The notes beneath the pieces were generated by a model. The model was not told the DNA's origin and made no database searches. It was given only the letters and a program-made list of their open reading frames with translations. From Ehretia macrophylla (taxonomy: Eukaryota; Streptophyta; Magnoliopsida; Boraginales; Ehretiaceae), in assembly GCA_037974665.1 (NCBI GenBank), contig CM075765.1, positions 61,530,247 to 61,594,246 of the forward strand: 64,000 nucleotides of DNA, given 5' to 3'. This document shows, one piece after another, positions 1 to 64,000 of this stretch. The first letter of the stretch is position 1; the number at the start of each line of letters is the position of its first letter. The position numbers and the translations under genes were made by a program.

Positions 1-841
1 AAATATGTGATTAATACTCCTAATACATGCTATGTGTGCATTCATGAAATTTTCATAAAAAACGACATTGAAAATTTTATCGTCGATTTTTGTGAATCGT
101 GTTTTGAACACCTATCCGCTAAAATTTTTACAAGGGTGTTTTAAACATCTTAAAACCTAATCCTCTATTATTAATAGACCCATGTTTGATAAAAATTGAT
201 TCTGAAACGGAATAATAATTTAAATAGACTTTTTGGGCGAAAAGTAGCGTTTTTTAGCCAAATAGTAATTTCTTCTAAACCCGATTATTGCATTGACTTT
301 CATTGACCTAGTATATATTAATATAAATGTATTTATATGTGGTATTAAATGATTTTAGATTAATTGTGCATTCAAAAGACATTTGAAAACAAATAATATG
401 ACTTTTCACATTCTTTGCAGAAATCGAGTTTTAAGCCGACTCGGGTGAAATTATTTGAATGTAAAACTTCTTGTCATCTAAAAATAAACTACTTGAGATA
501 TTTTAGGTGTTGCATAATTAATTTGAGCAAGAGTAGTCATGAAAATGAATTAACAGACAAGAAAACCCTCAAAATAATTAGTTTCCCCCTTTGCCTTTCT
601 TTTATTTGTTTGACGTTTGCCTAATATATCATCAACACACATCAAAAGCTCACAAAACACACTCATTTTACACACACATTACCGAAATTCCAAGGGGAGG
701 CAAAAAGAAGGCATTTGCAAGGTTTATCAAAGCATTTTTCACATAGATTTTCCAATTCAAGTCCAAATCACTTCATGCAAAGCTTGTTTTCACTTGGTGG
801 GTATCCATTCTTCACATTTCTTGAATCAAAACCCATCAAAG

Positions 842-2272
842 GGAAGAGAAAAATTCTAGATCTCAAAAGTCATATTTTATGTTTTGCTTATAATTGCACT
901 TTGAACTGTTAGAATGTTAATTTGAAGCTATATTATTGCTCAGTGCATGCTAAGGATTGTTTATGTGTATTACTACGAGATTTGAACCATTGTAGCAAAA
1001 TTATTTATTTTTGGGTATTTAAAGTTGATAGATTAGCTATTTGATGAATAACTTGAGTTGTTATGGTTGAAATCGATTGCTGTCGATTTCTAAAAGTTTG
1101 TTAATTATGTGGTAAATCCGTTATAATGCCAAATTTTCAATTACGATGTTTGTGTGAAAATCCAGAAATTGCATCCTAAGTGCATTGAGGTTTTAGGGTT
1201 GTTGGGCTTGATTTTGATGTGTCTTGGCTGGTTTTCGAGAGGGCTAATGTAGTTGACTGAATGGGTGAGTGTTAGAAACTGATTTGGGATTGTTTTGATT
1301 AGTAGAATATAAGATATGATTATTTGAAGTTTAGGTTGTCTTTCTTTAAATTGTTGAATTGATCCTTTAGATGATTGGGTGGTGTGTGAGTGATTGAATT
1401 GTGAGTTGTTAATGGTTAGATTAGGGTTTGATTGTGTGTTTAATGCATGTTGAGTTGGATGGCCTACTTTGTCATCTAACTTAATTGTTTCCTGATTATA
1501 TAGTTGTTGATTGTTAAATATTGTTTAATTGATTGGTAAAATACGGATTAATTGATTATTGATTGTTGTTACAAAACTGTGGGTAGTGTGCTCGGAGTTA
1601 ATCCGGGGCGTTACATTGTTAATTGAATGATGATTATTGAGTACGGGAATTGGGCACTTTTGTTGCCGATCTCTCGGAATACGGGAATTGGGCACTTTTG
1701 TTGCTGATCTCTCGGAATACGGGAATCGGGCACTTTTGTTGCTGATCTCTCGGAATATTGATGATTATTGAGTACGGGAATTAGGCACTTTTGTTGCTGA
1801 TTTCTCAGAATATTGATAGATTACTGATTACGGGAATTGGGCACTTTCGTTGCTGATCTCTCGGTTTATTTATGTTGAGTCTCATTGTTGTGAACTTTGA
1901 TAATGTTGTGTCACCTCGGGAGGCATCTCAGGCTGCGGGCACATTTATCATGGCTACTCCTTATCTTGCATAAGCGGAGAGGCCATGGGGTGTGGGTCTA
2001 GGTCAAGGTACCTTAGGATTGTGTCATTGAGTTTGGAGGAGTTGTTAAGCATGGAATTGGTGTATGGAGCTTCATTAGCAAATGTATCGTATCCTTATTG
2101 TGTGTTTACAGTTATTACAATTGTTGCATTTATGATGATTATTGATGTTCATTGTGTGTTTACTGCTCAAAGGATGATTTCCAAGGAGTATAGTAAATAC
2201 TGTTAGAGATCTATCGGATCCTCACTGGGCTTGTTTTATATAAGTTCACTCTCAATTATTGCATGCATGCAG
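842..2272 (+). other. Intron-like segment of the LTR (donor degraded)
   Basis: Alignment to the other LTRs places the donor at 841|842. Here GGTGAGAG has become GGGAAGAG, so GT is lost. The acceptor GCATGCATGCAG|GTG at 2271-2272 is intact. The segment is longer than in sister LTRs because of the 38-bp array. Splicing is inferred only from motifs. Confidence 0.35.
1642..1865. repeat. 38-bp tandem repeat, 5 copies, inside the LTR
   Basis: Units start at 1642, 1680, 1718, 1773 and 1829. Each begins TACGGGAAT and ends near CTCTCGG. The first three are perfectly spaced at 38 bp; the last two are separated by short ATTGATGATTATTGA-type spacers. The B LTRs carry a single related unit near 47463-47510 and 54854-54893, so the array is a local expansion. 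Confidence 0.9.
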
Positions 2273-2364
2273 GTGTTACTGAGCTTGACTACGGGTACGT
2301 GCCTCTTGATGAGGAAAATGTGCCTATCGTGGATGAGTCTTATGTGCAGGAGTCTTTGCCATGA
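2263..2364 (+). other. Conserved 33-codon acidic mini-ORF in LTR
   Basis: ATG-initiated frame with core DYGYVP...EENVP...VDESYV and a stop two codons after a Ser-Leu/Tyr-Pro-like end. The same frame, start and stop recur in LTR B (47898-47999), and the frame recurs in the LTRs of A, C and E. It may be conserved only as DNA: no strong evidence of translation is visible, and the ATG lies upstream of the putative splice acceptor. Confidence 0.35.
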
Positions 2365-2752
2365 GATTGTTTGTAGTTGATGTATTATGATGTATTATCA
2401 ACTTACTTTAACTTAAAGACATATGTATGTTGATTTAGTAGTCTTTATTTTGATCACGACTAGATTACTAAGTTGGTTATAATCTATTTTGAAATGAATG
2501 TATAGCCTATGTATTATGTTGGAACGGAGACACGTAACTATGAAAGAGTTGATGAAAGAATGTTTAATGTATGAAGTGGTTGTGTTGTATGTTGTTAATT
2601 TGATTGTGGAGTTGGTTGGTGATTTATGGAAGTTGGTGTATGTTGTTCTTAAGGGTTGGTTTAGAGCCCTGATGTTCACATTACTGTCGTTATGCTGCAA
2701 AATTCCGTTGCGTCCTGACTAATCGTATGAGGGGTCGAGTTGGGGCGTGACA

Positions 2753-3000
2753 CTATAGATCATCTTGATATAGCAGCGGAGAAATAAGTGATGCTGCCTC
2801 TCGACTCCTTTTACCTTTGCTTCTCCTGCTTGGGTCTCGCTCATAGATATCAACCACGAGACTTAGAATCACGCTCACCAGGCTATCTCGATCTCTATTG
2901 TACAACCTAAACCTAAAATGGTTAGTAAGGCTATCGAGGAGGAGAAGATGTCTGAGAAGGATTAAGTGGTTGATAGTTAGCGATCGGCTAAGGAGGAGGA
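2753..3000. other. Flank of LINE relic; no gene recognised
   Basis: Short unique-looking DNA between the first LTR and the LINE endonuclease relic. No long open frame. It could be the upstream, more decayed part of the same LINE, but no recognisable motif supports that. Confidence 0.3.
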
Positions 3001-3088
3001 CAATGAATTCTCGTTCAAGACAAAAAACTAGGGCACTCTTGGATCTTTTCCGTGGTCTATGCATGGGCTCAAGCTTGCCATCGGCATG
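3001..3088 (+). pseudogene. LINE ORF2 endonuclease relic, part 1
   Basis: In the frame starting at 3001 the translation has a SWIFSVVYA-like segment, which resembles the W-x-x-x-x-V-Y-G strand of plant L1-type AP endonucleases. Removing element G and one copy of the GCATG duplication joins it in frame to the part at 10074, giving ...CHRHEAWQEF... followed by the GDFN motif. An in-frame TGA at 3004 and the missing N-terminus show it is dead. Confidence 0.6.
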
Positions 3089-5775
3089 TGTAACACCCCG
3101 ATCCCTCTCGAGACTGTGAGTTCTATCAATCAATCTAATCACAACCCAATTCCAAACCCGGGCAAAATTTTTAGGTAAAACGGACGGAGTCTCCCCTATT
3201 TCTAGGCAAAATTGCAAACCTGCGACAACATATAAGTGGACCAGCACCGTGTCCAACCATACAAACACCTCAAGGCCATCTGAGCCTTGTTTCTCAACAG
3301 ACAATCACAAGCAAATATACATTTTCAGTTTATATGCTAACCTATCTCTTCTCGTCTTTGACAAGTACATTCAAGCTTGACAATTAAACCATATTAACCT
3401 ATTGCATAAATTAGACTCTCATACCATTCTAACCCTTTTCCTTTGGACATTACAAACATGCATTGAAGCTAAACTATACTATCTGAATACATAAGCTAGC
3501 TTATCTTTCTACCTCAATTGCCTAGTTAAATTTAAATTACATTCTTTTTGACAATAAATACATACAACACATGAACATACATCTTTGCATCTTTGACAAC
3601 TCAAGCCATATAGCACGCAAGACAACTCTTCAAGCAGGATCTTTCACGCAACCACGAACTTTCCAGCTAACAAAGCATTTCCTGAAATGTGGTGGTGAGG
3701 AGTGAGTATACTCAACACGTATACTCAGTGAGGGCGAGACAGATATCAAGGTGGAGAGAAAGAAAGTCGTGCAATGCAAATAAGGTAGTTAGGCAATATA
3801 ACTGACAAGTAAGCAATCAATATAAACAACAATACAATAAACAATTAACAAAAGCATTAACACAACCATTCAAAGCTATACCACACTTTGAAGGCTATGA
3901 TTCACTCATACAAGCAATGTACTATTTCACGAGCGATACATCAATCTCGAGCTTGATGTTGACAACAATGACAATAAGCGCGCAACCACGTTATAACTTC
4001 AGTTTGGAATACCCCGGAAGTATCCATCATTTCTACGACCCAAATCTTCCTGGGAGGCAACCCAAGCGAGAATGGGAATAGGACACGGAGCTAGAGTAAC
4101 CAACACTGGTAGCCCGAGACTACCCAGAGAGGCCCATCACTTACGCGCCTGACACTATGCAATGCAAGACATGATACAAGGCGATAAACGAGCGATAGCA
4201 CAACAATACAGATTAGAGGCGATAAACGAGATATCAAGCATTTACAATCAATACTAGCATTCAATTAACTTTTCACGCATAACTATCATTAATAGCAACA
4301 ATAACACCAATTAAACAAGTAACAGCAGTTCAAACACGAAAACGACAAATATCACTATTCAATCTCTAACTTCCAAAGGCAATTACGAGCAAATGAGCTA
4401 CGGGATTAGGAAACTGATTTCACTACATGCACTCAGGCACTACGAGGCACGTTTCTATGTCACTAAACCTCACTTTCCCAACCAAAGCCCGAAAGTCCAC
4501 CTACTGCGTTTGAACTACAACTATACTAACCGGTCGCTCAATCAAAGCCACAATATCGCCAAAAACACTTCCATGCCCTCAATAGCAAAACCCCCAACTC
4601 AATTCGAGCATGGTCAACTTTTGGTCAAACAACCCCTTTACGTTTCATTGTCTAATTTCCAATTTTAACAAAGGCCAATTCGTTTTTATTGCACATTTTA
4701 TCTTTCTATCACTAATGGCACCTATCCAAATCAAGCAATCGCAATTCAGATCAAAATCCAAAATTCTAGGGTTTATTATTCAAAATTCACTATTTATTAT
4801 TTTTTCCCAATTTCAAATACGCAATTTCGACCGTAAAAATTGCTAAATAACTATCAAACAATGCTATAAGCACTTCAAGGAAGCTATATCAAGCAATTAC
4901 AGGCATTTTAACACATTATATATCAAATCTAAAAATTTGACACAAAATTTAAATTCAAATTTAAATGCACAAAAACGTGAAAACCCTCATAGAGATTGAA
5001 GACCAAGACCTGCAATGACCCGAGCCACGACCCCCGAGCAATTCCACGCATGATTGTAGAAGAAAAATGCAAAACAAATTTTCTTTCTTTTTCCTCAAAC
5101 TTTCGGCCATGGAAAGGACACAAATGGCATTTCGCAAATTGTTTTTATTGATTTTTGCCTTGTTTTATTATTTAAAAGGGTGACAAGGGCATTTTGGTCA
5201 TTTACAAATCAAACTTTACTTAAAATTGATCAAATAAGCTTATTTTGATGCCTTTTAAATCTAATTCAAGTTAAAACAATGCAATTAAATGAAAAACAAC
5301 TAAAACTGGTTAAATTAAGCTAAAAACATTTTTCACTAAGTCCGAGGAATATTCCTCTAACTCTCATTTTCGAAATATTACGATCGAACGGTCAATAAAT
5401 GATCGCTAATAAAGTGATGAGTAATAATATAAAACTTTAATTTTTTTAAAAAGTAGAATAGTAGAATAGTTTAAAATTCCCTCCGGCTCGGAGTTACTTT
5501 TCTCATTTATTTGAAAATCGGGTGATTTTAATACAAGAAAATTAAAAACGATTATTAAAATAATCAAATCAATCAAAATAATCAATATACATTTAAAATA
5601 ATTAATTTAACTGTTTCTAGAATATTTTAAAGAATTATGAAGTTAATGTCAAGATACAAATGAACAAGTAAATATAAACATGTAATCAAGTGCAATTAAA
5701 TATTAACATTTAAGATGGCATTTAATTAAATGTAATTAAATGCTATTAAATGCATGCCGGGTTCGGGTTATCACA
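3089..5775 (-). repeat. 3' LTR of element G
   Basis: 2687 bp, adjoining the PPT at 5776-5793. The intron-like segment found in sister LTRs would be 3682-4990. Its acceptor CATTTCAG|G is kept, but the donor GT has become AT. Confidence 0.9.
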
Positions 5776-5793
5776 TCCTTCCCCCCTTAAAAC
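5776..5793 (-). promoter_or_regulatory. Polypurine tract of G
   Basis: In element sense TTTTAAGGGGGGAAGGA directly precedes the 3' LTR. In Ty3/gypsy elements this primes plus-strand DNA synthesis. Confidence 0.85.
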
Positions 5794-5811
5794 AATTGCG
5801 TCCTCGCAATT
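5794..5811 (-). promoter_or_regulatory. Conserved pre-PPT hairpin (G)
   Basis: In element sense AATTGCG-AGGA-CGCAATT: perfect 7-bp arms, 4-nt loop, 18 nt from the LTR. The same structure at the same spacing occurs in A, B, C and I (one arm mismatch in C and in I). Confidence 0.7.
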
Positions 5812-5839
5812 CTTCTTCCAATAGAACTCTGCATCCACT

Positions 5840-6800
5840 GAAATCCAACTCTGACTAATCTTCATCGGCTGCTGAGCAAGTAGTGAATAAAGATGCTCGT
5901 AGGAAAAATTGAATAAAAATCCCAACCAAGAATGCCGAGAAAATACCAACTAAAGACTGAAGCAAAGATACTGTAGATGATAGCAATACCACATATTGAT
6001 GGCAAGAAGAATACCGAATGAATGCCCTATTTACGAATCTCCAATAGAAGTCTAACAAGTGCCAAATAAGAAAATTAAAAGATAGCCAGAGTAGATGCAC
6101 CTCATGCAGTGCTGATTGCCGTAAGTAGACCTAGCGGAAAGTTCTGTAAAAGAATATAGAGAAGAATACCAAAGGCCAATCTCTAAATGAAATCCTCCAA
6201 TCACTGAGTCCCTATCACAACATCTTAGTCAAACAGCAAGTATAGATTCCCCTTAGTAGAAAGGCCAAAGGAGAAGCCGTAAATAATACAAGATAATAAG
6301 TCCAAGTAGAATCCCAAGTGTAGGATCTTCCAATAAATGCCAATAAGAAAAAATACTAGTAGAATGTCCAATAAGAATTCCAAAGAACACCGTAAGTAAT
6401 ATTACACAATAAGTCTGATAGAAATTCCAATTACCAAACCAACTGAGGGATGCCAAAGAAAATACCCAAACAATGCCCTAGTAAGAAAGTACCAAGAATT
6501 GCCTAATAATACAATCAAGTTATATAACACATACAATTTCCAGCTAGACGAAAACCCTAAGGAAAAATATCGAGCTGGTGCACAATATACAAAGCCGAAC
6601 TCCGAGGCCTCTGCACTGTTTGCCAAGTGAGTACTTCATACAACCTTGCCAATAAGGAAACCCAATAAGAATTCCACAAGAATGCTACCAAGAGCCATCA
6701 TACAGAAACCCCAATGAAAGTTATCTTTTTATGATTGCCAACCACAAACAAGAGTCTTAGAAGTATGCCAATAACTGAGCTCCAAGACAAACACCAACTC
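5840..6800 (-). repeat. Irregular GGTATTCTT-word array replacing pol in G
   Basis: In element sense the stretch is built from variants of GGTATTCTT, GGCATTCTT, GGAATTCTT and GGTATTTTC, at irregular 12-30 nt spacing. It yields short hydrophobic open frames (for example 6402-6626 minus) that are repeat translations, not genes. The same kind of array sits at the same place in I (21480-22740) and A (44216-44660). Confidence 0.75.
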
Positions 6801-7367
6801 CCAAATAAAGGCTAATTAATTGCCATTCATTTCCTGCCAATCCATATACCTTGGAAGGCCAGTTGTGAACTACTTTCTTCAAGGGAGAAAGAGGACTTAC
6901 TTACCATTTCCACAGAACATGTATGAATGCCAAGATATCTCATTTATACATATATGCCTTAATCTATTATGCAAGCATGTTTGTAAATCAGTTTATTCAA
7001 CAAAGTCACTCAAGCACGACAATCAAGTCAAGCACAACATAATCAATTCAAATCACAACATAACCAATTCAAGACTTTTCAATACACACATTACAAGCAA
7101 TACTTCAAGCAAATAACAATTCACGAGGTTGATTCGATTCACGATGCCAATTCAATAGGTCAATTCAATGCACAACTAGACACTTCACTTCACTTGAGAT
7201 ACATTTAACACATAACACATAACTATATCACATAGGAGCACACATTCAGGTCAAGACACACAATCTCACATACAAGCATACACTTTCAAGACATACTTAA
7301 CAAGCACACATTCAAGGATCACTAACCGCCAGACCGAGGACCCTGTCCCGGCTTATGAGCTAAACAA
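6801..7367 (-). other. 5' leader of element G, no coding capacity
   Basis: Between PBS and array. Rich in CACATAACACATA-like words (TATGTGAT in element sense), which also mark the leaders of A, B and C. No gag is visible. Confidence 0.55.
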
Positions 7368-7379
7368 GCTCTGATACCA
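7368..7379 (-). other. Primer-binding site of G
   Basis: Reads TGGTATCAGAGC in element sense, the complement of the 3' end of plant initiator Met-tRNA, 2 nt inside the 5' LTR. Confidence 0.9.
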
Positions 7380-7381
7380 CC

Positions 7382-10068
7382 TGTAACACCTCGATCCCTC
7401 TCAAGACTGGGAGTTCTATCAATCAATCTAATCAGAACCCAATTCCAAACCCGGGCAAAATTTTTAGGTAAAACGGACGGAGTCTTCCCTGTTTCTAGGC
7501 AAAATTGCAAACTTGCGACAGCATATAAGTGGACCAGCACCGTGTCTAACCATACAAACACCTCAAGGCCATCCGAGCCTTGTTTCTCAACAAACAATCA
7601 TAAGCAAATATACATTTTCAGTTTATATGCTAACCTATCTCTTCTCGTCTTTGACAATTACATTCAAGCTTGACAATTAAACCATACTAATCTATTGCAT
7701 AAATTAGACTATCATACCATTCTAACTCTTTTCCTTTGGACATTACAAACATGCATTGAAGTTAAACTATACTATCTGAATACATAAGCTAGCATATCAT
7801 TCTACCTCAATTACCTAGTTAAATTTAAATTACATTCTTTTTGACAATAAATACATACAACACATGAACATACATCTTTGCATATTTGACAACTCAAGCC
7901 ACATAGCACGCAAGACAACTCTTCAAGCAAGATCTTTCATGCAACCACGAACTTTTCAGCTAACAAAGCATTTCCTGAAATGTGGTGGTGAGGAGTGAGT
8001 ATACATAACACGTATACTCAGTGAGGGCGAGACAGATATCGAGGTGGAGAGAAAGAAAGTCGTGCAATGCAAATAAGGCAGTTAAGCAATATAACTGACA
8101 AGTAAGCAATCAATATAAACAATCAATACAATAAACAAGTAATGAAAGCATTAACACAACCATTCAAAGATATACCACACTCTGAAGGCTATGGTTCACT
8201 CATACGAGCAATGTACCATTTCACGAGCGATACATCAATCTCGAGCTTGATGTTGACAACGATGACAATAAGCGCGCAACCACCTTATAACTTCAGTTTG
8301 GAATACCCCGGAAGTATCCATCAATTCTACGACCCAAATCTCCCGGGGAGGCAACCCAAGCGAGAATGGGAATAGGATACGGAGTTAGAGCAACCAACAC
8401 TAGCAGCCCGAGACTACCCAGAGAGGCCCATCACTCACGCGCCCGACACTATTCAATGCAAGACATGTTACAAGGCGATAAACGAGCGATAGCACAACAA
8501 TACAGATTAGAGGCGATAAACGAGCTATCAAGTATTTACAATCAATGCTAGCATTCAATTAACTTTTCACGCATAACTATCATTAATAGCAACAATAACA
8601 CCAATTAAACAAGTAACAGCAATTCAAACACGAAAATGACAAATATCACTATTCAATCTCTAACTTCCAAAGGCAATTACGAGCAAACGAGCTACGGGAT
8701 TAGGAAACCGATTTCACAACATTCACTCTGGCACTACAAGGCACGTTTCTATATCACTAAACCTCACTTTCCCAACCGAAGCCCGAAAGTCCACCTACTG
8801 CGTTTGAACTACAGCTATACTAACCGGACACTCAATCAACGCCACAACAGCGCCAAAAGTGCTTCCATGCCCTCAATAGCAAAACCCCCAACTCAATTCG
8901 AGCACGGTCAACTTTTGGTCAAGCGGCCCCTTTACGTTTCATTATCTAATTTCTAATTTTATCAAAGGCCGGTCCGTTTTTATTGCACATTTTATGTTTC
9001 TATCACTAATGGCACCTATCCAAATGAAGCAATCGCAATTCAGATCAAAATCCAAAATTCTAGGGTTTACTATTCAAAATTCACTATTCATTATTTTTTT
9101 CCAATTTCAAATATGCAATTTCGACCGTAAAATTTGCTAAATAACTATCAAACAATGCTCTACGAACTCAAAGGAAGTTATATCAAGCAATTATAGGCAT
9201 TATAACACATTATATATCAAATCTAAAAATTTGAAACAAAATGCAAATTCGAATTTAAATGTACAAAAGCGTGAAAACCCTCACAGAGATTGAAGACCAA
9301 GACCTGCAAGGACCCGAGCCACGACCCCCGAGCAATTCCACGCATGATTGCACAAGAAAAATGCAAAACAAAATTTCTTTCTTTTCCCTCAAACTTTTGG
9401 CCATGGCAAGGACACAAATGGCATTTTGCAAATTGTTTTTATTGATTTTTGCCTTGTTTATTATTTAAAATGGTGACAAGGGCATTTTGCTCATTTACAT
9501 AATCAAACTTTAGTTAAAATTGATCAAATAAGCTTATTTTGATGCCATTTAAATCTAATTCAAGTTAAAACAATGGAATTAAATGAAAAACAACTAAAAC
9601 TAGTTAAATTAAGCTAAAAACATTTTTCACTAATTCCGAAGAATATTTCTCTAACTCTTATTTTCGAAATACTACGATCGAACGGTCAATAAATGATCGC
9701 TAATAAAGTGATGAGCAATAATAGAAAACTTTAATTTTTCGAAAAGTAGAATAGTAGAATAGTTTAAAATTCACTCCGGCTCGGAGTTACTTTTCTCATT
9801 TATTTGAAAACTGAGTGATTTTAATGCAAGACAATTAAAACCAATTATTAAAATAATCAAATCAACCAAGATAATCAATATACATTTAAAATAATTAATT
9901 TAATTGTTTCTAGAATATTTTAAAGAATTATGAAGTTAATGCCAAGATACAGATGAACAAGTAAATCTAAACATGTAATCAAGTGCAATTAAATATTAAC
10001 ATTTAAGATGTCATTTAATTAAATGTAATTAAATGCTATTAAAGGAATGCCGGGTTCGGGTTATCACA
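7382..10068 (-). repeat. 5' LTR of element G
   Basis: 2687 bp. It contains the short dyad ACTCCG-GCT-CGGAGT near 9773-9787 and a TTTAAATAAT-like TATA word near 9463-9472. Confidence 0.9.
7975..9284 (-). other. Intron-like segment of G 5' LTR
   Basis: Donor-like CTCT|GTGAGGG at 9284 and acceptor-like CTCACCACCACATTTCAG|G ending at 7975, 1310 bp apart. D has the same positions and spacing (1309 bp after removal of E). Motif-based inference. Confidence 0.4.
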
Positions 10069-10073
10069 GCATG

Positions 10074-10385
10074 AGGCGTGGCAGGAATTCACTGAGATAA
10101 CGAATTCTATCTCTGTCCCATGGTTGGTCATTGGGGACTTTAACACAATTCTCGATCCAACTGAACAAAGAGTATCCCTATCTCAAACTGAAGCCTTTCG
10201 GACCTGTACGGATTCATGTGGACTTCACGATCTTGGCTACTCAGGTAATCCCTATACTTGGTCTAACAAAAGGGAAGGTAGTGCAGCAATATTTGAGCAT
10301 TTGAACGGAACTCTGGATAGTATAGATTGGAGATCCATGTACCCAGATGCATTTCTTCTCTATCTTCCTATCACGGGTTCTGACC
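10074..10385 (+). pseudogene. LINE ORF2 endonuclease relic, part 2
   Basis: Encodes the core of an L1-type AP endonuclease (EEP fold), the domain that nicks target DNA to prime LINE reverse transcription. Visible are VPWLVIGDFNTIL with the catalytic GDFN motif, then DLGYSGNPYTWSN (the usual D-L-G-x-x-G-x-x-[FY]-T-W box) and LPITGSDQ near the end, where the family usually has GSDH with catalytic His. Here that His is Gln, a lesion at a catalytic position. Homology stops just after it; no reverse transcriptase follows. Confidence 0.8.
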
Positions 10386-10582
10386 AAAAGAAGAAAACGG
10401 AAGTTCGCGTTAGCGCACCTGTTACTAGTAAAGCTTCATTATGTTGGCCTCCCCTTGCTTTACTGGAGTAGGGACGCCTGATCTACGACCAAAGGCAACT
10501 TATGATAAGGGCGCGCCTTAGCGAAAGTGGTTGCGCATTTCTATAGTAAGGGGCATTTTTTTGCTGGACCTGAGGGAAGAAG
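10386..10582. other. Unassigned host DNA left of copia element K
   Basis: No coding or repeat identity recognised. It continues after K at 28874. AGAAG at 10578-10582 is the left target duplication of K. Confidence 0.4.
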
Positions 10583-11745
10583 TGTTAGCGATATGCCCTA
10601 ATGCTATGTGGTTAGATGACCTACTTTTTGGCATTTTATGTAAACTTGTATATTTATCAATGGCAGTTTATGGATGTTCATATTCTCCGCTTTTATATTA
10701 TATGAATGTGTCCCTTGATATTCTTGTAAAAGAAATATATTCCAAAATGCATTGGAATATCTTGGCATGTTTCTTGCGTATATAGAATATCTTAAACTAT
10801 TCGTAGTCCTTAGATTATTTGACCGGGACTAGAATAATCTATTATGGACTATCATGTGAATTGTTACCTTTGATTGATATTAGATATTAATGGTAAAGGA
10901 TGGAGAGCCATGAGCCATAACAACATATGATATAATTAACAATCACGTGAATGATTATTAGTAGAATAGATCATTGAATATGACATGAGTAACAAACTAC
11001 ATGACTTCGGATTAATAGTTTGTTATTCGTTGTGAATGTACATGTAATCCTTAGACTTGAGAAATTACGGCTGTAACATATATTGGAATTTAATATTAGC
11101 ACTTGGACAACACTTGTCTTTAACTTGTCAAGATAAGTTACGACCTCTTGCATGTTATCTTTCTAGTATAGTGGTTGACAGGTAATTGTCGAGAAAGGAT
11201 CTATTAACCTCCAGTGTGAGGTGATGTCCTATGATATCTAATTTCGGTTGTACAATGAGGAAGTCCTTGGCCAAGGCATGGACGATGGAAAAGTGTTTCC
11301 ATGAATGTCATCTCTTTTTATTGTGCAATTTTCGTCCATTGCGTGGACAGCCGAAGAAGAGGTTTCAATTTTTTAGAAAAAACTCTTATTCTAGCTTAAA
11401 AACATCCCAAAGAAGACTAGCATAAAACCTTTGGTGATTAAGGAACTCATTCAAGCTTGTGTGGACAACCTAGAGCTCTTGCATTTGTGGGAGGACTTGT
11501 CAAAGCTTGTTCATCATCATCATCATCATCTTTGCAAGATCTACAAGAGGTATATCTAAATCTACCTCTTTACTATATAGATATATGCTTGAATATATGC
11601 TTACCATATGTTAACCACATGAAATCAAGAGTAGAGTTTTTGGATGAATATAGACTTTGTTATAGAAATTTTTGAAATTCTAGCCATGGATTCCTCTTGG
11701 TTTTAATGTATATGATTCCATAACTCTAAAAGAAAGATTCTTTCA
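10583..11745 (+). repeat. 5' LTR of copia element K
   Basis: 1163 bp, TGTTAG...TTTCA. It carries a CAT microsatellite near 11508-11530 that is shorter than in the 3' LTR (28628-28654). Confidence 0.92.
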
Positions 11746-11747
11746 AG

Positions 11748-11759
11748 TGGTATCAGAGT
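11748..11759 (+). other. Primer-binding site of K
   Basis: TGGTATCAGAG two nt inside the LTR, complementary to initiator Met-tRNA. Confidence 0.9.
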
Positions 11760-13615
11760 TAGGCTTGATGATTCATGTGATTACATATGTGTTTGCTTAA
11801 AGTTTCTAGAGTCTTGAGCACAAAAAGAACAAGAAAAATGTCTTCAGCAACTTTGCAAGTTTTCTGCGCACTGATTTTGCATGGCTGTTTTGACACATCA
11901 AATGTTGTTGTTTGGGGCTTATTTTTGGCTATGTTATTCTATAGAGATAGTAGAACATTTCATCATCTAATATGCATCTCCTAATTTCGTGGCTAAGGGT
12001 CTCATTTAGAACCATTTCAGTAGGTTCACTGATTCTCGCGTAAATCTGGACAGTTTGCGCAGTTGTGTTGTAAGAGGCATAACTCAGTGAATTTAACTCC
12101 GAATTGAGTTCTGTTTGATTCTAAAACTATCTACACTCGATGAACTTTCTCTCTGCAAAATTTTAGAATTTTTTGAGAACTGTAGATAGGTTAAACGAGT
12201 CAAAACAATTGGTACATGTGCAGCAGATTTATGATGGGTCATAAATTAAAAGTCATGGCTAATTGATTGGATTTTGTTTAAGCCCAATGGGCCTAAAATC
12301 AGTGGGCTTAAGTCTAATAAGATTAGATCATATTAATATATGCCTAAGAACTCAAATTGGGCCATGAAATTAATAAAGCATTTGCATTGCGTCTTGTTCA
12401 ACATGGACGTACTAAAAGTTGGTTTTTGTTGAGTGTTTTTGTGTGTTGTTTAACGTGAGATGTTACAAGATCAAGATATGAAACTTGTTGCAAAGTGTTC
12501 ATTTAGTTTTCTTGAATGCATATATTTGATACATATTCAATACTTTATGAATTTGTGATGAATGTTGATTGATGTTTGGAGCATGTACTTAGCTTAGTGG
12601 ACTATGAATGGTTGTAATTTATTAGATGGTTTTGTAATAATTATCCATTCATTCATTGGCTTGTAAATGAGGCATAAGGCTCACATTATTATTTTTGCAA
12701 GAGAGAGCTTGTTGTAGTGAGACATATTGATGTAATCTACTAAGTAGTTTTGTAAAGGAGTTGAAGACTTTCAAGGAGTTGGAGGCTTTTCAAATGAAAG
12801 TGAAACCAATAAATCAAGGCCATTGAAGACATTCATGATGTGCTTATTTGGTTTCTCTAGGATTGGTTTTATTACACTAAGTCCATGATCCACCTTACGT
12901 TATTTTGATGCATATATGCTTGTTTAATTGCATATATGTGATATTGGTTTTTAAATAGACTTGTATGCATAACCGAGATCTTTAAAATCAAAAGCTCCCT
13001 ATGTGCAAACTAAGATTAGATTGTAAAATGGTAAAATGAGTTTTATCGTAGCCCTCCACCATCCTAGGACTATAATGGCTTAAAATGAATATAGCTTGTC
13101 TAACCCAAAGGTAGAAAGATATAGTTCATGATAAGTCATTTGTATGCCTAGTTCACATAGAGATGTTGTAATGCTCCAAAATCATATGTGCCAAGAATAC
13201 ATTAAAGTTGAGGTCATAGAATTCAACTTGTCGCATTCACTAAGATGGTGGGCTTAATCTAACTAGATCACTAGATCAATAATGCACCAAAGCTGAGATT
13301 AATGTGATTTAGGGGCTAAAAAAAAAAAAAAAAATTTGACCAAGTCCTATATGATGATATAGATAGTAATAGTTGTTTACTCTTAAAGTAATATTTCAAT
13401 AATGCATGAAAGTTGAGAGATATTAGCCTTAAGAGAATTTGGTCATCCTACTAAGGATTCTTTATTAGATTCACGTTTCTCATTTAGGGAGTGTGAGATC
13501 CGATAAGATTAGTGGGAAGTACTATTTAATTGAAGTCCAAATTAAATAGTCTTACTTGTTTACATTACTTGCAATCTTACTTTCAACATTATTTTACTTT
13601 TATGCAGTTTATATC
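11760..13615 (+). other. Unusually long (1.86 kb) untranslated leader of K
   Basis: From PBS to the gag ATG there is no convincing coding sequence, only short frames. It contains GCCCAATGGGCC words near 12282-12293 and an A17 run near 13319-13335. Copia leaders are usually much shorter, so this may include an old unrecognised insertion, but I found no flanking duplication. Confidence 0.6.
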
Positions 13616-16600
13616 ATGGCTTCAATTACGAACCCCTTAGCCCGTATCCTCGATAAAAATTGCTTAATCGGACCAAATTTCAATGATTGGGCACGCAACC
13701 TTAGAATCGTTCTATGTATGGAAAAGATTGAGTATGTTTTGGACAATGCCCCTCTAGCTAATTTGGCTGAGACAGCCACTGAGGCTGAACGTGAAACTTA
13801 TGATCAATGGGTTGAACATGATTTACATGCTAAGAGTTAGATACTTGCATCGATGAATAATGAGTTGCAACGTCATCATGATAAGATGCCTGATGCCGCA
13901 AGCATGATTCGGAACTTGCAAGAGCTATATGGTGAACAGAGTCGTACTGTTAGATACGAGATATCTAAAGAATTATTCAGGGCTCGTATGGACGAAGGTT
14001 CAGATGTGAACAAACACACCCTCAGGATGATTAATTTGATTACTCAGCTTGAGGCGTTTGCCTTCCCCATGGACTATCACCTCCAGACTGCCTTAATTCT
14101 ACAATCTATGCCACCATCATTCAACCAATTCACCATAAACTTTCACATGAACAAGCTTGAGTGTTCCTTGCCTGAGTTACTAAATATGTTGACCACTGTA
14201 TGAGGTCAAATGAAGGGTAAAGGAAAGGAGCATGTTCTTGCGGTTGCTTCTACTTCTGGCACCAAGCCAAAGAAGAAGAAGAACAAGAACAAGAAAAAAG
14301 GCTCGACTCCTAAAGCTTCGGGTGGTGTGGCTAAAGCAAAGGGGAAGATGAAAGCACCTAAGGGTGTTTGTTTTCATTGTCAAAAAGATGGCCACTGGAA
14401 AAGAAACTGTCCTTTATACCTTCAGGATTTGAAGGAACAAAAGGCTAACGTAGCCGCTGATAAAGGTAATATTTCTTTTATGTTTGTGATTGAGACTAAT
14501 TTGTCAATTGGTCATCATAATACTTCGTGGATTTTAGATTCTGGTGCAACTTCTCACATTTGTGTTTCTGAACATAATCTAAGTGATCCGAGTTCGCTTC
14601 GGAAGCGTGAAGTCATTTTGAAGGTTGGCAACAGGGAAAATGTTGCAACTTTAGCCAGGGGTAGTTTTGATGTGCATATGCCTACTGGACATGTATTAAA
14701 ACTTAAAGATGTTTTGTATGTACCAAATGCAATTAGGAATATCATGTCTATTCCAAAGCTTGCATCGAAAAATTATGAATTTTCATTGGTAAACAATTGC
14801 TGTAATATTCGTTATAGTAATGAATATGTTGGCAAGGCTTTTTTGGTAAACGGTCTTTATCATTTAGGTACAAGTCATAGCATATATGTTACATCTACAT
14901 CAACTACTACTTTAAAAGGAAAGCGTCCTCGAGATAACCAAATTAATCCACGACAATTATGGCACTTAAGGCTTGGTCATATCAATGATAAAAGATTGGC
15001 ATGGATGGTTCAAAACGAACTCATTAGTTCATTGGGATGTGAACCCAACCCTACATGCGAATCTTGCATTCTTGGTAAGATGACCAAGGCACCTTTTATT
15101 GGATAAGGTATACGAGCTATAGAATTGTTAGGATTAATACATAGAGATGTTTGTGGACCGTTTAAGGAAATGGCTTGTGGTGGTTATTGCTACTTCATAA
15201 CTTTTACGGATGATTATTCACGATATGGTTATGTATACATGTTGAAGTATAAGTCTGAAGCTTTTCAAAATTTCAAAGAGTTTAAGGCTGAAGTAGAAAA
15301 CCAATTGGGAAAAAGAATCAAAACCCTACGATCAGATCGTGGAGGTGAATACTTGAGTACCGAGTTTCTTGATTATCTCGAAGAGACTAGTATTACCTCA
15401 CAAACAATGCCACCAGCTACACAACAATTAAATGAGATATCTGAACGTAGTAATCGTACATTAATAGATATGGTACGATCTATGATCAGTTACACGGATC
15501 TCCCTATTTCATTGTGGGGTTATGCACTTCTTACGGCTATTTATCTATTGAACAGAGTTCCATCTAAAGCAGTTCCTACTACACCGTATGAGTTATGGGT
15601 TGGTAGGAAACCAAGTCTTAATCACATTAAGATTTAGGGCTGTCCCGTTTTTGTTAAAAAACTTAAGACGGACAAATTGGAAGCTAGATCTGATAAAGGT
15701 CATTTTGTGGGATATCCTAAAAAAACTAAAGGATATTATTTCTATTTTCCTAATGACCAAAAGATTTTGATCAGCCGTGATGCTATCTTTCTTGAAAAAG
15801 AGTTTATTCAAGAAGGTGGCTCAGGAAGAAAAGTAGAAATAGAGGAATTGTTCTCTGAACCACAAAATGACCCAAATCAAGATTCTGAAACCGTTCAAGA
15901 CAGTTTAGAACAAGTCACAACACAGGTTCCTCGCACGTCTAGTAGGATATCCCATCCTCCTGAAAGATATAGATATCTTCTTGAGGAAGCACAAAAATTA
16001 TTTATTGTTGGGGATAATGATCAAACTGATGATCCTACTACTTATGAAGAAGCGATACATAATATCAATTCTGAGAAATGGAAACAGGCAATGCAAGTTG
16101 AAATAGACTCCATGTACTATAACAATGTTTAGACCTTGGTAGATCTACCTGAAAGTATCGTACTTATTGGTTGTAAATAGGTCTTCAAAAGAAAACTGGG
16201 AACAGATGGAAAGGTTGAAACTTTTAAAGCTAGACTCGTTGCAAAATGTTATCGTCAGAAACAAGGTGTTGATTATGATGAGACTTTTTTCACCGGTTGT
16301 TATGCTTAATCTATTCGCATAATGCTTGCAATTTCCGCATACTATGATTATGATATATGGAAAATGGATGTTAAAACCGCGTTTCTTAATGGATATCTTG
16401 AGGAAGATATCTTTATGGAACAGCATGTCGGTTTTGAATCCAAACATCATAAAGTATGCAAGCTTAAGAGATCAATTTAAGGTCTCAAACAAGTTTCCCG
16501 ATCTTGGAACATCAGATTTAATGATGAGATCACAGAGTTTGGTTTCATTAGAAATGATGATGAACCCTGTGTTTACAAGAAGGTTAGTGGGAGTGCAATC

Positions 16601-17602
16601 ACTTTCCCTATCTTGTATGTAGACGATATACTGATCATGAGAAATGTCACAGGTCATATAATGTCCGCAAAGGTTTGGTTGAGCAATAAATTCTCCATGA
16701 AAGATTTTGGAGAAGCCACTTATATCTTAGGAGTTCTTGTCTATTGGGATAGAATGAAAAGATTAATTGGTTTATCCCAAAGCATGTACATAGAAAGGAT
16801 GTTGAAGAAATTCAAGATGGAGGGTTCTAAGAAAGGTCTCTTGCCTATGAGGCACGGTGTGCATCTGTCTAAAGAAATGTCTCATAAAACCGACGAGGAA
16901 CGACAATGCATGGAAAGAATACCATATGCTTCCGCCATAGGCAGTCTCATATATGCCATGCTATGTACACAACCTGATCTTGCTTAGACAGTAAGTGCTA
17001 CAAGCAGATATCAGTCTTATCCAGGTGATGGTCACTGGATAGCTGTAAAACACATCCTTAAGTACTTGAGAAGAACTAAGGATTTGGTTTTAATCTATGG
17101 AGGCGGTGAACTCCGTATTGAAGGATACACTGATTCAGATTTTCAATCTGATAGAGATGATAGAAAGTCTACATCAGGATTGATTTTTTTATGTAATGGA
17201 GGAGCAGTCAGTTGGAAGAGTTCCAAACAACCTGTGACTGCTGATTCCACTACTGAAGCCGAGTACATTGCTGCATGTGATGCGGCAAAAGAAGCAGTTT
17301 GGATGAAGAAATTCGTAGAAGAGCTTGAAGTTGTTCCGTCCATTGAAATGTTGATACCTTTGTATTGTGATAACAATGGGGCGATTGCACAAGCCAAGTA
17401 ACCGAGATCTCACCAAAAATCCAAACATATTCAAAGAACGTTTCATATCATTCGAGAGATTGTTGCTCGAAAAGATATAAGCTTGCAGAAAGTTCCAACC
17501 CTAGATAATGTAGCTGACCCACTCACGAAAGCTTTGAGTCAGTCACAGTTGGATCGTCATCTTGAGAAGATGGGTATGCGATACCATAGTATGATGTGTT
17601 AG
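13616..17602 (+). pseudogene. copia gag-pol polyprotein, one frame with ten stops
   Basis: A single reading frame of about 1,328 codons. Gag starts MASITNPLARIL and has one zinc knuckle C-x2-C-x4-H-x4-C (CFHCQKDGHWKRNC, ~14369). Protease has WILDSGATSH (~14528, catalytic Asp intact). Integrase follows, with LGHI...CESC zinc site, FTDDYSRYGYVYML and LRSDRGGEY. The RT has [20 protein letters not shown] and catalytic YVDDILI (~16615). RNase H ends with TDSDF, TAEAEY-like and DNNGAI motifs. Stops lie at 13838, 14201, 15104, 15635, 16130, 16178, 16307, 16478, 16985 and 17399. At least five look like TGG to TAG. An extra T in the run at 16284-16290 and a lost A near 16307 form a compensating frameshift pair in the RT. 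Confidence 0.92.
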
Positions 17603-17623
17603 CCTTTTGTAATACTACATTAG

Positions 17624-17637
17624 TGCAAGTGGGAGAT
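17624..17637 (+). promoter_or_regulatory. Polypurine tract of K
   Basis: GCAAGTGGGAGAT, typical of copia elements, immediately before the 3' LTR. Confidence 0.85.
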
Positions 17638-18371
17638 TGTTAGCGATATGCCCAAATGCTATGTGGTTAGATGACCTATTTTTTGGCATTTTATTTAAAC
17701 ATGTATATTTATCAATGGCAGTTTATGGATGTTCATATTCTCCACTTTTATATTATATGAATTTGTCCCCTGATATTCTTGTAAAAAAAATATATTCCAA
17801 AATGCGTTGGAATATCTTGGCATGTTTCTTGCGTATATAGAATATCTAAAACTATTTGTAGTCCTTAGATTATTTGACCGGGACTAGAATAATCTATTAT
17901 GGACTATCACGTGAATCGTTTACCTTTGATTGATATTAGATATTAATGGTAAAGGATGGTGAGCCATGAGCCATAACAACATATGATGCAATTAACAATC
18001 ACGTGAATGATTATTAGTAGAATAGATCATTGAATGTGACATGAGTAACAAACTACATGACTTCGGATTAATAGTTTGTTATTCGTTGTGAATGTACATG
18101 TAATCCTTAGACTTGAGAAATTACGGCTATAACATATATTGGAATTTAATATTAGTACTTGGACAACACTTGTCTTTGACTTGTCAAGATAAGTTACGAC
18201 CTCTTGCATATTATCTCTCTAGTATAGTGGTTGACAGGTAATTGTCGAGAAAGGATCTATTAACCTCCGGTGTGAGGTGATGTCCTATGCAATCTAATTT
18301 CGGTTGTACAATGAGGAAGTCCTTGGCCAAGGCATGGAAGATGGAAAAGTGTTTCCATGAATGTCATCTCT
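17638..18371 (+). repeat. 3' LTR of K, part 1
   Basis: Matches the 5' LTR up to GTCATCTCT, then breaks off where H begins. It resumes at 28430. Confidence 0.9.
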
Positions 18372-18903
18372 CATTCTACCCTATTAGATGTTGGCATCGT
18401 TATCGAGTTTATAGACTTAATCTTTTCATGGTCTTTGCTCGATCGGGACGTATTAATAGAAGGATTAAACTGTACAATTATTCGCGACTATAAATAGATT
18501 CACCTGTTTGACTTCATTGCTATATAAATTGTATTGATACGTTGCTATACGTCACTCTAGAACGTGAGGGTATTTTGGGAATGGCGGAGATATTCCCAAA
18601 ATATATTAAAGTCGTTTAATGTTCCCTCATTGCTATATGGCGGTGAATCTAGAGAGTCACACACAATAAAGCATAATTGAATGAGTTTCGGATAAGCTTG
18701 AATTTGGTTTTGGAACATTAAAGTGTTAACGTTGGCAATGCTCGGCCATTAAGTAGTAATGGGCCGAATGTATAATTATTTATAATTGTTGGGACAAAAG
18801 TGCAAATACAAAAAGTTAGTTTCCTTAATTTAAACTAATAATGATTAGATTAAATTAAATGTACAAATACAAGATTAATAAAGTATATATACATGTATAT
18901 GTA

Positions 18904-21376
18904 TGTAATACCCCGATCCCTCTCGAGACCGGGAGTTCTATCAATCGATCTAAACACAACCCAAACCAAACCCGGGCATAAATTTTCAGGGAAAACGGAC
19001 GGAGTCTCCCCTGTTCCTAGGCGAAAAGTAAAACCTGCGACAGCATATAAGTGGACCAATACCATGTCCAAACATTCAACCACCTCAAGGCCATCCGAGC
19101 CTTGGTTCACAAGCAGCAAAACCCAAGTAAATATACATTCAAGCTTGGCAATTAAACTACACCAACCTATATCATAAGCTAGACTATCATACCTTTCTAT
19201 CTTTTTTCCTTTATCATTACAAATATACATTGAAGTTAAGCTACATTAACTAAATACATAATCTAGTGAAAATTAAATTATATCCCCTTTAACATTAAAT
19301 ACATATAATACATAAAAGCATACAACTTTACAACTTTGACAACTCAAGTCACATAGGCATGCAGGACAACTCTTCAAGCACGGACTTTCACGAAATCACG
19401 AACTTTCCAGCTAACATGGCATTTCCTGAAATGTGGTGGTGAGGAGTGAGTATACACAACACGTATACTCAGTGAGGCGAGACAGATATCGAATTGGAGA
19501 GAAAGAAATTCGTGCAATGCAAATAAGACAGTTAAGCAATATAACTGATAAATAAGCAATCAAAACAAATAATCAATACAATAAGCAATTATTGAAAGCA
19601 TTAACAAAACCATTCAAAGCTATACCACACTTTGAAGGCTATGGTTCACTCATACGAGCAATGTACCATTTCACGAGCGATACATCAATCTCGAGCTTGA
19701 TGTTGACAACGATGACAATAAGCGTGCATCCACCTTATAACACCATTTTGGAATACCCCGAAGTATCCATCAATCTACGACCCAAATCTCCCTGGGAGGC
19801 AGCCCAAGCGAGAAGAGGGAGTAGCTACGGAGCTAGAGCAACCAACACTGGCAACCCGAGGCTACCCAGAGAGGCCCATCACTCACGTGCTGACACTATG
19901 CAATGCAAGACTCGATACAAGGTAATAAACGAGCGATAGCACAACAATACAAACTAGTGACAACAAACGAGATAACAAGCAATCACAATCAATACTAGCA
20001 TTCAACTAACTTTTCAAGCATAACAAGCAATAATAAGCAACAATAACACCAATTAAACAAGTATATCAAGCAACCCTAAGCATTCTATAGGCATAATATC
20101 AAGATAACAAGCAAAATCACAAATCGGCCCCAACTATCAAAATACTACCATTTCCAAACGAGCCACGAGTTCTGGAAACCGACTTCGCCAATCCTCCTAG
20201 GTCACCATAAGGCACGTCCAAGGACCCCGAAACCCTACTTTACCCTAGAATTCGCGCAAAGCCCTGATTTCCCCCTTTGCTCGTTTGAACTACAACTATA
20301 CCAACCAAACACCCAACAAATGCCATAATCGCACCAAAAGTGCTTCCATGGCCTCCCGAAACAATGCCAACACGCAAAACGAGAAAATTCCAAACTCGAC
20401 CTAAACGACCCCGACTTTCACTAAGCCGTTTTTCTCCATTTTTCCATTATACATTCCAATTAAACCACACATTTAGGCATTCTAGCATATCAACCATCTT
20501 CCTACATCAACAGAACGCGTAACGGAGCAACTTCATCGAAACAGGGGTTTACTATTCACAATTTACTATTCATCACACAATTTATATTTCAATTCCAATA
20601 TTTAACCGCAAAAAATGTTAAAAAACTATAAATACATGTTCTACAATCAACAAGGAACATTCTTTAAGCAACAAAACGATTAAAACAACAATCTACGCAT
20701 AAAATTCAAAAATCAAAGTTTAGATACAAATATTTCAAATGCGCAAATAACGATGAAACCCTCACCTTAGACGCTCCTAGACGCTAGGAAAACCCCGTAG
20801 AGTGCCTCGGAAACTACCCCGCACAAGCCCACGCGAAGAATCGAAGATTTGAAGTGGAGATTTTCTTTTTTTTTTTCTCCTTCTTTTCCTCATGGTTTCA
20901 AGCCTTTTTCTCTCTGTTTTTTTTGTGTGCATTCTGCTTATTTAGAAAAAAAAAAATGACAAGAAGTCAAAGGTCAAAATTCGGTCAACTCGCTAAACCA
21001 AAACAGCTATGCGCGACCTTAGGAAAACGGCCATAACTTCTTCTAGAAAACTCCAATTCACGAACGGTTTAAAGCCTCAGAAACTAGACTCATAGAGCTT
21101 TCCAATCATATATAATTTGCTACCTAACTCTTCCCCAATTGGTTCAGATTTAATTCCAAAGTTGACCCAAAATTTGACTAACTTAACATTGCATTTTTTT
21201 ATTTCTAATCCCAAGTTTGCCTTTTATTAAACATTTCAAAAATTCCCACCTTGTCCTAGTTGGTCAATGTAGATGAAAAGTCAACTAGTTTGGTCAAAGA
21301 AGGTGAAAGGTCAAAAAAATGCAAATAAAACGAACTTTAAATGCTATTGAATACATGCCAGGTTCGGGGTATCACA
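18904..21376 (-). repeat. 3' LTR of element I
   Basis: 2473 bp. Homologous to, but clearly diverged from, the LTR of G and D. Confidence 0.9.
19426..20765 (-). other. Intron-like segment of I 3' LTR
   Basis: Donor CTAAG|GTGAGGG at 20765; acceptor CTCACCACCACATTTCAG|G at 19426; 1340 bp. The other LTR of I has the same sites 1342 bp apart. Confidence 0.45.
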
Positions 21377-21394
21377 TCCTTCCCCCCTTAAAAC
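21377..21394 (-). promoter_or_regulatory. Polypurine tract of I
   Basis: TTTTAAGGGGGGAAGGA in element sense, next to the 3' LTR. Confidence 0.85.
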
Positions 21395-21412
21395 AATTGC
21401 GTCCTTGCAATT
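21395..21412 (-). promoter_or_regulatory. Conserved pre-PPT hairpin (I)
   Basis: AATTGCA-AGGA-CGCAATT in element sense. One of seven pairs is lost; the 18-nt spacing to the LTR is kept. Confidence 0.6.
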
Positions 21413-21479
21413 CTTCTTCCAATAGGACTCTGCATCATCTACATTCCAACTCTGACTAGTCTTCATTAGCTACTGAAAA

Positions 21480-22740
21480 AGTATTTAATCAAGATGACCA
21501 ATAGGAAAGTTCAAGTAGAAATGCCAAGTAGTAACGCCAAATAGAAGCTCAAATGCAGATACCGTACAAGAATCCCGTTGACACGAATACCGAAGAAGAA
21601 TAAATTCTAACCAGAAATGCCGAGATAATACCAATAAAGACTAAAGCAAAGATACTGTAGATGTCATTAATACCACACAATAACGACAAGAAGAATACCT
21701 CATGCACGAATCTCCAATAGAAGTCTAACTGTTACTGCCCGAGAATTCCCAAGCAAGAAGCCAAATAAAAGCTCAAACAAAGGTTCTATCTAGAGGTCCA
21801 AAGAAGTACCCCACTGGTCATGGATTTCATAGAAGAATTCCCTGTTAAGAGTGCTGAAGAAAATACCAAGAACCCAATCAAATATATTTCCAAAGTTCCA
21901 AAGAAGCCTTCCAAATAATAACCCCATGGAACAACCAATTAGATTCCGAGTTTTGCTATCAAATGCTGAGAGGAATGTCAAAGGAAATAACAGAGAAAAT
22001 ATAATGTGCCCAATAAGACAACAAAGTTGAATAACAAACATAGTTTCCCAGATGGACGAAAACTCGAAGGATAAACACCGAATTGATGAACAATATACCG
22101 AGACCAAACTCTGAGGCCTCTTCACTGTTTGCCAAGTGAGAACTTCATACAACTTTTCCAACAAGGAAAATACCAAGAAGACGCCTAATAAGAATTTCAA
22201 AGAATACCATAAGTAGTATTATTCAATAAGTCTGATAGGAACTCCAAATACTAAACCTACTGAGGAACACTGAAGAAGATATCAGAGACAATGCTCCAAT
22301 AAGAAAGTAGCCAAGTTTGCCAAATAAATAAATACTAAATAATTGGCCACTAAGAATTCCAGAAATTACCATTGAAGAATTTCCAATCAGGGATGCCAGT
22401 ATCATACCAATAAAGACAGAGACACATATACCCTAGATAATACTGTGCAGTAAGGCCGATTGAAATCCCAATAGCCAAATCCACCGAGAAATGCCAACAG
22501 AAGTCTCCAAAGAATACCCATTAAGAAAACCAAAGAATGCTCCAAAGACCAACCAAATAAACTCCAAGAGAAAGCTATTCTTTCACAACCGTTAAGAACA
22601 GAGGAAGACCATAGAGATTCGCCAATAACTGAGCTCCAAAAGCAAACACCAATTCCCAAATAAAGGCTAGTCAAATGCCATTCATTTCCTGCCAATCCAT
22701 ACACCTTGAAAAGCCAGCGGTGAACCACTTTCTTCAGGTG
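21480..22740 (-). repeat. Irregular GGTATTCTT-word array in I
   Basis: Same type of array as in G, about 1.26 kb. It gives open frames at 21790-22200 and 22402-22728 (minus) rich in Leu, Phe, Gly and Trp. These are repeat translations, not membrane-protein genes. Confidence 0.75.
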
Positions 22741-23202
22741 AGGAAGATGGCTTACTTACCATTTCAATAGGACATGTATGAATGCCAATATATCACAGTT
22801 ATACATATGCCTTAAGCTATTATGCCAGCAAGTTTACAAAATAGTTTATTCAACAAGGTCACTCAAGCATAACAATCAAGTCAAGCACAGCATAATCAAT
22901 TCAAATCACGGCATAGCTAATTCAAGACATTTCAGTACACACATTACAAGCAATACTTCAAGCAAATAACAATCCATGAGGTTGATTCGATAGGTCAATT
23001 CAAGGCACAACTAGACACTTTACTTCACTTACCACACAATTAACACATAACACATAACTATATCACATAGGAGCACACATTCATGTCAAGACACATAATC
23101 TCACATACAAGAATACACTTTCAAGACACACTTAGCAAGCACACATTTAAGGACCACTACCCACCAGACCGAGGACCCTGTCCCAGCTTATGAGCTAAAC
23201 AA

Positions 23203-23216
23203 GCTCTGATCCCACC
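23203..23216 (-). other. Primer-binding site of I (one mismatch)
   Basis: GGTGGGATCAGAGC in element sense, with TGGTATCAG changed to TGGGATCAG. Confidence 0.8.
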
Positions 23217-23375
23217 TGTAATACCCCAATCCCTCTCGAGACCGGGAGTTCTATCAATCGATCTAAACACAACCCAAACCAAACCCGGGCATAAATTTTC
23301 AGGGAAAACGGACGGAGTCTCCCCTGTTCCTAGGCGAAAAGTAAAACCTGCGACAGCATATAAGTGGACCAATAC
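23217..23375 (-). repeat. 5' LTR of I, fragment right next to PBS
   Basis: First part of the LTR, interrupted by J after AATAC (23371-23375). Confidence 0.9.
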
Positions 23376-25860
23376 TGTGACGCCCGAGATTTAGCCATGC
23401 ATTTAATTACTGTTGCATCCCTTGTTTGCGCATTTATTTCTGTGCCTTACTAACTGACTTTTATGACTACTATTCACTCCATTTTTAAACTGCCTTCTAT
23501 TAGTTACTTAGCATTTTTATTAAATCATATTAATTGTAAAAGTAGTGGGAAAAATGTGCAATTGAGCTAGAGGCGATAGGAGAGCTCGTTTAGAAAATGA
23601 TTTTTAGTAGTGAAATGAATAGTGTTACGTAACTAACTTAGAAATTTAATTAGCTAGCACACATGTTCACCTTAGGCTCGTTTTTGAGCTTACTACGCGC
23701 ATTTTAGAAGCCACATAAGCACCCAATCAAGACCCCACCTTAGCCATTCATTAAATAACTTTATTTAGCTCATTAGATAACAAAGAAAAAAAAAGCTGAA
23801 ATAGGAGCAGGAGCAGGCCGACAGCAGCAAACAGTGAGGAAAAATCATTTTTGCTCTTCAATCCTTCATTTCAAGCCACTCCAAGCCTTGATCAACAAGT
23901 GTAGGGTGTTTGCAAGGTTCCTAGGTGCTCCTACACGCTTTGGTGAGGGATTTCACGGCTTGTTTTTGCATTTTTAAATAGTTGCTCATTTCTTGATTTG
24001 TTGAAAATATTATTAAATGCCATTGTAATTGTTATCGATGCTAATATACCATCTATATGAATGCTAGGGAACACATTTGAGCCGTTGTTTCGCTTTTCAA
24101 ACGGTTAGAATCGTTAGTTTGATTTTTAGGGTGAATAGTGATGTTTTTTCTAGGGTTTTGCGTAATTGCTCGAATTAGCTTGACTCAATGCTTCTAATAG
24201 ATGCCTTAGGTGTTAGTGAAGATAACCTAATAGCCCCGTGCACTTGCATTTCCCTTAAATTGCCTAAAAATGGAAAATAGCCGACTTTAACTTGGGGCTT
24301 TTGGGGTTAATGCGAATCCGGGTGGATTCGGGCTTCAATTCTAGTATCCTTAGGCTACCTAGGTGCTATAGATGCCTTGATATCCCTTGTTTGAAGCCCG
24401 GACAATGTACGCGTAGTTTAAAGCCATAAGAGGAAATTTGGGGCTTTCGTGGTAAACGCGAGCATTTGAATGAGTTAGAGGGCTGAGAGGGTACCTTGAG
24501 GGTTAGTTAGAAGGTTGGGAGAGTTTCCATCGAAAATGAAATCATTAACTTTGGTTTGGAAGAGAAATAGTTTGTAAAATAAAGGGGTTTAGGTGCAATT
24601 TCGGTTGTCTCACACTTCTAAACCCATGGCATGACTCCTTGAGTGTTTATATGTGATATTAAGTTGATTTGGAGCTTTTGGTATAATTCTATGGTTATTT
24701 TGTAATGTCTCTTTGCAAAACTGCATATTTGCTTATATAATTGTTCTATTCTAATTGCATCGAGGTCAACCTACTTTGTTGATCCTCATATGTGTTAATG
24801 CTTATATTATTGCTATTAACTTGCCATCGTTAATTGCATTGCATAGTGGTTGCGCAACCATAGTGTCAAGGGCGGATGTGTTGAATATCGGCTGGGCGGC
24901 AAAGGGCTTGCCGGTGGATATTCAAACTCCGTGCCCTATTCCCTCATTTGCCTGGTCCGGAGATTGCCAGGGGATGTTGGGTCGTAGGATTATCGGGGTA
25001 TATCCGGAGTACACCCACTGGAGTGTTTGGGATTATGCCGGCTTATCGTGATCGTGATCGTGGTTCGTGGATCCTGAATGAAGACCAGTGAAGATTGGTG
25101 TATAGGGGATTGTTGAAATGTATCCTTTTAATTGTGTGGTTATTTAAGTTATCATTGTTTCTTTAATTGTTTAAGTGTTATTGTTGTGTAATTGGATTAT
25201 CTGTTGCATTGCACGCCCCGAGACTATATCCCTCACTGGGCAACAGTGCTTGCTCATCTCTCGATATTTGTTTCAGGAGCCGCTGAGGGTGATCCCCAGC
25301 TTGTTGATTTAGTTGAGGAAGAAGAAGTTCAGATTGAGCCTTTACCTTAGTTGCTGTGCCTGATAGCTTGAGGTGGTTAATGAATTTGCTGCTATGTGGA
25401 AAGTTCAACTAATTGATTTATGTACTATTTTGTGGCCTAAGAGCTATGTATATGTTTTTTGTGCAAATTGAAGGATAGTAGATTGTGGTGTAGAATTGGA
25501 AGCCATGTCTTGTAATAACTTTTATTCTTGCCTTTATTTCCTTGCATGCTTGGGAGTGGATGGTTAATGTAGAATGCATTATCCTTTATGTTGTTTTATT
25601 GATTTCCTAGAATGTTATGATTATAAAACTATGCTAACAACAAGTTCTCGCATGCTTGTGTGTTTTGGAACTATTGTGTACCATAAGGCTCGGATGGCCT
25701 TATAGCTTTGTTGTTTAATTAAGAAAAGCTTGTATTGTATTGTTGGGACCTTGTTTGAGTGAGTACAGGTTTTTAGAATGTCCACGGTACAGGGGACACT
25801 CTGTCCGTGTGTCGGGTCCGAACTTAACCTTTAGCTTGGGGGTTGGGTCGGGGCGTGACA
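23376..25860 (+). repeat. Solo LTR J (gypsy)
   Basis: 2485 bp, TGTGACGCCCGAG...GGTCGGGGCGTGACA, flanked by perfect AATAC duplications (23371-23375, 25861-25865). No internal region, PBS or PPT, so it is a solo LTR left by LTR-LTR recombination. Its termini resemble those of the Tekay-type LTRs of A and B, but the body is a different family. The frame at 24755-25051 is not a recognisable gene. Confidence 0.9.
23943..25276 (+). other. Intron-like segment of LTR J
   Basis: Donor CTTTG|GTGAGGG at 23943. The motif CCTCACTGGG near 25230 is followed 46 nt later by acceptor TTTGTTTCAG|G at 25275-25276. Length 1334 bp. After the acceptor a short acidic frame (AAEGDPQLVDL...EEEEV...) ends in a stop, like the mini-ORF in the A/B/C LTRs. 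Confidence 0.42.
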
Positions 25861-28177
25861 AATACCATGTCCAAACATTCAACCACCGCAAGGCCATCCG
25901 AGCCTTGGTTCACAAGCAGCAAAACCCAAGTAAATATACATTCAAGCTTGGCAATTAAACTACACCAACCTATATCATAAGCTAGACTATCATACCTTTT
26001 TATCTCTTTTCCTTTATCATTACAAATATACATTGAAGTTAAGCTACATTAACTAAATACATAATCTAGTGAAACTTAAATTATATCCCCTTTAACATTA
26101 AATACATATAATACATAAAATCATACAACTTTACAACTTTGACAACTCAAGTCGCATAGGCACGCAGGACAACTCTTCAAGCAGGGACTTTGACGAAATC
26201 ACGAACTTTCTAGCTAACATAGCATTTCCTGAAATGTGGTGATGAGGAGTGAGTATACACAACACGTATACTCAGTGAGGGCGAGATAGATATCTAATTG
26301 CAGAGAAACAAACTCGTGAAATGCAAATAACATACTTAAACAATATAACTAATAAATAACCAATCAAAACAAATAATCAATACAATAAGCAATTACTGAA
26401 AGTATTAACACAATCATTCAAAGCTATACCACACTTTGAAGTCTATGGTTCACTCATACGAGCAATATACCATTTCACGAGCGATACATCAATCTCGAGC
26501 TTGATGTTGACAACGATGACAATAAGCGCGCATCCACCTTATAACACCAGTTTGGAATACCTCGGAAGTATCCATCAATCTACGACCCAAATCTCCCTGG
26601 GAGGCAGCCCAAGCGAGAAGAGGGAATAGCTACGGAGCTAGAGCAACCAACACTGGCAACCCGAGGCTATCGAGAGAGGCCCATCACTCACGTGCTGACA
26701 CTATGCAATGCAAGACTCGATACAAGACAATAAACGAGCGATAGCACAACAATACAAACTAGTGACAACAAACGAGATAATAAGCAATCACAATCAATAC
26801 TAGCATTCAACTAACTTTTCAAGCATAACAAGCAATAATAAGCAACAATAACACCAATTAAACAAGTACATCAAGCAACCCTAAGCATTCTATAGGCATA
26901 ATATCAAGATAACAAGCAAAATCACAAATCGGCCCCAACTATCAAAACACTACCATTTCCAAACGAGCAACGAGTTCTGGAAACCGACTTCGCCAATCCT
27001 CCTAGGTCACCATAAGGCACGTCCAAGGACCCCGAAACCCTACTTTACCCTAGAATTCACGCAAAGCTCCGATTTCCCCCTTTGCTCGTTCGAACTACAA
27101 GTATACCAACCAAACACCCAACCAATGCCATAATCGCACCAAAAGTGCTTCCATGACCTCTCGAAACAATGCCAACACGCAAAACGAGAAAATGCCAAAC
27201 TCGACCTAAACGACCCCGACTTTCACTAAGCTATTTTTCTCCGTTTTTCCATTATACATTCCAATTAAACCACACATTTAGGCATTCTAGCATATCAACC
27301 ATCTTCCTACATCAACAGAACGCGTAACGGAGCAAGTTCATCGAAACGGGAGTTTACTATTGATAATTTACTATTCATCACACAATTTATATTTCAATTC
27401 CAATATTTAACCGGAGAAAATGTTAAAAAGCTATAAATACATGTTCTACAATCAAGAAGGAACATTCTTTAAGCAACAAAATGATTAAAACAACAATCTA
27501 TGCATAAAATTCAAAAATCAAAGTTTAGATACAAATATTTCAAATGCGCAAATAACGATGAAACCCTCACCTTAGACGCTCCTAGACGCTAGGAAAACCT
27601 CGTAAAGTGCCTCGGAAACCACCCCGCACAAGCCCACGCGAAGAATCGAAGATTTGAAGTTGAGATTTTCTTTTTTTTTCTCCTTCTTTTCCTCATGGTT
27701 TCAAGCCTTTTTCTCTCTATTTTTTTCGTGTGCATTTTGCTTATTTAGAAAAAAAAATAACAAGAAGTCAAAGGTCAAAATTCGGTCAACCCGCTAAACC
27801 AAAACAGCTATGCGCGACCTTACGAAAACGGCCATAACTTCTTCAAGAAAACTCCAATTCACGAACGGTTTAAAGCCTCAGAAACTAGGCTCAGAGAGCT
27901 TTTCAACCATATATAATTTGCTACCTAACTCTTCACCATTTGGTTCAGATTTAATTCCAAAGTTGACCCAAAATTTGACTAACTTAACATTGCATTTTTT
28001 TATTTCTAATCCCAAGTTTGACTTTTATTAAACATTTCAAAAATTCCCACCTTGTCCTAGTTGGTCAATGTAGATGAAAAGTCAACTAGTTTGGTCAAAG
28101 AAGGTGAAAGGTCAATAAAATGCAATTTAAATAAACTTTAAATGCTATTGAATACATGCCAGGTGCGGGGTATCACA
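25861..28177 (-). repeat. 5' LTR of I, remainder
   Basis: Continues the LTR after J; ends TATCACA, then the ATGTA duplication. The intron-like segment is 26229-27570 (1342 bp). Confidence 0.9.
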
Positions 28178-28429
28178 ATGTATATATACATATTAGTCTT
28201 GAAAAATGAAGATGCCAAATAGATGGCTAAGATTGTTCCAAATCATCAAGTTGACCATTATTTTTGAAATGAATGGTTAAGATAAAAGAAGACAAAGCAC
28301 ATGGTTTGATGCATTGAGAAGTGCAATTGTTGTCTTCAAAATACACTACATACAATGCATAAAACAAGGAACACATTACACAAGGCATGCATAGAAAAAC
28401 ACAATGCATTGAGAAGAACAATTTTGTCT

Positions 28430-28868
28430 TCTCTTTTTATTGTGCAATTTTCGTCCATTGCCTGGGCAGCCCAAGAAGAGGTTTCAATTTTTCAAAAAAA
28501 ACTCTTATTCTAGCTTAAAAACATCCCAAAGAAGACTAGCATAAAACCTTTGATGATTAAGGAACTCATTCAAGCTTGTGTGGACAACGTAGAGCTATTG
28601 CATTTGTGGGAGGAGTTGTCAAAGCTTGTTCATCATCATCATCATCATCATCTTTGCAAGATCTACAAGAGGTATATCTAAATCTACCTCTTTACTATAT
28701 AGATATATGCTTGAATATATGCTTACCATATGTTAACCACATGAAATCAAGAGTAGAGTTTTTGGATGAATATAGTCTTTGTTATAGAAAATTTTGAAAT
28801 TCTAGCCATGGATTCCTCTTGGTTTTAATCTATATGATTCCATAACTCTAAAAAGAAAGATTCTTTCA
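28430..28868 (+). repeat. 3' LTR of K, part 2
   Basis: Matches 11320-11745 of the 5' LTR, with a longer CAT microsatellite, and ends GATTCTTTCA. Confidence 0.9.
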
Positions 28869-28873
28869 AGAAG

Positions 28874-29581
28874 AAGGCTAACTAAGATGCTCCACTCTCT
28901 TTCCTGCGAATGCGAGTTCGATTTTCACTCTTAAGTTAAGGATGGGACAAAAGAGAAAGGAAAGGACCAAAGGCTCTTTCTTTTAGCTCTTCTTCTTGTT
29001 CATTTCCGAAATATGAGACAGAATGAGAATATGCGCTAAGGCCTTCGGTGATTCTAGCATCGATTCTTCCTGGATCTCAGGACTGGGACCTAAAGGCTCG
29101 AAAAGTCCATCTTTCTTTAAGCCGAAGGCATCTTGAAATGCACTTTGCCCCTTGAGTCAAGAGCTTTTAGTACGTTACGCAAAGGATATCGTAACTATTT
29201 GAATACATTTTTATTGCTTGCCACATACCCGAAATGCGAACTAAGGAAGAACATGTAAGGGGATAATCTCGGATTGAAAGCCCAAGGCATGATCCTGGAT
29301 TGAAGGTCTGGAATTGTGGACACATGGCGGAGGCATACCAGGCTTAATAACGACTAAAGACCGTTGGACGACCGAGAAATAGCACTGAACAAGCAGAAGT
29401 TAAAAGTTTCTTCTACCTAGTCTTCTCCCATATTCTCAAAAGAGGTCAATGCGATCCCTTTGAGAAAGAACAAAAAATTCAACTATCAACAGGTGATTTC
29501 GACTTCGAAAGCCATGAGCCCCATTCACGAAAGCCTACGGAACAAACTTGCCACTTTTGATTAACTCGTCGCTGCTTCTAA
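28874..29581. other. Unassigned host DNA between K and C
   Basis: 708 bp without a long reading frame or a recognised repeat. The composition (purine-rich AAGAAG/GAAAG words, CTTTCTTTTAGC) recalls plant mitochondrial intergenic DNA, but no mitochondrial gene is present, so origin stays open. Confidence 0.3.
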
Positions 29582-31457
29582 TGTCACGTCCCAACTCGAC
29601 CCCCCTTAAGATCAGTCAGGACGCAACGAAATTTCGGTAGTATAAAGACTACAACCCGGATACCGAGGCTCTAAACCAACCTCTTCGCAACTCATACATC
29701 CAACTCCACAAACAATTCAACAATTAAATAACACAACCATAATATACATTAAACATTCTTTTACCATTGCATCCATAGGTTATAGTCCCCCGTTCCAACA
29801 TCATACATTTACTATATAACATACATTTCCAAAATAGATTATAACAAATTCAGCAACCTAACCATGTTCCCAAACAAGACTACTAAATTAGCAATATACA
29901 CAAGTCTTATAATTGAGTAAGTTATTCAATATAACATATTACAACAACTAAGACAAATTCATGGCAACGACTCGACACACAAGACTCGTCCACATAGAGC
30001 ACATTCTCAGCTTCCTGAGGCACGTATCCGTAATCTTGATCAATATCACATGTATGCATGTAATAATTGAGAGTGAGCTTATATAAAACAAGCCCAGTGA
30101 GGATCCGATAGATCCTAACAGTATTTACTATACTCCTTGGAAATTATCCTTTGAGCAGTAAACACACAATAAACATCAATAACAATATAAACACATAAAC
30201 ATTAATGACCATTCAATAAAGGATACTCTAGTTGGTGTAGCTCCAAACTCCATCACGATCTCAACCAACTTCTTATCACCCCCACGACACACACACTCGA
30301 GGTACCTCACTAGCCCTGCCCTCCATGGCATTTCCGCCTATGTGAGATGAAGGTAGCCGCTGATAGCCATGCCATTTTCAACCCGACGGCCTGATATTGC
30401 TCGAGAGGTGGCACACGTATATCAAAACTCAGCAATCATAATAAACATTCAATAACAGGAGGACAACCTTTTCCGTTGACTAACTCCCAGTTCATCAATA
30501 ATCAATATTCAATAATCAATAATCAATAATGCATCAATTAATTAATAACATTACAACAATACAACATCAATTACCCAATTAACAACTAAACAACTAAGTT
30601 AGATGACAAAGTAGGCCACCCAACTTAACATGCATTAGACACAGAACCAAACCATAATCTAACCATCAATAATTCACAATTCAATCACTCAAACACCACT
30701 CGATCATCTAAAGGCATATAACAACTTTTTAAAGAAAGATAACCTAAACTTAAAATAATCATAACTTACATTCTACTAATCCAAACAACTCCAAACCAGT
30801 TTCTATCATTCACCCGCTCAATCAACTACAATAGCCCCCTCAGAAACCGACCAAAATACATCCAAATCAAGCCCAACAACCCTAAAACCTCAATGCACCT
30901 AGGCTGAAATTTATGGACTTTCACACGGACATCACAATCAAAATTTTGGCATTACAACGGTACTACCCCATATTTAACAAACTTTTACAAACTGACGGCA
31001 ATCGATTCCAACCACTACAACTCAAATTATTCAACAAATAGCCAACAACTCAACTTTTAATACCTGAAAATAAAAATTCATGCTACAACGTTTCAAATCT
31101 TATATAAACGCATATAAACGATCCTTAGCATGTACTGAACTATAATATAACATCAATTCAAATTTCTAACGGTTCAAAATTCAATTATATGCAAAAACAT
31201 AAAAATGACATTTTGAGATCTAGAATTTTCCTCTCACCTTTTATGTGTTTTGATGCAAAAAAGATGTAGAATGGATGCCCAATAAGTGAAATCAAGTTTT
31301 GAATGAAGTGATTTGGACTTGAATTGCAAAATCTATGTGAAAAATGCTTTGAAAAATCTTGAAAATGCCTTCTTTCTTCTTCCTCATGGATTTTCGGTAA
31401 TGTGTGTGTAAAATGAGTATGTTTTGTGAGCTTTTAATGTGTGTGGATGATATATTA
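29582..31457 (-). repeat. 3' LTR of C, part 1
   Basis: Interrupted by solo LTR D after TATTA (31453-31457). The splice-acceptor-like site seen in sister LTRs is mutated here (AG to AT near 30051). Confidence 0.88.
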
Positions 31458-32741
31458 TGTGATAACCCGAACCCGGCATGCATTTAATAGCATTTGACTG
31501 CATTTGATTAAATGTTTAATTAGTTAAACCAACCAATTTGCACTATTTTAATATTTCTCTTGGAAGTATTTAGTAGTTGTAAATTGAATAATTAAAAGAT
31601 TATTATCTATTTCTAATGATTATAGTAATTGAATTTATTCTCTTGTGATTAATTAAGTGTTATCTTAAATGTTAGGGTTTAATTGTATTTGACTACGTGT
31701 TTATATTAATCTTCATTTGTAGCTTAATATTAACTTCATAATTCTTTAAAATGTTCTAGAAATAGTTAAATTAATTATTTTAAATGAATATTGATTACCT
31801 TGATTGTTTTGATTATTTTAATAATCGGTTTTGGTTGTTTTGCATTAAAATCACTCGGTTTTCAAATAAATGAGAAAAGTAACTCCGAGCCGGAGTGAAT
31901 TTTAAACTATTCTACTATTCTACTTTTCAAAGAATTAAAGTTTTATATTATTGCTCATCACTTTATTAGCGATCGATTATTGACTGTTTGATCGTAGAAT
32001 TTCAAAAATAGGAGTTAGAGAAATATTCTTCGGATTTAGTGGAAAATGTTTTTAGCTTAATTTATCTAGTTTTAGTTGTTTTTCATTTAATTGCATTGTT
32101 TTAACTTGAATTAGATTTAATGGCATCAAAATAAGCTTATTTGAGTATTTTTAATTAAAGTTTGATTTTGCAAATGACCAAAATGCCCTTGTCACCATTT
32201 AAATTAAAAACAAGGCAAAAAATGACCCTTGTATCCTTGCCATGGTTGAAGGGTCATAGAGAGAAAAAGAAAGGAATTTTCTTGCATTTTCTTCTACAAT
32301 TGCGCGTGGAATTGTTCGGGGGTTGTGGCTCGGGTCCTTGCGGGTCTTGGTCTTCAATCTCTGTGAGGGTTTTCATGCTTTTGTGCATTTTAATATGAAT
32401 TTGATTTTTGAGTCAATTTTTCAGATTTGATATTTATCGCGTTATAATGCCTGTTATTGCTTGAAATAGCTTGCTTAGGGTTCGTAGAGCATTGCTTGTT
32501 AGTTATTTAGCAATTTTTACGGTCGAAACAGCGTATTTGAAATTGGGGAAGAACATGAATAGTGAATTATGAATAGTAAACCCTAGAATTTCGGATTTCG
32601 ATCCGAATTGCGATTGCTTGGTTTGGATAGATGTCATTAATGATAGAAAGCTAAAATGTGAAATAAAAACGGATCGGCCTTTGTTAAAATTGGAAATTAG
32701 ACAAAGAAACGTAAAAGGGCCATTTGACCAAAAGTTGACCG

Positions 32742-35130
32742 TGTCACGCCCCAACTCGACCCCTCTTATAATCAGTCAGGATGCAACAGAATTTCAGCAG
32801 TATAACGACAGTAAATAGGATACCGAGGCTCTAAACCAACCTCCATAGGACATCATACCTCAACTCCATAAACCATACAATAAACAACTCTTCAATAACA
32901 TAATAACATACACCATGACCATATCATACAATAAACATTTCTCGTTATATGCCTCCGTTCCAACATAATACATAAGTCCTTAATATACAATACAAAACAT
33001 GTTGAGCCAATCTAGCAACCTAGTCATAAACAAAAGAAAGGCCACTAAGACAACATCAACTAATTCATTAACTTATCAACATCTTATACATTATAAACTA
33101 CAAAGCAGATGAAAGTCTACTATGTTAAATTACAAGATAATAAAACATGTATGACATCACGGATAAGACTCTGGAACATAGGACTCATCCACGTAAGGCA
33201 CGTTTTTCACATTCTCCTCTTCAGGAGGCACGTACCCGTAATCTTGCGAAAGTACACCTGTAAACATGTAATAATAGAGAGTGAGCTTATATAAAATAAG
33301 CCCAACAAGGATCCGATAGATCTCGAGCAAGGTCTACTAAACTCCTTGGAATAATCCTTTGAGTCAGTAGACACACAATAACATAAACAATACTATCATC
33401 ACATAACAATATAACCATTCAATAAAGGATACTCTAGTTGGTGTAGCTCCATACGCCATCACGATCTCAACCATTCTTCTTATAACTCGCCATTACTCAC
33501 ACACCATAGGTACCTCACTAGCCCCTCCCTCCATGACACCTCCGTCATAGGAGTTGGGGGTAGTCTCTGGCAGTCATGCCGTTTTCAACCCAACAGCCCA
33601 ATGCTGCTCGAGAGATGGCACACACATACCAAGACTCCATAACAATCATCAATCATCAATCAATCAATCAATAATCATCTACTCATCAATACTAGCATCA
33701 ATAATCAATTAGACAACAAATAACTAAGTTAGATGACAAAGTAGGCCATCTAACCGAACATGCATTAAACACACAATCGAACTCTAATTTACCCATCAAA
33801 AACTCACAATTCAATCACTCAACCCACAACCAATCAACTAAAGCTCAATCTAACATTTTAAAGAACTGCAACCTAAACTTCAATTAATCATATCTTACAT
33901 TCTACTAATTCAAACAACTCCAAATCAGTTTCAAACACTCACCCATTCAACCATCTACATTAGGCCCCTCGGAAAACCACCATAACACCTCCAAAGCATG
34001 TCCGATAACTCTAAAACCCTAAGGTGTCAAGGCTGAATTTTCCGAATTTTCACCCAAACATCATAATCGAAAATTCAGCATTACAACGGCGTTACCACGT
34101 AATTATCAAACATTTAGAAATCGAAGGCAATCGATTCCGATCAACACAACTCAATTAAATCAACATTGAACAATTTAATCAAATTTAAATACCTGAAAAA
34201 TAAAAATTATGCTACAACTGATAAAAAAACGTAGTATTACAGCTAAATGATCCCTAGCATGCATGGAGCAATAATCTAACATCATATTAGAATTCTAACG
34301 GTTCAATCTTCATTTATACGTAAAAATACAAAAGACAAATTTTGAGATCTAGAATTTTTCTCTCACCTTTGATCCCAAGTAAAGCTAGGAATGCGTGCAA
34401 TAGGTGCCCAACAAGCGGAATCCAGCCCGGTTTGAAAAGATTCGGACTTTAAATGAGTTTTCTAAGGTAAAATTACTTTGAAAATAAGTTGAATAAAATC
34501 TCTTTTTTTCCTAAGCTTTCGCGGCTGCAAGGTGTGTGTAAATGTGGTGTTTTGCTTTGTTTCATTGTGTGTTGGTGATAGATGCATGAAAGTCAAAGTC
34601 AAATGAAAGTCAAAGTTGAAACTTTAGTATTTTTAGTGTTTTCTTGACTTTAAATGCATTTTATTGATCACCAAAGTTCAAAACAATTATTCAACACCCA
34701 AGATAGCTCAAGTAGGTTATTTTTAGGTGACAAGAAGTTTTACAATCGAACAATTTCACCCGAGTCAGCTTAAAACTCGATTTTTGCAAAAGTCGGTGTA
34801 AAAACCCTAATAAATTCTTGAGCTGATTTTAAAATCGTTTTAATCAAACACAGGTCTATTAAAATCCGTGGACTAGGTCTAGAAGGGTTAAAAAGACCAG
34901 TTTCAAAATTTTAGCGGTCGTGTTTCGAATCACTATTCACTAAAAATCGACGATAAAATTTCTGACTCCATTTTTTATGAAAATTTCATGAATGCACATT
35001 TAGCACGTATTAGGAGTATTGATATCAAAATTATAACATTCTAGGCCCTATAGCACATAAACAAGTCATATGCACGCAAAACGAGATAAAGCATGTAAAT
35101 CAAGTTAAAGCATATAAGTGGGGTTTCACA
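32742..35130 (-). repeat. Solo LTR E (Tekay-like)
   Basis: 2389 bp, TGTCACGCCCCAAC...GGGGTTTCACA on the plus strand. Flanks are GACCG (32737-32741) and GACGA (35131-35135), a decayed duplication: G-family LTRs read GACCATGCTCG or GACCGTGCTCG at this point. No PBS, PPT or internal region. Confidence 0.87.
33258..34366 (-). other. Intron-like segment of LTR E
   Basis: Donor CAAAG|GTGAGAG at 34366; acceptor ACATGTTTACAG|GTG at 33258; 1109 bp. The mini-ORF after it carries a 6-bp in-frame insertion relative to A and B. Confidence 0.42.
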
Positions 35131-36667
35131 GACGATGCTCGAATTGAGTTGGGGGTTTTGCAATTGAGGATATAGAAGCACTTTTGGCGCTGTTGTGGCA
35201 TTGATTGAATGACTGGTTAGCATAGTTGTAGTTCAAACGCAGTAGGTGGACTTTCGTGTCTCGGGTGAGAAAGTGAAGTTTAGTGACATAGAAACGTGTC
35301 TTGTGGTGCCTAAGTGAATGTAGTGAAATCGGTTTCCTAATCCCGTAGCTCGTTTGCTCGTAATTGTCTTTGGAAGTTAGGGATTAAATAGTGATATTTG
35401 TTGTTTTTGTGTTTGAACTGCTGTTACTTGTTTAATTGTTGTTATTGTTGCTTATTATTGCTTGTTATGCTTGAAAAGTTAGTTGAATGCTAGTATTGAT
35501 TGTGATTGCTTGTTATCTCGTTTGTTGTCACTAGTTTGTATTGTTGTGCTATCGCTCGTTTATTGCCTTGTATCGAGTCTTGCATTGCATAGAGTCAAGC
35601 GCGTGAGTGAAGGGCCTCTCTCGGAAGTCGCGGGCTGCCAGTGGTGGTAGCTCTAGCTCCGTAGCTATTCCCTCTTCTCGCTTGGGTTGCCTCCCAGGGA
35701 GATTTGGGTCGTAGATGGATTGATACTTCCGAGGTATTCCAAACTAGTGTTATAAGGTGGTTGCGCGCTTATTGTCATCGCTGTCAACATCAAGCTCGAG
35801 ATTGATGTATCGCTCGTGAAATGGTATATTGCTCGTATGAGTGAACCATAGCCTTCAGAGTGTGGTATAGCTTTGAATGGTTATGTTATTGCTTTCAGTA
35901 ATTGCTTATTGTGTTGATTGTTTGTCTCGATTGCTTACTTATTAGTTATATTGCTTAACTGTCTTATTTGCATTGCACGACTTTCTTTCTCTCCAACTCG
36001 ATATCTGTCTCGCCCTCAATGAGTATACGTGTCGTGTATACTTATTCCTCACTACCACATTTCAGGATATGCCTTGTTAGCTGGAAAGTTCGTGGTTACG
36101 TGAAAGATTGTGCTTGAAGAGTTGTCTTGCGTGCTATGTGGCTTGAGTTGTCAAAGATGCAAAGATGTATGCTTCCATGTATTGTATGCATTTAATGTCA
36201 AAAGGAATGTAATTTAAGTTTCATTGGATTGTTGAAGTAGTTTGATAAGTTAGATTATGTATCTAGTTATTATAGTTTAACCTCAATGCATGTTTGTAAT
36301 GTCCAAAGGAAAAGAGTTAGAATGGCATGATACTTTATTTTTTGAACTAGCTTAGTATGGTTTAATTGTCAAATTCAAATGACCTTGTCAAAAATGAAAA
36401 GAGATAGGTTAGCTTTTATATTGGAAAGGTATGTATACTTGCTAAGTTTAATTGTTGAGAACCGAGGCTCGGATGGCCTTGAGGTGGTTGAAAGTTTGGA
36501 CATGGTATTGGTCCCCTTATATGCTGTCGCAGGTTTTACATTTCGCCTAGAAACGGCAGAGACTCTGTCCGTTTTCCCTAAAATTTATGCCCGGGTTTGG
36601 TTTGGGTTGTGATTAGATTGATTGATAGAACTCCCGGTCTCGAGAGGGATCGGGGTGTTACATATTA

Positions 36668-37209
36668 AGCAAAAGTCAAACAAATAAAAGAAATGCACAA
36701 GAAGGTGAAAAGTCATATTATTTGTTTTCAAATATCTTTTGAATGCACAATTAATCTAAAATCATTTAATACCACATATAAATACATTAATATAAATATA
36801 TACTAGGTCAACGAAAGTCAATGAAAGAATCGGGTTTAGGAGAAATTACTATTTGGCTCAAAAACGCTACTTTTCGCCTGAAAAGTCTATTTAAATTACT
36901 ATTCCGTTTCAAAATCAATTTTTATCAAACATGGGTCTATTAATAATAGAGGACTAAGTTTTAAGATGTTTAAAACACCCTTGTAAAAATTTTAGCGGAC
37001 AGGTGTTCAAAATACTATTCACAAAAATCGTCGATAAAATTTATAATGCCGTTTTTATGAAAATTTCATGAATGCACACATAGCATGTATTAGGAATATA
37101 AATCACATATTTAGCATATTCTACTCATATAACACATAAAGAAGTAAAATCATGCAAATCAAGGCAAAGACACGTAAATCGAGGTAAAGACAAAAGTTGG
37201 GGTTTCACA
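36668..37209 (-). repeat. 3' LTR of C, part 2
   Basis: Resumes after D and ends GGGGTTTCACA at the PPT. Confidence 0.88.
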
Positions 37210-37227
37210 TTCTCCCCCCCTTAAAAC
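37210..37227 (-). promoter_or_regulatory. Polypurine tract of C
   Basis: TTTTAAGGGGGGGAGAA in element sense next to the 3' LTR. Confidence 0.85.
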
Positions 37228-37245
37228 AATTGCCTCCGCGCAATT
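37228..37245 (-). promoter_or_regulatory. Pre-PPT hairpin of C (one mismatch)
   Basis: AATTGCG-CGGA-GGCAATT in element sense, 18 nt from the LTR as in A, B, G and I. Confidence 0.55.
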
Positions 37246-39340
37246 CTCGAGCTGACATGCAATTAAATCCTCAATCGTTACACTTAACAATACTTTTCTT
37301 AGTTCCCATTTATCTCTTAGGATGACATCTAAACAAAGACTTCAAAGGAAATAAACTCTGTTAAGTACAAGATGATTAGCACAATTTCCAAAACAGTTCT
37401 CAGTCCATAATTCACTCCCACCTAATATCATATTGCATATGAAGGAAATCGCAACTTCAAGGTCTTAGCATAATACCACTACTTATCAATCATCCTCTAC
37501 TACACAAAAGAGCTCTATGAACACCCCGAGGGTTTAAAAAACTCATTCATAATAACATGAATGATTACTGATCAAGGGAATATCTCAAAAGTGACATTGG
37601 TCAGAATATGGCTCTTATGAAATTTACAAGGAAATAAGAATATAGAAAGTCATATTCGAGCCAACAATCAAGTAAACAAGAGGTCAAACAGGTTAGAGAA
37701 TCAAGAGGCTAATAGTTTAATAAGGAAGCATGATAACTAAGATAAGAAATGTCTCAGCACCTATCAGTTAAATAAGTACGAAAAAAAATGATGACGAGAC
37801 AGAATAGTGTTGAGTATGTTGAATGAACATTCCTGAAGAAGTAAAAATTTTAATTCTCGATGATTGTTCAAGGAACCAACAAGTTAGTTGTACTTGAGGC
37901 GAAATGAAATTAAGAAATAAGATATGATTAATTCAATAGAAAATATGAGTGGCAAGAGTATCTCAGCACACAATACCAAAGAAGTACGAATAAGAAATGA
38001 TAACAACAGGACAGTGCCGAGTATTTTGAGTGAGCAATTACAAGCAAAGTAATGGCTCAGCATTTAATAATAAAACAATAGGATTAACAAGGATCAACAA
38101 GAATGACAATGATGTACTTAGGTAGGGAGTATATCAAGAAAGTGAAATTCGAACAAGTAAAAGGGTATACCAAAGGAAAAATTACGTTCAAATGAATACT
38201 AATAGGATGAAATGAAATATTGAAACCAATGGCTGGAGATATAGAATGAAATATAGAAGTCTCAAACCTTAACTCCCATAAGCGACATTACTATAAGAAG
38301 CAAATATGAATGTTAAGAATAGAAATAATGTCAAATGAGTATAGGATCCATTAATCCAATAAGCAAAACTTTCAAGAAACAATTGATATGCTAGAAAAGT
38401 GTAACTCTCTCTCAAGTAAGTGAGAATAGAGTATAAAAGAATAATAAGACCAATAGAATAGGAAGGACAAAAAGGGTGTCCCACCTACACATTTAAATAC
38501 CAACAAATCAAATCATACAATCTATCTTCCTCCAAAACAAGACACTAAGGAGATCTAGAGAACCTAAGGAGTCATAACAATCACCAAACAAGATAAATCA
38601 CTCCAAAAGTTTACATTTCGTACCAGACCAATCACTAAACAAGATAAATCACCGATTACCCAACAAGATTCACTAATGAAGACTCCAAAATCTGATAACA
38701 CAATACAGATTCATATTAACCCATTATAACATAAGCGAATCCTCAATCAACAATTTAGAAAGTCATACCACCTGGAACTCAAAAGCTTGATGTAGGCAAG
38801 TAAATGTTCAATCACCAAAATGCATTTTTATTTCCTCAAATAATTCTATCTCCCAACAATTACATATTCGAATAAAGTAACTTTAGTTAAGAATTACTCC
38901 AATTGTCTCCAAGGTTTAAAGATCAAAACTCCAAAATATACATTAATAATATAGCAATCCCAAATAGTAGAAATACTCACATGTTATACCACACTTCATT
39001 CCATTCACAAATATACATCACTAATTCCTCAAATAAATTCATTCTAAAATAACCTCAAGAAAGTATAGTCTGAGTTGAGACTCCAAAAGTGTCTAATCAC
39101 AACCTCACGAAAACCTCAACTTATGATCTATCTCCAAGTAATAAGAAGTTAAACAGGGCAAGAAAAGTAATTATAATCATCAAGATACATTGCTATTTCC
39201 TCGAACAACTTCATTCTCGCTAAAGGAACATCAAGAACAAATCCATTAAACTAAGACTAAAATCCATAAACATAACAATTAAAATCTCACTGATAAACTA
39301 ATAGAATAATAATAATTCAAAATCATGGCTTACCTCTATT
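37246..39340 (-). other. Non-coding interior of C
   Basis: About 2.1 kb where gag-pol should be. No retroelement protein motif is seen in any frame. It contains a diverged ~200-bp-spaced duplication: CTCAGCAC...AGTACGAA...AAATGATGACGAGACAG at 37755-37830 and a similar block at 37970-38045. The longest frames, such as 38269-38484 minus, are not recognisable genes. Confidence 0.6.
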
Positions 39341-39984
39341 TCCGAAAACTCTTGCAGTCATCTTTGCTTCACCCAAAAGAATCACCCACAGTTATAGCAT
39401 ATATACAATTATATCTCATGAAAACAAGTACCAACATATTACATGATTATCATATATTACAACATTATCACATAACACACAATTCAGCATATAAGAAGCC
39501 AACATCACATAAACAGGTTATATCACAGAAGTAAGTTATAAACAATTAAAGTCACATATGCAACAAACTTCACATAAGACAAGTTGATCACGTAACTCAC
39601 ATTGGTCACTTAAAGCACATTGAACACCTAAAGCACGTTGTTTCACATAAGCTAGTTATAAACAATTAAAACCACATAAACAACTAACTTTACACAAACA
39701 CTTCAATCACATAAAACACATTTGTCACATAATGCACATTAATCACAAAATGCATATTAACTACTACACATTGAGTACGTAAGACACGATATCACATAAA
39801 ACATATTGACCACAATAGTTCACTTAACAAATAAAGCATATTGATCACATAGAAAGTTAGACACATAAGTAAATTAATCACATAAACATATTAACATATG
39901 TTTCACTTTTTCTTCACTTAATTCATACTTGCATGCTTAGACCACTACCCACATTCTGAGGATACATCGGCTGACAGCTAAACA
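39340..39984 (-). repeat. Leader of C with TATGTGAT-word repeats
   Basis: In element sense it is built from TTATGTGATNNA words. It aligns with the leader of A from the PBS to about 43150, including the GGGTGAAG...GATGACTG block, then the two diverge. Confidence 0.7.
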
Positions 39985-40000
39985 TGCGCTCTGATACCAT
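39985..40000 (-). other. Primer-binding site of C
   Basis: ATGGTATCAGAGCGCA in element sense, complementary to initiator Met-tRNA. Confidence 0.9.
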
Positions 40001-40004
40001 TAAA

Positions 40005-40169
40005 TGTCACGCCCTAACTCAACCCCCTTTAAGATTAGTCAGGATGGAACATAATTTCGGTAGTATAACGACTGTAACCCGGATACTGAGGCTGTAAACC
40101 AACCTCTTCGCAACTCATACATCCAACTCCACAAACAATTCAACAATTAAACAACACAACCACAATATA
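40005..40169 (-). repeat. 5' LTR of C, part 1
   Basis: Starts TGTCACGCCC on the plus strand; interrupted by element A after ATATA (40165-40169). Confidence 0.9.
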
Positions 40170-42591
40170 TGTGAAACCCCACTTTTCTGCTTTAAACTCG
40201 ATTTATGTGTTTTATCTCGTTTTGCGTGCATTTGACCTGTTTATGTGCTATATGACTTATAATGTGGTAATTTTGGTATCAATACTCCTAGAACATGCTA
40301 AATGTGCATTCATGAAATTTTTATCAAAAACGGAGCTAGATATTTTATCGTCGATTTTTAGTGAATAGTATTTTCGAAACACGTCTGCTAAAATTTTGAA
40401 ACTGGTCTTTTTAACCCTTCTAGACCTAGACCACGGACTTTAATAGACATGTGTTTGATGAAAACGGTTTTAAAATCGGCTTAGGAATTTATTAGGGCTT
40501 TTACACCGACTTTTACAAAAATTGAGTTTTAAGTCGACTCGGGTGGAATTTTTTGATTATAAAACTTCTTGTCACCTAAAAATAACCTACTTGAACTATC
40601 TTGAGTGTTGAATAATTGTTTTGAACCTTGGTGATCAATAAAATGCATTCAAAGTCAAGAAAACACTAAAAACACTAAAGTTTCAACTTTGACTTTCATT
40701 TAAAATCTTGACTTTCATGCATATATCATCAACACACATTGCCAAAGCACAAAAACACACTCATTTTCACACACATGGCCGAGATTTTCATGGGAGAGTA
40801 AGCCAAGGAGTTTTCAAGGTTTTCAAAGCAAAATTTCAAAGAAAAACCTAGTTTTTATCCGTAGAACTTCGTGCCGACTTGGATTCTGCTTGTTGGGCAC
40901 ACATTCCTAGACTTATATCACATCAAAGGTGAGAGAAAAATTCTAGATCTCAAAACTTGTCTTTTGCATTTTTGTATATAAATGAAGATTGAACCGTTAG
41001 AATTGTAATCTGATGTTAGATTATTGCTCCTTGCATGCTAGGGATCGTTTAGTGGTAATACTACGAGTTTCTGTCGGATGTAGCATAATTTTTATTTTTC
41101 GGGTATTAAATTTTGATTAAATTGTTTAATGTTGAATTAATTGAGTTGGGGTAATCGAAATCGATTGCTGTCGATTTTTAAATAATTGATAATTGCGTGT
41201 TAGCGCTGTTGTAATTCCGATTTTTCGATTACATTGCTCGTGGGAAAGTTCAAAAAATTCAGCCAAGACATCCTAGGGTTTTAGGGTTATCGGGCATGAT
41301 TTGGAGGTGTTATGGTGGATTTTCGAGAGGGCTAATGTAGTAGGTTGAATGGGTGAGTGATAGAAACTGATTTGGCAATGTTTGGGTTAGTAGAATATAA
41401 GTTATGAATTTTTGAAGTTTAGGTTGTCTTTCTTTAAATTCTTAAACTATGTCTTTAGATGATTGGGTGGTGTTTGAGTGATTGAATGGTGAGTTGTTGA
41501 TGGGTAAACTAGGGTCTAATTGTGTATTTAGTGCATGTCCGGTTGGATGGCCTACTTTGTCATCTAACTTAGTTATTTGTTATCTAATTGATTATTGATG
41601 TTATATTGATGTAAAGATGATTATTGATGATTATTGGTGAACCGGGAGACAGGAAATTCTTCTTGATTGTCCTCCTGTATTGTGAATGATATTTATTATT
41701 ATTGCTGAGTCTTGGTATGTGTGTGCCACCTCTCGGGCAGCATCGGGCTATTGGGTTAATAACGGCATGACTACCAGAGACTACCTCCAGCTCGCATGAC
41801 GGAGGTGTCATGGAAGGTGAGGCTAGTGAGGTACCTCGGGTGCGTGAGTAATGGGGAGTTACAAGAAGAATGGTTGAGATCATGATGGCGTTTGGAGCTA
41901 CACCAACTAGAGTATCCTTTAATGAATGGTTATATAGTTATATGATGATAGTATTATTGATGTTATTGTGTGTTTACTGACTCAAAGGATTATTCCAAGG
42001 AGTTTAGTAGACCTTGCTCGAGATCTATTGGATCCTCACTGGATTTATTTTATATAAGCTCACTCTCTATTATTGCATGCATACAGGTGTACTTTCACAG
42101 GATTACGGGTACGTGCCTCCTGAAGAGGAAAATGTGCCTTACGTGGATGTGTCCTATGTGCCGGAGTCTTAGCCTTGATGTAGTACTGTCTTACTATCTT
42201 GTACATTAACTTAGTAGACTTTTATATGCCTTGTAGTTTATAATGTAAAAGATGTTGAAAAGATAATGAATTAGTTGATGATGTCTTGGTAGCCTTTCTT
42301 TTGTCTATGTTTAGGTTGCTAGGTTGGTATCAACATATTTTGCGATGTATATTAAGGTTTACGTATTATGTTGGAACGGAGGCGCATGACGAGGAATGAT
42401 TATTGTATAATATGGTTATGATGTATGTTGTATTTTATTGAGGAGTTGTTTGTTGTATGGTTTATGGAGTTGATGTATGATGTTCTAATGAGGTTGGTTT
42501 AGAGCCTCGGTATCCTATTTATTGTTGTTATACTGCCGAAATTCCGTTGCGTCCTGACTGATTGTAAGAGGGGTCGAGTTGGGGCGTGACA
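40170..42591 (+). repeat. 5' LTR of A
   Basis: 2422 bp, TGTGAAACCCC...GGGGCGTGACA. TATATAAG at 42051-42058. Confidence 0.92.
40929..42086 (+). other. Intron-like segment of A 5' LTR
   Basis: Donor CAAAG|GTGAGAG at 40929; CTCAC branchpoint-like word and acceptor GCATGCATACAG|GTG at 42085-42086; 1158 bp. Upstream, near 40720-40770, an ATATATCATC word and a CA-rich run look like a transcript start and leader. Confidence 0.45.
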
Positions 42592-42597
42592 TTTAAG

Positions 42598-42611
42598 TGG
42601 TATCAGAGCGC
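42598..42611 (+). other. Primer-binding site of A
   Basis: TGGTATCAGAGCGC, complementary to initiator Met-tRNA. Confidence 0.92.
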
Positions 42612-42689
42612 ATGTTAGCTGTCAGCCGGGGTATCCTCGGAATGTGGGTAGTGGCCTAAGCATGCAAGTATGTACTAATTGAAAGAAAA

Positions 42690-43100
42690 GTAAAACAGAT
42701 GTTAACATGTTTATGTGATTAATTTACTTACGTGTCTAACTTTTTATGTGATCAATATGCATTATGTGATTAATGTGCATTATGTGACAAATTTGTTTTA
42801 TGTGATTGAAGTGTCTTGTGTGAAGTTAGTTGTTTATATGGTTTTAATTGTTTATATCCTGCTTATGTGAAACAACGTGCCTTAGGTATGCAAGGAACTT
42901 TGAGTGATTAATGTGAGTTACATAATCAATTTGACCTATGGGTAGTTTGTTGCTCATGAGACTTTAATTGTTTATAACTTATTATGTGATATAACTTGTT
43001 TACGTGATATTGGCTTCTTATGTGCTGAATTGTGTGTTATATGATAATGTTGTTTTATATGTTAATTATGTATTATGTTGTACTTGTCTTCATGTGATAT
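42690..43100 (+). repeat. TATGTGAT-word leader repeat of A
   Basis: Irregular repeats of TTATGTGATNNA between PBS and gag, shared with B (48520-48660) and C (39480-39900, opposite strand). Confidence 0.75.
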
Positions 43101-43179
43101 AATTGTATATATGTTATAACTGCGGGTGACTCTTTTGGGTGAAGTAAGGATGACTGTTAGAGCTCTTGGAATCAGAGGA

Positions 43180-44052
43180 AGACTCCATAGGAATGAATTC
43201 ATGTCTTTGAAATAGGGTAGCCTGTTTGTTACGCAGTATGAGGCCCGATTTCATAATCTATCACATTATGCTCTGGGTATGGTGCAAACTACTGAAAAGA
43301 GAATTAATAGATTCATTCGAGGGTTGAGGCCAGAGGTTCGAGTTAGCTTGACTTATTTTCAGTTTTCCACATACGGTGAAGCCCTTACTACTGCAACAAG
43401 AGTTGAGAAATGAAAGAATGAGTTAGGGGCAGGGCCGAGTCAATTGAGTAGAAGACTTTCTCAGCTTCAGGACCAGCAAATATATTTTTATTCTCAAAGT
43501 CGACAGAGTCAGCTCCAGAGGCAAAATAGGCCAGTAGACTTGAGGATACAACGGAGCAGTTTAACGGTTCCGCCAGTTCAGGATTTCGTGGGTAACAGTG
43601 TTGCTATTCGTATTCCATCTTGTGATTTCTGTACCAAGAGGGGTCATGTTAAGACCGGATGTTGGAAGAAATTGGGGAGATGTCTAAGTTGTGGCAGTGA
43701 TCAGCACATGAAAGAAGACTGTCATAAATGGCAAAATGATCGGGGTTTGACTACAGTCAGGGATGCCCAGGAAAAGTCTACTATAGTGAGAGCTCAACAA
43801 GATGATTCAGTTACCTTTTTGGTTCCAGATTCTCCTGGGAATCGTGCTGTGGATCAAATCATACATTGTACTTTCTGCCGCCGGAAAGGCCATCTCGAGT
43901 CTAACTGTCGGAATAAAGCAGGAACATGTTTGGGTTGCGGCAGCAACCAACACAGAGCGAGGAATTGTCCTAGGTATCCGAGGTCTAAGGATCGGTCAGT
44001 GACTCAGGGTTACCAGGGTAGACCTACAGGCAGTGCATCACAGCAGCAGTAG
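43180..44052 (+). pseudogene. Partial gag with four zinc knuckles (element A)
   Basis: Gag packages retrotransposon RNA in virus-like particles. Relative to B, roughly 160 N-terminal residues are missing. The remainder starts near EFMSLK and continues through VTQYEARFHNL and RFIRGLRPEVR, with in-frame stops at about 43212 and 43411. From 43444 the frame is open for 202 codons. It holds four C-x2-C-x4-H-x4-C knuckles in two pairs: CDFCTKRGHVKTGC and CLSCGSDQHMKEDC, then CTFCRRKGHLESNC and CLGCGSNQHRARNC, about 82 residues apart. B has one pair, so the module is duplicated here. Confidence 0.85.
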
Positions 44053-44215
44053 TGAAAGGTAATTTCTTATTCTCAATCAATTAGTTAAGGTATTGAATGA
44101 TTCCAGTGCTACATATTCTTTTATCATGTCTACTTGAGTGCAACGTGCTAGTATGCCAATAGAAAGTTTGCCTTATATGATTGAAGTTAGCACATGCACG
44201 ATATTAGCTCAGTGT
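44053..44215 (+). pseudogene. Retropepsin stub of element A
   Basis: Aligns to the B protease (EGNFL, LVKVL, then DSSATYSFI where an active enzyme has D-[ST]-G). The catalytic Gly is changed and a stop follows at about 44135. Homology ends near 44215, where the GGTATTCTT array begins. Confidence 0.7.
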
Positions 44216-44660
44216 TTCATAATCAGCCGTTGGTATTTTCTTTGGTATTCTTCCTCGGGAGTTCTACATAAAGATTCATGTTCGGTATATCTCATTAGAA
44301 TTCTTCTTTGGTATTTTCTATAGGTATTCTTATGTGGAATTCTTATATGGTGTTATTCCGAGTTCTTATTTCGGGGTTCTTATTCGGTATTCTCCAATGG
44401 TGATCTTGTTCGAAGTCTTAGTTGGTATTCTTGATTAGTGCCTTATTATGGGATCTATGTTGGGCGTCCTTCTTCTTTAATTTACTTGGAATTCTTACTC
44501 GAAAGTCTTAGTCGGTGTTCTTAATCGCCATTCTTATTTAGGCTTCATAACTGGGGATTCTTGTCGTCGACCTTGATCAGTGTTTTGCTTGGTGTTCTCA
44601 AATGGTATTCGAAATTTGGTTTTCGGGCTTTCAATCCATATGTTTGAGCCAGCACCTGAG
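44216..44660 (+). repeat. GGTATTCTT-word array replacing pol in A
   Basis: At least a dozen variants (GGTATTCTT, GGAATTCTT, GGTGTTCTT, GGGGTTCTT, CGAGTTCTT) at irregular spacing. Same strand and same position, just before the PPT block, as in G and I. Confidence 0.8.
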
Positions 44661-44681
44661 CTTTTCTATAGATCGATGCAG

Positions 44682-44699
44682 AATTGCGAGGACGCAATT
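44682..44699 (+). promoter_or_regulatory. Conserved pre-PPT hairpin (A)
   Basis: AATTGCG-AGGA-CGCAATT, perfect arms, 18 nt before the LTR. B has a T-A pair where A has G-C. Confidence 0.72.
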
Positions 44700-44701
44700 T
44701 C

Positions 44702-44717
44702 TTTAAGGATGGGAGAA
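44702..44717 (+). promoter_or_regulatory. Polypurine tract of A
   Basis: TTTAAGGATGGGAGAA next to the 3' LTR. Confidence 0.85.
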
Positions 44718-46025
44718 TGTGAAACCCCGCTTTTCTGCTTTAAACTCGATTTACGTCTTTTATCTCGTTTTGCATGCATTTGACCTGTTTATGTGCTATA
44801 TGACTTAGAATGTGGTAATTTTGGTATCAATACTCCTAGAACATGCTAAATTTGCATTCATGAAATTTTCATAAAAAACGGAGTTAGAAATTTTATCGTC
44901 GATTTTTAGTGAATAGTATTTTCGAAACACGTCCGCTAAAATTTTGAAACTAGTCTTTTTAACCCTTCTAGACCTAGACCACGGACTTTAATAGACCTGT
45001 GTTTGATGAAAACGGTTTTAAAATCGGCTTAGGAATTTATTAGGGTTTTTACACCGACTTTTGCAAAAATCGAGTTATAAGCCGACTCGGGTAGAATTGT
45101 TTGATTGTAAAACTTCTTGTCACCTAAAAATAACCTACTTGAACTATCTTGAGTGTTGAATAATTGTTTTGAACCTTGGTGATCAATAAAATGCATTTAA
45201 AGTCAAGAAAACACTAAAAACAATAAAGTTTCAACTTTGACTTTCATTTAATATCTTGACTTTCATGCATATATCATCAACACACATTTCCAAAGCACAA
45301 AAACACACTCATTTTCACACACATGGCCGAGATTTTCATGGGAGAATAAGCCAAGGAGTTTTCAAGGTTTTCAAAGCAAAATTTCGAAGAAAAACCTAGT
45401 TTTTGTATGTAGAACTTCGTGCCGACTTGGATTCTGCTTGTTGGGCACGCATTGCATGCATTCCTAGGCTTATATCGCATCAAAGGTGAGAGAAAAATTC
45501 TAGATCTCAAAACTTGTCTTTTGCATTTTTGCATATAAATGAAGATTGAACCGTTAGAATTGTAATCTGATGTTAGATTATTGCTCCTTGCATGATAGGG
45601 ATCGTTTAGTGGTAATACAACGAGTTTCTGTCGGATGTAGCATAATTTTTATTTTTCGGGTATTAAATTTTGATTAAATTGTTTAATGTTGAATTAATTG
45701 AGTTGTGATAATCGAAATCGATTGCCGTCGATTTCTAAATACTTGATAATTACGTGTTAGCGCTGTTGTAATGCCGAATTTTCGATTACATTGCTCGTGG
45801 GAAAGTTCAAAAAATTTAGCCAAGACATCCTAGGGTTTTAGGGTTATCGGGCATGATTTGGAGGTGTTATGGTGGATTTTCGAGAGGGCTAATGTAGTAG
45901 GTTGAATGGGTGAGTGATAGAGACTGATTTGGCGATGTTTGGGTTAGTAGAATGTAAGTTATGAATTTTTGAAGTTTAGGTTGTCATTCTTTAAATTCTT
46001 AAACTATGTCTTTAGATGATTGGGT
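44718..46025 (+). repeat. 3' LTR of A, part 1
   Basis: Aligned with the 5' LTR up to GATTGGGT, where B is inserted (TSD TGGGT, 46021-46025). The donor-like site is at 45486. Confidence 0.92.
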
Positions 46026-46800
46026 TGTGAAATCCCACTTTTCTGCTTATCTCGTTTTACGTGCTATACATCGTTTTGCGTGCATATGATCTGTTTATGT
46101 GCTATAGGACCTAGAAAGTTATAATTTTGATGTCAATACTCCTAATACGTGCTAAATGTGCATTCATGAAATTTTCATCAAAAACGGAGTTAGAAATTTT
46201 ATCGTCGATTTTCAGTGAATAATGTTTTCGAAACACGTCCGCTAAAATTTTGAAACTGGTCTTTTTAACCCTTCTAGACCTAGTCCACGGACTTTAATAG
46301 ACCTGTGTTTGATGAAAACGGTTTTAAAATCGGCTTAAGAATTTATTAGGGTTTTTACACCGACTTTTGCGAAAATCGAGTTTTAAGCCGACTCGGGTGA
46401 AATTGTTGGATTGTAAAACTTCTTGTCACCTAAAAATAATCCACTTGAGATATCTTGGGGGTTGCATAATTATTTTGAGCTTGGTGAGCAATAAAATGAG
46501 TTTAAAGTCATTAAAACCCAAAAATATTAACTTAAACTACTTTGACTTTGCAATTTTTTTATTTGACCAAGCTTTTAAATACTTCTTGTCATCAACACAC
46601 ACTCACACAACACAAAACACACTCCACAGACACACACAAGGCCGAGAGAAAGAAGAGAGAAAAAGAAAGAGAAAAACTCAAGCTTTTCAATCATTTTTTC
46701 AAAGAAAAACCTAGTTTTTGTCCGTAGAACTTAGCACCAACTTGGATTCTTTTTGTTGGGCACGCATAGCACGTATGCCTAGGCTTATATCGCATCAAAG

Positions 46801-47907
46801 GTGAAAGAAAAATTCTAGATCTCAAAATGTCATTTTTATGTTTTTGCTCATAAATGAAAATTTAACCGTTAGAATTGAAATCTGATGATAGATTATTGCT
46901 CCTTGCTTTCTAGGGATCGTTATATACTAATACTACGAATTTCTATCGGATGTAGCATAATTTTTATTTTTCGGGTATTTAATTTTGATTAAAATGTTCA
47001 AAGTTGAATTAAATGAGTTGTGTTGATCGAAATCGATTGCCGTCGATTTCTAAATACTTGATAATTACGTGTTAGCGCTGTTGTAATGCCGAATTTTCGA
47101 TTACATTGTTTGTGTGAAAATCCAGAAAATCCAGCCATGACACCTTAGGGTATTACGGTTATCGGGAATGATTTGGAGGTGTTATGGTGGATTCCGGAGA
47201 GGACTAATGTAGTAGGTTGAATGGGTGAGTGATAGGAACTGATTTGGCAATGTTTGGATTAGTAGATTGTAAGTTATGAATTTTAGAAGTTTAGGTTATC
47301 ATTCTTTAATTTCTTGAACGATGCCTTTAGATGGTTGGGTAGTGTTCGAGTGATGAATGGTGAGTTATTGATGAGTAATTTAGAGTTTAATTTTGTATAT
47401 GATGCATGTCCGGTTAGATGGCCTACTTTGTCATCTAACTAAGTTATTGATTGATTATTATTGAGTTCGGGAATCAGGCACTTTCGTTGCTGATCTCCCA
47501 ATTGATTGATTGATGATTGATGATTATGGAGTCTTGGTATGTGTGTGCCACCTCTCGGGCAGCGTCGGGCTGTCGGGTTGATAACGGCATGACTGTCATA
47601 GGCTACCCCCAGCTCGCATGACGGAGGTGTCATGGAGGGAGGGGCTAGTGAGGTACCTCGGGTGCGTGAGTAATGGGGAGTTATAAGAAGAACGGTTGAG
47701 ATCGTGATGGCGTTTGGAGCTACACCAAATAGAGTATCCTTTAATGAATGGTTATATAGTTATGTGATGATAATGTTATTATTGTTGTTGTGTGTTTACT
47801 TGCTCAAAGGATTAAATCCAAGGAGCGTAGTGAATACTGTCGAGATCTATCGGATCCTCACTGGGCTTATGTATATAAGCTAACTCTCTATTATTGCATG
47901 CTTACAG
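46801..47907 (+). other. Intron-like segment of B 5' LTR
   Basis: Donor CAAAG|GTGAAAG at 46801; perfect plant-type branchpoint CTAAC at 47880-47884, 23 nt before acceptor GCTTACAG|GTG at 47906-47907; 1107 bp. The 3' LTR has the same layout at 54192-55294 with GTGAGAG. Confidence 0.48.
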
Positions 47908-47999
47908 GTGTTGCAGAGCCGGATTACGGGTACGTGCCTCCTGAGGAGGAAAATGTGCCTTACGTGGACGAGTCATATGTTCCTGAGTCTTATCCATGA
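47898..47999 (+). other. Conserved acidic mini-ORF in LTR B
   Basis: 33 codons, ATG start at the putative splice acceptor, core AEPDYGYVPPEEENVP, then VDESYVPESYP and stop. In the 3' LTR (55289-55386) one codon is a stop (TAC to TAG). Function unknown; may be conserved as DNA. Confidence 0.35.
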
Positions 48000-48403
48000 T
48001 TATATGTTGTTTAATGTCATGTATTAGCTTAATAGACTTTTATATGCTTTGTGGTTCTTATTGTAATAGATGTTGAAAGATGATAATCCAAACGATGTTA
48101 ACTTAGTGGCTTTCTTTTGTCTATGGTTAAGTTGTAGTTGTGTCTCAACTTATTTTTGAAATGTATGATAAGGTTGAGGTATTGTATGTCATATTGGAAC
48201 GGAGGCGTATAATGAGGATGGTTTATTGTATAATATGGTTGTGATGTATGTTGTTGTTATGCTGTTGAGGAATTGCTGGATGTATGATGTTTTATGAGGT
48301 TGGTTTAGAACCTCGGAAATCTATTTACTGTCGTTATGCCGACGAAATTCCGTTGCGTCCTGACTGATTGTAGGTGGTGTCGAGTTGGGGCATGACATTT
48401 AAG

Positions 48404-48417
48404 TGGTATCAGTGCGC
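48404..48417 (+). other. Primer-binding site of B (one mismatch)
   Basis: TGGTATCAGTGCGC: A to T within the usual TGGTATCAGAGCGC. Confidence 0.88.
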
Positions 48418-48519
48418 ATGTTAGTTGTCAGCCGAGGTATTCTCGGAATGTGGGTAATGGTCTTAGCATGAAATATGTGTGAAAAGAAAGAAAAGTGAAT
48501 TATGTATTGATATGACTAA

Positions 48520-48660
48520 ATGATTAAGTGACTATGTGATTTAAGTGCTTATGTGATTATGTGATCAATTTGCTTATGTGATTGAAACTTATGTGATTTA
48601 TGTGCTTTATATGAGTTTGTTGTTTATGTGTTAAAAGTTGTATATAATCTGTTTATGTGC
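48520..48660 (+). repeat. TATGTGAT-word leader repeat of B
   Basis: Shorter version of the repeated leader seen in A and C, directly upstream of gag. Confidence 0.7.
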
Positions 48661-48691
48661 TATAATCTGTGCTAACTCTTTGATTAGTACG

Positions 48692-50809
48692 ATGGCCGGT
48701 AGACCGAGGACTCGTGGTAGGCCCGAGATTGTAGATGAGGTTCCTGGTAATGTGGCACAGGGCAGTGATAGGGGTGATGGCAGGTTAGGGTCAGCAATGG
48801 ATCGGATTGCAGATTTGATGGCTGGGCAGGCCCAGTTGTTAGCAGGTCAGGCTGTTCAGACTCAGGCATTGCAGGCTCAGATACAGAATGTACAGGGTGG
48901 TAATCACGGTCGAGGTACTATGAAGGAGTTTCTGGGGTACTATCCTCCTAGATTTCAGGGAGAGCCTGATGATAGGAAGGCCGAGTCGTGGATTAGTAAG
49001 TTAGAGAAAATTTTTGATTCTCTCGGGTACACTGATGAGCGGAAGGTGACTTGTGCTGTCTATTTGCTTGATGATGAGGCAGAGGAATGGTGGCGCACTG
49101 TGAGAGCCAGTTGGGAGACCCGGGGTGTTCCGTATGTTTGGGATACCTTTCTGACTGCTTTTAGGGATAAGTATATCCCGAGGGTTGCACGGGAGAGGAG
49201 AGAGGCTGAGTTCTTGTCTTTGGTACAAGGGGATTCTACTGTGGCTCAGTATGAGGCTACATTCACTAGGTTGTCCCGGTATGCACCGGAGTTTGTAGCT
49301 GTGGAGGAGAGGAAGACCCGTAGATTTATGTTGGGATTGAGGCCCGAGATTCAGGATGCAATGGCTCTGAATCGCTATGATATTTTCACTGAGGCTTTTG
49401 ATGCAGCTTCTAGGTTAGAGAAGAGGAAAGGGGATCAGATTGTCTCCAGTCAGCCTAGTAAGAGGCCGTATCAGCCACAGGGCCAGCAGGTTATATATAG
49501 GCCTCCAGTACAGCAGGTTGTCTACAGGCCACCAGCCCAGCAGGGTTCTTATAGGCCACAGGGTCAGCAGAGTTACTATCGGCCTCAGTTTCAGCAGAGG
49601 CCATATCAGGTTCAGACTCAGTATAGGCCAGCGCAGTCTCAGGGTCAGTACAGGCCTAGTGTGGTGAGACCTCAGCAGCAGGCTGTATCAGCTGCTTCTT
49701 CAGCTTCTGGTTCTTCTAGGGGCAGTGTTTGTGCCACATCATCGCAGTGTAATTACTGCAAGCGCCCAAGGCATGTGGAGTCCGATTGCAGGGTAAAGGC
49801 AGGGACATGTTTGGGTTGTGGTAGCATCGAGCATAGGGCGAAGGATTGCCCTAGATATGCGAGGACTGAGGGTCGGGCAGCAACTCAGGGTTACCAGGGT
49901 AGGCCTACAGGCAGTGTACCACAGCAGCAGCGAGTTCAGGCTCGGGCATACGCAGTTGATTTGGAGGAGATGCCTGAGGAGACTACAATTGTGGAAGGTA
50001 ACTTCCTTATACTTGATCAACTTGTTAAAGTGTTGATTGATTTTGGTGCTACGCATTCTTTCATTACTCCTGCTTGTGTGCAACGTGTTAAATTGCAACC
50101 TGAAAGATTGCCTTATGTGGTTGAGATTAGTACTTCTTTGACTGATAATTATATTACTGGCTTAGTATGTAAGGATTGTATAATACATGTTAAGGGGCAT
50201 AATTTTCCTTCGGACCTTATCTTATTTCCTATCTGGGGGTATGATGTTATTCTGGGTATGGATTGGCTTTCTAAGTATGATGCCCAGTTGAACTGTAGAA
50301 CCAAGGTAGTCCAGTTTCGTTTTCCAGATCAGCCAGTAGTAGAAGTAGCGGGTAACCGGGGTGCTAAGACGAGTTTTGTTATATCAGCAACTAAAGCCGT
50401 TAAGTTGGTGAGTAAGGGGTGTTCGGGTTATCTGGCTTATTTGATCAACAAGCCATGTGATAAGCTACAGCTTGAGGGAGTCCCTATTATCCGGGAATAT
50501 CCTAATGTATTTTCCGAGGAGTTGCCAGGATTGCCGCCAGAGAGGGATATAGAGTTTGTGATTAATCTTGTTCCCGGTACTCAACTTATTTCTAAATCGG
50601 CGTACCGGATGGCACCAGCTGAGTTGAAGGAGTTGAAGACTCAGTTACAGGAGTTATTGAAGAAAGGATTCATTCAGCAGAGTTCTTCACCTTGGGGAGC
50701 TCCTGTTTTATTTGTAAAGAAGAGGGATGCTACTTTGAGATTGTGTATTGATTACCGTGGTTTGAATCAGGTGACCATCAAGAATAAAGTATCCTTTGCC
50801 ATTGATTGA
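48692..50809 (+). pseudogene. gag-protease-RT N-terminus of chromovirus B
   Basis: I take the ATG at 48692 ([12 protein letters not shown]) over an in-frame ATG 18 codons upstream, which lies in the repeated leader. Gag core: [19 protein letters not shown] and [12 protein letters not shown] Gln/Pro/Tyr-rich repeat (YRPPVQQ, YRPQGQQ) spans about residues 265-330. Two zinc knuckles, C353NYC...HVESDC and CLGC...HRAKDC, follow. Retropepsin at residue 450 reads DFGATHSF instead of D-[ST]-G-A, probably a C-to-T loss of the catalytic motif. The RT starts with [19 protein letters not shown] and [10 protein letters not shown]. An extra A in the AAA at 50785-50787 shifts the frame, and the frame ends at a TGA at 50807. 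Confidence 0.93.
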
Positions 50810-53381
50810 TGAGTTGTTTGATCACCTTCAGGGAGCCAAAGTCTATTCTAAATTTGATTTGAGGCAGGGGTATTATCAGCTTCGGATTCGTATGGAGGAT
50901 GTTCCGAAGTGTGCCTTCAGGACTCGGTACGGGCATTATGAGTTTGTTGTTATGCCCTTTGGTTTGACTAATGCACCGACAGCATTCATGGATTTGATGC
51001 ATCGAGTCTTTCAGCCGTACTTGGACTAGTTCGTTGTGATTTTTATTGATGATATCTTGGTCTATTCTAAATTTGAATCGGAGCACGAGCAACATCTATG
51101 GCTTGTATTAGAGAAGTTGCAGGAGCATCAGTTGTTTGCCAAGTTCAGCAAATGTGAATTTTGGCTGCAACGGATTTCTTTTCTTGGCCATGTTATTACA
51201 CAGAGCGGTATTTCCGTAGATCTCACTATGATTGAATCGGTGATGTCTTGGAAGCGGCCGGAGAATGTTACTGATGTCCGTAGCTTTCTTGGCTTGGCGG
51301 GTTATTACCGTAGGTTTGTCAAGGACTTCTCAAAGATTGCGGGGCCACTATCTAAGTTGACTAAGAAACGGACTATCTTTAATTGGGACGAGAAGTGTGA
51401 GAGTGGAATTCAGGAGTTGAAAAAGAGGTTAACTACCGCTCCAGTACTTGCTCTACTAGAGGGGACCGATAATATGGTCATTTACAGTGATGCATCCAAG
51501 GAGGGCTTGAGATGTGTTCTTATGCAGGATGGCCGAGTTATTGCCTATGCTTCTCGAAAGTTGAAGCCTTATGAAGAAAATTATCCGACTCATGATCTTG
51601 AGTTGGCAGCAGTTGTCTTTGCACTCAAGAAGTGGCGTCATTATCTGTGGGGAAGTAAGTTTGAAATTTTCACTGATGATAACAGTCTAAAGTACTTGTT
51701 CTCACAGAAGGAGTTAAATATGCGCCAGCGGAGATGGATGGAGCTTCTTGGAGATTATAATTGTTCTATCAATTATCTGCCTGGAAAGGCAAATGTTGTG
51801 GCGGATGCTCTCAGCCGGAAGGCTAGTATTTCTTGTTTGGCTGTCAAGAAGTGGGAGGTTCTTGAGGAGTTTAGTTATTGGAGACCAGAGTTCACTCAAG
51901 TTGGGGTGATGTGTTCACATCTCCGTATTCAGCCTTTATTATTGTCTCAGATCAGGGAAGCTCAGCAACTTGATGTTAAACTTCAGAAGATCAAGGATCA
52001 GATCACGGATGATGAGTCTGACTTCAAACTGCATGAGGACGGTATTCTTTGATTTCGGAACAGGGTTTGTGTTCCCGATGAACCGGGCTTGAGGCGAGGT
52101 ATTCTGGAGGAAGCTCATAATTCTAAATATACTATTCATCCCAGTGGAACCAAGATGTATCGGGATCTGAAGCAACATTTCTGGTGGAACAACATGAAGA
52201 GGCAGGTTGCTCAGTTTGTATCTAGATGTTTGACTTGTCAGAGAGTGAAAGCCGAGCATCAACGACCTGTAGGTTTGCTTCAGGCGTTGGCTATACCAGA
52301 GTGGAAATGGGAGCATATTATGATGGACTTCGTCACTGGGTTGCGGAGATCTCCGAGGGGGAATGTTGGAGTTTGGGATGTTGTGGATCGTTTGACGAAG
52401 ACAGCTCATTTTATTGCAATGAGGTTAGGAGATGAGGTTACAAAGTTGACGGATCTCTATCTGGATCAGATTGTTAGACTTCATGGTATTCCATCTAGTA
52501 TTGTCTCTGATCGAGATCCTCGATTTACTTCTCGTTTGTGGGAGAAACTTCAGGAGACCTTAGGTACTCAGTTGAACTTCAGTACAGCGTATCATCCACA
52601 GACCAACGGTCAGTCTGAGCGGACTATTCAGATTCTGAAAGATATGCTTAGGGCTTGTGTTCTGGACTTGGGGAAGAACTGAGAGAAACATCTACCACTT
52701 TCCGAGTTTGCCTATAACAATAGTTATCAAGCTACTATTGGGATGGCGCCTTTCGCAGCTCTTTACGGTCGTAAGTGCCGTTCACCTTTATATTGGGACG
52801 AGGTAGGAGAGATGAAGACTGTTGATCCGACTATTATGCCAGAACTTCTTGAGAAGATTGAGAATGTTCAGTTGATTAAGCAGAGAATGTTTACGGCGCA
52901 GAGTAGATTCAAGAGTTATGCTGATAAGCGTCGTCGGGACTTGGAGTTTGCAGTTGGAGATCGGGTTTTCTTGAGATTGTCTCCTCGAAAGGGGTTTGCT
53001 CGTTATGGTAAAGGTGGAAAGCTGAGTCCGAGATTTGTTGGGCCGTTTGAGATTACTAGCAGGGTTGGTAAGTTGGCATATCGGTTGGCTTTACCGGAGA
53101 ACTTCTCTAATGTCCACGATGTATTTCACGTGTCTAATTTGCGGAAATATAATCCGGATCCTTCTCATATTCTTGAGCCAGAGCCGTTACAGCTTCGAGA
53201 GAATTTGACTTATGACGAGCTTCCGATTCGTATTCTAGATCAGATGGACCGAGAGTTGAGGTCGAAGAGGATTCCGATGGTTAAGGAGTTGTGGAAGCAT
53301 CACAGCATTGAGGAAGCTACGTGGGAGAGACGAGATCAGATGCAGCAGCAATACCCAGATCTATTCCGTACATCAAGTAAG

Positions 53382-53399
53382 AATTTCGAGGACGAAATT
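53382..53399 (+). promoter_or_regulatory. Conserved pre-PPT hairpin (B)
   Basis: AATTTCG-AGGA-CGAAATT, perfect 7-bp arms, 18 nt before the LTR. It also encodes part of the pol C-terminus (FEDEI). Confidence 0.72.
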
Positions 53400-53403
53400 T
53401 CTA

Positions 53404-53417
53404 TAAGGAGGGGAGAA
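53404..53417 (+). promoter_or_regulatory. Polypurine tract of B
   Basis: TAAGGAGGGGAGAA, next to the 3' LTR. Confidence 0.88.
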
Positions 53418-55784
53418 TGTGAAACCCCACTTTCCTGCTTATCTCGTTTTACGTGCTATACCTCGTTTTGCGTACATATGATCTGTTTATGTGCTATAGG
53501 ACCTAGAAAGTTATCATTTTGATGTCAATACTCCTAATACGTGCTAAATGTGCGTTCATGAAATTTTCATCAAAAACGGAGTCAGAAATTTTATCGTCGA
53601 TTTTCAGTGAATAGTGTTTTCGAAACACGTCCGCTAAAATTTTGAAACTGGTCCTTTTAACCCTTCTAGACCTAGTCCACGGACTTTAATAGACCTGTGT
53701 TTGATGAAAACAGTTTTAAAATCGGGTTAACAATTTATTAGGGTCTTTACACCGACTTTTGCGAAAATCGAGTTTTAAGCCGACTCGGGTGAAATTATTG
53801 GATTGTAAAACTTCTTGTCACCTAAAAATAATCCACTTGAGATATCTTGGGGGTTACACAATTATTTTGAGCTTGGTGAGCAATAAAATGAGTTTAAAGT
53901 CATTAAAACCCAAAAATATTAACTTAAACTACTTTGACTTTGTATTTTTTTAATTGACCAAGCTTTTAAATACTTCTTGTCATCAACACACACTCACACA
54001 ACACAAAACACACTCCACAAACACACACAAGGCCGAGAGAAAGAAGAGAGAAAAAGAAAGAGAAAAACTAAAGCTTTTCAATCAATTTTTCAAAGAAAAA
54101 CCTAGTTTTTGTCAGTAGAACATCGCACCGACTTGGATTCTGCTTGTTGGGCACGCATAGCACGCATTCCTAGGCTTATATCGCATCAAAGGTGAGAGAA
54201 AAAGTCTAGATCTCAAAATGTCATTTTTATGTTTTTGCTCATAAATGAAAATTTAACCGTTAGAATTGAAATCTGATGATAGATTATTGCTCCTTGCATG
54301 CTAGGGATCGTTATATGCTAATACTACGAATTTCTGTCGGATGTAGCATAATTTTTATTTTCCGGGTATTTAATTTTGATTAAAATGTTCAAAGTTGAAT
54401 TAAATGAGTTGTGTTGATCGAAATCGATTGCCGTCGATTTCTAAATACTTGATAATTACGTGTTAGCGCTGTTGTAATGCCGAATTTTCGATTACATTGT
54501 TGGTGTGAAAATCCGGAAAATCCAGCCATGACATCTTAGGATTTTAGGGTTATCGGGCATGATTTGGAGGTGTTATGGTGGATTGCTGGGAGGGCTAATG
54601 TAGTAGGTTGAATGGGTGAGTGATAGGAACTGATTTGGCAATGTTTGGATTAGTAGATTGTAAGTTATGAATTTTAGAAGTTTAGGTTGTCATTCTTTAA
54701 TTTCTTGAACGATGCCTTTAGATGGTTGGGTAGTGTTCGAGTGATGAATGGTGAGTTATTGATGAGTAATGTAGAGTTTAATTTTGTATATGATGCATGT
54801 CCGGTTAGATGGCCTACTTTGTCATCTAACTAAGTTATTGATTGATTATTATTGAGTTCGGGAATCAGGCACTTTCGTTGCTGATCTCCCAATTGATTGA
54901 TGATTGATGATTATGGAGTCTTGGTATGTGTGTGCCACCTCTCGGGCAGCGTCGGGCTGTCGGGTTGATAACGGCATGACTGCCATAGGCTACCCCCAGC
55001 TCGCATGACAGAGGTGTCATGGAGGGAGGGGCTAGTGAGGTACCTCGGGTGCGTGAGTAATGGGGAGTTATAAGAAGAACGGTTGAGATCGTGATGGCGT
55101 TTGGAGCTACACCAAATAGAGTATCCTTTAATGAATGGTTATATAGTTATGTGATGATAATGTTATTATTGTTGTTGTGTGTTTACTTGCTCAAAGGACT
55201 AAATCCAAGGAGCGTAGTGAATACTGTCGAGATCTATCGGATCCTCACTGGGCTTATGTATATAAGCTAACTCTCTATTATTGCATGCTTACAGGTGTTG
55301 CAGAGCCGGATTAGGGGTACGTGCCTCCTGAGGAGGAAAATGTGCCTTACGTGGATGAGTCATATGTTCCCGAGTCTTATCCATGATTATATGTTGTTTA
55401 ATGTCATGTATTAGCTTAATAGACTTTTATATGCTTTGTGGTTCTTATTGTAATAGATGTTGAAAGATGATGATCCAAACGATGTTAACTTAGTGGCTTT
55501 CTTTTGTCTATGGTTAAGTTGTAGTTGTGTCTCAACTTATTTTTGAAATGTATGATAAGGTTGAGGTATTGTATGTCATGTTGGAACGGAGGCGTATAAC
55601 AAGGATGGTTTATTGTATAATATGGTTGTGTTGTGTGTTGTTGTTATGCTGTTGAGGAGTTGGTGGATGTATGATGTTTTATGAGGTTGGTTTAGAACCT
55701 CGGAAATCTATTTACTGTCGTTATGCCGCCGAAATTCCGTTGCGTCCTGACTGATTGTAGGTGGGGTCGAGTTGGGGCGTGACA
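53418..55784 (+). repeat. 3' LTR of B
   Basis: 2367 bp, TGTGAAACCCC...GGGGCGTGACA; about 3% different from the 5' LTR where compared. Confidence 0.93.
54192..55294 (+). other. Intron-like segment of B 3' LTR
   Basis: Donor CAAAG|GTGAGAG, acceptor GCTTACAG|GTG, 1103 bp. Confidence 0.45.
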
Positions 55785-55789
55785 TGGGT

Positions 55790-56932
55790 GGTATTTGAGT
55801 GATTGAATGGTGAGTTGTTGATGGGTAAACTAGGGTCTAATTGTGTATTTAATGCATGTCCGGTTGGTTGGCCTACTTTGTCATCTAACTTAGTTATTTG
55901 TTATCTAATTGATTATTGATGTTATATTGATGTAAAGATGATTATTGATGATTATTGACGATTATTGATGATTATTGATGTACCGGGAGACAGGAAATTC
56001 TTCTAGATTGTCCTCCTGTATTGTGAATGATGTTTATTATTATTGCTGAGTCTTGGTATGTGTGTGCCACTTCTCGGGTAGCATCGGGCTGTCGGGTTGA
56101 TAACGACATGACTACCAGATACTACCTCCAGCTCGCATGACGGAGGTGTCATGGAGGACGAGGCTAGTGAGGTACCTCTGGTGCGTCAGTAATGGGGAGT
56201 TACAAGAAGAATGGTTGAGATCGTGATGCCGTTTGGAGCTACACCAACTAGAGTATCCTTTAATGAATGGTTATATAGTTATGTGATGATAGTATTATTG
56301 ATGTTATTGTGTGTTTACTGACTCAAAGGATTATTCCAAGGAATTTTGTAGACCTTGCTCGAGATCTATCGGATCCTCACTGGGCTTATTTTATATAAGC
56401 TCACTATCTATTATTGCATGCATACAGGTGTACTTTCGCAGGATTACGGGTACGTGCCTCCTGAATAGGAAAATGTGCCTTACGTGGATGAGTCTTATGT
56501 GCCGGAGTCTTATCCTTGATGTAGTACTGTCTTACTATATTGTACATTAACTTCGTAGACTTTTATATGCCTTGTAGTTTATAATGTAAAAGATGTTGAA
56601 AAGATAATGAATTAGTTGATGCTGTCTTGGTAGCCTTTCTTTTGTCTATGTTTAGGTTGCTAGGTTGGTTTCAACATATTTTGCGATGTATATTAAGGTT
56701 TACGTATTATGTTGGAACGGAGGCGTATGACGAGGAATGATTATTGTATAATATGGTTATGATGTATGTTGTATTTTATTGAGGAGTTGTTTGTTGTATG
56801 GTTTATGGAGTTGATGTATGATGTTTTAATGAGGTTGGTTTAGAGCCTTGGTATCCTATTAATTGTCGTTATACTGCCGAAATTCTGTTGCGTCCTGACT
56901 GATTGTATGAGGGGTCGAGTTGGGGCGTGACA
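55790..56932 (+). repeat. 3' LTR of A, part 2
   Basis: Resumes GTGGTATTTGAG after the TGGGT duplication and ends GGGGCGTGACA. The acceptor-like CATACAG|GTG is at 56426-56427, so B sits inside the intron-like segment of this LTR. Confidence 0.92.
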
Positions 56933-56937
56933 ATATA

Positions 56938-59370
56938 CATTGAACATTCTTTTACCATTGCATCCATAGGTTATACATCTTCGTTCCAAAATCATACATT
57001 TACTATATAACATACATTTCCAAAATAGATTATAACCAATTCAGCAACCTAACCATGTTCCCAAACAAGACAACTAAATTAGCAATATACATAAGTCTTA
57101 TAATTGAGTATGTTATTCAATATATCATATTACAACAACTAAGACAAATTCATGGCAACGACTTCGGCACACAAGACTCGTCCACATAAAGCACATTCTC
57201 AGCTTCTTGGGGCATGTATCCGTAATCTTGATCAATATCACCTGTATGCATGCAATAATTGATAGTGAGCTTATATAAAACAAGCCCAGTGAGGATCCGA
57301 TAGATCTCCAATAGTATTTACTACACTCCTTGGAAATGATCCTTTGAGCAGTAAACACACAATAAACATCAATAACAATATAAACACATAAACTATAATG
57401 ACCATTCAATAAAGGATACTCTAGTTGGTGTAGCTCCAAACGCCATCACGATCTCAACCAACTTCTTATCACCCCCATCACATACACACCCAAGGTACCT
57501 CATTAGCCCTGCAATCCATGGCAACTCCGCCCATGCGAGATGAGGGTAGCCTTTGATAGACATGTCATTTTCAGCCCGACGGCCCGATACTGCCCGAGAT
57601 ATGGCACACGCATATCAAGACTCAGTAATAATAATAAACATTCAATCACAGGAAGACAACCTTTTCCGTTGACTATCTCCCGGTTCATCAATAATCAATA
57701 TTCAGTAATCAATAATCAATAATGCATCAATCAATTAATAACATTACAACAACACAACATCAATTACCCAATTAACAACTAAACAACTAAGTTAGAAGAC
57801 AAAGTAGGCCACCCAACTTAACATGCATTAGACACACAACCAAACCCTATTCAAGCCATCAACAACTCGCAATTCAATCACTCAAACACCACCCGATCAT
57901 CTAAAGGCATATAACAACATTTTAAAGAAAGATAATCTAAACATCAAATAATCATAACTTACATTCTACTAATCCAAACAACTACAAACCAGTTCCTATC
58001 ATTCACCCACTCAATCAACTACAATAGCCCCCTCAGAAACCAACCAAAATACATCCAAATCATGCCCAACAACCCTAAAACCTCAATGCACCTAGGCTGA
58101 AATTTTTGGACTTTCACATCGACATCACAATCAAAATTTCGGCATTACAACGGTACTACCACATATTTAACAAACTTTTACAAATCGACGGCAATCGATT
58201 CCAACCACTACAAGTCAAATTATTCAACTAATAGCCAACAACTCAACTTTTAGTACCCGAAAATAAAAATTCACGCTACAACGGTTCAAATCTTTTATAA
58301 ACGCATATAAACAATCCTTAGCATGCACTGAGCAATAATATAGCATCAATTCAACTTTCTAACGGTTCAAAATTCAATTATATCCAAAAACATAAAATTG
58401 ACATTTTGAGATCTAGAATTTTTCTCTCACCTTTGATATGTTTTGATGCAAGAAAGATGTAGAATGGATGCCCAACAACTGAAATCAAGTTTTGAATGAA
58501 GTGATTTGGACTTGAATTGCAAAATCTATTTGCCAAATGCTTTAAAAAACCTTGAAAGTGCCTTCTTTCCTCTCTCTCATGGATTTTCTGTATTGTGTGC
58601 ATAAAATGATTGTGTTTTGTGAGGTTTTAATGTGTGTTGATGATATCTTAAGCAAAGGTCAAACAAATAAAAGAAAGTCAAAGTTGACACTTAGTTATTT
58701 TTAGTGTTTTCTTGTCTTTTAATTCCATTTTAGACTATTTGTTGCTCAAAACATTAATTTAACACTTAGACTATTTTAAGTAGTTTATTTTTAGGTGATA
58801 AGAGTTTTCTCATGCAAAGACTTTCACATGACTCAACTAAAAACGCGATTTCTGCAAAAGAAGGTGAAAAGTCATATTATTTATTTTCAAATGTCTTTTG
58901 AATGCACAATTAATATAAAATCATTTAATACCACATATAAATACATTTATATTAATATATAATAGGTCAACGAAAGTCAATGCAAGAATCGGGTTTTGAA
59001 GAAATTACTATTTGGCTCAAAAACGCTACTTTTCGCCTGAAAAGTCTACTTAAATTACTATTCTGCTTCATAATCAATTTTTATCAAACATGGGTCTATT
59101 AATAACAGAGGACTAGGTTTTAAGATGTTTAAAACACCCTTGTAAAAATTTTAGCGGATAGGTGTTCAAAACACTATTTACAAAAATCGTCGATAAAATT
59201 TTTGATGCCGTTTTTGATGAAAATTTCATGAATGCACACATAGCATGTATTAGGAATATAAATCACATATTTAGCACATTCTAACTCATATAACACATAA
59301 ACAGGTAAAATCACGCAAATCTAGGCAAAGACATGCAAATCGAGGTAAAAACAAAAACTAGGGTTTCACA
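56938..59370 (-). repeat. 5' LTR of C, remainder
   Basis: Continues the LTR begun at 40005; ends GGGTTTCACA. Confidence 0.9.
57242..58430 (-). other. Intron-like segment of C 5' LTR
   Basis: Donor CAAAG|GTGAGAG at 58430; acceptor GCATGCATACAG|GTG at 57242; 1189 bp. Confidence 0.43.
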
Positions 59371-60639
59371 TTTGACCCCTCTACGTATCCAATCTTTCTC
59401 AATCTGACCCTTCCATGTACCTGACACTGATTCCCAAGCAGAGGGAGAAGAAGGAGAATCTTACAACACTTAATAAACTAATGAGAATGGTAGAAGCCAA
59501 CTAAACAAGCATAGATTGGTAAATAAGTGCAGAAGCTGCTAAAAGCACAGAAATAGGTAAAGGAATGGAAGCACATCTTGCACCTTCTATGATCCATCCA
59601 ACTAGCCTTCAAGATGAGAGATAGGCCTTTCGCAAGGAGATATTATCGCACGAAAATCCAGATTAGGTCTTATAATTGAGACTTCTTTTACAGGCCTTAG
59701 TCCCTAATGAGATTGCTTTAACACACCCTAAGGCATAAGAAAAGATGGACATAGTTGTGAAATCCTAGCCAGAGAATAGCAACAAGAGCTATATTCAAGG
59801 AAGTTATAGACTGGAATCAGAGATTGGATGGACATTCGGAACAGAGAGGAAAATAGGAAGCAAACAAGGTTAGCTCACGAAAGAAAGCCTTGCAACTACG
59901 CTATATATTGATATTGCAACTGTGCTAATAAGGGCATATCAGCGTTCTCTGTATGTGGATTTTGGAGTCGCACTAATCGACAAGAAGATCTTAAATTAGT
60001 AGACAGAAAAGAAGATGCGAAAGCTTTCGCACTTACTCACATATACTCTTTTTATCTGTAGTTGGTACTAGTACTCTATGTAAGTCTCATTAGTTAATAG
60101 TAGAGCTCAGCTGGAATAAGCGAGGCAGTACTCTGAGCCATATCCGAGAGCATTAGCATTAGTTCCCCTCTCACCAAAGCTTCCAAACTTGCCAAGAAGT
60201 GGCCTATTCCTACAGTACAGGTCTCTATCAACTAACTCAAGCACTAAAGAGAGGTGAGGCAGGACATCGATAGATAGTAGACCAAGGAGCAGAAGGCACT
60301 CAGTTGCTTGCTAAATCAAAGAGAGCAGAAGGTACCTCGCCTAACATTATAGGAGAAGGGTCCGAAGGAGATCAAATTTTCTTTGTGAAATTGAAGAAGA
60401 AATGGGCGGGTAGCTTAGACTCTTTCCCGAAGAGAGCTCCAACTAATAGATAAGATTAGATATGCTAACATAACAGGGGTAGGAGACATATCTTTAAGAA
60501 CCAAGAACGGGATATTCGCATTAGCAGAAGAAGGAAGGTGAAGAGATGAGCACTTTTTAAGCAGCTTTCCTTAACGAAGTCATCTATGTGACCAATGCAC
60601 GCTTCAAAGAAATCAAAGAGGGATGCTCGCTTGCAGCTT
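59371..60639. other. Unassigned host DNA, no gene seen
   Basis: No long reading frame, LTR or known RNA gene. Purine-rich, GC higher than the retroelements. The style recalls plant mitochondrial intergenic DNA; unproven. Confidence 0.3.
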
Positions 60640-61300
60640 AAGAGGATTGAAGACGCAAGGCTTTTGTTGACAAAGAAGGTCTAAAAAGGCAAATTAACGC
60701 ATTTGTAGGTAACCACCCTACTAGTATAGTAGAAAGACCTATTGAACCTGTGAAAGTCTCATTTTTTACTAAACTAAGAAACATGGGCTTACCACCTTCT
60801 TGGATGTTTAGCCGATGCATGGCTATCTTTCGGTCTAGTCCAATTTGGCGTAGCTCCAAGCGAAAACATCAAAGAATAATCTGAGTAGATCTATGTACTG
60901 TCAACTCTCTTAAATTTAAGAAGCTTTCCCTTAGGAATACAGGGCGAGAATTGTCAACGGTCCCGAGATCCATTTACTTGACCTCGTCCTCTGTAGGGGG
61001 CACAGGCTCTACATCATATTCTTGAACTGACTCTCGTCTCTTTGCTCTTTGACGAAGACAGATTTTATATACAATGTTCAGAGATCTAAAAGAAAGATCT
61101 CCAGAACAAGAGGCCTTAGACAAAGTTTTCGGCACAGGGAGCGGAGTTGGCAGGTGGCCTAAGCCTACGTTTTTTGAGATCGACGTACTGGCCGGCTAGT
61201 CAAGCTTTCCTTTCTTCTTCACTTAGATGCGGCTTGAGGGGTACTTTTCTGTCTCTCCCTATCGGTCGAGCATCTTTAAACCTCTCCCATTCTTCACTTC
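60640..61300 (-). pseudogene. Decayed gypsy pol linker (protease-RT region)
   Basis: Read 61300 to 60640 on the minus strand, across frameshifts: a DARPIGRD-like word, then EPVPPTEDEVK, a stop, MDLGTVDNSRPVFL, and GLDRKIAMHRLNIQEGGKPM. The last matches the GLDP...A-x-H-x-L-x-[IV]...KP-[VM] block that precedes the RT fingers in plant gypsy polyproteins. Beyond it the frame 60638-60859 continues without recognisable RT motifs. Not the same family as B. Confidence 0.55.
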
Positions 61301-61689
61301 ACTTTAGCCCAACAGGCTCCTCAATGTCATAGCCCATGTCCTTCGCTTCCTTGCAATCGGACTGTACTTTCTCTTTCTTATCTCACCATTATTGACGATT
61401 CTTTCTAGCGTAGAAGAAGACTTTCGAGCTACCCTATGAAAGATGAGGAAAACACCTTCCATTGAGATGATGAATGTCACTCCATTAGGGTCCTCTGCCT
61501 GGGAAGGTTGCTGTAATATAGGAAGTGGCATCTTTACCGAGAGTTGAAGTACATCCCCCAGCCCTAGTTTAGAGATTTCGTCAATGGGGTCATGTTCTTT
61601 GAGATAGCGTTGACTGTAAATCCCTTTAGCTTTCGACTTTGGGATTCAGAGAGGCGCGTTAGCCCTAAGCTTTGGCTTTTACTGGCGGG

Positions 61690-61800
61690 CTTTCGTCATC
61701 CATCACTGTCTGGGCTTGGCTGTCATTGTAAAGACGCAAATCCGTACTCCATTCCTCTCCCTATTAGTCGAGCATATTCAAACCTCTGGTCATGCTGCGT
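61690..61800 (-). pseudogene. Short gypsy linker fragment
   Basis: Encodes an ARLIGRGME word matching the fragments at 61250-61285 (minus) and 62417-62447 (plus). Too short for more. Confidence 0.4.
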
Positions 61801-61859
61801 CAGCTACTGTAGATAGGAGGCTTTAGCCTATAAAGCAACTTAGTAGTCAGAATGAAGGA

Positions 61860-62450
61860 AATAAAAGTATGCCTTACATCCATGTCAACAGGGTAGAAGT
61901 TCAAAGCATCAAAGATGAGTACATGGAAGCACCAATGAAGAAAGTCCAGAATGCAAATATAACCTTCTCGACAGAAGACATCTTGCTGGACAGGAAGAAG
62001 CATACGTAAGTGGCCTCTTTATCTCACTAGTGACATCGGTGAAAGAAAGAAGGCTACTATAGGTAGGGATCGACCCTGGGGCCTCCATCAACGTAGTGCC
62101 ACTGCGGGCCCTAGCCTATCTTGGAATTCATTCCTACAAGCCGACTAAGTCAGACCAAGGTGACTATTCCGGGGTACAATGCCGACTCGCAATGAGCCAT
62201 CGGCAAGATTCATCTCAAGTGCCAAACATGGGATTTGAAGATAGAGCTCACTTCTTACGTGATTGACGGTGACACTTCCTAACCTTCCTGCTTGGATCCA
62301 CAGCGTGGTACCTTCCACCGTTTATCAATGCTTCAAATACATTGATGAGAAGAGAAGGGAAAAGTCCAACGGGTATTTGCCAACAAGAAACCCTTTTTTT
62401 AAAGGAGTGACAGTTTGAAGATGCTCGACTGATAGGGAGAGGAATAGAGT
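61860..62450 (+). pseudogene. Decayed gypsy retropepsin region
   Basis: Read on the plus strand across frame changes: ITFS-EDILLDRKKH (the box before the protease), an RPLYLTSDIGE-like segment, then DPGASINVVPLRAL with the catalytic D-x-G-A motif as D-P-G-A. LKIELTSYVIDGDTS follows, then nucleotides that still fit the family's L-L-G-x-P-W-I-H...V-P-S-T-x-H-Q-C-F-K-Y segment with deletions, and NKKPFFKGVTV. This order is typical of one class of plant gypsy polyproteins. It has several indels and no intact frame. Confidence 0.65.
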
Positions 62451-64000
62451 AGAGATTTTTTTAGTCTCTTTCGCTAGGGCAAAGCAAAGAAGGAGGACTT
62501 TCGGAAAAAGGCATCGTCCGCTGATCGTAAGGTTGGGAGGTAGGTCAGGGGGAAAACTAATGCTTGTGGATAGCCCGCGAATACTCTTTACTTAGGCTTT
62601 TCCCCCGGAAGAGCTGATGCTAACTAGACAAAGACTAGCTCAACTTTCCTTTACTCGAGCTGAATCTTGATTAAGTTAAGTCAGAAAGGTTGAATTTCTA
62701 TTGAAGCAGGAAGCCTAAATATTAAGACCGAACGAAGTGAATGTTAAAGCATCTAATGTCTGCCCCGGTCTTTCTATCTCTTTGAAGATGGAACTTTCGA
62801 TTCAAGACAATTCCAACAAGAAAGAGAAGCTAGGCTCAGCTTGGATTTGAGCTACTAACGAAGAAAAATGCTTGGAGCTCCATAAAATGAAATTGCTCAA
62901 TCTGAACTTCTAACTTTAGAGATTGGCTTGGAACTAGTTGAATATGCCAGAACTGATTGACTCGCTCAGCAAGCTTCCAATGCAGTCTTACATTCTATGC
63001 GATATATGCGTTCAGTTGAATTTCTTCGCCTTGGTCTACTCCTTCATGTAGTGAGTCGAGGTCCGTCCCTAAGGAGAAAGACGAAGTAAAACCCCAATGA
63101 TTAGATTATAGGGTTGGACCCCTTTTCAAGAAGGGGCGTAAAGGTGCCGAAAATACACTTTTATCACGTTTGAGAGTTATGGGATGGTTCCCTCTTTGGC
63201 AGAAAATGGAAAGTCTTCAAGTATTGTCGTCCTTCTATTGATAGATTCAAGATTCGGATAGATGAAGAGAAGGCCAACTTATCTCGATGTGCTCATTCAC
63301 CTTATATGGGAGTACCTTTTAGTAAGGCAGGACTCGAAAAAAGTTTGATTGAACTGGCAATCGAAGATGTGAAGAAATCGACTGCATTAGCACTTCATAA
63401 GGGAATACCAGACTCAGTAAATTGACATCGAGACCAAGTCCATTGAATCTCTTGGAGGAAGATCAGTAGGAGATGAGTGAGGCGATTTGGTGCCCATTCC
63501 ATTATTTTCACATAAATTACTTATGAGTCAATACCCCGAACTCCACTCTTTTGGATAAGCAATCTTCTTTTGACTGGGCCTAAGATCAGGAGCAATTTAG
63601 CTTTGGCATTGGATCACTTTCTTCTGTTCTAGAGATGGGGATCTGGCTCCTCTGAGTGATCTATCTAGATTTCGGAATAGAAATGGGCAAGGAAGATCAG
63701 CCAAGCCAAGGGGTGAAGCGGTCCAATTCAATGTTTTACTGTTATGCATAGTAATTCTCCTGTTAGGAATCGATCTAGCTGTTTATCCTATAGATAGAGA
63801 GCGTCAGCAATCACCTCCGTTATTTTAGCTGTTGTGAGTATAATTGTTTCGGTAGTATACTTACCTATACAGATAATTCGTACCAGAGTTGCCTACATGT
63901 CTTGAGGTTATCCATTGTTAAGTCACTTAAATACACTATCCATGTCTTAATAATCTAACCCCTAAAAGTAACTATCGTCAACTTTCACGAATTCATCTCT
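62451..64000. other. Unassigned host DNA to window end
   Basis: No gene recognised. A perfect small hairpin CCCCTT-TTCAAG-AAGGGG lies near 63120-63137. Only short frames. Confidence 0.3.

Follow-up and report, generated by a model that had tools for sequence, protein, structure and literature searches.

A probable spliceosomal intron within the long terminal repeats of Tekay-like retrotransposons in Ehretia macrophylla

The window analysed here, a stretch of 64,000 nucleotides of Ehretia macrophylla DNA, holds a series of LTR retrotransposons, designated by letters, whose LTRs and internal features are listed in Table 1. In element B, pieces of gag, PR, RT-RNaseH and INT were identified with Pfam in Ty3/gypsy order, and the LTRs bounded by TG..CA, the primer binding site (PBS; TGGTATCAGAGC, which we take to be a tRNA-iMet PBS) and the 5-bp target duplication are those of Ty3/gypsy elements. 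A Pfam Chromo match at the C-terminus of pol is weak (E=0.034, below its cut-off). Membership of the Tekay/Del clade of chromoviruses fits the elements, on the basis of termini like those of RIRE8/Retrosat2, of gene order and of general features of the clade rather than of a tree. Element B (46026-55784) is inserted in the 3' LTR (44717-56932) of element A, and the solo LTR E (32739-35130) is inserted in LTR D (31649-36665). The internal regions of G (~1.6 kb, 5776-7381) and A (~2.1 kb, 42593-44716) are short, and both elements look non-autonomous. A fragment at 14210-15106 with Pfam matches to Pol_BBD, gag_pre-integrs and zf-CCHC is presumably part of a Ty1/copia polyprotein.

Table 1. Coordinates of LTRs, LTR introns and intron features in the window (a slash marks the exon-intron boundary).
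Feature	Coordinates	Strand	Details
LTR A (5' LTR)	40170..42592	+	exon 1 40170-40928, intron 40929-42086, exon 2 42087-42592
LTR intron A	40929..42086	+	donor CAAAG/GTGAGAG, acceptor ATACAG/GTG
Branch-like CTCAC, intron A	42059-42063	+	
Hairpin H1, intron A	41541..41569	+	constant loop CUACUUU
Hairpin H2 region, intron A	42034..42066	+	overlaps branch-like motif; weak fold in copy A
LTR B, 5' copy	46026..48397	+	exon 1 46026-46800, intron 46801-47907, exon 2 47908-48397
PBS of element B	48404		
LTR intron B5	46801..47907	+	branch-like CTAAC 47880-47884
Hairpin H1 in B5	47412..47440	+	
Hairpin H2 region in B5	47856..47888	+	
LTR B, 3' copy	53418..55784	+	
LTR intron B3	54192..55294	+	H1 54803-54831, H2 55243-55275, branch-like CTAAC 55267-55271
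LTR E, solo, nested in D	32742..35130	-	exon 1 35130-34367, intron 34366-33258, exon 2 33257-32742
LTR intron E	33258..34366	-	H1 33755-33727, H2 33310-33278, branch-like motif from 33285
LTR intron C	57242..58430	-	H1 57818-57790, H2 57294-57262
LTR G	7382..10068	-	exon 1 10068-9285, intron 9284-7975, exon 2 7974-7382; PBS adjoins
LTR intron G	7975..9284	-	H2 8026-7994; H1 loop not found
LTR intron D	32363..36065	+	3703 bp including nested LTR E (32739-35130)
LTR intron I, 3' LTR	19426..20765	-	H2 19477-19445
LTR intron I, 5' LTR	26229..27570	-	H2 26280-26248
LTR J	23376..25860	+	exon 1 23376-23942, intron 23943-25276, exon 2 25277-25860
LTR intron J	23943..25276	+	H1 24760-24788, H2 25231-25263

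A first-pass annotation of the window had proposed that these LTRs carry an intron-like interval between a donor-like and an acceptor-like site. All ten donor-acceptor pairs were recovered at the coordinates given there, and the interval lengths agreed for A (1158 bp), both LTRs of B (1107 and 1103 bp), E (1109 bp) and C (1189 bp), which are referred to here as Tekay types, as well as for G (1310 bp), both LTRs of I (1340 and 1342 bp) and J (1334 bp). The donor of B was placed correctly at 46801 but reads GTGAAAG instead of the GTGAGAG originally described, and in the second LTR of G the donor has decayed to ATGAGGG. With LTR borders defined by self-comparison (those of C and I are approximate), the donor is located 567-842 bp from the LTR start and the acceptor 306-593 bp before the LTR end. 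In nine window LTRs, the A of a branch-like CTNAY motif precedes the last intron base by 20-24 nt. With GT at the donor, AG at the acceptor and a branch-like motif 18-50 nt before the latter, all shared between lineages, the interval presents the features of a U2-type intron. An AT-rich promoter-like stretch and a CA-rich leader were seen, by eye, ~200 nt before the donor in Tekay types.

The pattern extends well beyond the window, with 13,274 occurrences of CAAAGGTGAGAG across the source genome versus 50 of its reversed control. In order to sample LTRs independently of their splice sites, a combined LTR-end and PBS signal, found at 10,527 places in the genome and at none in the reversed control, was used; 100 of these matches were listed, and the first 40 of them were taken. 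Each LTR was analyzed for a GTGAGRG donor and a T-rich YAG/G acceptor 1080-1450 nt apart, a pattern that was fitted after the splice sites had been seen. Of the 40 sampled LTRs, 23 passed this motif test, possibly by chance in the case of L061, and none of the 40 reversed sequences did; the remainder of the sample had the donor alone (3/40), the acceptor alone (11/40, some of these being truncated LTRs) or neither (3/40). In a MAFFT alignment of 14 chosen LTRs, seven from the window and seven from the sample, the donors fall in one column (13 with GT, and L053 decayed to AT) and so do all 14 acceptors. Mean identity between the five deep LTR groups in this alignment is 0.35 over 2107 usable columns, whereas the donor 9-mer reaches a between-group identity of 0.87, ranking first of 2099 windows, and the acceptor window reaches 0.75, ranking 18th of 2099. 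The expectation of the first-pass annotation that both sites should be more conserved than the flanking LTR bases is hence borne out. Its companion expectation, that the sites should outscore those of shuffled LTR sequence, failed: when scored with a plant weight matrix and compared with the best site in shuffled LTRs, the fractions ranged from 0.31 to 1.00 over nine LTRs. Within its own LTR, the donor score ranked first or second in six of nine cases and the acceptor score in nine of nine. The conservation of the sites is therefore well above chance; their strength alone is not.

Three covarying folded elements, designated H1, H2 and M3, were located from the conservation peaks of the intron. 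H1 lies ~0.6-0.8 kb into the intron and consists of a stem of ~8-11 pairs capped by the loop CUACUUU, constant apart from CUACUCU in L043; the stem sequences vary by family while the pairing is kept. It is present in 8 of the 10 families tested, and was not found in the other two, I and G. Among ten families selected on the presence of the loop, RNAfold z scores range from -2.4 to -6.8, and when right arms were swapped among these families, some of which are close relatives, the real score was reached in 0 of 20000 permutations; with an energy score and eight families, it was reached in 8 of 20000. For H2, which is located immediately before the acceptor and whose 3' side is overlapped by the branch-like motif (CTCAC, CTAAC or CTCAT), the real score in the same energy-based test on eight families was reached in 1 of 20000 permutations, although it folds poorly or otherwise in three of 14 LTRs (A, L049 and L053). 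The corresponding value for M3, ~110-220 nt after H1, is 15 of 20000, and the lowest among 17 control columns is 45 of 2000. A search of Rfam returned no match in 40100-48700. Donor, acceptor, branch-like motif and all three RNA folds thus persist across families whose aligned LTRs share ~35% identity.

Introns in leaders often increase the expression of plant genes, and the main value of the intron might be to enhance expression from a promoter-proximal position or to block premature polyadenylation, its removal being a by-product. In the latter form of this explanation the donor would recruit U1 snRNP, as in the R region of foamy viruses, and prevent cleavage in the 5' LTR, and the fact that the donor is the most conserved 9-mer of the alignment fits this explanation. 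A polyadenylation block alone, however, needs neither a conserved acceptor nor three covarying structures, and a donor present in both LTRs cannot on its own distinguish the 5' from the 3' LTR. We regard it as unlikely that this is the main role of the intron, but it is compatible with the reading favored here, that of a genuine spliceosomal intron in the leader, and the two are not exclusive. Retroviruses provide parallels for the position of the donor. In HTLV and BLV the major splice donor is located inside R, and the acceptors of foamy viruses lie downstream of the LTR. According to the available part of PMC3694450, foamy viruses have a splice donor within the LTR at both ends, as is the case here, and the donor in R blocks polyadenylation in the 5' LTR. 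Unlike foamy viruses, the present elements have donor, branch-like motif and acceptor all in one LTR, so that an intronless LTR is heritable; the donor would lie within the transcribed part of the LTR.

The first 70-90 nt of exon 2 (42087-42175, 47908-47997 and 25277-25350) resemble the coding end of an acidic peptide, and their 3-periodicity is seen in two LTR groups. A single spliced gene made of exon 1 and exon 2 was rejected, as exon 1 is not clearly 3-periodic and stops occur at the junction in several families, and an unspliced frame with an upstream Met was rejected as well, being available in only 6 of 14 LTRs (five Tekay types and L049). A third arrangement, in which the acceptor mainly serves a coding splice that joins another donor, for instance at the 3' end of pol, to the acidic frame of exon 2, accords with several observations. 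Over the first 90 nt of exon 2, mismatch at codon positions 1, 2 and 3 is 0.08, 0.17 and 0.32 in Tekay types and 0.17, 0.20 and 0.33 in J types, in both groups 3-periodicity is highest across the LTR in a window that begins 23-40 nt past the acceptor, and a phase-1 donor-like GTAAGAAT is located 41 nt before the 3' LTR in element B and in the J-type element at C5 described below. This donor was promising in B, but in J types the joined exons would run into TGA at the junction, as seen for C5 and for the 5 fetched ends, out of 12, that could be parsed, and the pol-end splice was dropped; in several families, moreover, a TAA lies just before the LTR junction in the exon-2 frame, and no upstream exon accounting for the periodicity was found. 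The GA-rich stretch of exon 2 may instead be an exonic splicing enhancer, and such a purine-rich enhancer may account for part of the periodicity. That coding is the main purpose of the acceptor is, on balance, quite improbable. The word GTAAGAAT itself lies at 53377 in element B, recurs at the same place in C5 and in the same 5 of 12 fetched J-type ends (7 unparsed), and is absent from six other element ends inspected, that of the C14 element having GTGAAGAA there.

A genuine intron may also be recognized by its loss from transposed copies. The 1.58-Gb source genome was searched with short junction patterns and the matches were then read. At seven loci, all read at base level, LTRs are missing exactly the predicted GT..AG interval, and these loci cover five LTR types (E-, C-, G-, I- and J-like). 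The intron is absent from both LTRs in all four loci that were read with two LTRs, and perfect 5-bp target duplications (TSDs) are found at five of the seven. At C14 (~6.107 Mb), two 1,268-bp LTRs, 97.2% alike as a pair, miss the intron to the base and otherwise align colinearly with both exons of LTR E, the one LTR of the window to which exon 1 of this element can be matched along its full length; the element has a TSD (AACCT), a PBS and a polypurine tract, with 1,257 bp between its LTRs. Two G-type elements have intronless LTR pairs, one at C2:62.47 Mb (pair 93.3% alike, with a target duplication that is not clean) and one at C9:34.88 Mb (95.2% alike, TSD CTCGG), and may stem from one common loss. 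The J type is represented by a solo LTR without intron on C7 (TSD GGGTG) and by a complete 7,373-bp intronless element on C5, of which the ends were read (TSD GAGTG; LTRs of 1,162 bp each with 16 differences between them). The C7 LTR is closer to an intron-bearing J LTR (0.92/0.95) than to C5 (0.81/0.90), so the two losses are probably separate. The remaining loci are an I-type solo LTR at C2:11.95 Mb (TSD ATGGG) and a C-like tandem-array unit at C2 7.31 Mb with precise intron loss, the one unit that was read of the region. At C2:7314617-7347881 there are five intronless LTR junctions, four of them spaced ~3.0 kb, which points to a spliced element repeated in tandem, the four further units (7.31-7.35 Mb) being known by junction pattern alone. 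Matches at C8:49142585, C14:748483 and C11:13441828 are likewise by pattern only and are not counted among the seven.

The specificity of the junction patterns differs among types. Reversed-pattern controls returned 0 matches in the searches for G (5 matches), J (1 and 3) and I (2) junctions. In the E-type search, 2 matches compare with 2 in the reversed control, and in the C-like search matches and control are about equal (10 and 9), so that the loci of these two types rest on the reading of their DNA. Two junction matches were discarded on reading: C10:50050111 does not match the G, I or J references, and C4:418423 has no G or I LTR but a J LTR nearby on the other strand. When 201 nt of natural sequence spanning the C9 junction were used as a query, 40 of 3,829 candidates were scored, and the match extended over the entire query at the C9 and C2 pairs alone; the remaining 36 of the 40 scored matches begin at query positions 102-104, and exon 2 starts at 102. 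For the TCTTTAGG-spacer family, the genome junction search found no spliced copy. In six spliced copies tested, the H1 loop and the H2 leader motif are absent, H1 being unexpected in the G and I types in any case.

Intronless LTRs might alternatively be ordinary deletions, produced when reverse transcriptase switches templates at short direct repeats. A template switch during minus strong-stop synthesis would likewise alter both LTRs, and the donor and the acceptor of E-type LTRs both carry AGGTG, five nucleotides that could guide it. Homology at the boundaries is, however, just 1 nt in G, 2 in J and 3 in I, yet GT..AG ends recur in seven loci, and the one control junction examined, with a 6-nt homology in an E-type LTR, had 0 matches, which makes deletion a very improbable source of these copies. 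It is likewise very improbable that the conserved sites are core-promoter signals with transcription starting near exon 2, given that the word in question, TATATAAG, while lying ~35 nt before the acceptor in Tekay types, falls within the H2 region and is absent from I, G and J LTRs, and that intronless transposed copies need RNA begun upstream of the donor.

Copies that lack the exact interval most likely arose by splicing, and then reverse transcription, of RNA begun upstream of the donor, which implies that transcription starts in exon 1. Exact removal, as expected of a spliceosomal intron, is seen here indirectly, in the DNA of transposed copies, and this evidence outweighs the failed splice-score test. 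We therefore consider it very probable, judging from sequence, that these LTRs contain a genuine spliceosomal intron of ~1.1-1.4 kb in their transcribed leader, which is spliced by the host. As regards the leader intron postulated by the first-pass annotation, the splicing part stands on precise intronless copies of five LTR types, and its detailed assignment to R/U5 is an extrapolation.

How such an intron would be used by the elements can be outlined from its content and from the scarcity of its loss. Transcripts begun in exon 1 would be spliced by the host, presumably only in part, and the product would occasionally be reverse transcribed. For the J type, 2 spliced loci stand against 4,344 matches to acceptor plus exon 2 (with up to 3 mismatches), two figures that come from different search patterns. 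The rarity of spliced copies suggests that replication proceeds almost always from unspliced RNA, or that splicing itself is rare. Since nearly all LTRs retain the intron, the unspliced RNA would be the genome that is packaged and copied. The intron hairpins may mark or retain this RNA for packaging, dimerisation or export, with H2, which overlaps the branch-like motif, possibly tuning splicing, and the spliced RNA would act as mRNA with a leader 1.1-1.4 kb shorter. The final 210 nt of exon 1 contain fewer ATGs than expected (15 observed versus 40.4), and exon 2 does not (271 observed versus 165.9 expected); a spliced leader would thus keep many upstream ATGs, which counts against a simple translation benefit. 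A sorting role of this kind, in which intron hairpins keep unspliced RNA as genome while spliced RNA is translated, is a plausible proposal that falls short of being probable. More tentatively, a whole abundant clade might carry a splicing-controlled RNA sorter in its LTRs, with hairpins needed for packaging or retention, splicing turning genome into mRNA, intronless LTRs as its fossils and the intron as the reason for long LTRs and R regions.

The available part of a 2025 review (PMC12786077) describes plant LTR retrotransposons as generally intron-free, with Ogre and EVADE as exceptions. No intron within the LTR of a plant element was encountered among the literature matches listed, which is weak evidence in that most subscription journals and preprints fall outside their coverage. 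Ogre is a Ty3/gypsy element of the Tat clade with an intron, whereas the intron described here belongs to the LTR leader and occurs in two copies in every element. BARE1 and EVADE resemble the present elements in that splicing takes place in a plant LTR element, but their introns lie within gag-pol instead of the LTR, so far as the accessible portions of PMC3735527 and PMC12786077 describe them. In BARE, separate RNA pools serve translation and replication, and amplification from barley DNA yielded no copies of spliced RNA (PMC3735527, in part), whereas the present elements have such copies. The CaMV 35S RNA, from another plant reverse-transcribing element, similarly has a donor in its 5' leader and is partially spliced, but CaMV lacks LTRs and its main acceptor is in ORF II (PMC4498817, in the part available). 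Rice Retrosat2/RIRE8, with termini of the same kind as those of the present elements, has a very long LTR whose R region is put at 2,023 bp, and the accessible main text of PMC3485330 describes no intron in it; Retrosat-2 is placed under Tekay in the available part of PMC6317226. By analogy, an LTR intron could explain the long R of Retrosat2/RIRE8.

The introns of plant LTR retrotransposons named in these papers, as far as the available texts go, lie in the coding region, and the intron described here is wholly within the LTR. An LTR intron is doubled in every copy, survives only where splicing stays outside replication and is lost in one step, and it therefore provides a natural test of which RNA is replicated. 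It also offers an explanation for the long LTRs and R regions of the clade, and H1 is a concrete candidate for a packaging element in plant retrotransposons. Intronless LTRs constitute datable genomic markers of splicing that need no RNA data, and the arrangement suggests that solo LTRs near genes could supply a ready promoter together with a 5' intron. As a separate observation on the genomic setting of these repeats, five LTR pieces of the sample, L028, L029, L031 and L032 (C1, 0.63-2.03 Mb) and L034 (C1, 3.09 Mb), adjoin tandem 5S rRNA genes (Rfam RF00001) with a repeat unit of ~677 bp.
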